Source: Catalinimonas alkaloidigena (GTDB lineage: Bacteria > Bacteroidota > Bacteroidia > Cytophagales > Cyclobacteriaceae). From it: a DNA stretch of 64,000 bases. The notes under the pieces were generated by a model, which searched no databases, had not been told where the DNA came from, and worked only from the letters and a program-made list of their open reading frames with translations. The position numbers and the translations under genes are program-made. The DNA is taken from NCBI RefSeq assembly GCF_029504655.1, contig NZ_JAQFIL010000001.1, positions 5,151,001 through 5,215,000 on the forward strand. Reading direction: 5' to 3'. Shown piece after piece: positions 1 to 64,000 of the stretch (positions within the stretch are counted from its first letter, which is position 1; each line of letters begins with the position of its first letter).

Positions 1-48
1 TTCAGAAGGCTCACTAAGCTCAGTAACAGGTTCAGGAAAGACCGTCAT
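1..48 (-). CDS. Start of a gene coupled to the C39 exporter (partial)
   Basis: Only the first 16 codons lie in the window (MTVFPEPVTELSEPSE). The ATG at 48-46 overlaps the TGA stop of the upstream exporter gene in an ATGA arrangement, so translation is probably coupled. In this family of loci the gene after a peptidase-containing ABC exporter is often a HlyD-type membrane-fusion adaptor. That identity is an inference from position; the visible residues do not prove it. Confidence 0.55.
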   Translation of the reverse strand, partial: MTVFPEPVTELSEPSE

Positions 49-2234
49 GCGCCTAGCTCTAATTGGTTTTTGACTAAGTTGTAATAGTACCCCTGGAGAC
101 GGGCAAGTTCTGAATGAGTGCCTTGTTCTACGACTCTTCCCTCTTCCAGTACCAAAATCTTGTCAGCATGTTTGACTGTGCTGAGGCGATGGGCTACAAT
201 AACAACTGTTCTGTCCTGGAAGAAGTTTTCCAGGTTATTGACAATAAAGCTTTCGGTTTCGGCATCCAGGGCACTGGTGGCCTCATCAAAAAACAAGTAT
301 TTGGGATCTTTATAGATTGCCCTTGCTATCAGTATACGTTGGCGCTGTCCACCTGAAAGCCCCATCCCGTTTTGACCAATATGTGTATGGTAACCGTTGG
401 GTAATGATTGGATAAAAGATTCCAGATGGGCAATATGCACTGCATGGGCTAGTCTAGACTTATCCAAAGGATTTCTACTGTCCGATTCCGTGATGTTAGC
501 AAGAATCGTATCGTCAAAGATATATCCATCCTGCATAACCACCCCGCACTGGGAGAGCCAAGTAGTTGCAGGCAGTTTATCCAATGAGTTATTGCCTGCA
601 TAAATGTTACCTTCCGTTGGCTCATAGAATTTGAGCAACAGCTTCAATAAGGTAGTTTTTCCGCTGCCACTTGTGCCTACTATAGCCGTCACTTGCCCTT
701 GAGGAATAGAACAGCTTATATTTTGTAGCACGGCAGCTGAGTCAGGGCCTTCATAGCGGAAAGTGACTTTATCCAGGTGAATTGTATGATTGTCTTCAGT
801 ATTCAGCAAGATATCAGGTCCTGTATGCTCACTGGGTTTTTGAAATACTTCGTTCAACCTGGCCAGACTAAGTTTGGCATCTTGCGCAGACTGCATAAAT
901 CCAATCAATCCCAACAAAGGGGCATTGAGCTGTCCCAGTATGTATTGTACTGCTATTAACATCCCTAAAGTCATCTCTCCTTTAATTACAAGAAAAGCCG
1001 AAAGGAAAGAAATGCCAATGTTTTTGAGTTCGTGGATGAAGGCCCCGCCACGGGTTTGAAGTTGGTCTACCGAAAGGGTTTGGACAGTAACCTGATGCTG
1101 TTTGATACGCACCGCTTCCCAACGCCAGCGCCGCCTTTGCTGGGAGCCATTAAGCCTGATTTCCGGCATACCATATAGTAAATCCTGTAGCTGGCTTTGG
1201 TGTTCTGCTGATACATCAAAACGCTGGTACTCGAGCATAGCCCGCCGTTTGGATAGTAGCAGAATCCAGCCTATGTAGAGCGATGCCCCAAACAAAAACA
1301 CCAAAAAAATGAAAATACTGTAGAAAGCTAGGATAATACTAAAAATGCCAACCGTAAGTAGGGAGAACAGCACCGTGAGGGACTGTGCTGTAAGAAAGTT
1401 TTCAATGCGTTCATTATCTATAATGCGTTGAAACAAATCACCCAAATTCTTTTTCTCAAAAAAAGGATGCGGTAACTGCATCAACTTTTGCAAGAAGCTG
1501 GAAAGCAGCGATATACTCACCCGGTTGCCCACATATAGTAGCAGATAACTACGGACAACCTCCCCTACAGTTTGTGATACAAACAAAACCAATTGAGCAA
1601 TCAGGATGATATAAACAAATTGTAAATTTTGATGACGAATCCCCTCGTCTACCAATGATTGGGCAAGGAAAGGAAAAATAAACTGAAGGATACTGATCAC
1701 CAGCACACTCAGAAGTAATTGGTATAAATAACGCTTGTATGGGCGAAAGAAAGGTGCTAAGAAATGCCAACCTGTACGAGTGTTTACCCCGTGTGTCAGT
1801 TGTTGTTGAAAGTTAGGGGTAGGTTCCAGTAGCAATAAGATTCCGGACTTTTCCTCTACTGATTGCCAACCTTGCAGGAATTCTTTCTTGCGATAACGCA
1901 GTTTACCGGCTGCCGGATCAGCGACATAAACATGTTTGGAGGTAATCCGGTAAATCACGATGTAGTGCTGATCTTTCCAATGCGCAATGCAGGGAAATAC
2001 TACATCTTTACTCAGGGTTTCCATGTCGGTCACTACCGCTTCGGTACGAAAACCAAGCTGCTCAGCTGCTTGTGAAAGGTTTAGTAGAGAGGTTCCCTGA
2101 TTAGAAGTAAATGTTTTCTCCCGTAATTCTTCCAATGAATAATGCTTCCCATAATGTCGGGCGACCATGCGCAGACAAGTCGGGCCACAGTCCATAAAAT
2201 CAAGCTGACGGTAAGCTGTAAAACGATCTATCAT
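45..2234 (-). CDS. Peptidase-domain (C39) ABC exporter for double-glycine peptides
   Basis: A 729-residue inner-membrane exporter. The N-terminal C39 cysteine-peptidase domain (about residues 1-125) has Gln10, catalytic Cys16 in the DCGPTC motif, a His in the AHWKDQH segment (His85 or His90) and Asp106 in VADPA. A six-helix ABC transmembrane domain follows (about 160-440), then a nucleotide-binding domain with Walker A GTSGSGKTT, the signature LSGGQRQR, Walker B YLFFDEATSALD and a switch His in IVAHRLST. Known members cut leader peptides after GG and export the mature peptide. Just upstream on the same strand is a 44-residue GG-leader peptide gene (2422-2556), the obvious substrate. A terminator at 2372-2401 separates the two, so the exporter probably has its own promoter in 2235-2371. 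Confidence 0.95.
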   Translation of the reverse strand: MIDRFTAYRQLDFMDCGPTCLRMVARHYGKHYSLEELREKTFTSNQGTSLLNLSQAAEQLGFRTEAVVTDMETLSKDVVFPCIAHWKDQHYIVIYRITSKHVYVADPAAGKLRYRKKEFLQGWQSVEEKSGILLLLEPTPNFQQQLTHGVNTRTGWHFLAPFFRPYKRYLYQLLLSVLVISILQFIFPFLAQSLVDEGIRHQNLQFVYIILIAQLVLFVSQTVGEVVRSYLLLYVGNRVSISLLSSFLQKLMQLPHPFFEKKNLGDLFQRIIDNERIENFLTAQSLTVLFSLLTVGIFSIILAFYSIFIFLVFLFGASLYIGWILLLSKRRAMLEYQRFDVSAEHQSQLQDLLYGMPEIRLNGSQQRRRWRWEAVRIKQHQVTVQTLSVDQLQTRGGAFIHELKNIGISFLSAFLVIKGEMTLGMLIAVQYILGQLNAPLLGLIGFMQSAQDAKLSLARLNEVFQKPSEHTGPDILLNTEDNHTIHLDKVTFRYEGPDSAAVLQNISCSIPQGQVTAIVGTSGSGKTTLLKLLLKFYEPTEGNIYAGNNSLDKLPATTWLSQCGVVMQDGYIFDDTILANITESDSRNPLDKSRLAHAVHIAHLESFIQSLPNGYHTHIGQNGMGLSGGQRQRILIARAIYKDPKYLFFDEATSALDAETESFIVNNLENFFQDRTVVIVAHRLSTVKHADKILVLEEGRVVEQGTHSELARLQGYYYNLVKNQLELGA

Positions 2235-2371
2235 AACTTATTATCAACTTGGAAAATTACTATTAAAAAAGTTATAGTAAAAATTAAATAGTTTAAATTT
2301 ATTTGACTGTATACAAGATTTTCCAACTCGTCTTATTGAGGGAAAGCGATCAATGGATATGGAGGAGATAT

Positions 2372-2401
2372 AAAAAAAGAAAGCCATGATTGGCTTTCTT
2401 T
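2372..2401 (-). terminator. Rho-independent terminator after the GG-leader peptide gene
   Basis: On the minus strand the stem GAAAGCCA / TGGCTTTC (plus coordinates 2379-2386 and 2391-2398, 4-nt loop) is followed by a run of seven T. Flanking A/T pairs extend the stem. It lies 21 bases past the stop of the small peptide gene and about 140 bases before the exporter start, so most peptide transcripts should end here. Confidence 0.8.
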
Positions 2402-2421
2402 CAATTTAATGTAGTTAAAAG

Positions 2422-2556
2422 TTAATGTTCGCTTCGGTTTACCAATTTTTCCAACCACTTGGGAAACTCCTTACCTCCTCTGATTTTAGCTTGGGCTTCA
2501 GTACTCAAAACTTTCATTTTTACCTGTTTCTTACCAGTTTTTGTTAAATTTGACAT
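2422..2556 (-). CDS. Double-glycine leader peptide, candidate secreted signal or bacteriocin
   Basis: A 44-codon gene: ATG at 2556-2554, TAA at 2424-2422. The leader is Lys-rich (MSNLTKTGKKQVKMK) and ends in a typical GG leader core, VLSTEAQAKIRGG, with Leu17, Ala23, Ile25 and Gly27-Gly28 placed as in C39 peptidase substrates. Cutting after Gly28 would release the 16-residue cationic amphipathic peptide KEFPKWLEKLVNRSEH. A promoter-like element (2592-2622) precedes it, a strong terminator follows, and it sits between a C39 exporter and a LytTR two-component system. This context fits a ComC/ComX-like autoinducer best; a small bacteriocin is the alternative. The family is not one I recognise, so function is inferred. 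Confidence 0.8.
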   Translation of the reverse strand: MSNLTKTGKKQVKMKVLSTEAQAKIRGGKEFPKWLEKLVNRSEH

Positions 2557-2591
2557 AGTGAAATGGTTAATTTGTATAATTATTTACATTT

Positions 2592-2622
2592 GCAATTTAT
2601 GTCTCACAGGAAATGTACCAAA
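2592..2622 (-). promoter_or_regulatory. Bacteroidota-type promoter of the peptide gene
   Basis: On the minus strand a TTTG box (plus 2622-2619) is followed after exactly 19 bases by TAAATTGC (plus 2599-2592), a 6/8 match to the TAnnTTTG -7 box of Bacteroidota sigma-ABfr promoters. The predicted start near 2585 leaves a leader of about 30 nt before the ATG. Confidence 0.5.
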
Positions 2623-2640
2623 CCAAAATCCACTAAATTT

Positions 2641-2711
2641 CATGAACTTCACCAAAAAGGACATGAACTAGGCAGAAAAGAACACCAGTAAGACTTTAGC
2701 ATACATGAACT
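2641..2711. promoter_or_regulatory. Phased direct repeats, candidate LytTR-regulator binding sites
   Basis: The 8-mer CATGAACT occurs at 2641-2648, 2662-2669 and 2704-2711, so start-to-start spacings are 21 and 42 bp (two and four helical turns). Copies 2 and 3 share ACATGAACT. LytTR-domain regulators such as AgrA and ComE bind paired 9-bp direct repeats separated by about 12 bp, which is 21 bp start to start. The repeats lie just upstream of the predicted peptide promoter and between the divergent peptide and kinase genes, so they could serve both directions. Binding is inferred. Confidence 0.6.
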
Positions 2712-2792
2712 GTTCTCAACCAAAAAATGAATTGCAAAATATTTTATACTATTGAGCTTGGATGAACAATCGCCACTTTAAATTATACATAA

Positions 2793-3929
2793 TTGAAGCT
2801 AAATATTCAGAACGATAAGTCAGGCATTTTACTATCGTTAAGTAAAACTGAAAAAATTACCCATTTGGTCAGTTGGATAGGTTTTTTGATTGTGATGCTT
2901 ATCTCTTCAATGATTATTGAAGATAAACCTATCTGGCTGGTGCTCCCTGTAAATCTATTTTTGGAATTACTCTACGCTCTCTTTTTCTATCTACTTATAT
3001 TTCATATCTATTCCCTGTGGTATACTAACAAATTGGGGTTTTACTTCCGGGCATTTGTTACCACTGCTTTTTTTACTTTTTTATTCTTTAGTTATGATTA
3101 CTGGCTTGAGCCATGGTCGGGATTTGATACGACGTATTCCTTTTCGGATAGCCTCGTAGGCGCTGTGCTCAGTGCTTTTATCTTCATCGTTGTATCAATA
3201 GCCGTTTTTGCGTATAAATATAGTATAGCAAAGATACGTTACCTGAGCCAAAAAGAAGTTCAACTGGCCTGTAGCAGACAACAGCTTACACAAAGGGAGT
3301 TGGAACTCACCAAACTGGAACTACATTCCTACCGCAACATCTTCAATACACACCTTACCTTTAATACGCTTTCACATATCCATGCCAAAGTAGCAGAAGA
3401 CCAATCAGTGGCCATACCGCTTTTATTGCTATCGGAAAACCTACGCTATAACCTAAAGACCAAAGGCCACCAGTTGGTCAGCCTCTCAGAAGAGATCCAC
3501 TATATCCAGGACTATTTTGAATTGTATCACCATATTTTCCCGGGCTTACAAGTGAGCTTCACTGTTGAAGGGGATACACAGTCTATTGCGGTACTTCCCA
3601 GGGTATTTTTGAATTACGTGGAGAATGCCTTGAAACACGGAAAACGTAATGACCAAAACCATCCTATCAAAGTGAGATTCTGGGTGGATGATAAAGTACG
3701 GTTTAGTGTAAGCAACGCCAAGAAACTGAACTATACTGGTGTGAGTACCGGAGTAGGCTTAGAAAATACGTATCAGATACTGAAAGCTTACTATGGAGAA
3801 GAATTCACTTTGGATATACAAGATCAAGATTCATCCTTTGAAGTAAAGCTAAGTTTGCCCAAAGTCGCCTACCACGGTGATTTACAATACTATAGTCCTT
3901 TAAGTATCAATAAAGCATCATCCATTTAA
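2793..3929 (+). CDS. LytS-family membrane sensor histidine kinase
   Basis: A 378-residue protein with about four membrane helices in residues 22-145, a linking coiled coil (about 150-178), then a LytS/YehU-type kinase. The phospho-acceptor is His187 in NTHLTFNTLSHI, a divergent form of the family's NPHFLFNTLN; the N-box is VENALKHG (Asn278) and a GVGLENTYQIL G-box follows near residue 330. A stop codon directly precedes the TTG at 2793, so translation starts at this TTG or at an internal ATG within the first helix. The small membrane domain with no large periplasmic sensor resembles AgrC/ComD-type peptide receptors. It heads a plus-strand cluster with a peptidase and two LytTR regulators. Confidence 0.88.
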   Translation: MKLNIQNDKSGILLSLSKTEKITHLVSWIGFLIVMLISSMIIEDKPIWLVLPVNLFLELLYALFFYLLIFHIYSLWYTNKLGFYFRAFVTTAFFTFLFFSYDYWLEPWSGFDTTYSFSDSLVGAVLSAFIFIVVSIAVFAYKYSIAKIRYLSQKEVQLACSRQQLTQRELELTKLELHSYRNIFNTHLTFNTLSHIHAKVAEDQSVAIPLLLLSENLRYNLKTKGHQLVSLSEEIHYIQDYFELYHHIFPGLQVSFTVEGDTQSIAVLPRVFLNYVENALKHGKRNDQNHPIKVRFWVDDKVRFSVSNAKKLNYTGVSTGVGLENTYQILKAYYGEEFTLDIQDQDSSFEVKLSLPKVAYHGDLQYYSPLSINKASSI

Positions 3930-3943
3930 TAATAAGTACTACC

Positions 3944-6100
3944 ATGAGGTTTTTAATTACGCTACACACTTTTTCACTATGCCTGTTGCTTTTGCATGCC
4001 AAAGCGCAACCAACACCGGATTCATTAGGCGCTGTTACTGAAGTTAAGTTTGGTATTCAATTGCATGATCCTTACCGGGGGATGGAGGAAATGGAAGATC
4101 CATTGGTAAAGCAATGGATGAACTGGAAAAACAATCAATCCAAGCAAACACTTTCTAATATCACTGGGTACAAAGAGCTACATAGCGAGATTGAGAAATT
4201 AATGACCTCCTCGGATGTGCGTGCCCAGGTGCCCAAAGTAAACCAGGATTATATTTATATACTGCAGTTCGTATCCTCAAGTAACAGTAATCAGATTGTC
4301 CGCTATCAAAATCCTTTAAAGGAAGGAGAGGTCGTTTTTTCTACCCAGGAAATCAACCGTCGGGACAGCGCAACTTATGGAATTTATTCTTTCTATCCTT
4401 CACCGGATAATCGTTACCTGGCCCTTCAGATGGATAAAGATGGAAACGACTGGATGGAAATTTATTTGTTTGACATGAAGGAACAGCGCATTACTGACCG
4501 GATTGATGCTACCATGTCTTTTTTTCCAAGCTGGATTGATAACAACAGCCTGTTTTATACCCAAATCAATATCACTGATGACCCCAATGAGTTTTTCAGC
4601 AATATTAAAGTAAAGTATCACCTACTTGGCACCGATCAGTCTGAAGATAAGATTATGCTATCCCAGGAGACCAACTCTAAAATTGATTATCAGGCGGGCG
4701 ATTTTCCTTCCTTTACCGTATTACCCGGTAGAGAATATGTACAGTGTGCCATTGCCCGAGGCGTTTCTCCTTACCCGAAATCATATCTTGCCCCCTTGAA
4801 ACAAGTACTGAAGGATAGTGAGTCACCTGGCTGGCAATTAGTGTATGATTTTGATGACCATATTGCCCAGGATGCAGCTGACAACGAGTATTTCTATATG
4901 TTGAATGATAAGGTAGGTGAAATCCTGAAAGCTCCCTTGGCAGGGCCAACAAAAAGAAGTGTTGTACTTTCTTCCCAAAGTGAAGGCTATCTACAGGATA
5001 TGAAAGTGACCAGCAAAACAGTTTATGCCGAAATTGTCCAGAATGGTATTTCTTCTTTATGGGATGTCAATAATGATCAACTGATACCCACACCGTTCAA
5101 GGGAAATATAGACCTACACGAATCCGGCTCAAGTGCTATCAGCGATGGAGAACATCTTCTTTTTAGTCTTACAAATTGGTCACATGGCTACGGTATTTAT
5201 TATTATGACCCTCAAAAAAACAAAGTGGTAAGGACCAATATGCGTCCTGCCGGACCCTATGACATTCCTGAAAACCTCATGGTGGAAGAAGTTGAAGTTA
5301 TTGCCAAAGATGATGATAAAGTACCTTTATCTATTATTTATGATAAGTCTATTGTCAAAGACGGAAATAATCCCACAATCATAGAAGTGTATGGCGCTTA
5401 TGGCACTTCATTAGAACCCTATTTTTCAGTAGAAATGCTCTCCTGGTACGAAAGGGGTGGCATTCTGGCAGTCGCCCATGTGAGAGGTGGTGGGGAAAAA
5501 GGCCCAGACTGGCACAAAGCTGGGATGAAGGGAAAAAAACCAAACTCCTGGAATGATTTAATTTCTTCTGCTCAGTACCTGATTGATCAGCGGTTTACCG
5601 GTCCTGAAAAATTAGGGGTGATGGGAGGAAGTGCCGGGGGCATTACCGTTGGCCGTGCCATCACTGAACAACCCGGGCTTTTTGCCGCAGCAGTCTTGGA
5701 GTTTCCATTGCTGAATACTATCCGGATTGACCAACAGGCGGGAGGATATGTGCAAAGCGAAGAATTTGGTTCACCAGAGGACTCTATTGAGTTTGGTTAT
5801 CTTTATGAGATGGATGTGTACCATCATATTCAAGAAGGAGCAGATTATCCGGCGCTTTTGTTTACTGCGGGCAAGAACGATCAGCGTACTTTAGCCTGGG
5901 AACCAGCTAAGGTAGCCGCAAAATTTGAGACCCGACGGGGAAATAATCACCCTACCTTATTCAGGTTATACGAAGGTGGCCATGGAAGCAGTAGCACCGA
6001 AGAAAGTGTAGAAATGCTCACTGATAAGTTTTCTTTCTTTAGCTGGCAGTTAGATAATCATGATACCAACAAATCATCCAGTGCCTCAGGACAGGAATAA
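3944..6100 (+). CDS. Secreted prolyl oligopeptidase family (S9A) serine peptidase
   Basis: A 718-residue protein with a Sec signal peptide (about residues 1-21, ending AKAQ), the N-terminal beta-propeller region of S9A peptidases (about 70-430) and a C-terminal alpha/beta hydrolase. The catalytic triad is readable: Ser563 in GGSAGG (the family usually has GGSNGG), Asp646 in GKNDQR and His680 in EGGHGS. The segment HVRGGGEKGPDWHKAG is typical of S9A. S9A enzymes cut short peptides after proline and reject folded proteins. It starts 14 bases after the kinase stop and precedes two response regulators. In this setting it may trim or destroy the exported peptide, which contains one Pro; that link is inferred. 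Confidence 0.92.
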   Translation: MRFLITLHTFSLCLLLLHAKAQPTPDSLGAVTEVKFGIQLHDPYRGMEEMEDPLVKQWMNWKNNQSKQTLSNITGYKELHSEIEKLMTSSDVRAQVPKVNQDYIYILQFVSSSNSNQIVRYQNPLKEGEVVFSTQEINRRDSATYGIYSFYPSPDNRYLALQMDKDGNDWMEIYLFDMKEQRITDRIDATMSFFPSWIDNNSLFYTQINITDDPNEFFSNIKVKYHLLGTDQSEDKIMLSQETNSKIDYQAGDFPSFTVLPGREYVQCAIARGVSPYPKSYLAPLKQVLKDSESPGWQLVYDFDDHIAQDAADNEYFYMLNDKVGEILKAPLAGPTKRSVVLSSQSEGYLQDMKVTSKTVYAEIVQNGISSLWDVNNDQLIPTPFKGNIDLHESGSSAISDGEHLLFSLTNWSHGYGIYYYDPQKNKVVRTNMRPAGPYDIPENLMVEEVEVIAKDDDKVPLSIIYDKSIVKDGNNPTIIEVYGAYGTSLEPYFSVEMLSWYERGGILAVAHVRGGGEKGPDWHKAGMKGKKPNSWNDLISSAQYLIDQRFTGPEKLGVMGGSAGGITVGRAITEQPGLFAAAVLEFPLLNTIRIDQQAGGYVQSEEFGSPEDSIEFGYLYEMDVYHHIQEGADYPALLFTAGKNDQRTLAWEPAKVAAKFETRRGNNHPTLFRLYEGGHGSSSTEESVEMLTDKFSFFSWQLDNHDTNKSSSASGQE

Positions 6101-6160
6101 GCTTAATACTTAATAACTTTAATGGCATTGATTTAACTTTGGTGATCCTTCTTAAACGAT

Positions 6161-6934
6161 ATGGAAAGAATATTACGTGCTATTGCAGTTGACGATAATC
6201 CTGCTGCACTCATAACGATTCAAAGCTACGCTAAAAAGATAGATTGGCTTTACCTGGATCAGTGCTTTACTGAGGCTTTACCGGGGGTTAGTTACCTGAA
6301 AAACCATCCGGTGGATGTGGTTTTACTGGATATAGAAATGGACGATATTTCCGGCTTAGACTTTATTAATATTGTCAAGGATAAGGGTATCAGTCATCCG
6401 CAATTTGTCATCATCTCAGCCCATGAGCAGTATGCCTTAAAAGGATTTGAACTCAATGTGGTCGATTATCTTCATAAACCAATTTCCTATAATCGCTTTG
6501 TGCATGCTTTGGAGCGGGTCAATGACCGCTTATCCCTTACCCGCAATCAAAAGGAGGATAATATTCCAACATCAAATAACCACGGACATCCCTTTTCGGA
6601 TTATCTCTTTATTCATCATCACAAAAAGCTGATCAAAATACTTAAAGACAATATCACTTACATTCAATCCGATGGACACTATTGTTATCTGTACCTGACA
6701 GATCAATCACGCAAGCATATTTCCTATAGCTTAGCTGATATGGAAAAATTATTGTTAGAAAGTAGTTTCTTGAGGGTTCACAAAAGCTTTCTTGTCAACG
6801 TGAGGCATATTCACGAAATAGACTCCCGATCTGAAGCAAGCAATTTACTCTTAGACGATGGAGAGGAAATACCTATTGGTATTACCTACCGTCCCCTGGT
6901 ACAACAGCTTTGTCGTAATCTTTCAGGCTTTTGA
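6161..6934 (+). CDS. LytTR-family response regulator 1
   Basis: A 257-residue regulator. The receiver domain (1-125) has the acidic pair Asp11-Asp12, phospho-acceptor Asp57 in VVLLDIEMDD, and the conserved Lys in YLHKPI. The C-terminal LytTR DNA-binding domain (about 150-255) carries the family pattern ITYIQSDGHYCYLYL and FLRVHKSFLVNVRHI. It is probably the cognate regulator of the kinase at 2793 and a candidate ligand for the CATGAACT repeats upstream. Regulator 2, 46 bases downstream, is a paralogue. Confidence 0.92.
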   Translation: MERILRAIAVDDNPAALITIQSYAKKIDWLYLDQCFTEALPGVSYLKNHPVDVVLLDIEMDDISGLDFINIVKDKGISHPQFVIISAHEQYALKGFELNVVDYLHKPISYNRFVHALERVNDRLSLTRNQKEDNIPTSNNHGHPFSDYLFIHHHKKLIKILKDNITYIQSDGHYCYLYLTDQSRKHISYSLADMEKLLLESSFLRVHKSFLVNVRHIHEIDSRSEASNLLLDDGEEIPIGITYRPLVQQLCRNLSGF

Positions 6935-6980
6935 TTTCTTAGCATAACAAACAACTACTTCTTTTTCAAATACTGTATAC

Positions 6981-7733
6981 ATGATTTGTTTGGTCATTGA
7001 TGATAATCCCTCTGACCGGGAATTACTATGCGCTCGTATTGATCAAACAGCAGGTTTATCATTGATAGCCTCGTTTGACCTTGGACTTCCTGCCCTGGAA
7101 TTTATACAGCATAATAAACAAGTTTACCTCATTTTTCTGGACATTGAGATGCCAGACATTTCTGGCTTATATTTTTTGGAATTGTTACCCCCAGTGCATT
7201 CTCACCTTATTGTTTTTACTTCGGGGCATACAAGTTCTGCCATTTTGGGCATCAACCTACATGATCAAGTCATAGGCTTTTTAAAAAAAATCTATTCGTA
7301 TCAAGAGTTCTTTCAAGTTATTCAGAAGGCACGTCGCCTACTACCGAAAAAAAATGTTAATAATACCCTCCATAATAAGCTATTGGAAAACAGTACCACA
7401 GTTTTTATCAAAACCAGCTTTAACCGTAAGGAACGATATGAGCGAATTGATCTGAATGAACTCCTATTCATCAAAAGTGACCGCAATTATATTCACCTGG
7501 TAACTGACAAAAATGAATATCTAGTGAAGAACTCACTCACTGATATTGAAAAGCAACTTTTTAGAAAAAGCTTTATCCGGGTTCATAAGTCATACCTTGT
7601 TAATCTTGCCCGTATCCGGCGAGTTGAGGTGAAACAACTTATCATGGATGATGGAAAGACAGTACCTATCAGCGAGACCTATCGGTCAAATTTAATCGGT
7701 AGACTCAGCGAATTATCTATTGAGGACAAGTAA
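6981..7733 (+). CDS. LytTR-family response regulator 2
   Basis: A 250-residue paralogue of the preceding regulator. The receiver has Asp7-Asp8 and phospho-acceptor Asp54 (IFLDIEMPD). The usual Lys-Pro of the beta5 loop reads Lys-Lys (GFLKKIYS), so the phosphorylation switch may be altered. The LytTR domain (about 140-245) has LLFIKSDRNYIHL and FIRVHKSYLVNLARI. Two LytTR regulators beside one kinase suggest either shared control by one sensor or an activator/repressor pair, as with ComE/BlpR-like paralogues; which is not decidable from sequence. Confidence 0.9.
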   Translation: MICLVIDDNPSDRELLCARIDQTAGLSLIASFDLGLPALEFIQHNKQVYLIFLDIEMPDISGLYFLELLPPVHSHLIVFTSGHTSSAILGINLHDQVIGFLKKIYSYQEFFQVIQKARRLLPKKNVNNTLHNKLLENSTTVFIKTSFNRKERYERIDLNELLFIKSDRNYIHLVTDKNEYLVKNSLTDIEKQLFRKSFIRVHKSYLVNLARIRRVEVKQLIMDDGKTVPISETYRSNLIGRLSELSIEDK

Positions 7734-7889
7734 ACAAATCCTTTTGTCCCTCTCTAACCCCTGTTCATCCCCTTCAGATGGTGCCTGGGAAGGAAGTGAA
7801 TCAATCGCTTGGCTCACCTGATCATCGTCCCTACTTTTAGCTTAAATCATAAGTCAAATAAGCAGCTAAAAGATAACATACCTTTCCTC

Positions 7890-8111
7890 ATGGGAGATCA
7901 AATGAGCCAAGCAGAAGATACGAACCATCAGCATTCCTTCTTTGCTACCGGTAGTTCTGGGGATCATCTCCATCATTTATCCTCAAGTCAATTTCTAGCA
8001 GAAGATCAACAGCTCTGGAAAGCTTATCAAAGTGTAAAGCAAGAACGTGATATGCTCAATAAAGCGCTCCATGCTTACTTTGCAGGACTGACTTTGCCTA
8101 AAACTCTCTAA
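7890..8111 (+). CDS. Small protein with an IS3 OrfA-like C-terminus, probable remnant
   Basis: A 73-residue frame from ATG 7890. A longer in-frame start exists at TTG 7809 but is less likely. The segment LWKAYQSVKQERDMLNKALH followed by AYFAG resembles the leucine-zipper end of IS3-family OrfA proteins, which read like LRRENERLKKERDILKKA. No OrfB or inverted repeats are visible, so if it is IS-derived it is a relic. It lies at the border between the signalling locus and the conjugative element. Confidence 0.4.
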   Translation: MGDQMSQAEDTNHQHSFFATGSSGDHLHHLSSSQFLAEDQQLWKAYQSVKQERDMLNKALHAYFAGLTLPKTL

Positions 8112-8218
8112 ATCGTCACCATCTTATTTTCTTATTCTTTCTAACATTTTTTAAGAGGTAAAATATTCCCCCTCAAGCACATACAAATGATCCTGATGGT
8201 GAATAGATGAAGCTACTC

Positions 8219-8806
8219 TCAAAAATAGAACAGCTGAAAATTTCCTCTCTTTCCATCCTCATCAACTACTGAAGCCGCTGCTGAGACTTTTCTACGATCA
8301 TAGTAAAAGTCAAAATCAGCTGCATTGGCACGTGAAAGCAAGAGAAACTTCCCTTGAGAATCAATGACAAAACCTTGTGCATCGTATATCCTTTCCGTGC
8401 CCTGATACCATCTTGAGCTGATGGTCAATAGACGAGTTGTATTTCTAAAGCTTACATTATAGTTCTGGTTCCACAGGTAGGTCTTGCCTGCATACTCATA
8501 CTTGAAAGCTTCATTGCCTACGACATAAATCCTGCCTCCTGAGTAGAGACGAAAAACAGTCCGAACCTTAGGGATTGTTGGAAAAAGATAGCGGGCATTT
8601 TCAGCTATCCCTAATTCTTCCATGAGATACTGTTCAAACTCCTCCTTATCCTTGTCGGTAAGTATCACTACTTCATCGGTCAAATCAATGGTTTCTATTG
8701 GATTATGATAATGATTATCAGGAAGCACTTCATTCTTCTCACAAGAGGAGAAAAAGGTAAAGAGCATCATGGCTAAGACCAGCCTGAATTTTTGAGACAA
8801 CTGCAT
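8219..8806 (-). CDS. Lipoprotein of unknown function in the mobilisation cluster
   Basis: A 195-residue protein with an SPII signal: hydrophobic stretch then the lipobox FFSSC (Cys about residue 22). The rest is soluble with many aromatic residues and no family I recognise. It follows the coupling-protein gene by 26 bases on the same strand and is probably co-transcribed with the mobilisation genes, which makes an envelope role in conjugation or exclusion possible. Confidence 0.7.
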   Translation of the reverse strand: MQLSQKFRLVLAMMLFTFFSSCEKNEVLPDNHYHNPIETIDLTDEVVILTDKDKEEFEQYLMEELGIAENARYLFPTIPKVRTVFRLYSGGRIYVVGNEAFKYEYAGKTYLWNQNYNVSFRNTTRLLTISSRWYQGTERIYDAQGFVIDSQGKFLLLSRANAADFDFYYDRRKVSAAASVVDEDGKRGNFQLFYF

Positions 8807-8832
8807 AACGATAAGTGGTTTATGGTGAATAA

Positions 8833-10701
8833 TTAGTGATAGAGATTTGGGTATTGCTCAATGATCTGCTCAGCTTCCTTTCTGATCTGTCGGAAATTGA
8901 GCAGCAAGATTTTTTCCTTCTCTTCAATGCTTGCAAAGGGTGCGATTGGATGTTGATTACTTACCTGGCTTTTCTTGACCCTGGTCCAGAAGTAAGGCAT
9001 GGTAGATTCTACAGTCTGCCCCACAAACTCTCCTGGCTGGAATTGCATGATCTCCTGGGATTTGATGATATACCTTTCCTGCTGAGAAATGCTAGTGTTG
9101 TAAGAGAGATTTCGCCCACCTTTACTTCCTCTACTGCTTCCCCTGGAATGGTTGGTGATGAGCCTTTCTTCCTTTCCTATCATCTCAGAAACTGCTTTGG
9201 CCGTTTGTACTGAGCTTATTTTTCCATAGAACTGGTTAGATAAGTTGGCAATGATAACTTCCGCTTTTTCTTTTCCATACATATCAATCATCTGGGCGTA
9301 GTCCTGGGCCATGTAGACACTGGCAATTTTATTACTCCTGGCAGTGGCCGGAATCATCTCAAATTTGGGGATGTAGAGTGTGGGTGCTTCGTCCAACAGA
9401 ACAAAGCTCTTGTGTTTTCCATGCAGGTTCATCTGCTTTAGAGCTACTGTAATGATCAAAGATATTACCGGACTGAAGGTATCCACTAGACTCGGATCAG
9501 AGCCCAAGCATAAGAGCTTGGGATGAGCAGGATCATTGATATTCATGTTCAGATCATCACCGGTCAAGGTCCAGACCATTTCAGGACTGTTGATCTTGCT
9601 GACCATGATTTGTAATGATGCAATCACGCCTGCTATCTGTTTCTCCGCTTTGTTTTCAATGGCAGTGGCAATACTGCGGCTCATATCTGCACTTTGAGTA
9701 TTGGTTTGCAACATGCTAATGACATGGGTATAGTCTTTATAAAGTGCGGTATTGATCACATGAGGCAGGGTACAATGTTGAGGATGTTCACAGCGAAAGA
9801 ACCAAATGAGAGAAGAAAGCCAGGCTATGGCAGAGTTAGAAAAGAAGTCTCTCTGTTTGATGGTGCTGGTATCCAGGTTGTTGACAATTGCCCGGGCATA
9901 TTCTTCAGCATGTGCCACAGTGGGTATATTTTCAGGTGAAAGAGGATTACAGCGATGAGATAGCTTAGGATCTTGAAAGTTGATGATGTAGTACTTTAAG
10001 TCAGTGTTTTTCCCATACAGGTACAGGGCTGTATTGACTTCAGTGGCCAGGGTAGGAAACTTGAAGTCATAAAGAACGCCGCAATATCCTTTTTGTATGA
10101 ACTGATGAATGAAGGCATTACCAATGCTCTCTGACTTGCCAGATCCAGAGGAGCCTATCACCAGGGTTCCCCTAAAAGGATTAGTAACATTGATCCATCC
10201 TCTTTGGGTTTGGAGGTGGATGCTATCTTCACTTTCTAGTTTGCGATGCTCATACTGTTCTTTTCTTCTGCTATTCCTAGAATAGACACTTTGCAATACC
10301 ACCGGTACACTGATCAGCATTCCTGCTAAAGAAGAAGGATAGAGCCAGTAAATGGTAAATGATGGATAATTATCTGCTTTGAAGAGCAGCACAAAAGATA
10401 ATACCGCTACTAAGCTTCCTGCCACAGTTATCCAGAAAGGCAATGGTTTTCTTTTCTGTTGGGCTGGATCAGGGCTTAGAAAAAGTACTACTACGCTCAG
10501 GTAGTTCAGCAGAGAAATAAACCTGATCCCTTTCCCAAAAAACAGAAGTAGCTGAACCACTCTTTGCAGCAGGGGATGCAGCTCTTCTGTTGCTAAGCTA
10601 TTAGCATGAATCAGCAGATAGTACTCGGCTCCCATCAGGGCAAGTAGAAAAAGAAAGCACAGCAGGAGCAATTCTAAAGTTGTGGTATGCTGGCTCATCA
10701 T
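8833..10701 (-). CDS. VirD4-like type IV coupling protein (TraG/MobC type)
   Basis: A 622-residue coupling ATPase. Four hydrophobic segments in residues 8-30, 48-76, 90-107 and 113-138 anchor it in the inner membrane. Walker A is GSSGSGKS at 183-190 and Walker B is FVLLDEAP near residue 415. These proteins link the relaxase-DNA complex to the mating channel and are distinct from the VirB4-like ATPase encoded at 29695. The start overlaps the stop of the upstream mobB-like gene by 4 bases, indicating translational coupling. Confidence 0.92.
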   Translation of the reverse strand: MMSQHTTTLELLLLCFLFLLALMGAEYYLLIHANSLATEELHPLLQRVVQLLLFFGKGIRFISLLNYLSVVVLFLSPDPAQQKRKPLPFWITVAGSLVAVLSFVLLFKADNYPSFTIYWLYPSSLAGMLISVPVVLQSVYSRNSRRKEQYEHRKLESEDSIHLQTQRGWINVTNPFRGTLVIGSSGSGKSESIGNAFIHQFIQKGYCGVLYDFKFPTLATEVNTALYLYGKNTDLKYYIINFQDPKLSHRCNPLSPENIPTVAHAEEYARAIVNNLDTSTIKQRDFFSNSAIAWLSSLIWFFRCEHPQHCTLPHVINTALYKDYTHVISMLQTNTQSADMSRSIATAIENKAEKQIAGVIASLQIMVSKINSPEMVWTLTGDDLNMNINDPAHPKLLCLGSDPSLVDTFSPVISLIITVALKQMNLHGKHKSFVLLDEAPTLYIPKFEMIPATARSNKIASVYMAQDYAQMIDMYGKEKAEVIIANLSNQFYGKISSVQTAKAVSEMIGKEERLITNHSRGSSRGSKGGRNLSYNTSISQQERYIIKSQEIMQFQPGEFVGQTVESTMPYFWTRVKKSQVSNQHPIAPFASIEEKEKILLLNFRQIRKEAEQIIEQYPNLYH

Positions 10702-11693
10702 CTTTCTTGCTCTATGTCAATATGTCTTCTCTTTTTCTTTCGCTCAGCAAAGAGTTCCTCATCCTCTCCTGTTTCCTGGCCTAGCTTCTGGATACCTTTG
10801 GCAAAGCTGCTTATTGACCTTTCCGGATATGTGATCTTATCCTCTTTTCCTTTTTCAAGCACCTGGTATGGATCATGGACAAGCTTTCCCTGCTGGTAAT
10901 GCTGGGTTAATCGGTACAGGTTAAAGAAGAATCCTTTTCCGTATTGCTTCTCTTCAGCAATGGACAAAGCTTTGTCTACCTCTACCTTCTGGTTTCCCAC
11001 AAAGTACTGGTTCAGGTATTCCACCCTATACCGGATACGTTCCCGATGCCTCTCTACCTGCTCCTGAGGCATGCCTTGTGTAAGCTTTTCTGAGATTGTC
11101 GCTTTCTCATAGCCAAACATTTGCTGAAAGGTCTTTCCATTCTGCACCTGCCAGTCTTTGAAAGTGAAGTGGCTTTTTCTTCCTCTGGGATTGAGTCTGT
11201 GCTCTCCAGATTTGTCCTTTGCACTCACCAGAATATGAATGTGGGTATGGTTACCGTTTTTGGTTTGTCCTTTTTGCTCACCTTCTTTTTCCTTCCGCTC
11301 CTCATGAAAGGTAGCAAACCAGATGATGTCAGAAGATCTTAATCTCTTCTTATTGGGTAAGTTAAAATTCCCGGCATAGTTCTCCATCACTTGCTGAGTA
11401 TAACTTTTTAGCTTTTGTGGATCATTTCCAATATGTTCCAATTCTGAAGGAGAGGGAGAAAGCACCAGGGAATAGAACTTTTCCTGATGTTTTCTCAAGC
11501 CTTTGGTATTACCATCAATGACCTCTTTCACCTGCCCTGCCCTGATATCTGATTTTTCATCGTTGAAGAAGCTGGCCTCCTTATCCTGTTCTCTTGCTTC
11601 GTGTCCCAAATAGCTAACGGTCTTACTACTGGAAGTGCGATTGGCAAACACAAATCGTCCATCCCTTCTGGGGTTAATGATTTTACTGTGCAT
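10698..11693 (-). CDS. MobB-like relaxase (DUF5712-type)
   Basis: A 331-residue mobilisation nuclease. The metal-binding histidines are seen in HTHIHI (His149, 151, 153), the HUH-like motif of this family; Tyr105 or nearby tyrosines could be the DNA-attacking residue. The charged C-terminus is typical. It should nick the transfer origin and pilot the strand. It lies between a BfmA/BtgA-like gene and the coupling protein, the usual mob order in Bacteroidota elements. The family assignment to DUF5712 is from memory of the motif pattern. Confidence 0.85.
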   Translation of the reverse strand: MHSKIINPRRDGRFVFANRTSSSKTVSYLGHEAREQDKEASFFNDEKSDIRAGQVKEVIDGNTKGLRKHQEKFYSLVLSPSPSELEHIGNDPQKLKSYTQQVMENYAGNFNLPNKKRLRSSDIIWFATFHEERKEKEGEQKGQTKNGNHTHIHILVSAKDKSGEHRLNPRGRKSHFTFKDWQVQNGKTFQQMFGYEKATISEKLTQGMPQEQVERHRERIRYRVEYLNQYFVGNQKVEVDKALSIAEEKQYGKGFFFNLYRLTQHYQQGKLVHDPYQVLEKGKEDKITYPERSISSFAKGIQKLGQETGEDEELFAERKKKRRHIDIEQER

Positions 11694-11716
11694 TGGCTAA
11701 AGTTTGGAGTTTAGGG

Positions 11717-11760
11717 TTTACCTCGGATTTGATCCTGAAATATATTCAGGACCTGATCCG
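11717..11760 (-). repeat. Intergenic hairpin and leader repeat upstream of mobB
   Basis: TTTACCTCGGATTTGATCC (11717-11735) matches 16795-16813 with one difference (T/C). Both copies lie 13-40 bases before a start codon on the minus strand, so the transcripts carry a shared GGATCAARTCCGAGGTAAAC leader containing an SD-like GAGGT. At this copy a dyad around TCCTGAA / TTCAGGA, extended by CGGA..GATC / GATCCGG, could form a hairpin. Confidence 0.5.
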
Positions 11761-11772
11761 GAGTTTAAGTGC

Positions 11773-12204
11773 TTATGGTTTTGAAGATTGATTACTAGCA
11801 TCCAACTGATCAGCCACCTGGCGTAAGCGTTCTGACAAGTATTGCTGATCCTGTTGCTGTAATTGCTTGTAAGTAGCCTGATCTTCTGTAATGAGAGTAA
11901 GCAAATGGTTGACTGCCAATTCACCCATGATTCGTGCCTTACTGGCTTCGGTATGCATGGCCCTCAAGATATGCTGTTCCTGAAAAACCAGGTAAGAGAA
12001 AATACGGTCCACAGCATGGCGCAACAACTGGGCAAACTCATCACTCTGTCCTGCCTGATAACTTCGTGGGTCAATCTTGCGGGAAAGGAAGAACTCTCCT
12101 GCTGCTTCCAGGTACTCTTTGTAAGAGAGTTTGAGCCGCTGAGACTCCGCTTCCAACCGCTTGTGAAAAGCGCTGGATACGTTTACTTTTTTAGAGGTAC
12201 TCAT
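11773..12204 (-). CDS. BfmA/BtgA-like mobilisation protein
   Basis: A 143-residue, all-helical protein. The N-terminus KVNVSSAFHKRLEAESQRL resembles the DNA-binding start of BfmA/BtgA mobilisation accessory proteins, and the rest is a predicted helical bundle. Such proteins bind near oriT and help the relaxase. It sits directly upstream of mobB on the same strand, the arrangement seen in Bacteroides mobilisable elements. The nearest non-coding stretch, 12205-12361, is a reasonable place to look for oriT. Confidence 0.75.
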   Translation of the reverse strand: MSTSKKVNVSSAFHKRLEAESQRLKLSYKEYLEAAGEFFLSRKIDPRSYQAGQSDEFAQLLRHAVDRIFSYLVFQEQHILRAMHTEASKARIMGELAVNHLLTLITEDQATYKQLQQQDQQYLSERLRQVADQLDASNQSSKP

Positions 12205-12289
12205 GTATAGGTACTTGTTTGATGTTGATAATGAGAGGGTTAAAGGGCAAAAGTACTTTCCATAAAAACCATGTTTTTACAACTATTTG

Positions 12290-12303
12290 AAATACAAGTA
12301 TTT
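12290..12303. promoter_or_regulatory. AT-rich palindrome upstream of the BtgA-like gene
   Basis: AAATACAAGTATTT is a perfect palindrome with a 2-bp centre, about 86 bases before the BtgA-like start. It may be an operator or part of oriT. No transcription factor can be assigned. Confidence 0.3.
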
Positions 12304-12361
12304 ACAAAGAACTTGCACTTACCCATCTTGCTGTGAAAAACTCTGGATTTATTCATTAGCA

Positions 12362-13045
12362 CTACTTCCTTCTGTCCGGTGCTTCCACTGGAAAGCTGAT
12401 CAAATTGAACATTTCCCTCAGCCGGGAGCGTACCCGGTCGCCGTACAATCGTTCCAGTGTGTCGGCGCTCAGATTGGTGGTCATATGGGTAAGCATGCCG
12501 TAACGGACGAACTGATCGTAACGGTCCAGTAAAATCTCAGCCATGACATTGCAGCCGTTTCCATAGACTTTCGTGTTGGGTTCCACCCCCAGGTCATCAA
12601 AGCAGTAGGTAATCGGCTGGTCGTACTGCAATATCGGACCATGCCCTAAATGCTTCTTTCGGAAGGACTGTGTTCCGTAGCGTTCCAAGACTGAATGACC
12701 ATCCTTGATAAAATTTTTGGCGATATCCCGGGTAGCTACCAGATGGAAACGTTGATGGGCAAACAACTGCATGATGGTTGTTTTACCACAGCCTACCGGA
12801 CCGAGCAAAAATAAGCCCTTTTCCGGATTGATGCCCAGTTTCTGATGCCAAGTCTCATTACTAGTAAAATAAGCCAGTACAGCCTCTAAAACCGGGCGAT
12901 TTGTGGCGTCCACAGTGAAGTTGGGTATCGTGCTTTGCGCGTGCTCTACAAAACACTCCCACAGGCTTTCAAATTTCATAGGATTAGGTTCGTTAGAGCG
13001 GAATGCTGTAGTCTTGCCTTCCACCGGTGTGTAATCTGCTTGCAT
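12362..13045 (-). CDS. DnaC/IstB-like P-loop ATPase
   Basis: An ATPase with Walker A GPVGCGKTT and Walker B YCFDDLG, followed by the sensor region LTHMTTNLSADTLERLYGDRV and the arginine-rich RSRLREMF typical of DnaC/IstB helicase loaders. Three starts are possible: 13117 (overlaps the upstream gene by 125 bases), 13045 (53-base overlap, chosen) and 12979 (13 bases after the upstream stop). The P-loop domain is intact with any of them. With the HTH protein upstream it probably forms a replication or helicase-loading unit of the element. Confidence 0.8.
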   Translation of the reverse strand: MQADYTPVEGKTTAFRSNEPNPMKFESLWECFVEHAQSTIPNFTVDATNRPVLEAVLAYFTSNETWHQKLGINPEKGLFLLGPVGCGKTTIMQLFAHQRFHLVATRDIAKNFIKDGHSVLERYGTQSFRKKHLGHGPILQYDQPITYCFDDLGVEPNTKVYGNGCNVMAEILLDRYDQFVRYGMLTHMTTNLSADTLERLYGDRVRSRLREMFNLISFPVEAPDRRK

Positions 13046-13880
13046 AGGGGTCAAAGTTTGGAGATGAGATATCGTTTCTTGAAAGTTTACTTGCTTGATT
13101 AGCATAGTCTTTGGCATTGAGTAGCCAGTTGTTGGCCGCTGCCTGCCAGTCCTGCATATCGTTACGGCCTACTTTCCAGCCATTGGCTTCGTAGTAGTTG
13201 ACAAAGCGAAGGGCCTGTCCTCGGGCAGTGAGGCTATCCGGGCAGAGTTCTGACTGGCTTTTCATGTACTCCTCCACCTCACTCACCGAAGGCTTGACAA
13301 ACTTCTGGGTTGGTTCTTTTTTTCTTGGAGGGGGGGACGCCGCAACCGGGGGGGAGGTTGAAGTTTGGCGCTTTACCTCGCCAGTAATAGATCTCCTTTC
13401 TTCTGGTTTTTTTTCTCCTTGCTCCCTCCACTTTAAAGTAGATGAATCAAGGGTAGATACACTATGTATTCGATCATTATAATCGATAAAATTATTAATA
13501 AGGTGTAACTGCCCATCCGATCTATTATTCAGTAGACCGGCCTCTACTTTTGAGTTGCCCCCATCTACTGAAGAAGGGGGTGGGGCACCCTTTTCCGGTA
13601 GATCGCTGTTGATAAAAATTTTACGTTGATTTCCGTGACAAACTTCAACCTTTATATACCCTTGTTCAGCAAGCTGGTTGATCCAACGAGAGGCCACTTT
13701 AGCTTGCACATTGTAGAGAAATGCCAGGTGGTTGTTACCCGCCCAGCAGTAGCCTTGCTGATCACAGAGGGCTTTGATTTCACCGTACAAGAGCTTGGCG
13801 TGGGCGGACAGATTAGGATCAAAACGTACCTGCGCTGGCAGATTGATCTGGTAAGTGGGTAATGAGTGCTCCTTTCTCAT
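12993..13880 (-). CDS. Winged-helix replication-type protein
   Basis: About 295 residues from ATG 13880. The N-terminal 90 residues form a winged helix of the RepA/DnaD-like kind: INLPAQVRFDPNLSAHAKLL, then WAGNNHLAFLY and ASRWINQLAEQGYIKVEV. A low-complexity linker (Arg, Pro, Thr) follows and a C-terminal helical segment (EVEEYMKSQSELCPDSLTAR onward) resembles the tail of phage-type replication proteins. The ATG overlaps the TGA of the upstream HTH gene (ATGA). A longer frame runs to 14051 but would overlap that gene, so it is rejected. Confidence 0.75.
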   Translation of the reverse strand: MRKEHSLPTYQINLPAQVRFDPNLSAHAKLLYGEIKALCDQQGYCWAGNNHLAFLYNVQAKVASRWINQLAEQGYIKVEVCHGNQRKIFINSDLPEKGAPPPSSVDGGNSKVEAGLLNNRSDGQLHLINNFIDYNDRIHSVSTLDSSTLKWREQGEKKPEERRSITGEVKRQTSTSPPVAASPPPRKKEPTQKFVKPSVSEVEEYMKSQSELCPDSLTARGQALRFVNYYEANGWKVGRNDMQDWQAAANNWLLNAKDYANQASKLSRNDISSPNFDPYASRLHTGGRQDYSIPL

Positions 13881-14155
13881 AGCTGATGGGCGTTTACCAG
13901 GTTCTCCTCTATGACTTTCATAATGCCGTCGTAAGGGTAGTAAATCACTCCACCTACTTTGCTGTAGGGTAAGGTGCCGTTGATGCGAAGGTTTTGTAGT
14001 GTTCCCGCTGAGATGGCCAGCATCTTCCTGACTTCCGGGGAGCGCAGCCATCGCTTTGGTTCATGATGGGACTTAGAAAGAACCACTTTAAGTTCTTCTA
14101 CCAGCTCCTGCTTGAAAAGAAACAGGTCATCGGTGGTGATAATTTGTGCAGACAT
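13877..14155 (-). CDS. Excisionase-type helix-turn-helix protein
   Basis: 92 residues from ATG 14155. The core WLRSPEVRKMLAISAGTLQN followed by LRINGTLPYSKVGGVIYY is the MerR/Xis-like HTH_17 fold common in Bacteroidota mobile elements. It probably binds DNA at an origin, att site or promoter of the element. It begins an overlapping run with the replication protein and ATPase. Confidence 0.8.
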   Translation of the reverse strand: MSAQIITTDDLFLFKQELVEELKVVLSKSHHEPKRWLRSPEVRKMLAISAGTLQNLRINGTLPYSKVGGVIYYPYDGIMKVIEENLVNAHQL

Positions 14156-14224
14156 AATTTCAATTTTTGTTGATGAATAATATGTCTGCAAGTAGAAAAA
14201 AAGAGGAATACCAAAACAGTTAAC

Positions 14225-14240
14225 GGGGTTAATCAACCCC
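14225..14240. promoter_or_regulatory. Palindrome GGGGTT-AATC-AACCCC upstream of the HTH gene
   Basis: A 6-bp perfect stem with a 4-bp centre, 70 bases upstream of the HTH start on the minus strand. It could be an autoregulatory operator or a hairpin in the leader. Unassigned. Confidence 0.35.
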
Positions 14241-14373
14241 CTGTAAACCCCTTGACAATCAGAAGATTATAAATTTATTTTTTTTGATTCCCCTTACTTT
14301 TGTATAGTGAAAAGTAGCAAGATTTTAACTGCTTTACTCCAGAATGAAGACTGTTTTGGCCTATGTTTACCTG

Positions 14374-15882
14374 CTACGATATTTTGTTTAAGTAATTCAG
14401 CATGGCAATGACTTTGTCCTTCAATATGGATATGGTATGCTGGTCATGCTGATAGAATTTAGCTTTCAGGCTTTTGGCCGACACTTCCTCTTGTTGAGTA
14501 GAGCTTAAGATCTCACTAAAGCGCCGGTAGATATTATTTTGATTCTGCTCTGGAAAAAGATCTACCTCCAAAAATAATTTTATCAAAAGTGAGACTTGTG
14601 CCACTGAAAGGTTGGTCTTGACCTTTTCATCATTGATAGTAAGCAAGGGTTCAGACACTAGTGAAGGATACTTTTCCAGGTAAGCAATCTCTTCCCTGAG
14701 CCAGCCTAAAATTCGTTCATTTGCTGATATGTTTTCTGTTTGTAAGCTGTACTGAACAGGCAACTGCTTGCAGAATTTTTGGTAGTAGTACAAAATTCCT
14801 AGCTTTTCACTTTTTGTTTGCTGTATGTCTAATTTTACTTTCAATCGGTCAATAAACCACCCTACAAATGATTCGTCGTCAAAATTGTGGGAAATCAATA
14901 CCGTAGTCAGTTCTTCTTCATTGAAATGTCTTTCATTTACTATTTTTTCAAGTCCCTGCAAAAGCTGTTGGTACTTTCTTAATTGAAGATAACTGGCTTT
15001 CTGATGGGCAAGCCCCTTGATTTTGACAAAAAAGCCTGATAGAATGCCGTGTAGGGATGGATCTACCTCAGACTGTGCTAAAGCATTTTGAACTGTGTTA
15101 AGCTGCCCCGACAAGTGGTTAAGGATCTGTATATGATCGTGATAAGGAACTGCTGCATGGATGTCTATATACTGGGCAAATTGCTTTTCAATAAAGCCAA
15201 TGAGTTCTTGTAACCCCAGGAAAATGTGCTTAGAAATGTCCGGGAGGCTATATTCACCTGAGAAAGTATACATCAGCAAATCTGTGTCCCCCAATTGTTC
15301 CATGAGGTGTCTGGCATAAGTGATTAATGTTTGCTGATGGTCCTGCACATACTTTTGGGCTACATCCTTTGAAGCAGCCTGAAAGGTGTAGTTAAGCATT
15401 TTCTGCTGTACCAATGCTACCTGCTCAATCAAAAGCTTTTGGTAAAAGTGGTAACGTCTTTCCTCAAAGCTTAAGGAATCCAATGGATAATAAGCATACA
15501 GTTCCAAGTGAACGCTACCGCTTTCATCTTGCCAGTGGTACCATTCAATGATTGATTCAGAGGCAAGGGAAAGCCGTTGTAGTACCATGTCTAAAAGTAC
15601 TTCACCTGCTTGCTGTTCGTAGACTTGTACTTTATGGTTTAAAGCTACAAATACTGGAGGGCGATAGCGGTCTAAAAGTTTTATGTCAAGGGATTCAACT
15701 GAAAGTGACTGATCTTCAGATTGCCCAAACCGAGCATGAATTTGTCTGGCGCAAGTCTTTGGCACTTCTGAAAGGTGCTTATAAAACCGGGCTTGCTCTG
15801 AAGGTTCAGTAGGAAAATACAAAGGTGACAGGCTTCCCTGTACTACTTGGTGAATGATGTTGAGTTCGTAGGACACAATCAT
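14374..15882 (-). CDS. Unknown 502-residue protein of the conjugative element
   Basis: Not recognised. The protein is largely helical with no signal peptide or membrane helix. The C-terminal 80 residues (from KTNLSVAQVSLLIKLF to the end) have the pattern of a helical tail seen, as far as I recall, in Bacteroidota mobile-element proteins: an LS-x-Q-hydrophobic start, then an iS-x-x-S-L-K-x-K-F-Y motif. It stands alone between the HTH gene and a membrane protein gene, both on the minus strand. Confidence 0.65.
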   Translation of the reverse strand: MIVSYELNIIHQVVQGSLSPLYFPTEPSEQARFYKHLSEVPKTCARQIHARFGQSEDQSLSVESLDIKLLDRYRPPVFVALNHKVQVYEQQAGEVLLDMVLQRLSLASESIIEWYHWQDESGSVHLELYAYYPLDSLSFEERRYHFYQKLLIEQVALVQQKMLNYTFQAASKDVAQKYVQDHQQTLITYARHLMEQLGDTDLLMYTFSGEYSLPDISKHIFLGLQELIGFIEKQFAQYIDIHAAVPYHDHIQILNHLSGQLNTVQNALAQSEVDPSLHGILSGFFVKIKGLAHQKASYLQLRKYQQLLQGLEKIVNERHFNEEELTTVLISHNFDDESFVGWFIDRLKVKLDIQQTKSEKLGILYYYQKFCKQLPVQYSLQTENISANERILGWLREEIAYLEKYPSLVSEPLLTINDEKVKTNLSVAQVSLLIKLFLEVDLFPEQNQNNIYRRFSEILSSTQQEEVSAKSLKAKFYQHDQHTISILKDKVIAMLNYLNKIS

Positions 15883-15996
15883 TGGTTTTTAGGATACCAT
15901 ATCGCAGTAAAAACCAAATTTATATATAATTATTTATATTTTATATACTTTAAATTATATCCCCATCGTCTTCTGGTAATATTACCCTTACAACAT

Positions 15997-16782
15997 CTAC
16001 TTTTCAGCGACTACTTTTCCATTACTACTCGTCTGCTTCTGTGCTTTTCTTTTTAGCTGACACTGCTCACAGTCTCTTTTGTAGCGGGAGAGTTGTTGAT
16101 AGGTATCGGCTTGAAAACCACAGCTAACACACATCCGGTTCTCAGCCACCATTTGTAGTTCCTCCTGGTGCTCTCGTTGTTGCTTAGTTAAGGTTTGTTG
16201 TAATTTCGTTAAAGCCTGCTTGCCTTCGGAAAGCTCTTCGTTACGTTTGGTGAGTTGTGCTTGCAAATTGGTTAGGGATTGGTGAGCAGTGGTAACTTCT
16301 TCCTTGAGTCTGGTAGCTGCTTGCTGAGCCTGTTGTAAAGCCTGCTGATCAGCTTGTTGGCCTTTCAACTCTTTCCACTTGCCTACGAAGAGGTATACAA
16401 ACAGGTAGTTGATCACTGCGATCAACAGGCTAAAAAGTTGGCTTATGAAAATATCCTGAGTAGATTTACTAAAGTCCCAGGCATCAAAAAAAAGAGTAGT
16501 AATGAAGTAACCGGCAAAAGCAAAGAGTACCGGAAATGCCTGATGGACAAGTTTACTGTTGGCTGCAGTGGTAAGAATTGTCAAGTGAATAGCTACGGAG
16601 AGAAACCATGCTGCCCCTTTTCTTTGCCAGCCGATGATCGTATCCGGTAATTGGTTAATTAACAGTGCCTGGCTTTCATACACCAGATAAGCATACATGG
16701 CAAACATGCCAATCATGATGGGAGGCAGGGTAAACAGACTCTCGGCAATCTTTTCAAAAAACTGATGTATTCTTCTTTCCAT
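15997..16782 (-). CDS. Membrane protein with coiled coil and C-terminal zinc ribbon
   Basis: 261 residues: about four hydrophobic helices in the first 135 residues, a Gln/Ala-rich coiled coil (about 140-205), then two CxxC pairs (CVSC and CEQC, 18 residues apart) that should bind zinc. Family not recognised. A shared leader repeat precedes it (16795-16813). A role in anchoring element DNA or a replication complex to the membrane would fit the domains, but is speculative. Confidence 0.65.
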   Translation of the reverse strand: MERRIHQFFEKIAESLFTLPPIMIGMFAMYAYLVYESQALLINQLPDTIIGWQRKGAAWFLSVAIHLTILTTAANSKLVHQAFPVLFAFAGYFITTLFFDAWDFSKSTQDIFISQLFSLLIAVINYLFVYLFVGKWKELKGQQADQQALQQAQQAATRLKEEVTTAHQSLTNLQAQLTKRNEELSEGKQALTKLQQTLTKQQREHQEELQMVAENRMCVSCGFQADTYQQLSRYKRDCEQCQLKRKAQKQTSSNGKVVAEK

Positions 16783-16794
16783 TGGGTTTGGGAG

Positions 16795-16813
16795 TTTACC
16801 TCGGACTTGATCC
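16795..16813 (-). repeat. Second copy of the 19-bp leader repeat
   Basis: TTTACCTCGGACTTGATCC, 18 of 19 identical to 11717-11735. It lies 13 bases upstream of the start of the zinc-ribbon membrane protein, as the first copy lies upstream of mobB. Surrounding GGGTTT and GAGTTT words also recur. Confidence 0.5.
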
Positions 16814-16839
16814 GGGGTCTTAGGGTTTAGAATAAAAAA

Positions 16840-17505
16840 TCAGAGATAAGCTGTAGTAGGTTCATGCAGGTGAAAACTACCGTTTTTGCGTTCGTAGTAA
16901 ATCGTTTCAAACAGGTCTAGCTCTTTGACTCTTTGTAGCAGGTGTTGGTATTTCCTTCTTCCTTCGGCGATAAACTGGCTGTTGCTAAACTTTTGGACAA
17001 AGAATAGCCGTTTGGCTTTTTTGCTTACCCCAATCAGGCATACCTGCTTGGCATCAATACTATCAGCATAAAAAGCCATCTGCCGGTCGTAATGATACTC
17101 CTGACAACTTTGAATAAATGCGGCAAGGCTGGTAGTAGAAGTCGTCTTAAAATCTATCACTGATGGGTTATCTGTCTCAGTGTTAACAATCAAATCAAGT
17201 TTACACTTACACAAAATACCGCTGGTTGGCTCCTGCCAGAGAATGACTTTTTCCTTCTCTGAATCTTGAAGCAATCCTTTGCAGAATTGGTTACTGATGA
17301 CAGTGCGGTACATGCGATAAAGCATTTTGATGTCTAAATCAATGCAGCTTTCAGTTCGGAATTTCTCCGGCTCTAAAAGCAGTTCGTGAAAAGCCCCTCC
17401 CAAACGAAAAGCTGCTTCCGGCTTCTGGTAAGGTGTATTGCTTAGGATATGCTCAGCAATACTTAAATCGCTGTTGCTGATCCGCTGTAGTTGGTAGTAA
17501 GACAT
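16840..17505 (-). CDS. RecE-like exonuclease (PD-(D/E)XK, exodeoxyribonuclease VIII type)
   Basis: 221 residues from ATG 17505; the longer frame to 17760 overlaps the next gene and is rejected. The N-terminus YYQLQRISNSDLSIAEHIL and the helix GGAFHELLLEPEKF are the conserved opening of this family. The nuclease core reads LCKCKLDLIV (Asp) and SVIDFKTT (Asp-x-Lys). RecE-type enzymes chew 5' ends and pair with a single-strand annealing partner. Its neighbours upstream are a phage-type coiled-coil protein and a probable ssDNA-binding protein, making a recombination module. Confidence 0.8.
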   Translation of the reverse strand: MSYYQLQRISNSDLSIAEHILSNTPYQKPEAAFRLGGAFHELLLEPEKFRTESCIDLDIKMLYRMYRTVISNQFCKGLLQDSEKEKVILWQEPTSGILCKCKLDLIVNTETDNPSVIDFKTTSTTSLAAFIQSCQEYHYDRQMAFYADSIDAKQVCLIGVSKKAKRLFFVQKFSNSQFIAEGRRKYQHLLQRVKELDLFETIYYERKNGSFHLHEPTTAYL

Positions 17506-17620
17506 GACAATGAACAATGTAGAATGCCGCCGTGGAGCGGAACAATGAGCTATGATGAAAGAGGAAGCCGGAAACGGAAAACTGTCTCCGCTCTTCTGTC
17601 TCCCTTTTCCATCCTTACTG

Positions 17621-18244
17621 CTACCGATAAACCGTTTGTTGCTTCTGGAAGATGGACAGTCCGGCAATATCACGTTTTCCCTCGCGGATAGCCTGTCTGA
17701 CTTTCTGCTCGTCAAGCATAAGGTAGTGGCGGGGCACTTGGGAAAGGTCTTTGACCTCAAACGTCCAGACTTTTCTCACTCCATCGATACTATGCTGGGC
17801 TACTGCAATCTGTCGCTTGAACTGGCTTTCCTGGCGTACCTGTTCAGCGTTACCGCCTTCTTCTTTCGAACGTTGCTGTTCTTCCCGGGCAATTTTGTCC
17901 AGCATCGCTTGTTGCTCAGCTGCGATCCGGGCGTTGAACTGTTGAATCAGATTATCGGCTTTCTGGATGGCTTCTTCAATAGGAGTAATCAATTCTTTTT
18001 CCCTGGCGATCCAGTTCTTGATTTCATCCTGCATAGGGGTGGTGATGGCCTTACGTGCTGCACCTACCTGTTTAATCAGCTGCTTACCTTCACGGATGGC
18101 GGCAGCCACTATGGCCTTATCCCCTTCGTCATTGACGACTTCAACCATCTTCATCACCCGGACCAGGTTGTTGATTTTCTTGTTGGTTTCAGTTTGAAAT
18201 TTGATGATCGCAGAGGATTTAATTTGGGTATATTTAGCTAACAT
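17621..18244 (-). CDS. Phage-type recombination-module protein with coiled coil
   Basis: 207 residues. A long charged coiled coil fills residues 20-140. The C-terminus (VRKVWTFEVKDLSQVPRHYL, then IREGKRDIAGLSIFQKQ) matches a tail common in phage proteins encoded beside RecT/Erf annealases and exonucleases. Molecular function of this family is not settled. It lies between the exonuclease and the ssDNA-binding-like gene on the same strand. Confidence 0.65.
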   Translation of the reverse strand: MLAKYTQIKSSAIIKFQTETNKKINNLVRVMKMVEVVNDEGDKAIVAAAIREGKQLIKQVGAARKAITTPMQDEIKNWIAREKELITPIEEAIQKADNLIQQFNARIAAEQQAMLDKIAREEQQRSKEEGGNAEQVRQESQFKRQIAVAQHSIDGVRKVWTFEVKDLSQVPRHYLMLDEQKVRQAIREGKRDIAGLSIFQKQQTVYR

Positions 18245-18284
18245 GATTCGGTTTGGTTTGATCGTAAAATGAAAATGAATGGTA

Positions 18285-18310
18285 GGGAGAGAAAGGTAAA
18301 TCTCTCTCCC
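18285..18310. repeat. Hairpin between the ssDNA-binding-like and coiled-coil genes
   Basis: GGGAGAGA (18285-18292) pairs with TCTCTCCC (18303-18310). On the minus strand no T-run follows, so it is more likely an RNA processing or stabilising hairpin than a full terminator. On the plus strand TTTT follows, but no plus-strand gene precedes it. Confidence 0.45.
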
Positions 18311-18331
18311 TTTTAGAATTCAAATAACAGC

Positions 18332-18949
18332 TTACCCTAATGGGTATTCCCCTTCAAAGATTTTTTCCAGGTCACAGGAGACTTCCCCTAAAGCGGTTTC
18401 AATCTCTGCGGACAAAGGTTTGGGAGGGCTGACTACTACTGTGTAATCAGTATTCAGGCCCTCACCTTTCTTTTCTACGGTCAGGTCATAACCGCTAGGG
18501 TGGCCGTACTCCTCGCTTTCAACATAGCTTTTCAAAGCTTTCAAGACAGACTTTTGTGTGATCTCTAGGACCTGTAGCTTTTCTTTCTGGTAGTTGTACA
18601 CCAGACTGGCAATGAAATATTTTTGGCGTTCCATCTCACCGTCTTTCTTCAACTTAGCATTACGGTTGATCATTTCCTCTACGGAGAATTCACCGTCTAC
18701 TTCCCGTCTGCGGTAGGGCTTGGTAGTTTCTGTACCGTCCTCCCGTTCCATCGTGCCGTAAAAGATAAAACCTGATACCGGGCCTCCTACAAAGCGGAAA
18801 CGGTTCTTCCCGTATTCCATCTTCATAAACTGGTTACGTTTTTCGGGTATCTCATGCCCTCTGTCAAAAAAGTTGGGCGTTGCTAATACAGCAGCATTGT
18901 CGTTACCTGCTTCGTTGCTAACCTCTGAAATGTCTTTTACTTTTGCCAT
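18332..18949 (-). CDS. Probable phage-type single-stranded-DNA-binding protein
   Basis: 205 residues. The pattern GKNRFRFVGGPVSGFIFYGT, then KYFIASLVYNYQKEKLQVLEI, resembles T4 gp32-like and related phage SSB proteins, where an oligonucleotide-binding core is rich in aromatic residues. The C-terminus is acidic (CDLEKIFEGEYPLG), as in SSBs. It leads the exonuclease module. The match is by pattern, so the family label is tentative. Confidence 0.55.
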   Translation of the reverse strand: MAKVKDISEVSNEAGNDNAAVLATPNFFDRGHEIPEKRNQFMKMEYGKNRFRFVGGPVSGFIFYGTMEREDGTETTKPYRRREVDGEFSVEEMINRNAKLKKDGEMERQKYFIASLVYNYQKEKLQVLEITQKSVLKALKSYVESEEYGHPSGYDLTVEKKGEGLNTDYTVVVSPPKPLSAEIETALGEVSCDLEKIFEGEYPLG

Positions 18950-19473
18950 GATCTTTTAAAATTTTGTGTTAGAAAATAAGGTTAATTCATACCTCAACCC
19001 GGGGTGCACCTTGCTGATTGATTATACTTCAATATACAACTATTATGCGTATAAAACCAATATTCAATAGCAAATACAATATGAATAAATCAAGTAAATT
19101 AGCCTCTACAAGCTGATTTTATGGTATTATATGTAGATAATTTCGGAGTAATTATCAAAAAGCATGAAATAAATACGTATTTTATGACAAGTTGGTATGG
19201 AAAATGCACTGTAGTTAACCTCTCCCCCACAAAAAATCAGGAATTGGCAAGAGGACCGGACACCGCTGCCAGCCTTCCCCCACATGGGACAGATAAGCAG
19301 CCGGGTTTCTCTGTCAAGGACAGGCGAGGAACGAGGCTGATTCATTTTGCCTTGACAGAGAAAATTAGAGGCTGCTTAACTTACAAAGGATGGAAGGTGG
19401 ACGGTCCGGGGCGTAAGATGGCGCGAAGGGCGTTTTGCTACCTAAAAAATCGATTATTACAAAACGCTCTTGA
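18950..19473. other. Non-coding region with a long inverted repeat
   Basis: About 520 bases between the SSB-like gene start and the XRE gene stop. The open frames here have no protein-like composition. The 18950-19110 part is AT-rich and should hold the promoter of the recombination module. The main feature is the stem-loop at 19295-19377, listed separately. Confidence 0.5.
19295..19377. repeat. Two-part inverted repeat, candidate structured RNA or origin
   Basis: AAGCAGCC (19295-19302) pairs with GGCTGCTT (19370-19377), and TTCTCTGTCAAGG (19307-19319) pairs perfectly with CCTTGACAGAGAA (19350-19362), leaving a 30-base loop. The core TCTxTGTCAAG recurs in a second inverted repeat at 21388-21464. 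Candidates are a small RNA, a single-strand origin or oriT. Confidence 0.6.
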
Positions 19474-19839
19474 TCATTTGTTTTGAGTGTTTTCCAGTCG
19501 TTGGATGAGTTCCTGGTTCTGGGCTTCCAGCATGGCTATTTTTTGCTCCAGGTGTTTGATACGGAGGTTTTGGACATCAGAAGCTTGGGAAAATAAGTTC
19601 ATTTCTTCTTCAAACATGGGCACGTCATCTTTGAAGTAGTAGTTGACGTTGACCTGGGGATAGAGTTGAATGATTTCTGAGAGCGTTTCAAAGCTGGGTT
19701 TGGCCTGGCCTTTTTCTATCTTGTAGTATTTATCAGGACGGCTTAAACCTAAGCGTTTGCTTACCTGATAGGCATTGGTGCCTAGGGCTTTGAACACCGC
19801 ATTAAACTTCTCATGAACACTTTTTTGATCTTCCGACAT
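19474..19839 (-). CDS. XRE-family transcriptional regulator
   Basis: 121 residues. HTH in residues 10-65 (AFKALGTNAYQVSKRLGL, then KYYKIEKGQAKPSFETLSEI), then a C-terminal coiled coil (about 85-118, LRIKHLEQKIAMLEAQNQEL) for dimerisation. It is probably a repressor of element genes. The 19840-19900 upstream stretch has TACGTA/TTACGAA words that might be operators. Confidence 0.85.
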   Translation of the reverse strand: MSEDQKSVHEKFNAVFKALGTNAYQVSKRLGLSRPDKYYKIEKGQAKPSFETLSEIIQLYPQVNVNYYFKDDVPMFEEEMNLFSQASDVQNLRIKHLEQKIAMLEAQNQELIQRLENTQNK

Positions 19840-20380
19840 AGTATTACGTATTGTTTTCCGCTAATTACGAACTTTACAGTAAGCTTTCATACTATTTGTT
19901 TTTAATTGTTGGAAGATATAACACGGTATACGAAATAAAAAAGAAAAACTGAATATCCTTCCCCTTCTTTATTGGGATCAGTTTTCCCGAGTTGTGTGGG
20001 ATAGACACAGCTTTCAAAGTGGCAGGCAAAACACAATGCAAACAGTAGAGCATTGCGCTGGCCATGGAGCTTCTTGGAATGGCAGGACTGCGGAGGCTGG
20101 TGGGTTAGCTTTGTACTGCGTTTTAAAGAAGCGGAATGAGTGGCAAAGGGCTAGCCTGGTTTGGGTTGTGGTGGGCGACCAAGAGAGGTCACTGCAGCGA
20201 TAAATGTGCAGGCATGATTTCTCTTGGGCGAGGGGCTAATTAACACATTCTAACCCATACAGCTCCTCCGCTAAAAGGGTGGGTGGGATTAGTAGTTAAG
20301 TTTGTTTCAATTTTGAAGAGATCGTTTTTATAGTGAGCAGGTACCTCTTAAAAAACTTAGGTACCTGCAAACTCTGGTTT
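19840..20380. other. Non-coding region with a KpnI-type inverted repeat
   Basis: About 540 bases without a convincing gene on either strand. It includes the promoter of the XRE gene at the left. At 20337-20368 GCAGGTACCT and AGGTACCTGC form a perfect 10-bp inverted repeat around 12 A/T-rich bases, immediately after the stop of the zinc-ribbon gene; no T-run follows on the minus strand. Confidence 0.45.
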
Positions 20381-20557
20381 TCACAAGTCATACAATTGAG
20401 GATGAAAACCCATTGGAAAGTCATCGGGGTCTGCGAGCCTCTGGATAGTTTCATGTTGGCTTGCATCATTCTCAGACACTTCTGTGATAGCTTGGCCGCA
20501 ATCCGGGCAGTAATTCCAGTCAGCTTGCGTGTTTCGTTGGCATTGTGTGCAGTTCAT
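20381..20557 (-). CDS. Small zinc-ribbon protein
   Basis: 58 residues: ATG at 20557-20555, TGA at 20383-20381. Two CxxC knuckles, CTQC (Cys3, Cys6) and CPDC (Cys17, Cys20), then GQAI, form a compact zinc ribbon like those at the N-terminus of many membrane or regulatory proteins. The acidic tail ends DDFPMGFHPQLYDL. Its composition and codon pattern look real. Function unknown; location is between XRE and RadC genes of the element. Confidence 0.65.
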   Translation of the reverse strand: MNCTQCQRNTQADWNYCPDCGQAITEVSENDASQHETIQRLADPDDFPMGFHPQLYDL

Positions 20558-20846
20558 AGCGTAAAAGTTTTAAGTGAAAAATTAATGATGACCGCAACCA
20601 GGGTTTTGGGACATTAGTGCAAATATGGGTATGAGGAGAAGCTAAATAGCAAAGCGGTTTACGGTGCCTGGATTTGCACTATTGGCTCCAACCAACCCTA
20701 ACTTTGTTACCATTCATTTTGAGCTTGTGCGTTTGGAGTGTGTTTGGCAAGTGAGTTTTAAAGCGTTTTCACCTTTCAATTTTTTTTACGTCTTCATTAA
20801 AAGATTGGTCTCCACGGTGGGTGGGTTATCAAATAAAAGGAATGCT

Positions 20847-21317
20847 CTAAAGCACCCCTTCATCAGCAAATGAATAATAACTTGGGTCAGGTGTAATAAT
20901 AATATGATCCAGTACTGGTAAATCCAGAAAGCTTCCTGCTTCTTTGAGTTTGCGTGTAAGCTGCAAATCCGCCTGGCTGGGCGTCAGATTCCCGCTCGGA
21001 TGATTATGTGATAAAATAAGGGAACTAGCAGAACTTTTTAAAGCAGCAGCAAATATCAGCTTGGGATCAGCTACGGTCCCGGCAATGCCACCCGAAGAAA
21101 TGTTGACAATACCCAGCACTTTGTTGGCACGGTTGAGCAGCAGGATTTTAAATTCTTCCAGCAGTTCCAATTTGTTTTTGTCCCAATGTAGATGGAGGAT
21201 ACGATAGGCATCTTCTGAAGAGGTAACCTTGGGACGTAGGGAAGCTTTTACTTTGCTTTGGTAGTGAAGCGTGATTTCTGAGACTTGGTAAAGTGGTGAA
21301 GCAGGTGATGGTTTCAT
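20847..21317 (-). CDS. RadC-family JAB/MPN-domain protein
   Basis: 156 residues covering the RadC catalytic half without the N-terminal helix-hairpin-helix domain of full RadC. The metal-binding motif is SHNHPSGNLTPSQAD (His104, His106, Asp117). Short RadC proteins are frequent in conjugative elements and phage-like islands; their biochemical role is unclear and a link to antirestriction is only suspected. Same strand as ardC. Confidence 0.9.
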   Translation of the reverse strand: MKPSPASPLYQVSEITLHYQSKVKASLRPKVTSSEDAYRILHLHWDKNKLELLEEFKILLLNRANKVLGIVNISSGGIAGTVADPKLIFAAALKSSASSLILSHNHPSGNLTPSQADLQLTRKLKEAGSFLDLPVLDHIIITPDPSYYSFADEGVL

Positions 21318-21387
21318 AGCATTTTTTCTTTAGGTGACACATCATGTTTGCCTCACCTTAGCTTTGCTCCACTTGTGGGTTGTGGGT

Positions 21388-21464
21388 ATCTGTGTCAAGA
21401 GGAAAAGGCTTATACTCGCTGAGCCTGAGCACCTGGCTTTATGACGGAAGCTCTTGACACAGAT
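21388..21464. repeat. 14-bp perfect inverted repeat between ardC and radC
   Basis: ATCTGTGTCAAGAG (21388-21401) and CTCTTGACACAGAT (21451-21464) around a 49-base loop. The core TGTCAAG matches the 19307-19362 repeat, so the element carries two related stem-loops about 2.1 kb apart. It lies in a 265-base non-coding gap. Confidence 0.6.
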
Positions 21465-21582
21465 GAAGGCAGGAAAGCTATTTTTGCAAACCATGAATGT
21501 GCCACCGAGAGAAAGTAGATGCTATATCATCTCCAGCTCTCACTTGGAGTATTCTGTAATGGTTTTAGCAAAAAAAGGAAGG

Positions 21583-22506
21583 TCAATCTCCCCCCTCGTT
21601 ATTACCTAGTATATAATCTACTGCTTTCTGGGCGTGTTGGGCTGCTTCTACGACGAAACGCTTGTCATCATGCAGTACTTTGAGCCATCCCTGGATATAG
21701 GCAGCTGAATCGGTAAGTTCTTCTTCGGTTTGCAATCCCATCAGGTTGGAAAGGAAGCTTGCTCCCATCTCGGCAATAAGTTCCTCTTGGCCATACGTCC
21801 ATGAGCCAAAACGTTGGGGTTCAGTGACACTGGTACGGTTCAGGCGCTTTTGGTGGCCAGTAGCATGCGTAAGTTCGTGGTAAAGTACCTGAAAATACGC
21901 TTCGGTGCTATAAAATGCTGTCATGGGTGGCATATTGATGTAGTCCCTTTTTGGGTGGTAGAAGGGCGTATTGCTCTCGGTCTTGACAGCTACCGGATGC
22001 GGCATGGTGTTAAGAGGTTGTAAGCCTTGCATCAGTTTGTCTTCATCATTTAAAATTAAGGTGTTTTCAGACGGTAAATCAAAGGCAATACCTTCGGTAT
22101 CCTGGATATTAAATACTGAATAGTAGCGCAGGAAGGCTTTGCGTTCCACTTCAGTATTAGGCAGAGCTTTGGCTTCTTCTTCAGTGAGCTTGCGGCCGGT
22201 AAGCTTGCGGTAAAAATTCCACTGCCAGTAGATCACCGGAAGCGATTTGGAACCCTTCTTTATTCTTCCTCCCAGTTGTTGGGCTTGCCGGAAAGTGAGG
22301 AAGTAAGGCTGGGCAAAGTTAAAGCAGTTGAGCAATAATGCATTGATGCCACGATAGGGTTTCTTGGTGAGATAATTGGCAGCTGGGCCTTGAGCGTTCC
22401 AGCGTTGTTTCCAGGGGATGACACCTTGGTCTAATTTGTCAAGGATAATGTCAGTGATTATCTGGTAGACATCCTGACGTACCGGGGATTTTCCGTGCTT
22501 TTTCAT
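21583..22506 (-). CDS. ArdC-like antirestriction protein
   Basis: 307 residues from ATG 22506; the longer frame to 22599 has an unlikely N-terminus. The N-terminal ssDNA-binding domain (DVYQIITDIILDKLDQGVIP, then WKQRW, then PYRGINALLL) is followed by a zincin metallopeptidase domain with HELTH, a further His in ATGHQKRL and Glu in EELIAEMG. ArdC homologues protect incoming plasmid ssDNA or block restriction during conjugation. Its presence supports the view that 8.2-38.8 kb is one mobile element. Confidence 0.92.
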   Translation of the reverse strand: MKKHGKSPVRQDVYQIITDIILDKLDQGVIPWKQRWNAQGPAANYLTKKPYRGINALLLNCFNFAQPYFLTFRQAQQLGGRIKKGSKSLPVIYWQWNFYRKLTGRKLTEEEAKALPNTEVERKAFLRYYSVFNIQDTEGIAFDLPSENTLILNDEDKLMQGLQPLNTMPHPVAVKTESNTPFYHPKRDYINMPPMTAFYSTEAYFQVLYHELTHATGHQKRLNRTSVTEPQRFGSWTYGQEELIAEMGASFLSNLMGLQTEEELTDSAAYIQGWLKVLHDDKRFVVEAAQHAQKAVDYILGNNEGGD

Positions 22507-23132
22507 ACGTGTAATGGGTTTGTGTCCCGGGGTGGGACGGTGAAAAAAATTGATGAGCAGACTATCAGGCTTGAGGCTGGAATTCGGGCAACGAAGCAAC
22601 GGAATAAACTAGCGGAGGGATTGAGGGATAGCTTTATGCCGGAATTTCTTGCTTATTTTCCAGCAACCAAGCCTAAATTGCTCTATCCATTTGCATGAAC
22701 CTTGTGCGGTGGGTATTTGTATTTTTTGTAATACTTGAGAGTGTATTTAAAAAAAAAGACCAGTAGTAGAAGGATTGGGCGGCTATAGAATTGACTAATC
22801 CGTTTACTTGAGGAGCTTGAGTCTAGGAAAAGCTTTAGTAGACAATTTTACTTGGCTAAATAAGTCAGTTCGTAGAGCAATGTTTTGAAAACCCCACCAA
22901 TGGCGAATTACTATGTGATGATAAAAATGAAGCACTAATTAAAATCTGGCTACCAGAAAACAATAAATATATTCTCGAGAGCACATTTCAGTTGTACTTC
23001 CCTACTGAAAAGCAATGACTGGATTAGTTGAAAAAGCTTGATAAATAGCGACAAATAAAATTTTTTGTTTAATTGCACATGTACTATTATTATTTGTTTT
23101 ATACAAAGACTTCAATTTAATACCTAAACTTA
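22507..23132. other. Gap upstream of the Argonaute gene
   Basis: About 625 bases with no intact gene. The last 100 bases before 23133 are AT-rich and should contain the promoter of the Argonaute fusion. A gene remnant is seen at 22860-23018. Nothing else is recognised. Confidence 0.4.
22860..23018 (+). pseudogene. Short coding-like remnant upstream of the Argonaute gene
   Basis: An open frame of 52 codons without ATG start, ending at TGA 23016-23018. The translation is protein-like (for example DDKNEALIKIWLPENNKYI then LESTFQLYFPTEK). A preceding in-frame TAA and a coding-like stretch in another frame suggest a truncated, frameshifted gene. Family unknown. It may mark the left edge of the inserted defence cargo. 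Confidence 0.3.
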
Positions 23133-26100
23133 ATGTCGAACAACTACTTACCAAAAGAAGTATATGATAATCCAGGAAGGTATTGGGATTTTCTAACCGT
23201 CAGCGATGACAGGAGTTTTGAGGGGCAGCACTTTGATAGAAAAGAAGTTTGCAGAGCAGGATCAAATGGACAAGTAAGTAGAGGCGACCTTAAAAACTTT
23301 CGGAACAGTCAGATAGCTGAAACAATATCTGCATTTGCTAATGAAAACAAGGAAGGTGGATTGTTAGTATTGGGCATAGCTTCTGATGGAAGTGTACCGG
23401 GTTTAAATCATCTATCTGAGGAACAAGTAAATTCACTATGTAGCATAGACTATTTGGTGGGTCATAATTATCAAGCAAAAGTTCATAAACAAACAGTAGT
23501 AGGAAACGACGTAGAAATAGTTTTGATCTATACCTCCTGCTCCGTTAACACTATTTGCGCTACTGTAGGTCAGTCCCGCAAAGCTTTCCGAAGAGGTGGC
23601 ATACAGAATTTGGAACTAAATGATCAAGACGTCGAAAGGCTAAAAAGAGAAAAAGGAATTGTAGATTATGAGAATACTAATTGCTCAAGGTTTAGCGAAG
23701 ATGAAGTAGATCAAGGTGTTTACAGAGAATTTGTCAAAGGCTTTTTGAGTAATACTTCCTACGAATGGGCTACTATTGATTGTTTAAAGCGCGCTGGTGG
23801 CATTGATATCACCGGAGAATGGTTCACTAACGCTGGAAAATTGTTTTTCTCTCAGTTTCCGGGAAACAGTATCGCACACGCGTATATCCGATTGCTGCGT
23901 TTTGATAGTTCCTATGAAGAACGTGACAACCGCCCCACTCCCACATATGATAAAAAATTCAAGGGACCCTTAACAAAGCAAATCCGCGACTTCAGGACAT
24001 TCATAAGCGAATCAGCTTTCTTCGAAACCTATCAGAAACGAAAAGAAGGTGGTGGATTTACCGACGAGCCGGAATACCCCCTTATCGCTATTGATGAGGC
24101 TGTTGTTAATGCTGTAGCGCATAGAGATTATGCTATCACTCGCCCTATCCAATGTGAAAAATATACAGATGCTTTCGTAGTAATCAATCCTGGTAATATT
24201 ATTCAAGATCACAGCGTCCCTGATCATTTCTCTCTGGATGATACAAGGCTACAGCACTACAGCAGAAATCCTAAGATTATGGAATGGTTGGGTCAAATGA
24301 AGGATGTGCAGGGTAGAGCCTTTGTGTTAGCCTTACAAGAAGGAACCCGAAGGATGCGTGAAGAGACGGCTAAGCTTGGTTTACCCGCGCCTGAATACAA
24401 GACGACAGCCGTCGAAACTACATTGGTACTTAGAAACAATGCTTCGCTTCGTAAAGACGTACCAAATCTTAACGCAGCCGAAGGTTACCCTGAGTACACT
24501 AATCTGTATCGGCTAACCGGATTCTCTGATAATATTGAAGAAAACAGACAACGCCGTCGTGAGATATTATCAACTTTTAAAAATAAGCTAGCAGCCAACG
24601 GTTGGTTTATTGACAAAGACAGATATGGACTCCTAGTAGCACATAGAAAAGGATTATCTAACCCAGCACCTGATAAGGTATCAGAGATTGTTCGGTTGTT
24701 CCCAGCTTATTCTTTTCAAATTAGGCAATACTTCGGAAAGCAATATTTGATAGTAGACTATACAGTAGAACTACAAAGCGTAATCAATCTAGCTACGTGC
24801 CTCGAGTGCTTTTCAACGCAAGTTTTAAATGGTTATAGTTTAAGATGTATGGCTAACCTTCAAGGATGGTCTAAAGGCAAGATAACTACCGTTGAAAGCG
24901 AATACAGCGAAGTATTTGTCTTTAATACTGATTTGGTAGAGAAGATACCTAACAGTAAAATAATTCCAAGGTTACCTTTGGCACTTATTGAAAAGGTGTT
25001 GGAAAGGAAGAATGTCCGCTACGATTTAACCAAAGAAATTAAAAAAGCTTCTCTGATGCAGGGTAGAGATGCTTCAAGACTGCGGGCTGAGCGCACCCAA
25101 AATCTAGTTGATGATCTGCTACGAAATATTTTTCCACTTAGCTTTTCTAATCAAGCAATCTCTCTAGCAAGTACACCTCTGCTTATATCTTCTCGTGGCG
25201 ATGGACTCCATCAATTGAAAGCAGATAGCCTAAAAGAGCCGCAAGTTGAATTTTCTAGACACCATGCTGAAGCAGATATAAGGCAAGGGATTACCGCTTT
25301 TGGCTCTTACGAGAACAATCCTAAAGATGTAGAGATCATCCCTCTGTGTAGCCGGGCTCTCACATCGCAGATGGAAGATTTGATTAGTAGACTAAGAAAT
25401 GGAAAATTTAAATTCAAGGGAAGCGAAAGAACGTTCGGAACCAAATTTCTCTATAGTACCATCATCAATGCAGACCAAGAGCATCTGGAGAAAGAGGTAA
25501 AGAGACTATTAGAACAACACCCAAACTGGTACGGTAATACTAATCTACCAAGAATATTTCTGGTTCATTGTCCAAATGAGGGATATGCGAAGGATGATGA
25601 GAACTCTCCTTACTACAAAGTCAAGAGAATACTATTTGAAGCAGGGATACCTTGCCAAATGATCAGTTCAGCCACTCTATCAAATCCCGATTTCAAAGAC
25701 TTGAATCTAGCCTTGAATATCGTTGCCAAATGCGGACAGACACCTTGGGTGCTTCCAGAATCTATTCCTGATTGTGACTTTTTCGTTGGCTTATCGTATA
25801 CCCAAAGCTCTAGAGCGCAAAACAGTCGCCTGATGGCATTCGCTAACGTATTTAATCAATACGGAAGATGGGAATTTTATTCAGGAGGTAGTGACGCTTT
25901 TTCTTTCGAAGAAAAAGCTAAGCATTACGATCAACTTGTAAAAACTACACTGGCCAGACTTGACCTTTCAGAAGAGCCTACGGTTTGTTTTCACTACTCA
26001 GCTAAGTTCTCCAAAGAAGACCGAAAGGTAATTTTACAAGCTGCTAGAAGTATCCGCCCCAGAGGAAACTATGTGTTTGTCTGGATTAATACAGATCACA

Positions 26101-26483
26101 AACTACGTTTCTACGACAGCCGCGCTGAAACTAACGGAAGTTTAGCCAGAGGTAGATATGTTGTCGGTAGTAGTAATCAAATCTATCTCTCTACTTCCGG
26201 TCATAACCCTTATCGGAATGCTTTGGGAACGCCCAAAGCTTTAGAAATTAACGTCTACAGTGAGGATGCAAACGGAAGAGTTATTGAACCGGACATGCGA
26301 ATTTTCGCCTCTCATGTGTTAAGCTTAACTAAGCTAAACTGGGCATCTACAGATTCTTGGTGTGCTGAACCGATCACTACTAAGTACGCAGGAAATATAG
26401 CCTATCTAACGGCGGCCTTCCTCCGGCAAGGAGGTAATTTTAAACTTCATTCAGCTTTGGAAAGAACTCCTTGGTTTATTTAA
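23133..26483 (+). CDS. AlbA_2(Schlafen)-HATPase-MID-PIWI single-chain prokaryotic Argonaute
   Basis: 1116 residues. Residues 25-175 form an AlbA_2/Schlafen domain (FDRKEV; IAETISAFANENKEGGLLVL, then GIASDG). Residues 225-440 form a RecG-like HATPase_c_4 domain (YPLIAIDEAVVNAVAHRDYA; VVINPGNI). The rest is Argonaute: an N/L1- or APAZ-like region (about 510-790), a MID domain with the 5'-phosphate pocket Tyr827, Lys831, Gln842, Lys866 at the spacing of YK-type pAgos, and a PIWI domain to the C-terminus (ITTKYAGNIAYL). The PIWI catalytic aspartates are lost: Ser888 in VGLSYT, Ser956 in FHYSAKF, and Gly1087 where the last tetrad residue should lie. No PAZ is evident. It should bind guides but not slice; the effector would be the N-terminal half. 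It sits in defence cargo beside an AbiE pair. Confidence 0.85.
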   Translation: MSNNYLPKEVYDNPGRYWDFLTVSDDRSFEGQHFDRKEVCRAGSNGQVSRGDLKNFRNSQIAETISAFANENKEGGLLVLGIASDGSVPGLNHLSEEQVNSLCSIDYLVGHNYQAKVHKQTVVGNDVEIVLIYTSCSVNTICATVGQSRKAFRRGGIQNLELNDQDVERLKREKGIVDYENTNCSRFSEDEVDQGVYREFVKGFLSNTSYEWATIDCLKRAGGIDITGEWFTNAGKLFFSQFPGNSIAHAYIRLLRFDSSYEERDNRPTPTYDKKFKGPLTKQIRDFRTFISESAFFETYQKRKEGGGFTDEPEYPLIAIDEAVVNAVAHRDYAITRPIQCEKYTDAFVVINPGNIIQDHSVPDHFSLDDTRLQHYSRNPKIMEWLGQMKDVQGRAFVLALQEGTRRMREETAKLGLPAPEYKTTAVETTLVLRNNASLRKDVPNLNAAEGYPEYTNLYRLTGFSDNIEENRQRRREILSTFKNKLAANGWFIDKDRYGLLVAHRKGLSNPAPDKVSEIVRLFPAYSFQIRQYFGKQYLIVDYTVELQSVINLATCLECFSTQVLNGYSLRCMANLQGWSKGKITTVESEYSEVFVFNTDLVEKIPNSKIIPRLPLALIEKVLERKNVRYDLTKEIKKASLMQGRDASRLRAERTQNLVDDLLRNIFPLSFSNQAISLASTPLLISSRGDGLHQLKADSLKEPQVEFSRHHAEADIRQGITAFGSYENNPKDVEIIPLCSRALTSQMEDLISRLRNGKFKFKGSERTFGTKFLYSTIINADQEHLEKEVKRLLEQHPNWYGNTNLPRIFLVHCPNEGYAKDDENSPYYKVKRILFEAGIPCQMISSATLSNPDFKDLNLALNIVAKCGQTPWVLPESIPDCDFFVGLSYTQSSRAQNSRLMAFANVFNQYGRWEFYSGGSDAFSFEEKAKHYDQLVKTTLARLDLSEEPTVCFHYSAKFSKEDRKVILQAARSIRPRGNYVFVWINTDHKLRFYDSRAETNGSLARGRYVVGSSNQIYLSTSGHNPYRNALGTPKALEINVYSEDANGRVIEPDMRIFASHVLSLTKLNWASTDSWCAEPITTKYAGNIAYLTAAFLRQGGNFKLHSALERTPWFI

Positions 26484-26702
26484 TCCCTATTTACTATCTC
26501 TTTTCTGCCTAAATTTTCTAAAAAAATCTAAACATCTCTTAGTGCCATCTTTATATGCTCTCAAACTTTACTAATAACTCTTCCAATCCTCAGAAGGTAA
26601 CATTCCTACTGCTTCCGTCAAGCCAAAGATCCTGAGCAGTAGTCCGGTGAGGTACAGGTGGGATTGAAAAAGATTGGTCTATATTTGTTAATAGGCGTTT
26701 CG

Positions 26703-27518
26703 TTATCTGAGGTTCAATCCATCTTCCACCAAAGATTTTACCCAATCAAAAGCTTTGTCCGCATCGTAAGTTATACCAGGTCGTAAAAGTCCTTCCAGAT
26801 CTCCTGTAAAATCAGGGTTTGCTTGTTTCTCTTCCAGGTTAAGCAGGAATTGTTTCGCGGTGGGGGACTTACCTACTACAAATGCCATATACTCCTGATA
26901 ACAATGTATGAGCTGATCTCTATCAAAGGCTATATGCTGATCTGCATAGAATAAGTCAAAGAGATCTCTGCCTTTGCTGCGCTGGTATAATGCCCTGAGT
27001 TTGGTGCCTAATAATTCGTTGATATGATAGGTGGTAATTTCAGCTTTGCCGGAGAACCAATCATTGCTGACTTTAAAAGGAAAAGATTGCCACTCCAATA
27101 CATTAAAATGTTCCCTGCAATTGATCTCTATTTTTAAGCGCAGCCGTATGTCCGGTGCATACTCAGAATAAAAGCGGTAAAGCAAAGTATTGTTATTGGC
27201 CTTAACTTTCACCACTCTTTCTTCTTCAAAAAAGTTGATAACCTCTCCAATCTGCTTCAAGATAGGCTTGATGGGGCCTTCTTTGATCTGTACCAGATCA
27301 ATATCTTCGGAATACCTTGGAGGCGGAATGTCGCCCACAGGTTTCAGGTAGAGTTTGTGCAGTGCGGTACCTCCTCTGAAGGCCAGATTTTCCCTAAGGA
27401 AATCATCTGAAAACAAAGCGACCAGTGTTCGGGAGATGATCAGGTCTTGCTCTACCTGTTCGTTTGTATTCCAGGGAGCATGATCTTTCCATTGGGCTAT
27501 GTATGGTTTAGGAATCAT
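26703..27518 (-). CDS. AbiEii-family nucleotidyltransferase toxin
   Basis: 271 residues. The nucleotidyltransferase core is seen as FRGGTALHKLYL (Gly49-Gly50-Thr51) and YSEDIDLV (Asp72, Asp74). AbiEii-type toxins use NTPs to modify RNA, tRNA in the studied MenT relatives, and arrest growth. The start overlaps the stop of the upstream antitoxin gene by 4 bases (ATGA), which is the classic AbiE operon layout. Confidence 0.92.
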   Translation of the reverse strand: MIPKPYIAQWKDHAPWNTNEQVEQDLIISRTLVALFSDDFLRENLAFRGGTALHKLYLKPVGDIPPPRYSEDIDLVQIKEGPIKPILKQIGEVINFFEEERVVKVKANNNTLLYRFYSEYAPDIRLRLKIEINCREHFNVLEWQSFPFKVSNDWFSGKAEITTYHINELLGTKLRALYQRSKGRDLFDLFYADQHIAFDRDQLIHCYQEYMAFVVGKSPTAKQFLLNLEEKQANPDFTGDLEGLLRPGITYDADKAFDWVKSLVEDGLNLR

Positions 27519-28309
27519 AAATCACTTTCAAGTACTATGTTGGCATCTATTTTCCAGCGGTTACCTGTGCTGCCGGCTTTCTGTCCTTTATGTGGGCTTA
27601 GCAGAGTAGAAAAAAAATTCTCTTTGCTGAGGTGACCGTAAATGACCTGAGCTAAGTTATTATTCAGTTCTATTTCCTCCAACAGGAAACCCATGCGCTG
27701 TAACACACTTTTATTATGATACCAGGTAAGCAGGTCTTCTACATCCTTTTTCTCTAAAGATTCTGAAAGTTCTTCTAAAATAGCCAGCATCCGGTTTAAG
27801 CCGCCTAACTGATGTTGGTTTTCAATTAAGTCCGCAAAGGTGAGTGCCGGAGAGGAAAGTTTGAAATATCCTGCATCCGATTTTTTTTGTATGATGTTTT
27901 TATCCGGCCAGTTCTGGCTGTTGAAGAACCTGATTTTGATATTTCCTTTAGTAATATTTCTCAATGCCGGTGGCACGGTGATCATATAATCCTGCTGAAC
28001 CCTTTGGTGTGCTGCACCTAAATAGGCTGCTGCTGAATAGAAGCCGATATAATAGGGTTTCTTTAAAAATTTGAAGAGCTTCTCTACATATAGTTCAAGG
28101 GGTAATTTGCCGTAATGCTGATAACGCGGAGGAATGATAAGATAAAATCCTTTCCGGAGGTTGATGACCTGCCGGTCAGAGGAAAGCCTGGCGAGCTCTT
28201 TTCTGACCGATGACTCTGGGGCAGCCGTCTTTTGCAGCAACTCCTCTGTGGAGAAAGCAAATTCCTCGTAAGATTGTAGTTCTCTGACAAATGCTGCTAC
28301 AGTGCCCAT
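27515..28309 (-). CDS. AbiEi-family antitoxin and transcriptional repressor
   Basis: 264 residues. N-terminal winged helix (about 1-60; FSTEELLQKTAAPESSVRKE, then RKGFYLIIPPRY) for DNA binding, then the AbiEi C-terminal domain (YYIGFYSAAAYLGAAHQR; LSSPALTFADLI). AbiEi proteins neutralise the toxin and repress their own promoter by binding inverted repeats. A suitable dyad is found at 28322-28360 just upstream of the start. Confidence 0.9.
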   Translation of the reverse strand: MGTVAAFVRELQSYEEFAFSTEELLQKTAAPESSVRKELARLSSDRQVINLRKGFYLIIPPRYQHYGKLPLELYVEKLFKFLKKPYYIGFYSAAAYLGAAHQRVQQDYMITVPPALRNITKGNIKIRFFNSQNWPDKNIIQKKSDAGYFKLSSPALTFADLIENQHQLGGLNRMLAILEELSESLEKKDVEDLLTWYHNKSVLQRMGFLLEEIELNNNLAQVIYGHLSKENFFSTLLSPHKGQKAGSTGNRWKIDANIVLESDL

Positions 28310-28642
28310 AGTTTGGTTTTTCGTTGCGGAATATACCTATTTTTGGTGCATTTCGCAACGCAAAACTAATAATATTTATTTAGCATAACAGACCTATGCG
28401 TTTTCAGATGATGTTTAAGTATACTTCACATCAACTAATAATTGAACTTTTACAATATTGTTCTACAAAATTGCTTAGAAAGGAAAGTAATTTTTTGCCC
28501 CATTAATTGCCATGCAAAAGAATATTTTTACTATAATCACCTAACAATCAATAATTTATAAATAATCATTTTACGTTATTTATCCATATTTATAGCTATT
28601 TGATACTTTGGTAATAATTATATTTTTAAGAGAAACATCAAA
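28310..28642. other. Divergent promoter region between abiE and the tra operon
   Basis: 333 AT-rich bases. The left end carries the AbiEi operator-like dyad (listed separately). The right end should contain the promoter of the tra operon; TACTTTGG about 40 bases before the first tra gene partly matches the TAnnTTTG box, but no clear -33 box is seen. Confidence 0.45.
28322..28360. promoter_or_regulatory. Inverted repeat, candidate AbiEi operator
   Basis: CGTTGCG (28322-28328) and CGCAACG (28354-28360) are exact inverted copies 32 bp apart, about three helical turns, and lie 13-51 bases upstream of the antitoxin start. Extended halves read TTCGTTGCGGAA and TTTCGCAACGCAA. AbiEi repressors are known to bind two inverted repeats at this place. 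Confidence 0.6.
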
Positions 28643-28954
28643 ATGACACAAAGTCTATCAAACTTAATGAACTCACCCCTAGCCTTGGTTGCCCTGCTGT
28701 TGTGGGTATTGCTGATCTTTTTGGTTGTCCGGCAGTGTAAAAGGTGGGCAAAAGCCAGTCAGCATGAAAAAATTTTCTGTCAAAATCATCCTGCTATTCC
28801 GGTTAAAGAATATAAACTTTCTGAGTTTGTGGTACATGATGAAGTAGAGGAAAAGTCAAAGCTCATCTTAGCCAGTAAACTCAAGCAGCCTAAGCTCAAC
28901 CCGGAAAAGCAGGTAGAACGACTGGAAATGCTAAAGCATAGCTGGGATGTCTGA
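28643..28954 (+). CDS. Small membrane-anchored tra-operon protein
   Basis: 103 residues: one N-terminal membrane helix (about 13-30), then a charged soluble tail. First gene of the tra operon; its stop overlaps the next start (TGATG). Position resembles the small TraC/D-type genes of Bacteroidota elements, but the sequence is not one I can name. Confidence 0.6.
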   Translation: MTQSLSNLMNSPLALVALLLWVLLIFLVVRQCKRWAKASQHEKIFCQNHPAIPVKEYKLSEFVVHDEVEEKSKLILASKLKQPKLNPEKQVERLEMLKHSWDV

Positions 28955-29379
28955 TGCAGAAAGTATTTATTAACTCAATTTTGTACACCAAACCCTTTTT
29001 ACTTATGCAAAACTTATATGTTTTTGTCAAAGCTCGTGTCTTGCACCTTGCCACACACTTATTCCAGAGCAGGCCGCTGATGCTACTCACATTATTTGTT
29101 GTGCTGTCCATGCAGCAATCCTTTGGACAGGCTATGGTAGAGAATGCTATGAACAGCATCAAAAGCTGGATCGTCATCATCCTGAATGTAGCATTTCTGA
29201 TTGGCATTGCTATCGGCATATTCAAAGCCGCCATGAAGTTCTTCACCGGGGCACCTGACAAAGTAGAGTTCATGATCGGAATCGTGATTGCTATTGCGCT
29301 TTTCGGAGGCTTTCAGTTCATCGTGGATGACCTTGCCGCATTCTTGGGAGGAGATATCCTTTTAGACGATACCAACTAG
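28954..29379 (+). CDS. TraE-like conjugation protein (DUF4134 type, VirB2-like position)
   Basis: 141 residues with a hydrophobic signal-like segment ending SFGQA, then two membrane helices (about 70-90 and 108-125), the pattern of pilin-like VirB2/TraE subunits. It precedes the DUF4133/TraF and VirB4 genes, as in CTnDOT-type operons. The start could lie further in, at an internal Met before the signal-like helix. Confidence 0.65.
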   Translation: MQKVFINSILYTKPFLLMQNLYVFVKARVLHLATHLFQSRPLMLLTLFVVLSMQQSFGQAMVENAMNSIKSWIVIILNVAFLIGIAIGIFKAAMKFFTGAPDKVEFMIGIVIAIALFGGFQFIVDDLAAFLGGDILLDDTN

Positions 29380-29392
29380 AAAAGACTTCAGA

Positions 29393-29698
29393 ATGAAATC
29401 ATTTAAATCCATTGAAAGAAAAGCACAGCTGCTGGGACTGCCCATGCAGGATTTGTTTGCTCTGCTCTTTGGTTTGGCGCTGGCCATGGTGCTGGGCATT
29501 GTGATCAACTTCTTTTTGCCGGTAAGCAAGTATTATTTCTTTGCGGTGCTGGCAGCAACCGTTATTGCTTTCTTTCTTTTGAAGCGCGTCAATCTGCGTC
29601 GGCATCCCAGTTTTCTTTTCTCTTTGCTTTCCTATCGTTTCTTTCAGCCTAAGTGTTTGGAAGTCTGGGGAAATAGGAGAAATGATCTATCAAAATGA
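29393..29698 (+). CDS. TraF-like conjugation protein (DUF4133 type, VirB3-like)
   Basis: 101 residues with two membrane helices (about 22-42 and 48-65) and a basic C-terminus (LLKRVNLRRHPSFLFSLLSY). VirB3-like proteins associate with the VirB4 ATPase, whose gene overlaps this stop by 4 bases. Confidence 0.78.
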   Translation: MKSFKSIERKAQLLGLPMQDLFALLFGLALAMVLGIVINFFLPVSKYYFFAVLAATVIAFFLLKRVNLRRHPSFLFSLLSYRFFQPKCLEVWGNRRNDLSK

Positions 29699-32214
29699 CT
29701 ACTATTAAATCCACATTAAACCAAACCATGTTGATCAAACCAGTTAAGAAAAAATCTGCCTACTTGCGTGACCGGCTTCCCATCTTTGCTTTGGAAGAAG
29801 ATAAAGTCATCTTCAAAGACGGAAGGGTAGGCATAGGCTTTCGTGTGTCTGGGGCTCCATTAGAGTCCTGGACGGAAAGCCAGTACAGTCAGGCCAATGA
29901 TGTGCTCAGCCAGCAGCTCAAGATGCTGCCGGTGGGCACCGTAGTGCAAAAGACGGATGTCTATTTTGACAAAGAATACAAAGCAGAAAACATAAAGAGC
30001 TCAGCTTACTATGAATCTAAACTGCATGAGCATTTCTTTGCCCGATTAACGCTTTTGCATGAGAGTTATCTGTTTCTTTCTTTTCCCAGCAGGGCCAAAG
30101 GAAGAATGGACAACACATCTATTCACCGGATCAACCCAGTGAGCAGCATGTTTGCTTATGGAGGATCAATCTTAAAAAATCCATTTGATGGCATAGAGGA
30201 CTTACTCAAAGAAGCTGAAAATCTGGCATCCTCCTTTATCAAAGGACTCTACAGTTTAAAAGATGTGTCATTTAGCAGACTTAAAGAAGAGGAGTTGAAT
30301 CACCTGTACCTGCGCTACCTCAATCTTTCTTTTGATGAGTCGTGTACAAGTCTCAACCGGGTGATCTACAATGATCTTTCAGGTCTTGCAGTGGGAGAAA
30401 AGAAAGCCAATGTCATTACTATGACCGGTCAAGGCAGTGAAGTCTTTGCCAGTGTCAAAAATCACTATGGAGTGAGTAGTCCCTATACCTATCAGCTATC
30501 CCAGTACATGCAATTTCCTCATGTGGTAACCCAGAGTTTGCTGGTGGAAGACACTGAAAAAGAGCTGAAAAACCTGGACTTCGAGAGAAAATTGAACGAT
30601 TCACTAGAGTGGCTCACCACCCAGGATCATGAGTTGAAATCTCGGGAATTAGAAGAGTTCACCGCTTATGTCAGATCAGGTAACACTGGCCTTGTGAGCC
30701 TTCATCAGTCAGTGATGGTCTTTGAGAGTGATGAGCCCTTAAGGAAATCCTATGTTGAAAGGACCATCTCAGCCATTCGTCAGTTCTATGGAGCAGAGGC
30801 TATTGTGGAGAGTTTTGATACGGCTAATCTATTCTTTGCTTCTTTGCCGGGCAACGGTTTTCAGCACTACCGCTGGCTCATCACCTCCGCTGACCTTGCT
30901 GCCTGTTACCTGCACTTTATGACTTCTTGGCATGGAGAACGAGTAGGCGACTACCTTTGTGACAGGTTTGGCAATCTTTTGCTGGTAAATCTCTTTAACA
31001 CCCGGCAAGCCAATCAGAACTGTGTAGTCATTGGCCCTTCAGGTTCTGGCAAGTCTTACACTATGGGTAACTTCATTGCCCAGAGGTTAGAGCGAGGTGC
31101 CCGGCAGATCATCATTGACAAAGGAGGTACATACAGGAATGTGATCTATGCCCTGAATGGTAAACGGTTTGATGAGACCTATTTTGAATACAGTGCGGAA
31201 AAGCCCCTGGCTTTTAATCCATTCTTGTTAGAGAAAGATAAGCAAGGAAAGTATGTGCTTACGGCAGAGAAGAGTAACTTCTTGATTGCAGTGCTAAGCA
31301 CCATTTGGAAAGGAGGTAAATCAGAAGGATCAACTAGCCAGGACTTGAAGCCTGCTGAAAGGGCAATCTTCAAATTGATCCTTCCACGATACTACCAACA
31401 TCTGGATGAGAACCCTTCATCCTATCCGGGGGTTAACTCTTTCTTTCATTTCCTTCGGCAGTACCACAGGATTCACCACACAGAAGAAGAATACCGCTCT
31501 GAGATCAGGTACTTTGATATGGAGCAGTTCTTAACGGTGCTGAGGCCTTTTGTCTCGGGAGAATATCGGCAAGTGCTCAATGCAGTACAGGAGATTAGCA
31601 TCAGTGAGCATAGACTTGTTTGTTTTGACATGGACAAGATCAATACTGATCCGGTTTTGTATCCACTGGTAACACTTCTAATCACTGAACTTGCCCTGGA
31701 CCAGATCAGAAAGTATCCTGATGAAATCAAGTACCTCTATCTGGATGAAGCCTGGACTATGCTTTCAGGAAGCTTGCAGGAGTTTATCAATGAGCTTTTT
31801 AGAACGATTAGAAAAAATAACGGTGCTGTTTGCATCATCACACAAGGCTTGGGAGAGATCAAAAAGTCCAGTGTAGGCGAAGCAGTACTGGTCAATGCTG
31901 ATACTAAGATCATCTTAAAGCATCAGGACAAAAGGCTGGTAAGTGAACTGGCGGCCCATCTTGGCTTTACCGATCATGAAGTAGACCTGATCCACTCCAT
32001 GAGGGTAGAGAAGTCATTTAGAGAACTCTTCATTAAGCAGGGAGAAGAAGCAAGAGTCTTCAGACTGGAAACCTCTCCTCATATGGATGCGGTGCTTTCT
32101 TCCAAACCCGAAGAGCGAAACTATCTCAAGAAGCTCATTGAGCGCTATCAGGGCAATCTGCCTTTTGCTGTCAACCAATTTGTTCAAAATTCCAGATTGA
32201 AGATTACAAATTGA
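29695..32214 (+). CDS. traG: TraG, VirB4-family conjugation ATPase
   Basis: 839 residues. The N-terminal domain (1-400) is the VirB4/TraG N region. Walker A GPSGSGKS lies near residue 445 and Walker B YLYLDEAWTML near residue 682; the tail LGFTDHEVDLIHSM is family-typical. It powers substrate transfer and pilus assembly in the type IV machinery. The stop region starts an AT-rich inverted repeat that reaches the next start codon. Confidence 0.93.
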   Translation: MTTIKSTLNQTMLIKPVKKKSAYLRDRLPIFALEEDKVIFKDGRVGIGFRVSGAPLESWTESQYSQANDVLSQQLKMLPVGTVVQKTDVYFDKEYKAENIKSSAYYESKLHEHFFARLTLLHESYLFLSFPSRAKGRMDNTSIHRINPVSSMFAYGGSILKNPFDGIEDLLKEAENLASSFIKGLYSLKDVSFSRLKEEELNHLYLRYLNLSFDESCTSLNRVIYNDLSGLAVGEKKANVITMTGQGSEVFASVKNHYGVSSPYTYQLSQYMQFPHVVTQSLLVEDTEKELKNLDFERKLNDSLEWLTTQDHELKSRELEEFTAYVRSGNTGLVSLHQSVMVFESDEPLRKSYVERTISAIRQFYGAEAIVESFDTANLFFASLPGNGFQHYRWLITSADLAACYLHFMTSWHGERVGDYLCDRFGNLLLVNLFNTRQANQNCVVIGPSGSGKSYTMGNFIAQRLERGARQIIIDKGGTYRNVIYALNGKRFDETYFEYSAEKPLAFNPFLLEKDKQGKYVLTAEKSNFLIAVLSTIWKGGKSEGSTSQDLKPAERAIFKLILPRYYQHLDENPSSYPGVNSFFHFLRQYHRIHHTEEEYRSEIRYFDMEQFLTVLRPFVSGEYRQVLNAVQEISISEHRLVCFDMDKINTDPVLYPLVTLLITELALDQIRKYPDEIKYLYLDEAWTMLSGSLQEFINELFRTIRKNNGAVCIITQGLGEIKKSSVGEAVLVNADTKIILKHQDKRLVSELAAHLGFTDHEVDLIHSMRVEKSFRELFIKQGEEARVFRLETSPHMDAVLSSKPEERNYLKKLIERYQGNLPFAVNQFVQNSRLKITN

Positions 32215-32291
32215 AAATTATTGAGACTGTATATATTCTTGAGGGCCTACTATTCCAAGCAATTTTTAATCTTCAATTTTTAATTTGTAAT
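32203..32291 (+). repeat. AT-rich inverted repeat spanning the traJ start codon
   Basis: ATTACAAATTGAAAATTA (32203-32220) pairs with CAATTTTTAATTTGTAAT (32274-32291), 16 of 18 positions, with one mismatch that becomes a G-U pair in RNA. The second arm includes the AT of the ATG at 32290. The intervening 53 bases contain a further copy of AATTTTTAATCTTC. Confidence 0.6.
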
Positions 32292-33255
32292 GAACAACGT
32301 TGCTGCGAGTGCTGAGTTTTTAGCGGCTGTCAATACCTTGCTGGAAAGGACATTAGGGATTGGACTGGCGATGATTCCGGTCTTTCTGTTGATCGTGATG
32401 TTCAACCAGGTCTTTGCGGCACTGGTCTTCTCCCAGCGCTTCCGCCTGGACTTTCAGCCTATGGTGAGAGGCGTGGTGCTGTGGATTGGACTTACTTTCT
32501 ACACAGACTTTCTGGATGTAATCAGTGCAACCATTCAATCTATCTCAGATTATATAGGCCCTGACAGAACTTTCATGCAGAAGCTTGCTGAAATGTGGAA
32601 CCTGCTCTTGCCGGGAAGTCAGAACGGAGAGTTGCCCAGCAATATGGAAGAGCTGTATGCATCCTTTACTCGCCTGATGCAGTTTGACCTGGTCAACTGG
32701 CTATTGGCTTTGCTGGAAGGATCTTTCGTGCATATCGTAAGAAAAGGCATTGAGCTGATCCGTCTGGTGCTGCTGGCGTTTCTCTACATCGTAGGACCAC
32801 TGGCCATTGGATTGTCTGTGATTCCTGGCTTGAATAACCTGGCTATGAAGTGGCTGCAAAGCTATCTGACGGTGCAGTTCTGGAGCGTTACGCTCATTAT
32901 TCTGGATACCCTGGTATCAGAGTTCAACAGCCTCTACTTCAATGGTTATCTATTCCCTGATGAGCTAAGCACCACCAACTTTGTGCTGGTTAGTCTGGTC
33001 ATTGTCATTCTCTACTTTATGGTACCCCATCTGACCAGTTATATCATCGGCCATTCGCATGCAGCTGTTTTTCAGAGCAGGGTGTTTAGTACGGCAATGC
33101 TTGGTGCAGGGATAGCATACCAAAAGGGAAAGGCGGCCATGCAGGCCAGTAAAGTAGTCGTCGGTACCGGAGCAGCAGGTAGTTCATCAGCCAATGCTGG
33201 TGTTCAGGCAGCTAGATACGCTCATAGACAACGACCCCAGGGAGGATCATCCTAA
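32290..33255 (+). CDS. traJ: TraJ-like polytopic conjugation protein (VirB6-like)
   Basis: 321 residues with six to seven hydrophobic helices (clusters at about 15-40, 55-75, 135-185, 195-215, 230-250). Polytopic TraJ proteins form part of the inner-membrane complex. Gly/Ala/Ser-rich tail. Gene order VirB4-TraJ-TraK supports the assignment. Confidence 0.85.
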   Translation: MNNVAASAEFLAAVNTLLERTLGIGLAMIPVFLLIVMFNQVFAALVFSQRFRLDFQPMVRGVVLWIGLTFYTDFLDVISATIQSISDYIGPDRTFMQKLAEMWNLLLPGSQNGELPSNMEELYASFTRLMQFDLVNWLLALLEGSFVHIVRKGIELIRLVLLAFLYIVGPLAIGLSVIPGLNNLAMKWLQSYLTVQFWSVTLIILDTLVSEFNSLYFNGYLFPDELSTTNFVLVSLVIVILYFMVPHLTSYIIGHSHAAVFQSRVFSTAMLGAGIAYQKGKAAMQASKVVVGTGAAGSSSANAGVQAARYAHRQRPQGGSS

Positions 33256-33291
33256 TGTTCACTTTATTCAAACCATACATTTAAACGAACC

Positions 33292-33903
33292 ATGTCAAAC
33301 GTAAAAGACTTTAACAAGACCTTCAAGACCATGCAGATGCTGGCAGCTGTCAGCATCCTGGGTTTTATCACTGCTACTGTGATCTACATCATACAGTACA
33401 GAAAAGTAGCAGAGTATTATCAGCAACAGACCTATGTCATTACCTCCTGGGGCACCTTTCCTGCCAGCTACTATGATGGAAGAAAAGTATCACGCATTGA
33501 GACCCAGAACCATGTGGAGACTTTTGTCAAGCATATGTTTGCCCATAGTGCTGAGACGTATTATGAGCATATCAACTATGCGCTGAACCTCATTGATGAA
33601 GAATCAGGTAAAAGAATATACCATGACTTTGAGGAAGGGGAAGTGCAGAAAAACTATGTCCGTTATGGCTCTCATACTGAAGTCAAATTAGACTCTGTGG
33701 TACTGGATATGAACACTTTGCCCATAGAAGGTAAATTCTATGCTTTACAGGAGGTACATATCGGAGACAATGTCCGCAGTCTTCCCATTGCAGCAAGCTT
33801 TAAAGTGGTTCAAGCCTACCGGCATGAAAAGAATCCTTATGGTCTTTTGCTCACTGATTTTGATTTTATCGCCTACCCTCGTAAAGAAGACAAGAAACTA
33901 TGA
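33292..33903 (+). CDS. traK: TraK-like conjugation protein (VirB8-like)
   Basis: 203 residues, one N-terminal membrane helix (about 18-37), then the periplasmic NTF2-like domain typical of TraK/VirB8 (HVETFVKHMFAHSAETYYEH; LTDFDFIAYPRKED). The last codons overlap the next start by 4 bases. Confidence 0.85.
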   Translation: MSNVKDFNKTFKTMQMLAAVSILGFITATVIYIIQYRKVAEYYQQQTYVITSWGTFPASYYDGRKVSRIETQNHVETFVKHMFAHSAETYYEHINYALNLIDEESGKRIYHDFEEGEVQKNYVRYGSHTEVKLDSVVLDMNTLPIEGKFYALQEVHIGDNVRSLPIAASFKVVQAYRHEKNPYGLLLTDFDFIAYPRKEDKKL

Positions 33904-34667
33904 TCAGATTCAGTGTATTACTCGTTTTATTGTTCTTATTATCTACTCACAGTTTTGGCCAAGATACCATTTATGTGTCCGATCAGGCGAAGTCTTACCT
34001 ACTCTTTGATGAGGTGGTGAGTTTAGCAGACATAGGAAATCCTATGCTTTTTCAAGCCAGCATTGAAGGCAAAAGTGTCATGGTGATTGCAAAAGCTGAT
34101 ACTGTCCCTCCTACGCCATTTTATGCTGTGGTAGGTGGTAAACCTTTTCAAGGGGTGCTTGTCTTTCATTCTCATCCTAAAGCCTTCTATGACTTTAGGA
34201 AAAATATTTGGGAGCAGGAAGAGTCAATGATTAGTGAAGTTGAAAAGAGATTCAAAGTACTTGAGAGCCCAACAGATCTTCATTATGTCGGCAACAAGGA
34301 AAATGGCATCACTTTCAGGCTGGTAGGCATACTGCATGATCATCAGGCTACCTATCTCAAGTTCAGGGTGAAGAACCATACTTCCGTAGTCTATCAAACT
34401 GAGTTTGTAGGTTTTGAAAGACTCAAAAAGTACAAGAAAGGGTTCTTTGCCAAAACGCAGGTGGCTCACTTTCCGATAACAGAGACTGAAAATCTGCAGA
34501 TCAATGATATCTTACCTTATTCAACTGACTATCTCTACTATATACTACCACTGCAGGCACTGGAAAGAAAGGAGTCTGTTATTGCTACGCTTAGAGAAAA
34601 AGGAGCACGTCGCAGTGTCTCGCTTAAGCTTCCTTATCAATTGATCAAACGGGCGAATTTGTATTAG
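33900..34667 (+). CDS. traN: TraN-like conjugation protein (DUF4138, VirB9-like)
   Basis: 255 residues with a signal peptide (about 1-20, HSFGQ) and beta-rich body. The N-terminal VSDQAKSYLLFDEVVSLADI and the C-terminal NLQINDILPYSTDYLYYILP fit TraN/VirB9-like outer-channel proteins. It overlaps traK and precedes a TraM/VirB10-like gene. Confidence 0.75.
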   Translation: MIRFSVLLVLLFLLSTHSFGQDTIYVSDQAKSYLLFDEVVSLADIGNPMLFQASIEGKSVMVIAKADTVPPTPFYAVVGGKPFQGVLVFHSHPKAFYDFRKNIWEQEESMISEVEKRFKVLESPTDLHYVGNKENGITFRLVGILHDHQATYLKFRVKNHTSVVYQTEFVGFERLKKYKKGFFAKTQVAHFPITETENLQINDILPYSTDYLYYILPLQALERKESVIATLREKGARRSVSLKLPYQLIKRANLY

Positions 34668-34733
34668 TTCACTGTTCACAGTTCAGATTCAGACTGGGAG
34701 ATTAAGACAACTTTGAACTCTGAACATTGAACT
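34666..34733 (+). repeat. GTTCA-type inverted repeat between traN and traM
   Basis: AGTTCACTGTTCACAGTTCA (34666-34685) pairs with TGAACTCTGAACATTGAACT (34714-34733), 18 of 20 positions, around a 28-base loop. It begins inside the traN stop codon. Such GTTCA-rich intergenic hairpins are frequent in Bacteroidota; here it may limit or protect mRNA inside the operon. Confidence 0.6.
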
Positions 34734-34751
34734 TATAAACTTCAAAAAAGG

Positions 34752-35801
34752 ATGGATTTTAAAGATAATATTGATGAGGAGCATATAAACGCTGAAAAGC
34801 TTCGCTTTGAAGCCCCGGTGGCAGCCAAAAGCTGGAAAGAGAAACTCCTGAAAAACTTATCCAGATACAGTCTCTTACTCATTGTAGGTGTAGCAGCGGT
34901 GTTTATTACATTGCTACACTTCAAGGGTCAAGGACTTTTACAGGCACTAAAAGGTACACCTCTGCCAAGCTTTGGCTGGGAAGAGAATATTCATCCTAAA
35001 AGCCTTCCGGATAAGACAGCCGTCTATGAGGAAGTGCTCAAAAAAGAAGCAAAGGAAAGAAGAAAAGAGATGTCTAGTAAAGCCTCAGCGAAACTAAAAG
35101 TGACAAATCCTGATTGGCAGATGATGCATCAAAAAGTGAATCCTAAAGCTGTATCGGTAGATGACTCTGTTTATATAGTCGCCGATACATTGAAAACAGT
35201 AGTGGTTCAGGCTGCACCTCAGCACGAAATTAGGTATAGAAAGAATACTGCAAAACCAATAAAAAGAAAACCCCAGCTTGCCCAAAAAGCAGCAGCAGTG
35301 ATCCAACAAGAAATTGAGGTGAAAAGCACAGATTTCTTTCAGCCGGTGAGAGTAGCTGCTACTGCTTCTCAACAAAGCTTTACAGCCTGTGTAGTGCATG
35401 AAGATCAGCTGTTGAGCAACAACAGCATGCTGAGCCTGCGGTTAACGGAAGATTTGTCTTTTGATGGACAAAGCTTTCCTGTGGGAACCATCTTGTATGG
35501 AACAGCAAGAATAGCCCAGAACCGTATCCTGGTTATGGTTTCAAGGATTCTTCAGACTCCGGTACAATTGCAGGTCCATCATCATACCTATCATGAAGGT
35601 ATTTTGCTGGATGAATCTAAAAATGTACTGGAAGAAGCCACAAGGCAAACGGTTTACCGTCAGGGACAGCGGTCTGTGCAGGATCTTCCTTTAGATGTCG
35701 CTACTGAACTGGGACGCAATATCCTGCAAGGCTCCAGAAGAAAGAAGATCACGATCTTTTTACCGGACGGCTTTCCCCTGTATTTATCTAAAGAAAATTA
35801 A
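34752..35801 (+). CDS. traM: TraM-like conjugation protein (VirB10-like)
   Basis: 349 residues: short cytoplasmic N-terminus, one membrane helix (about 38-55), a charged linker rich in Lys/Glu, and a C-terminal VirB10-like domain (FTACVVHEDQLLSNNSMLSL, FPVGTILYGTARI, ITIFLPDGFPLYL). It should bridge inner and outer membrane parts of the mating channel. Confidence 0.85.
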   Translation: MDFKDNIDEEHINAEKLRFEAPVAAKSWKEKLLKNLSRYSLLLIVGVAAVFITLLHFKGQGLLQALKGTPLPSFGWEENIHPKSLPDKTAVYEEVLKKEAKERRKEMSSKASAKLKVTNPDWQMMHQKVNPKAVSVDDSVYIVADTLKTVVVQAAPQHEIRYRKNTAKPIKRKPQLAQKAAAVIQQEIEVKSTDFFQPVRVAATASQQSFTACVVHEDQLLSNNSMLSLRLTEDLSFDGQSFPVGTILYGTARIAQNRILVMVSRILQTPVQLQVHHHTYHEGILLDESKNVLEEATRQTVYRQGQRSVQDLPLDVATELGRNILQGSRRKKITIFLPDGFPLYLSKEN

Positions 35802-35818
35802 CCTTGAAAGTATTAATC

Positions 35819-36643
35819 ATGAAACAATCAATCGTCATTATCTTAGTTATGATTACTCTTTTTGGATTTACCTGTGCCCAAGGAATACCGGTAGTAGATC
35901 CTGCCCATATTGCCATCACCATTGCCAATGGAGTAACGTTGGATGACCAACTAGACAAACTGGAGGATCAGCTTGCGGTTTCCTTTTTGATCAGAGATAA
36001 AGTTTCAGATATCTATGAACTACAGTATGACTACAAGGAATTTCTAAAGCAAGCTGAAACGGTTCAGGAACTGCAATGGGCAGACCTGGTGGAAAGCGAA
36101 GCCCATGCTTTAGCCTTACAAACTTCTATGGATGTTTATGTACCGGCTTATGAAGAAATTGGTATGCTCAAAGAGGCATACCAAACCCTTGAAGGCATAG
36201 AAGGTGGTCTGAGACTTTACCAGGAGTTGGATGGCTTTGGATCAGATAGTCCACTACCTCCTAACTTTACTGCTTTGCAAATGACGCTGGAGAAACTCTC
36301 AGTTAATCGGGCGGCCTTTGATGAGATGGCTTATAAAAAGAAGTTACAGGTAGCGCTTTCTTACAATCAGGTAGCAGCAGACTTGCTGGAAAAAGCCCAA
36401 GAACTTAGCCAGGCCCTGCTTGTCAATGAACGTTTTTCTATGACAGAAGGAGAAAGGCTTTCCAGCATCAAACAGGCTCATGATTATATCTTAAAAAGCA
36501 TGGATCTCAAGCTGCAATCCGATCAACTGGTGCTGGATGTGATGAAGGAAGCAGAAAAAAGTCAATCAGGGCCACTCAAGCATTACGAGCAACAACTTGA
36601 AAGAGAAGTGCTCTCTGCTACTCCTTTGTATGTATATGATTAA
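35819..36643 (+). CDS. Secreted VirB5-like tra protein, paralogue 1
   Basis: 274 residues from ATG 35819. Signal peptide ending TCAQG, then a mature start GIPVVDPAHIAITIANGVTL that resembles DUF4141/TraI and VirB5-type proteins, then helical coiled-coil regions. It shares YDYKEFLKQAE, RFSMTEGERL and the end EREVLSATPLYV with the next gene. VirB5-like proteins sit at the pilus tip or in the periplasmic chamber. Confidence 0.65.
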   Translation: MKQSIVIILVMITLFGFTCAQGIPVVDPAHIAITIANGVTLDDQLDKLEDQLAVSFLIRDKVSDIYELQYDYKEFLKQAETVQELQWADLVESEAHALALQTSMDVYVPAYEEIGMLKEAYQTLEGIEGGLRLYQELDGFGSDSPLPPNFTALQMTLEKLSVNRAAFDEMAYKKKLQVALSYNQVAADLLEKAQELSQALLVNERFSMTEGERLSSIKQAHDYILKSMDLKLQSDQLVLDVMKEAEKSQSGPLKHYEQQLEREVLSATPLYVYD

Positions 36644-36662
36644 TCAAACTTTTCTCTTCCCC

Positions 36663-37478
36663 ATGAAAAAAGCATTTATTCTTCCACTAACCATTGTATT
36701 GATATTCAGCTTTCAGGTGCAGGCCCAGCAAATGATTCCTGTAATGGATAATCTGCTCAAAGAAAGCCTGGATGACCACATGAAAACCAACCTCAAACAG
36801 GCAGCGCTGCTGGAAGTGATCCGGGAAGCAACTGAAGATACCAAAGAAAATGTGGAAGCTACTGACCAGCTTCAGTATGACTACCGGGAATTCCTCAAGC
36901 AAACTACCAGCACCGCAGGACTTAGGATTTCAGAGGCTGGACAAGAACAACAGGCTATAGGTCAGGCAGTAGGTTCTTCTCATCATCTGGATGACTATAC
37001 TTTTGCTGCTCAACTTCATGAGCTGTATCATGAGCAGACTGAACCTATAGAAAAAAGCCAGATGCTACATGACCTTATCATACCATATCGGGATGATATC
37101 ATCTTTACCCAGCTTGCTCCCTTTGAAGCTTATCAACAACAGATAAATCTCAATGTCACTGCCTTAGAAGAGATGAGTCAGAGACGAAAGCTACAGCTTG
37201 CCATAGCCTGGCAGGTCTTAGCACAGACGAAGACAGAACAGGCAGAGGAGCTACGTACATTGCTCAATACGGATCAGGTATTTTCCATGACTGAAGCAGA
37301 ACGACTGGAAATGATTAGCCGGATGCAGGATCATTTACTTGCAGCGAAGCAGTTGAAGGAGAAAGCCGATCAGTTGATTAGGCAGGCTTCAACACCTTCC
37401 TTTCAAAAGCAACAGGTGGTGAATACATACAAGCTTAAACAGGAAAGGGAAGTACTCTCAGCAACTCCATTGTATTGA
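36663..37478 (+). CDS. Secreted VirB5-like tra protein, paralogue 2
   Basis: 271 residues from ATG 36663 (signal peptide ending QVQAQQ). Shares with paralogue 1 LQYDYREFLKQ, VFSMTEAERLEM and the terminus EREVLSATPLY. Almost all helical. The upstream alternative start at 36597 lies inside paralogue 1 and is not favoured. Confidence 0.65.
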   Translation: MKKAFILPLTIVLIFSFQVQAQQMIPVMDNLLKESLDDHMKTNLKQAALLEVIREATEDTKENVEATDQLQYDYREFLKQTTSTAGLRISEAGQEQQAIGQAVGSSHHLDDYTFAAQLHELYHEQTEPIEKSQMLHDLIIPYRDDIIFTQLAPFEAYQQQINLNVTALEEMSQRRKLQLAIAWQVLAQTKTEQAEELRTLLNTDQVFSMTEAERLEMISRMQDHLLAAKQLKEKADQLIRQASTPSFQKQQVVNTYKLKQEREVLSATPLY

Positions 37479-37487
37479 ATTAATAAC

Positions 37488-38294
37488 ATGCTTATGATCT
37501 GGAAATACCTCTTGATGCTCATGCTTTTGCTATCATTTTCAGCAAAAGCCCAGCCCTATGTCATCTTTGTCATAGACAAACAAGCCATTGCCAAAAGCAG
37601 TGAAAACCTGGCACTAAACATCATCAAACAACAGCAGTACAAGAAAACTCTGGACTTGACTGAAGATATCTTTGCCAGCTATACCCGTATTGAAATGCTA
37701 CAGCAACAGGTACTGGATGATCTCAAGCAGGCAGAGAGCATACGGGATCTGCACTGGGCAGATTTGTCTAAGTCAATTTATCTGGCCAATGAGTTGGTCA
37801 ATGGAGTAGTACAGCCAGGATTGGAGATAGATTTTGTTGTGGAGCATCCTCTCTTTGAAGACTCTCCGGATAGGATTTATCGGGATGTATTCCTTACAAG
37901 CTCTGCTGATCCTTTGCCTGATGATCTGTCTTCTTTTCGGGAAGCGAAACAAAGATCTCATGCGCTTTCCAACAGCTTTCAAAGCATAGCCAATGAACGA
38001 AAGGCCTATGCCGCCGTGGCTTTTCAATATTTAGCAGAAGACCTGATCTTAAAGTCTACGGAAATGGATGAAGTCCTAAAACAACCAACTCGTTTTTCCA
38101 TGACAGAAACTGAAAGGATGCGACTGCAATCTTTCTCTGAAGACTATCTGCAATTAGCCAGTGAGATGCTAGAAAGATCAGATAAGTTTTTGTTAGAAGT
38201 GGCTCATTGCCGATCTTTACAGACTCAAAGAGATCAGCAACAAAAAAGACTGGAAAGAACCACTATTGCCAATACCATAGTACTGGATTATTAA
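37488..38294 (+). CDS. Secreted VirB5-like tra protein, paralogue 3
   Basis: 268 residues, signal peptide ending SAKAQ. More diverged: DDLKQAESIRDLHWADLSKS matches the QAETVQELQWADLVES region of paralogue 1, and RFSMTETERMRLQ the shared motif. It completes a tandem of three paralogues after traM. Confidence 0.65.
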   Translation: MLMIWKYLLMLMLLLSFSAKAQPYVIFVIDKQAIAKSSENLALNIIKQQQYKKTLDLTEDIFASYTRIEMLQQQVLDDLKQAESIRDLHWADLSKSIYLANELVNGVVQPGLEIDFVVEHPLFEDSPDRIYRDVFLTSSADPLPDDLSSFREAKQRSHALSNSFQSIANERKAYAAVAFQYLAEDLILKSTEMDEVLKQPTRFSMTETERMRLQSFSEDYLQLASEMLERSDKFLLEVAHCRSLQTQRDQQQKRLERTTIANTIVLDY

Positions 38295-38307
38295 ATTTTT
38301 ATACCCC

Positions 38308-38832
38308 ATGAAAAACTATTTTGCTTTTTTCTGGCTAGCCATGCTATGCCTTGTTTCCTGTAATTCTCAGGTTGAAGTTACACCCAAGTATCCTCTCAAA
38401 GAATTACTGCATGAGAAAAGCTGGAAGGTAGTCTCCATACAGGCAGAGAGAAAAAGTGATGGTGAAGTGCTGGACTGGTACGAACAACTACCTGCCTGTA
38501 TCAAAGACAATATCTTCTTCACAGAAGCTCCCGGTACCGGTGCTGTAGGCGAACTGCATGCTGAAGAAGGTAGTACACTTTGCAAGGAGAATGACCTATC
38601 CTACATCCCCCACATTGCCGGATGGAAGCTCAATGATGACCACAGTATCTTTTCAGTCTCTCTTTTTGACTCCGGCCACAGCATGCTCTATGGCTATGAA
38701 ACAGAAGAATCCTACACTTTTGAAAACTGGATGGTGGATGAACTGAATGAAAAATACATGCAGATCAAGGTAGATAAAATTTTTGAAGAGCACGCTTATA
38801 CTTTTACGATTAGGTTTGAGGTTACTAACTAA
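38308..38832 (+). CDS. Lipoprotein at the end of the tra operon
   Basis: 174 residues with lipobox LVSC (Cys about 18). The body has beta-strand character with many charged residues and no family I recognise. It lies 13 bases after paralogue 3, so it is probably in the operon and may act in surface exclusion or as a channel accessory. Speculative. Confidence 0.65.
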   Translation: MKNYFAFFWLAMLCLVSCNSQVEVTPKYPLKELLHEKSWKVVSIQAERKSDGEVLDWYEQLPACIKDNIFFTEAPGTGAVGELHAEEGSTLCKENDLSYIPHIAGWKLNDDHSIFSVSLFDSGHSMLYGYETEESYTFENWMVDELNEKYMQIKVDKIFEEHAYTFTIRFEVTN

Positions 38833-38902
38833 TAATTCTATCCCCCTAGTACAAATCGAAATTAAGCAACTTTTTGGCACATCCGAAAATTAGTCAAACT
38901 AC

Positions 38903-39610
38903 TCAGGCACTGGTAAATCTTTTGATTTTTTTCAGGTACTTAATGGTACCATAGGTCAATGTAATCAAGGCAATCACCCCGATAAGAATGTGCAAAGCAT
39001 TATCAAACGCTGCTGTAGGTTCATGCTCATAGGTCTGTTTCAGGATCAAGAGCATGCAGCCCAGCAACCAGATATACGAGGTGTTGTACTCTTTAAGAAT
39101 GACCCGCTTCCACTGAAAAGTCATGCTGTTTAAAGTCGTACCCAGCCCTTTGAATTTAGGAATCCAACGTCCGGTAGTGGCTTTGTAGGCTTCAAACTCA
39201 GCGCCAAATTTGTTATGCAGAAAATTTTCTTCTGCCATGATGATTGCCTGATACACAAAGATAAAGAAAGGCCCTCCGATCAGTAGAAAGTATAAACTAT
39301 TGGCCAGTACTCCGGTACCAATCAGCATCAGCACATTTCCTACATACATGGGGTTCCGGCAGTGAGCGAAAATACCGTCAGTAACCAGCTTCTCAGCATA
39401 TACCTGTCGGTTTTTGCCACCACGGATAATATACACCAATCCTATGGTTGTCCAGCGTATACTTTGTCCCGTAAGGGCTATGATTCCTCCCAATATGATG
39501 GCTGTTACATAATGTCCAAAGATGGGAGGAGAGGGAAGAAAAAGTGCCAGATAAAATACCGGAAACATGAAGTTCCGGTAGTGAAAGATGAAATTACCTA
39601 TTTTAACCAT
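38903..39610 (-). CDS. Membrane methyltransferase (isoprenylcysteine-methyltransferase-like)
   Basis: 235 residues, five or six membrane helices. The C-terminal motif NPMYVGNVLMLIGTG followed by AEENFLHNKFGAEFEAYKA is the SAM-binding signature of the ICMT/PEMT family. Its start overlaps the stop of the CmoA-like gene by one base (TAATG), so they are coupled. Confidence 0.8.
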   Translation of the reverse strand: MVKIGNFIFHYRNFMFPVFYLALFLPSPPIFGHYVTAIILGGIIALTGQSIRWTTIGLVYIIRGGKNRQVYAEKLVTDGIFAHCRNPMYVGNVLMLIGTGVLANSLYFLLIGGPFFIFVYQAIIMAEENFLHNKFGAEFEAYKATTGRWIPKFKGLGTTLNSMTFQWKRVILKEYNTSYIWLLGCMLLILKQTYEHEPTAAFDNALHILIGVIALITLTYGTIKYLKKIKRFTSA

Positions 39611-40386
39611 TATTTTACAGCTACGAGTCCACAGAAGTTATACCATTTGAAAAAGACCTCAAAGTACCGGAATTTATGGTTGAGCAGCATTTCCCGGTTC
39701 TCCATCAGTTTGTAAGGGATCAGCACATTTTCCAGCGCCTCACGCTTCTGCGATATTTCCATTTCACTATAGCTATTCCTTCGTTTATAATTATAATAGT
39801 AGTTGATAAACAGGCGGTTGAAAATAGAATCTTCACCCAGCACTTTCTCCACCAGGATTAATGCGCCATTGGGGTTCATCTGCTCATAAATCTCGGTGAT
39901 CAGTTTGTCCCGGTAAAGGGGACGCACAAACTGAAGGGTAAGGCAAAGCACCACCACGGAAGCATTCTCTAATTGTATACCTTGGTGCAGATTCGTATTC
40001 CTTAATTCGTACGCTCTGGTGAAATTTGCTTCTTTGAGCTTCTCATCACACTTGCTGAGCATATCATCCGACTCATCTATGCCCACAAATTTAATACTGT
40101 TGTCCAGCATGCTGTCCATACCAATCATAGTGGTACCGGTAGAGCAGCCCAGGTCGTAAACCACTGAGCCGGGCATAGCAAAATCAGCGGCGATTTCAGC
40201 CACCATGCGCTGCATTTCCCCGTAGAAGGGAACAGAACGGCTCACCATGTCATCAAAGACGGTAGCTACTTTTTTGCTGAATTTAAAGTCATCTACCCGG
40301 TTGGTAGGTTCTTTAAACACCTCATCTTTAATATCAATAGTCTTTTCGGAGATATCTTTCACTCCTTCGTTTACTGAATCTTTCAT
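39610..40386 (-). CDS. cmoA: CmoA-like carboxy-S-adenosylmethionine synthase
   Basis: 258 residues. The segment KVATVFDDMVSRSVPFYGEM and VYDLGCSTGTTMIGM, then VVLCLTLQFVRPLYRD, match CmoA closely. CmoA makes Cx-SAM from SAM and prephenate for CmoB, which modifies tRNA wobble uridine. No cmoB is seen here; instead a membrane methyltransferase is directly coupled downstream, which raises the question of another acceptor for Cx-SAM. Confidence 0.85.
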   Translation of the reverse strand: MKDSVNEGVKDISEKTIDIKDEVFKEPTNRVDDFKFSKKVATVFDDMVSRSVPFYGEMQRMVAEIAADFAMPGSVVYDLGCSTGTTMIGMDSMLDNSIKFVGIDESDDMLSKCDEKLKEANFTRAYELRNTNLHQGIQLENASVVVLCLTLQFVRPLYRDKLITEIYEQMNPNGALILVEKVLGEDSIFNRLFINYYYNYKRRNSYSEMEISQKREALENVLIPYKLMENREMLLNHKFRYFEVFFKWYNFCGLVAVK

Positions 40387-40436
40387 AAAATTAAAGTCAA
40401 TTACATGCTCTACTTAAATAATTTGCATTGCTTAAA

Positions 40437-42857
40437 TCAAAACTTATAGTTAAAGTCTAGTCGCATTACCTGCGTCTCGTAATTGTTCTCATAACGAGCT
40501 GTAAAGGCTTCCTCCACAATATCCTGTCGGATACCAAAATTGTAAAACATATCGCTGATAGAGAAGGTGAGTTCTCCTTTGCCATTCATCATGCCTTTTT
40601 TGATACCTAAATCCACTGAGGAACGGGAAAGCTGCTCTCCCTGGGGAATATTTTTCGGTGCGTAATAGATTCCTGTCAGTTGAAGCTGAATATCTCTAGG
40701 CAAGTTGAACAGGCCATTGAGTTTGAAATCCCAGGTATTATCATCAGACTCATTGATGTTAAATGGACGTTCATAAGGAAAAAGTATTGTGCCCGTATAG
40801 GCATCAATATGATTGTTGTACCAGTTGAAACTACCCGATAGCTTGGCAAATTCATTGATATCCTGGGTAAGGATAAGTTCAACCCCAGTATTGGTAGCCC
40901 CCCCGGTGTTTTGATAAGTTTTGTTGATGATATTATAATCAGTATTACTGCTGTCAATGGCAAAAATACGCATGAAAGGATCTTCAATAATACGATGAAA
41001 GCCCGCCACATACATAGAACCAGTGGCCCAGAGGTATTTATAGGCCAGCTCAAAAGTCTGGGTAAATTGAGGGCGAAGGTAAGGATTACCTACTTTGAGC
41101 AGTTCAGGATCATCAAATTTGGGGAAGACCCGCAGTTCGGGCTCGCCGGTTCTGTCTACCCGGTTATTGTAAAAAGCTGAAAGGCGGTTGCTTTCATTGA
41201 TTTTGTAGGTGAAGCGGATATTAGGAAACAGCCGGAAATAATCATAAGCATCATTGGTGGGATAATAAGCATTAGCCGGGTCCAGATTATAAAACACTTC
41301 GGTCTGCTCTGCCCTTATACCGCCCTCAATATCATAGAAGGGCTGCTCCAAGATATAGTTAAGGTAAGCAGCATAGAGATCTTCTCCCCATCTGGACCAA
41401 TCGCCCAGATCAGGATAAATGATAGAATTTTCTCCGGGAGTGATGGCATACTCTACCGGCAGTCTTCTGATTCTTACTTTGGCACCGGCTTCCAGCCTGC
41501 CGCTCATCAGCGGTTTCACATAGTCAATACTGGCGGTGGTGGTATGTTCAATCGCCAGGATATTGGTCTTGTCTTTACCTTGTCGCACAGCTGAGCTATC
41601 GTTGAGGGAATAGGTTTCGTCTTCCCAGCCCCGGGTGTACTGAAGCCCAGCGTCCAGCGTATGCCCGGCGGATTCAAATTTATGTTTGTACTGTGCTGAG
41701 AGATTGATATAGCCGGTTACCTCTTCCTCATTCCAGGCGTAGTAGCGGTAGCGCCTTTCTGCATTCTGATCAATGTAGGCCACCTGTGCTGTATCCACGT
41801 GTCTTTCAAAGTCATAAATACCAGAGAAGGTAAGGGTGTTATTGTCATCCAGGTTCCAGTCTACGCCTCCGTTCAGGATATAGTGTACCTGTCGGCGGTT
41901 TTCAGGTACCTGTGAAATGGTATTCCGCCCATCACTATAGTTACGGATGGTAAATTCATTGTTGGGAAGCGCCTCCTGCAAAATGACTTGCGATTGCAGA
42001 AAATAATTGAGCTTGGGTGTACGATAGTTCAGGTTGAGGCTGGGGATAGCCTTAGGGTTATTTTGGAAGCTGCCAAGTTCGGTGGGCAGATCTTCCCTGG
42101 GTGGTGCTGAAAACGCGCCTAAACCAAGACTTAATCCCACATCACCGCTGAAACCGGATTCTTTTTCTTTCTTATAAATGATATTGATGATACCGGCCAT
42201 GCCTGAGGCATCGTACTTAGCAGATGGGTTGTTGATGATCTCAATGCGTTCAATATTGGCAGCGGGAATATTATCCAGGGCTTTCTGGTTGCCAAAACCG
42301 GTAAGGCTGGACTGCTTACCATCTATCAGGACTGCCACTTTATCGCTCCCCCGGAGGATTACTTTTCCCTCCTGATCTACCGTTACGCCGGGCATGGTTT
42401 TCATCACATCCAGTACTGAGCCGCCAGACTGGGAAAGGATATTGTCTACATTAAAGGATTTTTGATCAAGGCCGGAGGATACAATTTCCCTTTGCCCTTC
42501 CACCACTACCTCATCCAGTTGAGCGCTAACTGCCTCCAGCGCAATAGTACCTACATCAAAATACGTATTGAGTTCACCTAACAAAACATCCACATTCCTG
42601 GGCTGATAACCGACAAAAGAAAAATGCAGGCTATATTTACCTTTCCTTAAACCTTCAATAGAAAACAGCCCCTCTTCATCAGTAATCACTCCGCTCACCA
42701 AGGTACTGTCCGGGACAGAAAAAACAGAGACGGACGAATAGGGAAGCGGTTCATTAGCACTGGCCTCCGATACTTTTCCGGAAATCGTATTGTCTCCCTG
42801 AGCCGTCAATGATGCTGAAAGTAACATCAGTGCGAGTAAAAAAATGTAGTGCTTCAT
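40437..42857 (-). CDS. TonB-dependent outer-membrane receptor
   Basis: 806 residues from ATG 42857 with signal peptide ending SLTAQG; the longer frame to 43067 has a non-signal N-terminus. Order: carboxypeptidase-regulatory-like beta-sandwich (about 22-110, ISGKVSEASANEPLPYSSVS), plug domain (about 120-240, VDNILSQSGGSVLDVMKTMP, NPSAKYDASGMAGIINI), then a beta-barrel ending in YNYKF-type aromatic residues. Substrate unknown. The next gene downstream is cmoA (50 bases); upstream is a two-component system on the same strand. Confidence 0.9.
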   Translation of the reverse strand: MKHYIFLLALMLLSASLTAQGDNTISGKVSEASANEPLPYSSVSVFSVPDSTLVSGVITDEEGLFSIEGLRKGKYSLHFSFVGYQPRNVDVLLGELNTYFDVGTIALEAVSAQLDEVVVEGQREIVSSGLDQKSFNVDNILSQSGGSVLDVMKTMPGVTVDQEGKVILRGSDKVAVLIDGKQSSLTGFGNQKALDNIPAANIERIEIINNPSAKYDASGMAGIINIIYKKEKESGFSGDVGLSLGLGAFSAPPREDLPTELGSFQNNPKAIPSLNLNYRTPKLNYFLQSQVILQEALPNNEFTIRNYSDGRNTISQVPENRRQVHYILNGGVDWNLDDNNTLTFSGIYDFERHVDTAQVAYIDQNAERRYRYYAWNEEEVTGYINLSAQYKHKFESAGHTLDAGLQYTRGWEDETYSLNDSSAVRQGKDKTNILAIEHTTTASIDYVKPLMSGRLEAGAKVRIRRLPVEYAITPGENSIIYPDLGDWSRWGEDLYAAYLNYILEQPFYDIEGGIRAEQTEVFYNLDPANAYYPTNDAYDYFRLFPNIRFTYKINESNRLSAFYNNRVDRTGEPELRVFPKFDDPELLKVGNPYLRPQFTQTFELAYKYLWATGSMYVAGFHRIIEDPFMRIFAIDSSNTDYNIINKTYQNTGGATNTGVELILTQDINEFAKLSGSFNWYNNHIDAYTGTILFPYERPFNINESDDNTWDFKLNGLFNLPRDIQLQLTGIYYAPKNIPQGEQLSRSSVDLGIKKGMMNGKGELTFSISDMFYNFGIRQDIVEEAFTARYENNYETQVMRLDFNYKF

Positions 42858-42924
42858 TTGCCTGCTTTGAGTTATGCAAATGAATGAAGTAATTCTGTAG
42901 AAATTCTGGATATTGAGGTGGCTT

Positions 42925-44175
42925 TCAAAAAAGAATATGAATGGTATGGGTTTGCTCCTTTTGTTGATAAGTGACTTTCCAGTGATAAGTCTCACAAATC
43001 TTTTGCACCAGTGAAAGCCCCAGGCCCGATGATTCATGACTGGGATTTTCTTTGACGAAACGCTCAAAAAGTTTTTCCGGTGGATTCGTCAAAGCCAGTC
43101 CGGTATTACTGAATTCTAGTCCTTGGTTATCCAGGTAAATATTGATCTCCCCTTCTGCTATATTATGTTTGATAGCGTTGCTCATCAGGTTATTGATGAG
43201 TATGCCTGCAAGGGCTGGATTTATAGGAAATGTCCGCGTATATTCCTCCGAAATAAACTTGATGCTCAGCTGTTTATCGGCAAGCATCTCCTTAAAGTCT
43301 TTCAGGGTGTTGCTGATGACCTCCTTTAAATTGATCTTTTCCAGATGCTTAAACTGCCGGTTTTCAATTTTAGAAAGCAACAGCAGGCTTTGGTTGATTT
43401 TAGAAATGCGGTGAAGCCCCTGGCTGATTTTAGTTACAATTTTAGCGGCTTTCTCCTGCTGAATCTCTTCCTGTAAAAGGTCCAGGTTACTTTTGATGAC
43501 CGCCAGCGGTGTTTGTATTTCATGGGAGGCATTTTCAGTAAATTCTTTTAACCTCAAATAATCTCCGTGGATCTTATCAGTCATTTTTCTGATGGCTGCA
43601 TTAAGCTCCTGAAACTCCTGGATATCGGATTGGGTCTCTTTAACGGCCTGGGGATTATCTAGTTCGTAGCTGCGCAAGAGTTGAATATTTTCATAAAAAC
43701 CTGCCCAAAGTTTTCGTATCTGAAAGTAGTTCACCAGCAAAAGTGCCAAGACCATGAGCATAAACAACAATACCAGAGACACTGTGACTGCAAGCAGTAA
43801 TTTATCAGATTCTATCAAAGACTCCCTAAAAGTGAGCTGAAAAGGCTGACCTTCAAAAGTTTCGTATACGGTGATCTGCCGATAGGGTATCCATTGCCCC
43901 CGGTAGTGGTCCCATAGTACGGTATCCTGGAATGTGCGGGTATCCTGATAAGTATCAACTTGTTTGATTTCAAACTCTACTTCAGCAATATTTTCCAGCG
44001 GTATATCTTGCGCTCTAAGTTCTTCTATCTTCTTTTCTATCTCAAAATCCAGGATTTCAGAGATTTCCTCCCTAATGGCTGCCTGTATCATAAAATAAAA
44101 CATCAGGCCTGCTGTCAGAAATACAGGCGTAGCGAGCAGCAGATAATAGCGGTTGGCCTTAGAGAGCAGCTTCAA
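42925..44175 (-). CDS. Sensor histidine kinase (OmpR-partner type)
   Basis: 416 residues: two membrane helices (about 10-30 and 130-152) around a 100-residue periplasmic sensor, HisKA with ASHEIQTPL (phospho-acceptor His), HATPase boxes ILINNLMSNAIKHN and SGLGLSLVQKI. Overlaps the response-regulator stop by 4 bases. It probably senses metal or envelope stress for the adjacent efflux operon or receptor; that is inferred from position. Confidence 0.92.
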   Translation of the reverse strand: MKLLSKANRYYLLLATPVFLTAGLMFYFMIQAAIREEISEILDFEIEKKIEELRAQDIPLENIAEVEFEIKQVDTYQDTRTFQDTVLWDHYRGQWIPYRQITVYETFEGQPFQLTFRESLIESDKLLLAVTVSLVLLFMLMVLALLLVNYFQIRKLWAGFYENIQLLRSYELDNPQAVKETQSDIQEFQELNAAIRKMTDKIHGDYLRLKEFTENASHEIQTPLAVIKSNLDLLQEEIQQEKAAKIVTKISQGLHRISKINQSLLLLSKIENRQFKHLEKINLKEVISNTLKDFKEMLADKQLSIKFISEEYTRTFPINPALAGILINNLMSNAIKHNIAEGEINIYLDNQGLEFSNTGLALTNPPEKLFERFVKENPSHESSGLGLSLVQKICETYHWKVTYQQKEQTHTIHILF

Positions 44176-44855
44176 TCTTTGACGAATTTATACCCCATTC
44201 CATAAACAGCATGAAGGTAGTGGTTCTGACTATACTGATTCAGCTTTTTCCTCAGGTTTTTGACTTGGGAATAGATGAAATCATAAGAATCGGCTACATC
44301 CATATGGTCACCCCATAAGTGTTCGGCAATAGCCTCTTTGGAAATGACCCGCTGCGCATTGGCCATAAAAAACTCTAACAGTAAATATTCTTTTGGCGTC
44401 AGGTCTACAGCATGGCCATTGACATAAACTTCTTTGCGCTCAGGGATAACCAGTATATCCTGAAAGTTAATTTCATTGTTGCCCTGAAAGTTTCGCCTTC
44501 TAATCAAAGATTTGATGCGGGCGTTTAATTCTGCCAGGTGAAAGGGTTTGGTTAAGTAATCATCAGCACCAATATCTAGTCCTGTGATTTTATCATCCAG
44601 GGAATGTTTTGCCGAAATGATGATGATCCCTGCCAACGAGTAAATTTTCTTTAGCGTGCGGATAATCTCCAATCCATTTCCACCCGGCAAAGTGATATCT
44701 ACCAGAATACAATCATACTCGTACATATTGACTTTCTCCTCGGCGGCCTTATAATCACTTGCAATCTCACAGAGATATTTTTCCTTGCTAAGAAAACTAA
44801 CAATCGCTTCTGATAGTGTAGAGTCATCTTCAATGAGTAGAACCTTCATAAACAA
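44172..44855 (-). CDS. OmpR-family response regulator
   Basis: 227 residues. Receiver with Glu9-Asp10-Asp11, phospho-acceptor in CILVDITLPGGNG and Lys in DYLTKPF, then a winged helix (about 125-225; LTPKEYLLLEFFMANAQRV). Partner of the overlapping kinase gene. Its promoter lies in 44856-45000. Confidence 0.94.
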   Translation of the reverse strand: MFMKVLLIEDDSTLSEAIVSFLSKEKYLCEIASDYKAAEEKVNMYEYDCILVDITLPGGNGLEIIRTLKKIYSLAGIIIISAKHSLDDKITGLDIGADDYLTKPFHLAELNARIKSLIRRRNFQGNNEINFQDILVIPERKEVYVNGHAVDLTPKEYLLLEFFMANAQRVISKEAIAEHLWGDHMDVADSYDFIYSQVKNLRKKLNQYSQNHYLHAVYGMGYKFVKD

Positions 44856-44982
44856 ATATGATTCCTGTTAATATAGTAAGAAAGTGATTTGATCTTGTTG
44901 TTGATTTGATTTTCTTAAAACGATCGTGGCTGTTACACAAATAAAATTTCAGTTCGTATTTAATAATAGTCCATCAATAAGA

Positions 44983-45002
44983 GAACTCATTTACGTGAGT
45001 TC
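44983..45002 (-). terminator. Hairpin at the end of the efflux operon
   Basis: GAACTCA (44983-44989) pairs with TGAGTTC (44996-45002), which includes part of the TolC-family stop codon. On the minus strand TCTTATT follows, a weak T-run, so this may be an inefficient terminator. Confidence 0.45.
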
Positions 45003-46191
45003 ATAGCTGATACTTCAGCAATTCTGCCACAGCCTGCTGATACTCATTTTCCAGTCTCAGATACTTGTCTTCTGCTTCATAGAAATACATGATTTCCATA
45101 AAGAATTCTATGGATGAGATTTCTCCCAAGCGCAAAGCCTTTTCCAGCAATGCGGTATTGTTTAGTTCTGAAAGCAATCCCTCATATTCCTGCAAAGTGT
45201 TCTGTAAAGTCTGCTGTTTCTCATACAATCTGCGAATTGTATAGAGATGCTCAGTCCTTTCTCTTGCCACTGCCTGATTACTCCAATTGATTTGCGCTTG
45301 CGCTAGCTTAATTTTGTTTTTATCTTCCCAAAGTGGAATGGAAATGCCAGCCATAAAGCCATTGTATTGCTGACCTAAGATAGCCTGGTACCGATAACCT
45401 GCCTGAAAAGAAGGTAAAACTAATGCCCGGTTTACTGACAACTGTTCCTGACTGACCTCTTGCTGCTGCTCATAATAATTAAGTGTCGGATCATTGGCTT
45501 CGGTGAGAGGCTCCAGTACCTCAAACTCAGGAATGTTATCCATCTCAGGATAGTTATCGGCAGTAAACAACATTTCTTCCCCTCCATTCAGGGCTGTAAG
45601 CTTTTCTGTCATTTGCACAATCTGACTTTCCAATACTATGAGTTCATTATTCAAATTGAGCCTCAGCAATTTGGCTTTGTTGACTTCCAAGATATTGGCA
45701 TTCCCTTGCGCTAATCTGCGCCCATAATCCCGTACCAATTGCTCAGCATTGCTAAGGCGTTGGTTGAATACAGCCTGTTGTTTACGAGCATAAATTAACT
45801 CCAGGCAAAGCAGTTTGGCTTCCAAAAGCACTTGCTGACGCAATGAATCCAATACAAAAGAGAGTTGGTTGATCTGTGCTTCTGCTAAGTCTTTTTTTCT
45901 GAAATAAACAGAAGGAAAGTCAAAAGCCTGGGATACGGTCAAGTCTTTCTGCGTTCCTGCCTCAGCAGGTGTGCCGGGCAGGTATTCAAAAGCAAGCATT
46001 GGGTTGGGCAGGTAAATATCTGTCTTAAAGGACAAAGCCTGCGCTTCAACGTACTGTCTTCTGGCTTGTAGTGTAGGATTATTTTGCTCCACAGCACGTA
46101 ATACTTCCTCCACGGTGTTTTGTGCCTCTACTTTCCGATTCAAGCCAAAGATTATAGTCAGCAGGATGATAAAAAAACAATATTTTTTCAT
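45001..46191 (-). CDS. TolC-family outer-membrane efflux protein
   Basis: 396 residues from ATG 46191 (signal peptide MKKYCFFIILLTIIFGLNRK followed by VEAQN); an alternative ATG at 46212 overlaps the pump stop. Long helical repeats (about residues 60-210 and 260-390) of the outer-membrane efflux family. Forms the outer channel of the tripartite pump encoded upstream in the same operon. Confidence 0.88.
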   Translation of the reverse strand: MKKYCFFIILLTIIFGLNRKVEAQNTVEEVLRAVEQNNPTLQARRQYVEAQALSFKTDIYLPNPMLAFEYLPGTPAEAGTQKDLTVSQAFDFPSVYFRKKDLAEAQINQLSFVLDSLRQQVLLEAKLLCLELIYARKQQAVFNQRLSNAEQLVRDYGRRLAQGNANILEVNKAKLLRLNLNNELIVLESQIVQMTEKLTALNGGEEMLFTADNYPEMDNIPEFEVLEPLTEANDPTLNYYEQQQEVSQEQLSVNRALVLPSFQAGYRYQAILGQQYNGFMAGISIPLWEDKNKIKLAQAQINWSNQAVARERTEHLYTIRRLYEKQQTLQNTLQEYEGLLSELNNTALLEKALRLGEISSIEFFMEIMYFYEAEDKYLRLENEYQQAVAELLKYQL

Positions 46192-46208
46192 AGCATAGGA
46201 TGCGTTAA

Positions 46209-49200
46209 TCATGCGTATTTTTTGCGGTAGAGCAGAAAGAACACTGCCGGAATGACGGCCAGGTTAAGCAGGGTAGCACTGAGTAAACCTCCCAATATCA
46301 CCACTGCCATAGGGCTTTGTATTTCATTGCCTGCTTCTGCCCCGGATAAGGCCAGAGGAATCAGGGCCAGCCCCGTAGTAAAAGCAGTCATTAGAATGGG
46401 ATTCAGCCTGTCCAGAGAACCTTCAATCAGGGTTTCATACAGGTTTTTTCCTTCAATGAGCAGACTTTGGTAATGCGAAATAAGCAATATGCCATTACGG
46501 GTGGCAATGCCAAACAAACTGATAAAACCAATGGTGGAAGCAATGGATACGATACCGGAAGTAAAAAAGACAATGATCACCCCACCAATGAGTGCTAGTG
46601 GCAGATTAAGCAGTACAATCCCGGATAACGTCAGATCATTAAACTCTAGATAGAGTAAGAGAAAGATAATGATCATAGCAGCAATAGAAGCCAGGAGAAG
46701 TAAACGGGAAGCATTGGCCTCACTTTCAAACTGTCCACCATATTCTATCCTGTATTCCTGAGGTAGTTCTACATTTTCAGCAATGCGCTGCTGAATCTCA
46801 TTGACTACTCCTCTTAAATCTCTTCCTGAGACATTGGCGGATACTACCACTTTACGCTGTACATCTTCCCGGTTGACGTTATACGGACTACCGGCTACAC
46901 TGACATCAGCTACATAATAGAGGGGTATTTTTTTACCTTCATAAGTATCCAGTGGGGCATTGCGGATACTTTCCAAATCACCACGGCTCTCCTCTTCATA
47001 GCGCAGGACCAGATCAAAGCTTTGCTGTCCTTCATACACTTGAGAAACTGTTTCTCCCGCAAAAGCCACGTCTACAAAGTCCATGAGTTCCTGCATACGG
47101 ATACCATATTTGGCCAGCAGTGCACGTTTGGGTTTAATCCTGAGTTGAGGCACTTCTATCTGCTGCTCTACATTCAGGTCTACCAATCCTTCCACCCCTT
47201 CAATTTGCGTTTGAATTTCATTACCCAGGTTGAATAAGCGAGAAAGGTCAGGACCGAAGATTTTGATGGCGATATTGGCTCTTGTGCCGGAGAGCATATG
47301 GTCAATGCGGTGGGCAATAGGCTGGCCTATGGTAATATTAGCCCCCGGCACTACACTGAGCTTTTCCCTTAAGTCTGATAGAAAGGCTTCTTCTGAGCGA
47401 TCCTGCAAAACAAAGGGTGCATCCACTTCAGAGGCATTGACCCCTTGCGCATGTTCATCCAGTTCTGCCCGGCCCGTACGGCGTGAAGTGACCTCAATCT
47501 CAGGCATGGAAAGCAGTATCTCTTCCACCAGTGTACCGGTTTTATCTGATTCTTCTAATGAAATTCCAGGAGGCGTCACTACGCTGATCACTAACGAGCC
47601 TTCGTTAAATTCAGGCAGGAAACTTCTGCCCAGCTGCGTCATCATCACCAGTGCTACTGCAAAAAGCACTAGCGTACCCGCCAGCACTGCTTTGGGCAAT
47701 TTCAGTACGCGTTCCAGCACCCAGCGGTAACGGTGAGATAACCAGCGTTCTACTTTACTACCTTCCGCCTGTTTGAGGAGGCGGTCCCTATTCTTGAGCA
47801 GATAGCTGCTCAGTACCGGAGTAAGGGTTACGGCTACCAGCAAAGAAGTCAGTACGGCGGTGATAAAAGAGATTCCTAAAGGACGCAGCAGTCGCCCTTC
47901 CATCCCGGAAAGGAAAAACAAAGGAATGAAGGCTACAATGATGATCAGCGTAGCAATCATGATGGAGTTTCTGATCTCTTTGGATGCCTGATAGACAATT
48001 TGTACGACTGGCATACGCTCAGCTTCAGACTTTCGGGCATTCTCCCGCAGTCGTTTATAGATATTCTCCACATCTATGATGGCGTCATCTACCAGCACCC
48101 CAATGGCAATGGCCATCCCTCCCAGACTCATGGTATTGATGGTCAATCCCAATAGCTTAAGTACAATGATGGTCACAAACAAAGAGAGCGGAATAGCCAG
48201 CAGAGAAATGATGGTAGTCCGAAAGTTGAGCAGAAACAGAAAGAGCACCAGCGTTACAAAAAAGGCTCCTTCCAGCAGGGTTCTTTGTAGATTGTCAATG
48301 GAAGCCTGGATGAAGTTGGCCTGCCGGAAGATGTGGGTATTGATGTTAACCCCTTCAGGAAGTTGCGTCTGCATATCCGCCAGTTCTGAGTCTATGCGCT
48401 CGGTGAGTTCCAGCGTATTGGTTTCAGGTTGTTTGAGCACGGTCAAAATCACCGCATCTTCTCCTTTCATGGAACCATCCCCGATCTTGGGAGCAGCGCC
48501 GATGGTGAGTTCAGCCACATCAGCGATGGTGACTGGCGTTTGGTCTACTACTTTGATGACAGATTGCCCCATCTCAGGAAGCGCAGTGGTTTTCCCTTCT
48601 CCACGGATGATGTATTGATTACCGTATTCATTCAAAAAGCCCCCGGAAGCATTCACATTGGCTCCGGCCACTGCTTCTTCCAGTTCTGAGAAAGTGACAC
48701 CATAATACTTCATCCGTTCCGGTGAGGCCAGTACCTGATACTGCTTATAATCTCCTCCAATGACAACTACTTGAGAAACTCCACCTACCGATAACAAACG
48801 TTTCCGGATGGTCCAGTCAGAAAGGGTGCGCAGTTCCATGGGGGAAACTTCATCAGAACTCACACTAATAAGCATAATCTCTCCCATGATAGAAGATACC
48901 GGTGCCAGCACCGGACTTCCGATACCCGGGGGCAGGTTTTCTTCTACCTGAGTAAGCTTTTCGCTGACAATCTGCCTGGCTCGGTAGATTTCCGTTCCCC
49001 ATTCAAATTCTGCCCATACGATGGAAATCCCCATCGCAGAAGAAGAGCGTATCCTGCGTACATTGGGAGCCCCATTGAGTGCAGATTCTATCTGATAACT
49101 CACCAAACGTTCCACTTCTTCAGTAGCCATACCATGTGCTTCGGTAAGCACGGTTACGGTGGGAGCAGTGAGGTCAGGAAAGACATCCACATCCATTTCA

Positions 49201-49295
49201 AGGGCAATGACCGTACCGGCTACAGAAACTGCCAGTGCCAGAAAAAGGACCAGCAGGCGGTTTTGTAAAGATGCATTGATAATTCTATTCAGCAT
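46209..49295 (-). CDS. CusA/CzcA-family heavy-metal RND efflux pump
   Basis: 1028 residues with the RND layout: first helix at about 12-32, large periplasmic loops, and two groups of membrane helices. The helix-4 proton relay reads IGVLVDDAIIDVENIYKRL, where Asp and Glu residues match heavy-metal RND pumps. FLPEFNEGSLVISVVTPPG is family-typical. Likely exports Cu, Ag, Zn, Co or Cd; the metal cannot be fixed from sequence. Neighbouring His-rich genes support a metal role. Confidence 0.93.
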   Translation of the reverse strand: MLNRIINASLQNRLLVLFLALAVSVAGTVIALEMDVDVFPDLTAPTVTVLTEAHGMATEEVERLVSYQIESALNGAPNVRRIRSSSAMGISIVWAEFEWGTEIYRARQIVSEKLTQVEENLPPGIGSPVLAPVSSIMGEIMLISVSSDEVSPMELRTLSDWTIRKRLLSVGGVSQVVVIGGDYKQYQVLASPERMKYYGVTFSELEEAVAGANVNASGGFLNEYGNQYIIRGEGKTTALPEMGQSVIKVVDQTPVTIADVAELTIGAAPKIGDGSMKGEDAVILTVLKQPETNTLELTERIDSELADMQTQLPEGVNINTHIFRQANFIQASIDNLQRTLLEGAFFVTLVLFLFLLNFRTTIISLLAIPLSLFVTIIVLKLLGLTINTMSLGGMAIAIGVLVDDAIIDVENIYKRLRENARKSEAERMPVVQIVYQASKEIRNSIMIATLIIIVAFIPLFFLSGMEGRLLRPLGISFITAVLTSLLVAVTLTPVLSSYLLKNRDRLLKQAEGSKVERWLSHRYRWVLERVLKLPKAVLAGTLVLFAVALVMMTQLGRSFLPEFNEGSLVISVVTPPGISLEESDKTGTLVEEILLSMPEIEVTSRRTGRAELDEHAQGVNASEVDAPFVLQDRSEEAFLSDLREKLSVVPGANITIGQPIAHRIDHMLSGTRANIAIKIFGPDLSRLFNLGNEIQTQIEGVEGLVDLNVEQQIEVPQLRIKPKRALLAKYGIRMQELMDFVDVAFAGETVSQVYEGQQSFDLVLRYEEESRGDLESIRNAPLDTYEGKKIPLYYVADVSVAGSPYNVNREDVQRKVVVSANVSGRDLRGVVNEIQQRIAENVELPQEYRIEYGGQFESEANASRLLLLASIAAMIIIFLLLYLEFNDLTLSGIVLLNLPLALIGGVIIVFFTSGIVSIASTIGFISLFGIATRNGILLISHYQSLLIEGKNLYETLIEGSLDRLNPILMTAFTTGLALIPLALSGAEAGNEIQSPMAVVILGGLLSATLLNLAVIPAVFFLLYRKKYA

Positions 49296-49307
49296 AGCTG
49301 TTCTGCT

Positions 49308-50813
49308 TTAGTGGGAATGACCATGCGCCGGTACAGAAGAAGACATAGAAGCCATTTTGACCTGATAGGCCCCTTGTGTAACCACCATAGCCCCCGGAGC
49401 TATGCCTTTTAACACTTGTACCTGCAATCCATCATCAGCACCCAACCGAACTTCTCTTTTGGCAAAAGACTCACCGCTGATCTGTTCATAGACATAATAG
49501 GTGCCGTAGTCTTCCATCAGTGCTGATTTGGGGATGACCAGTACATTCTCCAGGGTTTGGGTTTTGAGGTAAAGCTCCAGAAATGAACCGGAAAGCAGAT
49601 TTCCCTGATTATCAAGCTCAAAGTAGACTGGCAGATAATGCGCATCTCCTCCGGCACTCTTTCCATAGGATAGCAGCTTACCATTAAAGCTGTCCAGATC
49701 ATGTACCTGCTCCTGATAAGAAGTCTTGAAATTGGCTGAACGTATCTGGGGAAGCTTCTGAAAGTACTTTTGGGATACTTCTCCTTTGATCATCAGCCGC
49801 TGATCTTGTGAAATAGTAGCCAATGGAGCACCGCTGTTGACATAAGCTCCTTCTTCTACCAGTATATTTTTGATAAACCCCAGGATAGGTGACTGTATCT
49901 GTTGGCCTTGAGTGCCGTAATTATTCGCCAGATTATTATAATTGGCCTGGGCGACTTCAAAATCTGCTTTGATCTCCTGAAAGTTTTTTCTTGAAATGAT
50001 CTGATCTTCTACCAGTGCCTGTGCTCTTTCATAATCGGCCTGTGCCCGTTCATATTCAGCCCTTGCCTGTTGCAGGCGGGTGCCAAGGTTGTTTTCGGTA
50101 AAACCCGCAGACTGAATATTGAAAATTCTTTCCCCATTTTGCACAGGCTTACCTACTACGATCTGAGAACCTGCAAAAGTAACATTACCGCTGGTCCGGG
50201 CATTAATCACTCTTTCTTCCCCTGGCACGGGCATGATCTGCCCGGAAGTTTTGATTACTTCATGGATGTCTCTTTTCTCGACAGCCTTTACCTGAAAATT
50301 TACTTTCCAGGCTTGCTCTTTCAAGAAAGTGACTTCTCCTTCCTCCTGTTCGGGGGCATGCTCCACAGCCTCTTCGGTAGTGGCATATACTTCCAGTGAA
50401 TCAATGATAATACGCTCCTGCATACCAGGCGCATTCAATTCAAAAATAAGCCGGGCTTGCCCTGCCTGTTTGGGCTGTAAGGCAGGGTTGAAGATCCCGG
50501 GTGAAGAAGGCGCATCCACCTTTTGACGTATGCCCTTATCTCCCTGCACCAGGCTCACGGTTACTGAACCTTCAGTGACCGGTTTATAATCTTCTAATCG
50601 GGTAAAGTGCGCGGCAAAAGAGCTGAGCTGTCCCACTATCAAAGGCTGGAATTCTACAAACAGCTCCAAACTATCGGTCCATACGGTATAGGATAAAGCC
50701 TCAGCACCATGTTCGTGCCCGCCTTCTCCATGCGTATGTTCCTCATCTGGGCTGAGCTGGCAACCATAACCCAAAAGGGCTATGGCCACCAGAAACCATA
50801 TTGGCTTATACAT
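49308..50813 (-). CDS. RND periplasmic adaptor lipoprotein
   Basis: 501 residues. The lipobox YGC (Cys about 18) is followed by the His-rich segment HTHGEGGHEHG, then a beta-sandwich domain, barrel-sandwich hybrid, alpha-hairpin (about 235-300; LQQARAEYERAQADYERAQA) and C-terminal beta domains, ending HGHSH. It bridges pump and TolC. The extra N-terminal domain and terminal histidines fit metal capture. Confidence 0.9.
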   Translation of the reverse strand: MYKPIWFLVAIALLGYGCQLSPDEEHTHGEGGHEHGAEALSYTVWTDSLELFVEFQPLIVGQLSSFAAHFTRLEDYKPVTEGSVTVSLVQGDKGIRQKVDAPSSPGIFNPALQPKQAGQARLIFELNAPGMQERIIIDSLEVYATTEEAVEHAPEQEEGEVTFLKEQAWKVNFQVKAVEKRDIHEVIKTSGQIMPVPGEERVINARTSGNVTFAGSQIVVGKPVQNGERIFNIQSAGFTENNLGTRLQQARAEYERAQADYERAQALVEDQIISRKNFQEIKADFEVAQANYNNLANNYGTQGQQIQSPILGFIKNILVEEGAYVNSGAPLATISQDQRLMIKGEVSQKYFQKLPQIRSANFKTSYQEQVHDLDSFNGKLLSYGKSAGGDAHYLPVYFELDNQGNLLSGSFLELYLKTQTLENVLVIPKSALMEDYGTYYVYEQISGESFAKREVRLGADDGLQVQVLKGIAPGAMVVTQGAYQVKMASMSSSVPAHGHSH

Positions 50814-50837
50814 GATAAAAATAATTTTTAGGTGCGC

Positions 50838-51063
50838 TTAATGATCATGATCCTCTCCGTCCTCATGCATCTGTTCGTGATGCGTAGAGTCGGATACACT
50901 GAACTCTTCCTGCTCATGATCTTCATGATCGGCATGGGTAGAACCATCTTCGTGAGTATGGGTGCCTTCATCATGGCTATGTCCATGATCATCAAGTAGA
51001 TGTACCAGTGCAGGCAGATAGGTATAGAATTGATAGTAAAGCGATATATAAGAAGCTTTTCAT
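50838..51063 (-). pseudogene. His-rich lipoprotein with a one-base frameshift
   Basis: ATG at 51063-51061 gives MKSFLYIALLSILYLSACTG, a good SPII signal with lipobox LSAC, but hits TGA at 50994-50992 after 23 codons. Shifting by one base opens DDHGHSHDEGTHTHEDGSTH and on, a His/Asp/Glu-rich metal-binding tail ending HDH at 50838. The two halves clearly belong together. Either the gene is recently broken, or it is a sequencing error, or the short site TCTACTTGAT allows recoding. Lies at the head of the RND efflux operon. Confidence 0.65.
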
Positions 51064-51146
51064 TTTCTTAAAAATTTGAATGTTAAAACAAGGGAATAGA
51101 AAAGACAGACCTTTACCTGTAATGTGATAAAGATCCCATGCAACAT

Positions 51147-51587
51147 TTAAGAAAATGAAGGAGGGCCACGGCGGGAAGTAGTGTTGAGATATAAAAGTTG
51201 AAGTGCTTTATGGTGTTGCCATTCGGGAGGCTTGGGAATCTTGAATAAAAGAAAGAGGCTCCAGGCAATGCTATAGAGCAGGAATAACAGGACCGCTACC
51301 AGAGGAACAAACAAGCTTTTGTTACTGGTAAAGTCGGTAAAATGGTTTACTCCCAGATTGGCATGCGCCAGTAAGCTGGTTAGACCCAGAAGCGAATCTG
51401 TATCTTCTGAAGAATTATTCTCTGAACTTTCGCCGTGATGATGATGTGATCCATCACTATGATGATGCGTTACGGAATGATCCACCTCTTCTGCTTCAAT
51501 ATGTACATGAGGTATAGCATTATGCAACAATACACCTGCATAAAGAATAAGCATCAAAGTACTTGCTATGGTAGATCGCCAGTTCAT
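51147..51587 (-). CDS. His-rich small membrane protein of the efflux operon
   Basis: 146 residues from ATG 51587 (an upstream in-frame Met at 51626 is less likely). One N-terminal hydrophobic helix, an exposed metal-binding segment (HHHSDGSHHHHGE), a second hydrophobic helix (about 90-115). Probably a periplasmic metal buffer or sensor at the head of the Cus-like operon. Family unnamed to me. Confidence 0.7.
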   Translation of the reverse strand: MNWRSTIASTLMLILYAGVLLHNAIPHVHIEAEEVDHSVTHHHSDGSHHHHGESSENNSSEDTDSLLGLTSLLAHANLGVNHFTDFTSNKSLFVPLVAVLLFLLYSIAWSLFLLFKIPKPPEWQHHKALQLLYLNTTSRRGPPSFS

Positions 51588-51830
51588 TAAGCCAAAGATA
51601 AAATAATTTTCCTGACTTAAGGACATTTCATGCTCTTCTTTCTCTTACAGTAAAAGCTAACTGATATGGATAAATTTGATTTGGGAGCTTAAGTAAGAAA
51701 AGTATATTAATTTTTATCGTACAGCAAAGAGGCCAAAGACCACAAAAGCTGACAGCCCAAATGATCAGTATGATTACTTTCCATTAATGACTAAGGCTAT
51801 CAGCACGCTGAGGGCTGGAAGAACCTGGCC

Positions 51831-53240
51831 TTATTTATCTTTTTCAACCATCATATATACCTTACCTGAATGGCCGCTTGGACCTTCCGTATCAGAAGTT
51901 AATATGTAGACTTCCCCTTTGGAATTTTGTCCAAAGCCTAACAAGTAAGAGTTCAAATCACCAGTGGGTGTGTTAGTAAATTCTATCTGATGGAAATCCC
52001 ATAGCCCTGCACTCCCTTTGGGTTTTGCTATGAACACCAATCCATTAGGTGCTTCATGAGTGGCACTCCAGGTACCAAAAATATACTGGCCGTTCCATTT
52101 TGGTAATTCATCTCCCCTGTAAACATATCCCGCCACTACCACAAGACCTAAACCACCAGGTTGTTTAGAATTTTTAAATTCAATGACAGGATCAATCAGC
52201 GGATCTCCTTCCGGATCGGTATCCGGGCAATCAGCAGGAACATGTTCAGGGTTTTCTGCATCAAAGCAGTGGGAGCCTTCTTTTACATTCCAACCATAGT
52301 TGCCTCCTTTTCTTACAATGCTTACTTCCTCCCATAGTTCCTGCCCTGCATCACCTGCAAATAGTTGGTGGCGGCCTTCCATGTCAAAGGAAAAGCGATA
52401 CGGATTCCGGAAGCCATAGGCATAAATCTCATCCAGTCCTTCCTTATCTACAAAAGGATTATCAGCCGGTATGCCATAAGGATCACCACCATCCACATCA
52501 ATCCTCAGGATATTACCCAGCAGGTTTTCTGTGATATCCTGTCCATTACCACCAGCATTATCTTCGTACCAGTCATCTACATGGCCCATGCCCTCATCAT
52601 CCCGATTGCCACCATCGCCTACAGAGATGTAGAGATAGCCATCCATAGGCCCGAAGACCAGTGTGCCGGCGTTATGATTTGAGTAAGGGAAGTCAAAATG
52701 TAAGAGGGTCTTCTCCGAATTAGGATCAGCCATCAAAGGTGCTGCCGAGGCGGTGAACTCAGATACATAATTGGTATGGTCCCAATCATCAGGAGCCTCT
52801 GCCCGCAGCGGTGCGCTGTAGTAAACATATAATTTACCGTTGCTGAGATGGTCGGGATGCAGGGCTAATCCCAGCAGCCCTCTCTCATCGTAATGCTCAT
52901 TGAGCTCTACTAATTTGTCGCGGATATCTAAGAAAGGCTCTTCCCGGAGTGTCCCATCCGGCATCACTACCCGAATCAGGCCAATTTGATCCACAACAAG
53001 TAATCTTCCGCTGCCATCAGGTACCTCAGTGACCATAACTGGCGCGGTGAGTCCTTCAGCAACCAGTTCAAGAGCTGGTTTTTTTGCCTTGTCTTTTTTG
53101 TCATCCAGCACATCTTCCAAGTCATCTATAAAGCGACAGCCTGATATACAAGCAAAGACAGCAAAAATGACAAATAGTTTGGTAGCTGTTGATCGATAAG
53201 TAATAGCCCCGGGTTCGTTGTTTAGTGCATAGTTCCTCAT
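51831..53240 (-). CDS. PQQ-dependent sugar dehydrogenase-like lipoprotein
   Basis: 469 residues: lipobox ISGC (Cys about 35), then the six-bladed beta-propeller of the glucose/sorbosone dehydrogenase family (GLTAPVMVTEVPDGSGRLLV, ERGLLGLALHPDH, FPYSNHNAGTLVFGPMDGYL, YAYGFRNPYRFSFD, GDAGQELWEEV). Catalytic His in SNHNAG fits. The family oxidises sugars with PQQ, but many members, especially in this phylum, have unknown substrates. Stands alone. Confidence 0.88.
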   Translation of the reverse strand: MRNYALNNEPGAITYRSTATKLFVIFAVFACISGCRFIDDLEDVLDDKKDKAKKPALELVAEGLTAPVMVTEVPDGSGRLLVVDQIGLIRVVMPDGTLREEPFLDIRDKLVELNEHYDERGLLGLALHPDHLSNGKLYVYYSAPLRAEAPDDWDHTNYVSEFTASAAPLMADPNSEKTLLHFDFPYSNHNAGTLVFGPMDGYLYISVGDGGNRDDEGMGHVDDWYEDNAGGNGQDITENLLGNILRIDVDGGDPYGIPADNPFVDKEGLDEIYAYGFRNPYRFSFDMEGRHQLFAGDAGQELWEEVSIVRKGGNYGWNVKEGSHCFDAENPEHVPADCPDTDPEGDPLIDPVIEFKNSKQPGGLGLVVVAGYVYRGDELPKWNGQYIFGTWSATHEAPNGLVFIAKPKGSAGLWDFHQIEFTNTPTGDLNSYLLGFGQNSKGEVYILTSDTEGPSGHSGKVYMMVEKDK

Positions 53241-53607
53241 GATTATTCATTTTATAGTGAAAAAGTATTTAAAAGCACAAAAAGAGTTTGTACTTTTCTA
53301 TTATTTAATTATAAAAAAATGTTCTTCATTCGAAGTGGAACCAGGCTATTGGAAGGCTTATATTACTGAAAGAACCTAAGTATGAATTGTGAAGAGTTCT
53401 ATCAATTTTAGCCTTAGCTTAAGAATTATTGCTAACAAAGTTACTAATTAAATGCAGCAAATGAATGAGCATATCTTTACCTATTGCATAAGTAAGCTTG
53501 CTTATTATGCCCTAAAACAAAGGAGCGATAAACACATATTAAGCTTTTAAATCCGTATTGGAAATTTTTACTTTTATTCACAGTCTTGGTAACAAGTCAT
53601 CATCACT
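53241..53607. other. Non-coding gap with a bulged hairpin
   Basis: 367 AT-rich bases. It holds the promoter of the dehydrogenase at the left end. At 53486-53510 GCATAAGTAAGC pairs with GCTTATTATGC with one bulged G. No T-run follows on either strand. Nothing else recognised. Confidence 0.4.
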
Positions 53608-54093
53608 CTAATAGATTTCTGTTACCTCAATTTTCCATAAATTTTCCACATTGTCTTCTTCTTCATCGTGAACTAATCCTTTTAGCTTTACCGTTCCAGG
53701 TTTCATAGCTGTAGTAATCCTGCCCTCAGTATCTGAATCTATCTGAAAGGTCTCGTTGTTTACATTGACCTGCCAGTGATTTCCTTTTTGCTGTAACTCG
53801 CCTTGCAAAATTACTTCCGCACTTTTGGCTGAAAATCCATTATTCTTCACTTCTTTCTGGATTTTTTGCAAGGTAAGTTCATTGTCGGTAGCAAGCGTAA
53901 GATAAGCTTTGCCGTCATTGAGGCTTACTTTTACACTTTCCAGCCCATCCATTTTCTTGAGCCCACGCTCCAGACCATAGGCACACGGAGCACAGTCCAT
54001 TCCAAATACCTCCTGATCTACTTTGATCAACTGAGCCATTGAACTACTGAAGCTGAAAATGGTTAATGCTACTATTATTCCTATCTTTTTCAT
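53608..54093 (-). CDS. Exported heavy-metal-associated (HMA) domain protein
   Basis: 161 residues: signal peptide (about 1-20), HMA domain (21-95) with GMDCAPC (Cys34, Cys37), and a beta-rich C-terminal domain. A periplasmic Cu- or Hg-binding chaperone in a metal resistance operon. Follows the outer-membrane gene by 18 bases. Confidence 0.82.
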   Translation of the reverse strand: MKKIGIIVALTIFSFSSSMAQLIKVDQEVFGMDCAPCAYGLERGLKKMDGLESVKVSLNDGKAYLTLATDNELTLQKIQKEVKNNGFSAKSAEVILQGELQQKGNHWQVNVNNETFQIDSDTEGRITTAMKPGTVKLKGLVHDEEEDNVENLWKIEVTEIY

Positions 54094-54111
54094 ATTTTTG
54101 TTTATTTAATG

Positions 54112-54948
54112 TTATAACCAATAACTGATATTCATTGAAAGTCTGTATCGCTCTTTGGGGCTTTGCACTACATCCTGATAGACCGGAAATAAAGCTCCGA
54201 AGGATATACCCCAGGCTCCATAAAGCCCGAGGAATGAAGGCCCAATCATTACTTTTTTCCCTCTTTGGTCAACGGGAGTAAGCTGACCTTCAAGGGTATT
54301 AGCTCCCGGAAACTCCGCTAGTGATTCAACAAACATTCTCCAGTCCGGCTTTGGATAATCACCCATAAATATATTCGGCCGATAACCGACTACCAGACTT
54401 GCATAAGGAAGGTCACCCAACTGATCATTAGACTCTTTGAAGTAATACTGATAACCACCGCCTATCCAGGCGTACCAGATACGGGAAGCATAGCCGGTAG
54501 AGATCGCTCCGTGAATGGAGTTGCTTACATTGATCTCTCCTCGGGTTTTCTCCGTTGGTGCCGAAACACTTAAAATGGCGGTGGATTCAAAGCGTTTGCC
54601 AACGCCAAATGCATTAGAAAAGAAACGATACCAGACAGATGCTTCTATGTCCCCATTCGCTGGCATATTGCTGTTACCTCTTGTTCTGGGGGCTTCAGAC
54701 AGTCTGTTGATCATGGTGGGTGTTGTAATGTTGAGTTGCAGATCTTCAGTCACCCCATACGACCAGATGTATCTAAGCATAAAGGATTGATCATCTTCGG
54801 TGGCTAAGCTCATGGCTGCTGCATTAAAATCTACCCCTCCTTTCACCAATGTGGGGGTTTGTAAACCATAAAGCGGTCCGTGTCCCTGAGCTTTTACCTG
54901 AGAAATGACTATAATTGTTAGTAATGTTATAAAGATTGTTCTTTTCAT
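54112..54948 (-). CDS. Outer-membrane beta-barrel protein of the metal operon
   Basis: 278 residues from ATG 54948 (signal peptide ending QVKAQG); ATG 54957 is an alternative. Alternating aromatic beta-strands (FMLRYIWSYGVTEDLQLNIT, YRLSMNISYWL at the C-terminus) indicate a barrel of about 12 strands related to the transporter/MetA-pathway-of-phenol type. Probably a passive channel or copper-related outer-membrane protein. Same operon as the MerT-like gene, whose stop lies 10 bases upstream. Confidence 0.65.
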   Translation of the reverse strand: MKRTIFITLLTIIVISQVKAQGHGPLYGLQTPTLVKGGVDFNAAAMSLATEDDQSFMLRYIWSYGVTEDLQLNITTPTMINRLSEAPRTRGNSNMPANGDIEASVWYRFFSNAFGVGKRFESTAILSVSAPTEKTRGEINVSNSIHGAISTGYASRIWYAWIGGGYQYYFKESNDQLGDLPYASLVVGYRPNIFMGDYPKPDWRMFVESLAEFPGANTLEGQLTPVDQRGKKVMIGPSFLGLYGAWGISFGALFPVYQDVVQSPKERYRLSMNISYWL

Positions 54949-54958
54949 CGTATGCATT

Positions 54959-55363
54959 TCACATTCCTAAAAGTTGTTGAAGCGGAAGCAATAGATAAGC
55001 AGAGAATAATCCGAGTATGTATAGCCCAAATGAAACCCAAAGAATCACTTTGCTCCATCGGGCGGCTGTATCACATGGTGTTTCATTGCCATATTCGTCA
55101 ATTTTACATACCTGATTATTCTTACGTCCATAAAACAGCCAAAAGTTAAATCCGATCAATATTCCGGCTCCTAGAAAAGTCCATTCCTTGTACTTGCTCA
55201 GCCAAATCAATGCCGGAAAGTCCGAAACTAATCCTGCCACTACCGCTCCCATACCAACAGCCACCAGTAATGATGGAAGGGCACAGCACAGCAAGGTAGA
55301 TACTGATGTAAATAAGGAAGCTATGCTGACGAAATCCTGCTTTAATGATTTTAAGACTTCCAT
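54959..55363 (-). CDS. MerT/MerC-like membrane metal transporter
   Basis: 134 residues from ATG 55363; the longer frame is a shadow of the Cys-rich gene. Three membrane helices, the first with a vicinal cysteine pair (STLLCCALPSLLVAVGMGAV), as in MerT/MerC mercuric ion transporters. A second pair of cysteines lies in the loop (VCKIDEYGNETPC). Likely imports or moves Hg or another soft metal. Confidence 0.72.
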   Translation of the reverse strand: MEVLKSLKQDFVSIASLFTSVSTLLCCALPSLLVAVGMGAVVAGLVSDFPALIWLSKYKEWTFLGAGILIGFNFWLFYGRKNNQVCKIDEYGNETPCDTAARWSKVILWVSFGLYILGLFSAYLLLPLQQLLGM

Positions 55364-55367
55364 AAGA

Positions 55368-55694
55368 TTATGCCGCCATTTTAGCACAACTTTCTGCGCA
55401 GGCTGCACATTTTTCTGCACACTGCTTGCACACTTCACTGTCAAATTTGCCGCACTCTTCTGCACACGCCTTGCAAAGATCCGCGCAAATAGCACATACC
55501 CTGCGGGCGTAATCGGACTGGGAGGCCAACATCTGTGTACATGCCGTACAAAGGGCAATACAATCCAGGCAAAGCTGGTGGCACTTTTTCATGTCCGGCT
55601 CGCCTAAGTGCTGATCCAGACAGATGCGTGCTGCGGTGATACATTCGTTACAATTGTCAATGCATTGTTGTAAATCATTACTCAATGGTTTCAT
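55368..55694 (-). CDS. Cys-rich four-helix-bundle copper-binding protein (Csp-like)
   Basis: 108 residues with 19 cysteines, mostly in CxxxC and CxxC spacing inside helices (CIDNCNEC, CLDCIALCTAC, CKQCAEKCAACAESC). This is the pattern of Csp copper-storage proteins and DUF326 repeats, where cysteines line the core of a four-helix bundle and bind many Cu(I). Cytosolic, no signal peptide. Confidence 0.88.
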   Translation of the reverse strand: MKPLSNDLQQCIDNCNECITAARICLDQHLGEPDMKKCHQLCLDCIALCTACTQMLASQSDYARRVCAICADLCKACAEECGKFDSEVCKQCAEKCAACAESCAKMAA

Positions 55695-55774
55695 AATTTT
55701 TGTGATTTAAATGAATTCCCTTGCCTGCACGGCAGCAAGGGGAAAATATAATGTAAGCCGTGCCTTACTTGTTT

Positions 55775-56044
55775 TTACCCTTGTCCTATACCCGCTTTGA
55801 TCAGCTCTTCTTTAGAAATCCCCTGATTTTCACAGCAGGATAAAAGTGAGCCATTCACAGCAATAGCAGGTACTTTTTTGATTCCATATTCTTCCAGCTT
55901 GCTCAGACAGGTTTTGTCCTCACACTGTTTTACCAAATCATAAATTGTGATCTCACATTGCTCACATGCCAAATCTTTCACTATTTGAACTACCGGATCG
56001 CAAACAGGGCAGTTTGCTGTAAATATTTCTACTTGTCTTTTCAT
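55775..56044 (-). CDS. Thioredoxin/glutaredoxin-fold protein with extra cysteines
   Basis: 89 residues. CPVC (Cys12, Cys15) at the active-site place, KVPAIAVNG with the cis-Pro, and further cysteine pairs (CEQC, CC). Small redox proteins of this kind accompany Hg and As resistance genes and may deliver or reduce the metal. Confidence 0.8.
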   Translation of the reverse strand: MKRQVEIFTANCPVCDPVVQIVKDLACEQCEITIYDLVKQCEDKTCLSKLEEYGIKKVPAIAVNGSLLSCCENQGISKEELIKAGIGQG

Positions 56045-56267
56045 CTTTACCTCCTTTTAAAATGTACAGTTTTATATGTTTGAGGGTCTCTCTGGATAAG
56101 AACAATTCAAAGGTAAGTTCAGGGAGGGGGTGGTAGCCAAGTGAATAAGGCTAGAAAATTTGATTTATTTTTTTTGTAAGGATAAAGGTTAGTATAGGAA
56201 GCACGGAAATGGCTAAAAATGGAGAAAGATCGATATTTGTGAAGGGTTCATGAATAAGAAAACTGAA

Positions 56268-56639
56268 TTATTCCTTCTCTTGGCCATTATCTGAGCCTAT
56301 GCGCTGTTTTAATTTAGCAATCTCATTCATCATAGTGGTAAGATTGTCCAATTCTAGATTAGGAAATTGTTGACGGATAAATTCTATACGGTCTTCATTA
56401 CCACAATTGCCCGGACAGGCTTCTACGGTTTCGGATATTTTAATGGCTAATGCTTTGCGGTAGGCTTCATCCAGTAATAAATAATGGGCTTTGTCCAACC
56501 CTTTTTGGGCTGCTTTGAACTGTATCAAAATTTTTTCCGGATCTTTTCCTTCATCCAGCATTTTTATCAGACCATCTACCTGGCCTTTGATACTTTGCAG
56601 GCGGGTTTTTATATCCTTTGTTAGGTCTTTGGGTATCAT
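56268..56639 (-). CDS. CsoR/RcnR-family metal-sensing repressor, atypical ligands
   Basis: 123 residues. The first helices read LTKDIKTRLQSIKGQVDGLI as in CsoR. The usual first ligand Cys in helix 2 is absent (GKDPEKILIQF); candidates remaining are His52 and the C-terminal CPGNC (Cys75, Cys79). It may sense a different metal or sulfane species. It should control the genes downstream (55775 onward) or the reductase. Confidence 0.8.
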   Translation of the reverse strand: MIPKDLTKDIKTRLQSIKGQVDGLIKMLDEGKDPEKILIQFKAAQKGLDKAHYLLLDEAYRKALAIKISETVEACPGNCGNEDRIEFIRQQFPNLELDNLTTMMNEIAKLKQRIGSDNGQEKE

Positions 56640-56716
56640 AATACTTCGCTTTTTGTTAAAGGTACGTTTCCTTCCGGGGTGGTAAACAACAAATTTTGTG
56701 GTTTTTCTAATTTCAA

Positions 56717-58060
56717 TTAAACCATTGACCCGATATCCGATCCCATGGAGGGATAGGAATAAACCATGTTTCGTATATCAGATACTTTAAGTTTTCCACG
56801 AATGGCCATCGCAAAAAGGTTGATCATTTCCTCTGCATGAGGCCCGATGATGTGTGCTCCTAAAATGTATCCTTCTTTGTCAGAAATGACTTTATAAGCA
56901 TAGGTTGATTCATTGATCCGTTTGGCATTGTACCACTTTGATGCAGAGCCGCCTTTTACCTGATATTCAACGCCTGACTCTTTTGCCTGTTCTTCCGTCA
57001 TGCCAACCGCAGCAAGTGTGGGTAAGGTAAAGACTGCGCTCGGCATTTCCGTATAGTCAGGCTTTTTGGAATTTCCCCGGATAATATTGGCTGCCACTGC
57101 ATGACCTTCCAATACGGCCACTGGGGTTAGATTAAGCCCCTTGCTAGCAGCCGCATCACCTGCTGCGTACACCCGCTCATTTATTACACTTTGTAGGTAT
57201 TCATTTACTTCAATTCCTTTCTTTCCGTAGGAAATATTAGCTTTTTCCAGATTAAGGCTATCCAGTTCCGGTACTCTACCGGCTGCATTCACTACCAAAT
57301 CCGTTTGTATGGTTTTTTCACCATCTTTTGCTTGAGCCTTTACCGTATACCCTTTATCTACTTTTTCAATGGCTACCACTTCTGACTCTAGATGCAAGGC
57401 AATCCCCAATTCTTCGGTAGCTTTCACAAGGTGTTTCACAATATCGGGTTCAAAGTTTTCCAAAGGCAGCTTCCCTCTATGCAGGATAGTAACCTTGCTA
57501 CCTGCTCTGGCAGCCAGATGGGCAAATTCCATAGCTATATATCCACCTCCGATAAACGTAATATATTTGGGAAGTCGTTCTAAATCTAAAAAGCAAGTGC
57601 TGTCTATCGAAAGATCACCTCCGGGAATGCCTGGTATTGCAGGTCTTGCTCCCGTTGCAATGACTATTTTCTCAGCTTGAAGCAAATCTTCCCCGATGCG
57701 TACCGTGTTTTCCGACTCAAAGCTGGCTGATCCATGATACATTTCTACACCCGCTTTTTCATAGCCCTTCTCCACGCCTTTAGGCATTTTGGAGACAAAC
57801 TCATTTTTGTAAGCTATCAAATCCTTCCAATTGATGGAGATATCCCCTTCAATACCGATTCCTTTCATTTTATTGGCCCGGTCAATGATCTCAGCAGTTC
57901 CTACCAATATTTTCTTGGGGTCACAGCCACGCAAAGCACAGGTGCCTCCATAAGGGCGGGAATCGGTTATGGCAGTTTTTAGTCCTTTTTTGGCGCATTT
58001 ATTGGCAATGGTCATCCCCGCCATGCCTGATCCGATTATTATTACATCGTATTTTTTCAT
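56717..58060 (-). CDS. Pyridine nucleotide-disulfide oxidoreductase, MerA-related
   Basis: 447 residues from ATG 58060. FAD motif GSGMAGMT, redox pair in GGTCALRGCDPKK, NAD(P)H motif GGGYIAMEFA, second FAD motif YAAGDAA, C-terminal dimerisation domain. It has neither the N-terminal HMA domain nor the C-terminal Cys pair of true mercuric reductase, so Hg(II) reduction is doubtful; a related disulfide or quinone reductase is more likely. The start overlaps the GDCCVxC gene stop (ATGA). Confidence 0.85.
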   Translation of the reverse strand: MKKYDVIIIGSGMAGMTIANKCAKKGLKTAITDSRPYGGTCALRGCDPKKILVGTAEIIDRANKMKGIGIEGDISINWKDLIAYKNEFVSKMPKGVEKGYEKAGVEMYHGSASFESENTVRIGEDLLQAEKIVIATGARPAIPGIPGGDLSIDSTCFLDLERLPKYITFIGGGYIAMEFAHLAARAGSKVTILHRGKLPLENFEPDIVKHLVKATEELGIALHLESEVVAIEKVDKGYTVKAQAKDGEKTIQTDLVVNAAGRVPELDSLNLEKANISYGKKGIEVNEYLQSVINERVYAAGDAAASKGLNLTPVAVLEGHAVAANIIRGNSKKPDYTEMPSAVFTLPTLAAVGMTEEQAKESGVEYQVKGGSASKWYNAKRINESTYAYKVISDKEGYILGAHIIGPHAEEMINLFAMAIRGKLKVSDIRNMVYSYPSMGSDIGSMV

Positions 58061-58278
58061 CCGCAACAATTGTTTTTACTGCCTTCCTGAATAGGTGGGC
58101 AAGCGATTGTACCATAGGAACAGTAAACACAGCAATCTCCATCTTCAGGCCTGATTACTTCTTTACAATTTTCACATTCGTAGAAATACTGACATGCATC
58201 TGTGGGCATGGTTTCCTCTTTCTCGTGTCCACAGTAGGGACAGGTAATAATGGATTGTAAAATGATTTCTTTCTCCAT
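58057..58278 (-). CDS. GDCCVxC-domain protein
   Basis: 73 residues. Signature GDCCVYCSYG (about 47-56), preceded by CPYC and CENC pairs; ends NNCCG. This matches the family named GDCCVxC domain (seleno)protein; here the seleno-position is an ordinary Cys. Role unknown, usually found in Hg operons. Starts one base after the MerTP stop. Confidence 0.85.
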   Translation of the reverse strand: MEKEIILQSIITCPYCGHEKEETMPTDACQYFYECENCKEVIRPEDGDCCVYCSYGTIACPPIQEGSKNNCCG

Positions 58279-58279
58279 G

Positions 58280-58924
58280 CTAATTCTCGTTAGGTTTGTC
58301 AACTACTTTGTATCCGGTCTTATTAATTGCTTCTACAATCTGTTCCTCTTTTACTTTTTCAGGGTCATACTTAACTACTGCATTCTCATTTTCATAAGAG
58401 GCTTTTACTTCCTGAACTCCTTCTAATTTGCCAACCTCATTGTTGACATGAGACTCGCATCCCGAGCAAGTCATTCCTTTTATCTTGAAAGCTGCTTGTT
58501 TGACATCTGACGGCTGTTCGTCAACTACTGAACTTGAACTATCCGAATCAGGATAAAAAATTTGTGAGTAACTAGGAAAGGCGAGCATTAACCCTACAAA
58601 AACGGTGACAATGCCAAGAAATCTCTTTGATTGCCAAAATGAAGGTTTCTCATCTTCCTCACAGGCACATTCAATGCCTTCTTTTGTCCATGGTTTTAAT
58701 TTCTGATACCAGGCAAAAGCCAAAACCCCAATTGTCAGTGCTATTAAATAGGGTCTGAATGGCTCCATCCATGAAAAGGTGGCGGCAATACCGCTGATAC
58801 CTGCTAGCAATGAAAAAACAGGAGTAATGCAACATAATGAAGCTATAATTGCTGCGAATAATCCAGCACCAGCGCTTTTAGTTGATAAATCTGTCTGTTT
58901 GGAATGTTGGTTACTTGTATTCAT
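58280..58924 (-). CDS. merTP: MerTP-type mercuric ion transporter fused to an HMA domain
   Basis: 214 residues. MerT part: membrane helices with Cys31-Cys32 (IASLCCITPVFSLLAGISG) and Cys86/Cys88 (IECACEE); then an exported MerP-like HMA domain with GMTCSGC (Cys153, Cys156). It takes up Hg(II) from the periplasm and delivers it to the cytosol. Its start overlaps the ArsR gene stop (ATGA). Confidence 0.9.
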   Translation of the reverse strand: MNTSNQHSKQTDLSTKSAGAGLFAAIIASLCCITPVFSLLAGISGIAATFSWMEPFRPYLIALTIGVLAFAWYQKLKPWTKEGIECACEEDEKPSFWQSKRFLGIVTVFVGLMLAFPSYSQIFYPDSDSSSSVVDEQPSDVKQAAFKIKGMTCSGCESHVNNEVGKLEGVQEVKASYENENAVVKYDPEKVKEEQIVEAINKTGYKVVDKPNEN

Positions 58925-59295
58925 GATGCAGTAGATTTTTGTTCACTTAGAGCAAGACTTTTTAAAATTGGGTTGATTACCTTCAGGTTTTCTTCATGAA
59001 GTGAATAGAAAACCGTTTGCCCCACCTTCTCACTGGTTACAAGACCTCCTTCTCTCAATTTCTTTAAATGTTGGGAAATGGCAGGCACGGTCATTTCCAA
59101 AATGTCACTCAGGTCACAGGGACATAGCTTTAATTCCCTGCTGAGTAGGTAAAGGATTTTAAGCCTGACCTCATTGCCCGATAAGCTCAAGGCATTGGCA
59201 ACACTTGCGATTGATGGCTTCACACGGTCTATTTCGATTTTACATTGCTGGATCTGCTCAACATCTGCAAAAACACGAATACACGATTTACTCAT
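58921..59295 (-). CDS. ArsR-family metalloregulatory repressor
   Basis: 124 residues. Winged helix with LCPCDLSDILEMTVPAISQH: Cys-Pro-Cys on the recognition-helix side is the As/Hg-type sensor site. Additional N-terminal cysteines (SCIRV, QQCKIE). It heads the mer-like operon and is likely autoregulated through the two dyads just upstream. Confidence 0.92.
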   Translation of the reverse strand: MSKSCIRVFADVEQIQQCKIEIDRVKPSIASVANALSLSGNEVRLKILYLLSRELKLCPCDLSDILEMTVPAISQHLKKLREGGLVTSEKVGQTVFYSLHEENLKVINPILKSLALSEQKSTAS

Positions 59296-59306
59296 ATCTC
59301 TTAATA

Positions 59307-59364
59307 TTTAAGCAACTACTTAAATAACGAAGATAAGAGATTAAAGTTTAAGCAAATGCTTAAA
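59307..59364. promoter_or_regulatory. Two palindromic ArsR-type operators
   Basis: TTTAAGCAACTACTTAAA (59307-59324, one mismatch) and TTTAAGCAAATGCTTAAA (59347-59364, perfect) share the same half-site with a 2-bp centre and lie 40 bp apart, 12 bases upstream of the arsR start. The spacing and AT-rich dyad form match ArsR/SmtB operators. Confidence 0.75.
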
Positions 59365-59368
59365 TACT

Positions 59369-59699
59369 TTAATGCGCTCTCGGTGCGTACATAATGATTA
59401 ACATACCAAGAAGGGCGATTATCCCACCAATAATGTCATACCGATCCGGAATAATACCATCTACTTTCCATCCCCACAGTATGGCCATGATTATGAAGAT
59501 TCCACCATAAGCCGCATAAACACGGCCGAAATTAGCAGGTTGCCAGGTAGCAACTACACCATAACCAATGAGGATTAGGCTTCCAATAGCACCAACCCAC
59601 CACGATTTGTTTTCCCTTAAGGCAGATCAAATAGCCCCCGCCTATCTCACAAAGTCCTGCCAGAATAAATAAGAAAATAGACTTTAAGATTGCAATCAT
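59369..59699 (-). pseudogene. YnfA-family membrane protein with a frameshift
   Basis: Starts ATG 59699: MIAILKSIFLFILAGLCEIG then GGYLIC, and shifts frame near 59620 into [20 protein letters not shown], continuing [20 protein letters not shown] to APRAH and TAA at 59369. Together this is a full-length YnfA family protein (small four-helix transporter-like) missing about three residues at the shift. The region just after the break is intact, so the loss is recent or a sequencing error. Confidence 0.75.
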
Positions 59700-59959
59700 A
59701 AAGAAATATAGTAACCTGAACTTAAAAACAAAAAGTGTAAGAAGCGTAAAAATATCCTAGCGGGCTTTCCTAAAAGCCTCGTATAAGCATCTAGCAATAC
59801 ACTTTCTTCCACGACTTTGGAGGCTTTCTCCACATTGTATGAGAGTTTGCGATGGTAGAGCTTGTGGGTATGCCCAAATAGAGTGATGGATTTTGAGTTT
59901 GGTGGTGATACCTTGTGAGTATCAATTGCTAGTAGCGAGAAAGTGAAGCATAATTCAAG
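59696..59959 (-). pseudogene. Start-less remnant of an unidentified gene
   Basis: An open frame of 87 codons with no Met, ending at a TGA that overlaps the YnfA start. Protein-like text: IDTHKVSPPNSKSITLFGH, THKLYHRKLSYNVEKASKVV, EESVLLDAYTRLLGKPARIF. A stop lies just upstream and a coding-like segment (AKAILRLDLNYASL) in another frame. Not assigned. It fills most of the 318-base gap 59700-60018. Confidence 0.35.
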
Positions 59960-60018
59960 TCAAGCCGAAGGATTGCTTTGGCCTGACTCTTTTCTAAAAC
60001 CTCCTCCTATATTATTTT

Positions 60019-60363
60019 CTACTGCCCAATCCATTCCTTTGCTTCTTCTTTTTCTTCCAGATCAAAGTAACGGATCTCTGCATCGGTAAACGGTTTCATG
60101 AATTGAGTGATCCAATCCTGCCATTTCTTTTCGCCTACCATTGCAATTTTTTCATAATCACTGGCATGGGACATATCCATTTTTAAATCCTTCCAGAACG
60201 CATTGAATTTCCATCCGGAAAAATTCTCCATCTCAAAGTACCACCGTACTTTTTGTTCACGATTCACAATATTATGAATCAGCGGATGTATTTTCTGGAT
60301 ATCCGTTTTTGTCAGGTTATCCTCAGCCCTGGTGGCTATTATATTGTTTTTTGGTGAATTCAA
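60019..60363 (-). CDS. SpoIIAA-like (STAS-related) protein
   Basis: 114 residues. The C-terminal segment EKIAMVGEKKWQDWITQFMK, then PFTDAEIRYFD, is typical of the SpoIIAA-like family (PF11964). The N-terminus is within the usual length (about 120). A broken second copy lies at 61286-61413. Function of the family is unclear. Confidence 0.75.
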   Translation of the reverse strand: MNSPKNNIIATRAEDNLTKTDIQKIHPLIHNIVNREQKVRWYFEMENFSGWKFNAFWKDLKMDMSHASDYEKIAMVGEKKWQDWITQFMKPFTDAEIRYFDLEEKEEAKEWIGQ

Positions 60364-60393
60364 GTATCTGTAGCATAGTGGTCAATAGTTAAG

Positions 60394-60567
60394 TTATAAT
60401 TTTCTTTTTTTCATTTCAGCTTTCGCAATTGCCCGGTCTATGGCTTCTGCCTTTGTGCATTTATCATGGACGTAGAATTCTTCGGCATATTTTAAAGCCA
60501 GCTTCCTGATATCCTCATCCAATGCATTGAGACGGTGCTTATAGTCGTTGAATAAGTGCTCTGTCAT
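60394..60567 (-). CDS. Small basic helical protein
   Basis: 57 residues: ATG at 60567-60565, TAA at 60396-60394. MTEHLFNDYKHRLNALDEDI onward, all helix, ending EMKKRKL. It lies between SpoIIAA-like and CDF genes on the same strand with coding-like composition. No family recognised. Confidence 0.5.
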   Translation of the reverse strand: MTEHLFNDYKHRLNALDEDIRKLALKYAEEFYVHDKCTKAEAIDRAIAKAEMKKRKL

Positions 60568-60633
60568 TTTTATTACTTCAAATTTAAAATGCCCGACTTG
60601 CTACTCTATTGTCTTGCTTTACCGCAAACTTTC

Positions 60634-61275
60634 TTATTTGCTTGGATCATATGAAATCTTTCTTCCATTCTGGAAAGCTTCCCATCCTTCTTTAAGAGCA
60701 TAGGGTACAATTAGAAAGGCCGCAACGGGATCGGCCCACCACCAATCTAAATAGCGAACAACAAGCAAACCACTCAATACCGCAATGGTTTGATAAAGGC
60801 ATACAAAGGTATCCTTGGAATCTGCAATAAGCTCTTTGCTATCCAGCTTTTTGCCATAGCGGTATTTGTACCAAATGAGAATAGGATTTACTACAAGGGA
60901 AATGACAAGTATAATTACTCCTGTTGTACTCCATGAAGGAGTTTTCTGAGCTAATAGCTTTGAAATAGAATCGTAGGTAATAAACAAACTCACCAGTAAA
61001 AAGGAAGAGGCAATAACAAAAAAGGTTATCTTTTCCCGCTTCCGCACCTGTTGTTCCTTAATGTCTTTTATTTCTCCGTGCAAGCGCCACCACAATGTAC
61101 TTGCCGATACCACTTCAATTACACTGTCTAATCCCCAACCGATTAAAGCAGCACTGCCAGAAGTGAAACCTGCGATCAGAGATACTATTACTTCAATCGT
61201 ATCATAAATGATATTGTAAACCTGAACTTTACGAGCTTTTTTGAGGTATTTTTCCCTTTGCTTCTCCATATACAT
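60634..61275 (-). CDS. Cation diffusion facilitator family transporter
   Basis: 213 residues. Helix pattern of a CDF membrane domain without the cytosolic C-terminal domain: GSAALIGWGLDSVIEVVSAS, where Asp is a helix-2 metal ligand, and ELIADSKDTFVCLYQTIAVL with the second site in helix 5. Likely exports Zn, Co or Cd. The ATG two codons in (61269) is an equal alternative. Confidence 0.82.
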   Translation of the reverse strand: MYMEKQREKYLKKARKVQVYNIIYDTIEVIVSLIAGFTSGSAALIGWGLDSVIEVVSASTLWWRLHGEIKDIKEQQVRKREKITFFVIASSFLLVSLFITYDSISKLLAQKTPSWSTTGVIILVISLVVNPILIWYKYRYGKKLDSKELIADSKDTFVCLYQTIAVLSGLLVVRYLDWWWADPVAAFLIVPYALKEGWEAFQNGRKISYDPSK

Positions 61276-61285
61276 TTAGTTGATA

Positions 61286-61413
61286 TTATTTCATTTTCTT
61301 ATTTTTCCAGAATTTATCAAAACACCGAATCTCAGTATCGCTCATAAAGTCTTGCCATCTTTTTCGCCAACAATAGCAGCTTCTTTAAGGTAAAGTTTTC
61401 CTTTAACAGGCAT
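61286..61413 (-). pseudogene. Broken second copy of the SpoIIAA-like gene
   Basis: From ATG 61413: MPVKGKLYLKEAAIVGEKDG, then the frame shifts by one base to WQDFMSDTEIRCFDKFWKNK, ending TAA at 61286. It matches IAMVGEKKWQDW...DAEIRYFD of the intact gene at 60019-60363, so it is a decayed paralogue. Confidence 0.6.
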
Positions 61414-61419
61414 GCATTT

Positions 61420-62214
61420 TCATTTAGCTAATTTCAAAATCCTTACTGCCCCCCTCATCACAAAGGCGAAAACTATCCCACCAATCGCCAGATCAGGCCA
61501 TTTACTTTCCAGAAAATAAACCAACACACCGGCCAGGATCACTCCGCCATTAACAATAATATCATTAGAGGTAAAAATGGCGCTGGCCTGCATATGCGCT
61601 TCATCGCTTTTGGCTTTATTGATCAGCCAGAGTGAAACCAGGTTGCCGATGAGGGCCAGTACTGATATGATGATCATCCACTGAAACAGAGGTGTTTCGC
61701 TTTCGCTGAAAAACCTGCGCAATACTTCTGAAAAGCCTAATAGTGCCAGACCCATTTGAAAATACCCACTGATTTTGGCTACTTTTTTCTTGCGAGACAT
61801 AGCTGCACCTACAGCAAATAAGCTCAGGCCGTAGACGATGGAATCCGCTAGCATATCCAGAGAGTCGGCTATTAAGCCCATAGAACGGGAAATCCATCCG
61901 GTAGTCATCTCTACAACAAAGAACCCGAAATTGATGCCCAGTACCCACCACAGGATTTTGCGCTGGTGAGAATCGTCAGCAGCTAATGGCAACTCAGCTT
62001 CATCTTCTGTGTTTTCCAGCCGGTCGTTGAGTTTGAGTTCGCTAATGGCCTGATGGATCTTGTCTACTTCTTCCGTGTGATATACCTCCAGTTTACGGTT
62101 TGAGATATCAAAAGAAAGCTGCTTTACCTCTTTATAAGGTTCCAGCTTCATACGGATCATCTGCTCCTCTGAGGGGCAGTCCATTTTGCTGATATGGAAT
62201 GTGGTTTTTTTCAT
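61420..62214 (-). CDS. CDF cation transporter with N-terminal metal-binding-like domain
   Basis: 264 residues. Residues 1-65 form an HMA-like fold with only one cysteine (FHISKMDCPSEEQMIRMKLE). Five or six membrane helices follow with SMGLIADSLDMLADSIVYGL (Asp metal ligands) and ASAIFTSNDIIVNGGVI. It acts as a proton-coupled metal exporter. Next gene, DUF3703, is 5 bases upstream. Confidence 0.82.
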   Translation of the reverse strand: MKKTTFHISKMDCPSEEQMIRMKLEPYKEVKQLSFDISNRKLEVYHTEEVDKIHQAISELKLNDRLENTEDEAELPLAADDSHQRKILWWVLGINFGFFVVEMTTGWISRSMGLIADSLDMLADSIVYGLSLFAVGAAMSRKKKVAKISGYFQMGLALLGFSEVLRRFFSESETPLFQWMIIISVLALIGNLVSLWLINKAKSDEAHMQASAIFTSNDIIVNGGVILAGVLVYFLESKWPDLAIGGIVFAFVMRGAVRILKLAK

Positions 62215-62219
62215 TCTAT

Positions 62220-62600
62220 TTATGCGAGCGGCTTTACACCGGATCTTTTAAAAATATCCATAATTTCATCGGGAATCGTCATTGGCTTAAGAGGCGGAAC
62301 ATTCGCCCCTCCGGTATTGCCAACCGGAATATGACCCACAAATGATTTTACACCTCCAACTAAAAGCCGAGGAATCTGTCCAATAATTTCTTTGGTGTTC
62401 TTAATATGGATTCCAAACAGGAGCATTTTCCAGTGAACATAACTGTGGTGCCAGGGATAAGTCTGGCCTAAAATGTGCGCCCTTTCCAGATGATACCATG
62501 CAGTACGTAGATCGTTTTGATTTTTATAAAACCTATACTGATTCAGCTCTTCTTCAAAGTAGGGTTTGAGCGAATTGGGCATTCTTGTATTTAGTTTCAT
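62220..62600 (-). CDS. DUF3703-family protein
   Basis: 126 residues. The segment AWYHLERAHILGQTYPWHHS and GHIPVGNTGGANVPPLKPM identify DUF3703, a family met in metal resistance clusters. No function is known. Located between the P-type ATPase and the CDF gene. Confidence 0.85.
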   Translation of the reverse strand: MKLNTRMPNSLKPYFEEELNQYRFYKNQNDLRTAWYHLERAHILGQTYPWHHSYVHWKMLLFGIHIKNTKEIIGQIPRLLVGGVKSFVGHIPVGNTGGANVPPLKPMTIPDEIMDIFKRSGVKPLA

Positions 62601-62618
62601 CCTTTTAATTTTTATATG

Positions 62619-64000
62619 CTACTTCTTATAAGCTAACAATCTCAACGCATTAAAGACTACCAGCAAAGTGGAACCTTCATGGATCAACACAGCAGGCCCG
62701 ATGGTCGCAATGCCTGAAATCGTCAGAGGAATTAAAATACCTACAATACCCAGGCTGACCCAAAGGTTTTGTTTGATAATGCCTTTGGCTTGTCTACTTA
62801 AACCGATAGCAAAAGGCAGTGTTTCCAGCTTGTCGGCCATCAGGGCAATATCAGCTGTTTCCAGGGCTACATCACTGCCTGCTGCTCCCATTGCAATACC
62901 CACAGTACTATTGGCCATGGCCGGAGCATCATTTACGCCATCACCGACCATCGCCACTTTGGATTCTTTTTCTCTGAGTTCTTTAATGGCTTCTACTTTT
63001 TCTTCCGGCAGCAGGCTGCCCCAAGCATCCGTGAGTCCAATCTCTTTGGCCACTGCATCGGCTACTTTCTGATTATCACCCGTAAGCATAATCATACGCT
63101 TGATACCGATTTCTTTCAGTCGTTCCAATGTGTTTTTAGCTTCTTCCCTCGGGGTATCCATCAGGGCAATTATGCCAATGTATTTGTCATTTTGACGGAT
63201 CAGCATGGTGGTATTGCCATCTGACTCCAGTGACTTTACTTTTTCTTCTGTTTCCTTCTCCGGCTTATTATCATCCAGGGATTCAAACAGGTCCAGGTTG
63301 CCGATGTACACTTTGTCATCACCCAAGGAGGCTTTGATCCCCTTACCAAGCACCGCTTCCAGATCTTTCGCATCAGGTATATCAGTACCATCCAATCGCT
63401 CTTTACCATCCCGCACTACAGCTTTGGCCAGTGGATGGTCACTGAGGTTTTCTACGGCTACTGCTATTTTTAACAGTTCTTGCTCGTTTACATCACCTAA
63501 AGGAGTTATTTCGGTGAGCTTGGGCTTACCTTCTGTTAGTGTTCCGGTTTTGTCAAAAGCCAGGGCGGTGAGTACACCCAGATCTTCCAACGGACGGCCA
63601 CCTTTGATAAGCACCCCGCTTTTGGCTGCCCTGGCTACTCCGCTTAGCACTGCACTTGGTGTGGCAATGGCCAAAGCGCAAGGGCTGGCTGCCACCAATA
63701 CGGCCATTGCACGGTAGAAACTTTCGCTAAACGTTTCGTCCAGTACCAAAAAAGCGAAATTGAGTATGACCACCAAGACCAATACAGAAGGCACAAAATA
63801 CTTCTCAAATTTGTCGGTGAGCCGCTGTGTAGGTGATTTCTGGGTCTGGGCTTCATTCACCAGTTTCACCAATCGGGAAAGTGTAGAGTCTTTGGCTTCT
63901 TTGATCACTTTGATTTCCAGCGTATTGTTGCCATTGATAGTACCCGAAAAAGCACGGTTCTCGTCTTTGATGTCTTTTTCCTCCGACCAGTCTTTATCAG
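62619..64000 (-). CDS. P1B-type heavy-metal-translocating ATPase (N-terminus outside window)
   Basis: The reading frame continues past the window edge; 459 residues are visible. Present are the actuator end, membrane helix with SPCALAIATP (a P1B-4-like SPC where Cu/Zn pumps have CPC), FDKTGTLTEGKP phosphorylation site, SDHPLAKAVV (HP motif), MLTGDN and VGDGVNDAPAMANS hinge. The SPC form points to Co, Zn, Ni or Fe rather than Cu; this is inference. A GTG in the track's frame is internal, not the start. Confidence 0.92.
   Translation of the reverse strand, partial: DKDWSEEKDIKDENRAFSGTINGNNTLEIKVIKEAKDSTLSRLVKLVNEAQTQKSPTQRLTDKFEKYFVPSVLVLVVILNFAFLVLDETFSESFYRAMAVLVAASPCALAIATPSAVLSGVARAAKSGVLIKGGRPLEDLGVLTALAFDKTGTLTEGKPKLTEITPLGDVNEQELLKIAVAVENLSDHPLAKAVVRDGKERLDGTDIPDAKDLEAVLGKGIKASLGDDKVYIGNLDLFESLDDNKPEKETEEKVKSLESDGNTTMLIRQNDKYIGIIALMDTPREEAKNTLERLKEIGIKRMIMLTGDNQKVADAVAKEIGLTDAWGSLLPEEKVEAIKELREKESKVAMVGDGVNDAPAMANSTVGIAMGAAGSDVALETADIALMADKLETLPFAIGLSRQAKGIIKQNLWVSLGIVGILIPLTISGIATIGPAVLIHEGSTLLVVFNALRLLAYKK

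Follow-up and report, generated by a model that had tools for sequence, protein, structure and literature searches.

Several catalytically inactive prokaryotic Argonautes (pAgos) are known to act together with effectors, and in these cases the partner is a nuclease, a Sir2, a TIR or a membrane protein. In SPARTA, SPARSA and SPARDA a dead PIWI domain is coupled to an effector, the N/PAZ lobe is absent and APAZ proteins are used. In the BPAN, BPAS and BPAM systems (Song et al. 2023, PMC10620215), a catalytically dead long pAgo acts as a guide-directed sensor for a toxic effector, a nuclease, Sir2 or membrane protein encoded by a separate downstream gene. In the accessible part of Ryazansky et al. 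2018 (PMC6299218), AlbA_2, named there as a DNA-binding domain, is fused to several long-B pAgos and HsdS proteins (og_11) occur among pAgo neighbours, while HsdS-fused and Argonaute-free forms of the Schlafen module go unmentioned; the words RecG and DHS are absent from its main text. The main text of PMC2743648 (2009) mentions neither AlbA, Schlafen nor RecG, and the available portion of PMC3710099 names Schlafen only together with HEPN domains.

A minimal histidine-kinase domain accompanies the Schlafen RNases that, according to the accessible text of PMC12839542, serve as backup effectors of BREX and related systems; such RNases are recorded there for at least 1017 taxa. Their genes adjoin defence systems, and those linked to BREX carry a winged helix behind the ATPase. 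A Schlafen fold acting with a PIWI-family pathway is described in excerpts of PMC10567574, in which PUCH, a Schlafen-like trimer of Caenorhabditis elegans, cuts piRNA precursors at their 5' end.

The window analysed here, a 64,000-nucleotide stretch of Catalinimonas alkaloidigena, encodes a single chain of 1116 aa in which a Schlafen (AlbA_2) domain, a GHKL ATPase and an Argonaute follow one another (23133..26483, +). It is the same Schlafen-long-B pAgo fusion as that of Ryazansky et al. 2018 and of PADLOC model PDLC02394, which covers aa 7-1116 at 1631 bits. Thus, the architecture is not new but previously recorded, and the suggestion of the initial annotation that it might be a new immune system architecture was dropped. 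No functional study of the fusion was found among the literature matches listed. Added here are a single Argonaute clade spread over several phyla, an exchange of the module's partner in Poribacteria, and a partial nuclease centre.

Domain layout and the Argonaute half

The single-chain layout proposed in the initial annotation was upheld by Pfam, by the full-length PADLOC match and by alignments. The Schlafen-type module (aa 5-440; 23145..24452, +) consists of an SLFN_AlbA_2 domain (aa 30-139; 23220..23549, +; PF04326, 31.5 bits) followed by a RecG-type GHKL ATPase, matched as HATPase_c_4 (aa 338-433; 24144..24431, +; PF13749, 32.7 bits). Both matches lie above the Pfam gathering thresholds, placing the proposed Schlafen-type module in cis, and the order of domains is that of the bacterial Schlafens (AlbA_2 plus minimal histidine-kinase ATPase), to which the window protein adds a C-terminal Argonaute. 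Homologue searches returned 11 other full-length fused proteins with identical domain order, and therefore a chance or frameshift artefact is ruled out. Among the 50 best fold matches for the whole chain, a set that does not exclude families absent from it, nearly all apart from 3lmm are titled Argonaute, PIWI or short pAgo.

Aa 453-1114 form a full Argonaute frame (N, L1, PAZ-like, L2, MID and PIWI; 24489..26474, +), unlike SPARTA, SPARSA and SPARDA. The N-PAZ lobe is present, with aa 451-1114 aligning to residues 19-774 of RsAgo. The model overlay agreed with the proposed fold, since a predicted structure of this half, of mediocre quality, aligned to RsAgo 19-736 and had RsAgo as its best Foldseek match. 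By sequence profile the closest solved relative is EcAgo (98.2 bits; next, 61.5). For an APAZ domain the profiles covered were the PADLOC Aga_SIR2 models, which match only aa 231-359 and 270-359 in the ATPase half and, weakly, aa 1027-1090.

The predicted MID pocket for the guide 5' end (Y827, K831, Q842 and K866; 25611..25730, +) was located by alignment to CpAgo, EcAgo and 6d95_A. All 12 of the full-length fused proteins carry the YKQK residues, in agreement with the proposed intact pocket, and the YK type is that of long pAgos (PMC6299218, accessible part). The Pfam Piwi match (aa 822-1094; 25596..26414, +; PF02171, 36 bits) starts within MID, and the catalytic tetrad is lost, as judged from three of its positions: the columns of S888, S956 and G1087 are non-acidic in all 12 proteins, so that the proposal of a dead PIWI holds. 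The chain ends in P-W-F-I (26469..26480, +), and an alignment of the fused proteins gives PWF followed by I or L at every one of the 12 C-termini. In pAgos the terminal carboxylate forms part of the 5'-end pocket. Judged by these residues, binding of a small guide seems to have survived in the Argonaute half, which can no longer cut.

Nuclease centre and ATP site of the Schlafen half

Residues E30-x4-D35-x-K37 (23220..23243, +), which align with E-x4-E-x-K of SLFN11, are a candidate part of a Schlafen nuclease centre. In the accessible text on rat SLFN13 (PMC5862951), E205 and E210 are pivotal for cleavage and D248 is the third acid. The third acid was assigned to column 83 from the SLFN11 alignment and the 43-residue E205-D248 spacing, so that the mapping is based on sequence profile and spacing rather than on a solved structure. 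In the N-module alignment none of the 14 fused rows departs from E30, D or E at position 35, and K37, but the third column, A83 in the window protein, is non-acidic in 12 of the 14. Thus, of the three acidic residues of an SLFN13-type nuclease the window protein keeps E30 and D35, and here it departs from the bacterial Schlafens. Column 84 is D in 34 of the 38 rows without Argonaute and S, K or A in 10 of the 14 fused rows (S84 in the window protein); every one of the 10 rows in the fused clade of the window protein has such a replacement. With column 83 mostly non-acidic and the aspartate of column 84 replaced, RNase activity of the fused proteins may have been lost. The tRNA or RNA nuclease effector put forward initially is therefore retained in part: the first acids and the lysine are invariant, but the centre is only partly kept, which leaves a tRNase reading uncertain.

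The ATP site is conserved. A GHKL stretch resembling an N-box (aa 321-333; 24093..24131, +) has E322, N326, H330 and Y333 in every row of the 52-row N-module alignment and R331 in 51, and G404/T405 are present in 14 of 14 fused rows. Five matches of short coverage were dropped before the N-module tree was built.

Relatives, neighbours and exchange of the recognition partner

In a MID-PIWI tree of 51 rows the Argonaute halves of the fused proteins form one clade (SH-aLRT 99), which occurs in several phyla; the fusion is therefore old and has been maintained. Support of 98 places this clade with the short pAgos, the side of SPARTA, SPARSA and SPARDA, and it is not nested among the other long pAgos of the tree; its sister (94) is L013, a long pAgo with a degenerate MID pocket. 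The sample comes mostly from the window's phylum and lacks RsAgo, EcAgo and long-A pAgos, so placement relative to long-B is limited; matches of less than 200 profile positions were dropped, and L074 (cut by a contig end) and L077 were not candidates. Because the clade falls outside the other long pAgos, RNA-guide/DNA-target chemistry is assigned by analogy with RsAgo and EcAgo.

Identity of the fused protein to its relatives is 33-51% overall. A full-length match occurs in 1 of the 98 genomes searched as relatives, the window's own, and no close copies were found among them; the phylum sample gave 3 of 395, own genome included. None of 15 matching phage records reaches 80% query coverage, and of 60 matching plasmid records one (Rubrobacter) covers 80% of the query. 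The relatives include the Rubrobacter radiotolerans protein WP_200805567. Genome contigs scanned with a two-sequence alignment yielded 10 loci, including 4 fusions; a single-sequence scan of genome contigs found none. One scan of viral contigs gave 8 loci, including a full-length fusion (L078), whilst of the other viral scans one was without matches and one gave a 33-residue match (L076). Another of the 8 loci, L077, is a fusion that lacks PIWI; its frame stops after 833 aa, ∼130 bases short of where the contig ends.

Pfam matches of the neighbours bear out the location of the fusion among conjugation genes and beside AbiE. An ArdC-type antirestriction protein (21583..22599, -; PF08401 and PF18818) lies on one side; on the other, the next gene is a convergent AbiEii nucleotidyltransferase toxin (26703..27518, -; PF08843), followed by the AbiEi antitoxin (27515..28309, -; PF09407). 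Cargo on a conjugative element is the best explanation for this position. No tRNA genes were found within the 64-kb window. Promoter-like sites (13, against 10.6 in shuffles) and terminator-like sites (11, against 3.5) were not used as evidence. A separate effector gene directly downstream, as in BPAN, BPAS and BPAM, is not seen, the next gene being convergent AbiEii. All-against-all comparison of neighbours at 13 loci (E <= 1e-5) found no effector-like gene common to fused loci, as expected if the effector lies in cis. Genes common outside close relatives were of N6-methylase type plus a few housekeeping-like ones (sulfatase, P-type ATPase). The AbiE pair is not common to the other fused loci compared, which rules it out as a general partner.

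In 84 Poribacteria genomes the module family was found in 25 rows, 4 fused to Argonaute and 21 not; 5 of the latter match only part of the module. Type I restriction-modification (R-M) genes accompany 17 of the 21, two of which are SLFN-HsdS fusions (L071, 985 aa; L072, 920 aa); besides these, one more row is a split copy adjoining an HsdS fragment, and for 3 of the 21 the stretch retrieved around the module holds no R-M gene. At both L014 and L015 there is a 13-base overlap between the reading frames of SLFN-Ago and HsdS, which are placed between HsdR and HsdM. Beyond Poribacteria, 466 matching plasmid records were covered, and none of them holds an SLFN-HsdS fusion at 80% coverage. Since type I restriction operons of Poribacteria contain the module as a protein of its own, joined to Argonaute or joined to HsdS, its recognition partner is exchanged. 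These relatives point to the Schlafen half as a defence module that can be reused.

Possible modes of action

We lean, by a modest degree, towards a single-chain defence protein in which a DNA sensor loaded with a guide triggers an ATP-dependent Schlafen effector in the same chain. The Argonaute half would take up a small guide with a 5' phosphate, which by analogy with RsAgo and EcAgo is probably RNA, and with it recognise invader DNA without cutting. The signal would pass within the chain to the Schlafen-ATPase half, where ATP binding and probably oligomerisation would bring AlbA_2 surfaces together; the outcome would be toxicity or growth arrest, most likely through cleavage of RNA (tRNA), and plasmid- or phage-bearing cells would stop. 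We infer the chemistry of guide and target, an allosteric link between the halves, RNA cleavage as the output and the role in defence.

The AlbA_2-ATPase half might instead bind or clamp nucleic acid under the control of ATP, so that the protein dimerises on target DNA and silences or marks plasmids by binding alone. We consider this a possible but distinctly less probable account. The alanine at the third nuclease acid in the window protein, non-acidic in most of its clade, the replacement at column 84 throughout that clade, the retained ATP site and the description of AlbA_2 as DNA-binding (PMC6299218, accessible part) are all consistent with it. However, the invariant E30, D/E35 and K37, which correspond to the residues pivotal in SLFN13 (PMC5862951, accessible text), count against it, because pure binding has no obvious need of E30 and D35.

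It is improbable that the Schlafen half makes guides, by cutting cellular or invader RNA to 5'-phosphorylated small RNAs loaded by Argonaute. PUCH offers a precedent (PMC10567574, excerpts), although it is made of separate eukaryotic proteins rather than a covalent bacterial fusion; the 5'-end pocket is invariant, and a separate guide-making gene was not seen as a common neighbour of the fused loci compared. Yet 21 of the 25 closely related Poribacteria modules have no Argonaute, two being fused to guide-free HsdS, and the active site is only partial. A combined scheme is likewise unlikely: one polypeptide would make and use guides, its Schlafen half trimming RNA to 5'-phosphorylated guides for the Argonaute half, the ATP-gated half would act as effector once DNA is recognised, and with HsdS supplying the specificity in the relatives, recognition programmed by a guide or by sequence would be interchangeable as input to one effector. 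That the fusion is inert or decaying cargo without a present role in its host is very improbable. Its rarity in both genome samples and the L077 frame lacking PIWI point that way, but the 1116-codon frame is open, and guide pocket, C-terminus and ATP site are kept despite the low identity to relatives.

If the favoured model of a guide-loaded sensor with its effector in cis is true, the outputs of dead pAgos would gain a further type, a Schlafen-ATPase within the chain itself, and a single gene would provide a switch that guides can program. Exchange of Argonaute for HsdS on one module would mark prokaryotic Schlafens as general effectors that are plugged into different DNA-recognition parts, and the covalent Schlafen-PIWI fusion makes the Schlafen-piRNA link of worms testable in bacteria.

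The fused protein and its genomic setting

The open reading frame at 23133-26483 (+ strand) runs for 1116 uninterrupted codons, and three Pfam models match its product above their gathering scores: SLFN_AlbA_2 (aa 30-139), HATPase_c_4 (aa 338-433) and Piwi (aa 822-1094). PADLOC model PDLC02394, named only 'pAgo' and 1121 positions long, matches aa 7-1116 with 1631 bits; thus the whole chain, beyond the Argonaute half alone, represents a family that is already modelled. The single-chain Schlafen-ATPase-Argonaute order proposed in the initial annotation is borne out by these matches. The accompanying suggestion of a new immune system architecture has to be dropped given the span of this model and the fact that AlbA_2 fused to long-B pAgos has been on record since 2018 (PMC6299218, where AlbA_2 is called DNA-binding). 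HsdS proteins are among the pAgo neighbours given in that source, which also gives an APAZ protein group, og_40, carrying SIR2 and Schlafen domains.

The gene has ArdC/RadC on one side and an AbiEi/AbiEii pair on the other. Conjugation genes flank it on both sides (T4CP, 8833-10701; TraG, 29695-32214; TraM, 34752-35801), which makes it a probable cargo gene of an integrated conjugative element; the conjugative setting next to AbiE reported earlier stands. Elsewhere in the window, RND efflux pump genes (OEP, AcrB-type) occupy 45001-49295, and the protein of 62619-63908 has 43% identity to part of a P-type metal ATPase of the Rubrobacter plasmid that also bears the closest full-length relative found.

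The fused loci compared share no common effector-like neighbour. An N6-methylase-type gene is present in the fetched stretch of 6 of the 12 full-length fused loci (L014, L015, L016, L066, L070, L073), a Tn3 transposase lies near fused locus L012, and a SIR2 protein and helicases lie near fused locus L067. At the latter, a SIR2_2 protein and a DEAD-box helicase at 13430-17635 (- strand) are possibly a further defence operon. They lie upstream of the fused copy, and a HATPase_c protein is encoded on its other side (5473-7491).

Relatives and the Argonaute half

The same domain order was found in 11 full-length proteins besides the window's, making 12: WP_200805567 of Rubrobacter radiotolerans plasmid 3 (50.6% identity), proteins of four Poribacteria genomes (L014, L015, L069, L070), of a Phycisphaerae MAG (L017) and a Nanoarchaeia MAG (L016), each of which may be mis-binned, of three genomes of one genus of the window's own phylum (L066, L067, L073), and of an IMG/VR contig (L078). 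The fusion occurs in 3/395 genomes drawn from the window's phylum, its own genome counted (a fourth match covers the N half only), and in 0/14 control genomes of that search. It was found in 4/16 genomes from the family of one phylum-sample carrier, with one copy ending at a contig end, and in 4/84 Poribacteria genomes; a search of relatives gave a full-length match in 1/98 genomes, the window's own. A different contig of that genome carries a further, distantly similar AlbA_2-ATPase-like gene (L002; G000:C3:30089-30622; 28% identity over aa 228-425).

In profile alignments, Y827, K831, Q842 and K866 align with Y, K, Q and K of CpAgo, EcAgo and 6d95_A, and all 12 full-length proteins carry these four residues, as well as the C-terminal end PWF-I/L. 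The tetrad columns are non-acidic throughout: Ser at column 888 in 12/12, Ser (11) or Thr (1) at 956, and Gly (7), Arg (3), Ser (1) or Asn (1) at 1087. The kept guide pocket and dead PIWI described for the window protein are therefore seen across the set; judged by these residues, a PIWI nuclease dead family-wide with its pocket retained fits the pattern of a guide-loaded sensor.

In a quick MID-PIWI tree of 51 rows, built without bootstraps and with no named reference pAgos included, the 12 fused proteins form one clade (SH-aLRT 99), which groups with short pAgos (98), adjoins a single long pAgo whose pocket is degenerate (L013; 94) and stands apart from a further 22 long pAgos, in which the first tetrad Asp is missing as well. 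The L013 protein, the nearest non-fused relative in this tree, is an Adhaeribacter plasmid pAgo (L013:4203-8035) annotated as a topoisomerase zinc finger protein. Its aligned pocket positions read K, Q, Q, K, and a downstream gene of about 505 aa overlaps its gene. At L124:2417 onward, a long pAgo lacking the first tetrad Asp lies in an open frame of 913 aa (stop to stop), which exceeds the length of most long pAgos of the sample.

The Schlafen centre

The possible tRNA/RNA nuclease role proposed for the Schlafen-type effector is supported only in part. E30, D/E at 35 and K37 are invariant in 14/14 fused rows (the 12 full-length proteins, L074, which ends at a contig end, and L077, whose frame stops at 833 aa). 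All 52 N-module rows carry the ATP-site residues E322, N326, H330 and Y333. In rat SLFN13 (PMC5862951), the pivotal residues are E205 and E210, spaced as window E30 and D35 are, and D248 is the third residue of the centre. However, the third acid, placed on column 83 by a weak SLFN11 profile alignment (E 0.0079) and the 43-residue spacing, is Ala in the window and acidic in only 2/14 fused rows (A 8, S 4, D 1, E 1). The other 17 clade rows that have a residue in this column show A 12, T 4 and D 1, and 20 outgroup rows show E 7, D 6, S 4, A 1, N 1 and T 1. The following column is D in 34/38 non-Argonaute rows (one row has a gap), and S 6, D 4, K 3 and A 1 in fused rows. Since the third acid is mostly absent and the neighbouring D often replaced, the predicted nuclease centre is kept only in part, and we do not claim cleavage.

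Argonaute and HsdS as exchanged partners of the Schlafen module

In the 84 Poribacteria genomes, 25 rows of the family were obtained at E <= 1e-60, 4 Argonaute-fused and 21 not, 5 of the latter matching the module only in part. Neighbours were named by similarity to Pfam-checked genes of L015. On this basis 17/21 non-Argonaute rows lie with HsdR and/or HsdS of type I restriction, 9 of them in the order HsdR-Schlafen-HsdS-HsdM; three rows (L075, L087, L090) have no type I restriction gene within the fetched stretch, and one (L092) is a split Schlafen copy with a fragment of HsdS next to it. Among the 17 are two one-frame Schlafen-HsdS fusions, L071:2091-5048 (-; 985 aa; Pfam AlbA_2, HATPase_c_4, Methylase_S) and L072:7441-10203 (-; 920 aa; by similarity), which sit in different subclades of the tree. 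Of the four Argonaute fusions, those of L014 and L015 occupy the same place in the type I R-M operon as the Schlafen module, with a 13-base overlap between their ORF and the HsdS ORF. In L014, a stand-alone Schlafen-ATPase (9992-11257) stands directly upstream of the Schlafen-Argonaute (11599-14931) within one operon, and the two products are a possible hetero-oligomer pair. For the other two, an HsdM-type gene lies 5 kb from the fusion in L070, and none of the three type I R-M genes is within the fetched stretch of L069.

In a quick N-module tree of 52 rows, its root not inferred, a clade of 21 (97) takes in the stand-alone and HsdS-fused Poribacteria rows together with three Argonaute-fused ones. 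It joins (100) the window's clade (97), whose 10 rows are all fused and include the fourth Poribacteria Argonaute fusion. The tree needs 5 changes of fused state, or 3 if starred branches alone are trusted. As far as the searched literature shows, this exchange on one Schlafen module is new, as are the partial Schlafen centre, the pattern of pocket and tetrad across the clade, and the interpretation of the N half as a complete Schlafen-ATPase.

The closest solved relative by sequence profile is EcAgo, which PMC10620215 describes as the sensor in a system that is activated when a guide RNA directs recognition of DNA. PMC12839542 describes Schlafen RNases carrying a minimal histidine-kinase domain that serve as backup effectors next to BREX. 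Most likely, the guide-loaded Argonaute half would recognise invader DNA and the ATP-bound Schlafen half of the same chain would then be switched on and arrest the cell. Alternatively, the protein could be an ATP-gated binding clamp that does not cleave, or the Schlafen half could be a guide-maker after the manner of PUCH, the Schlafen-like trimer of the C. elegans piRNA pathway (PMC10567574). However, the module is found with Argonaute or with HsdS, so the DNA recognition to which it is coupled can be guide-based or sequence-based; this speaks for a role as effector or switch rather than as guide-maker.
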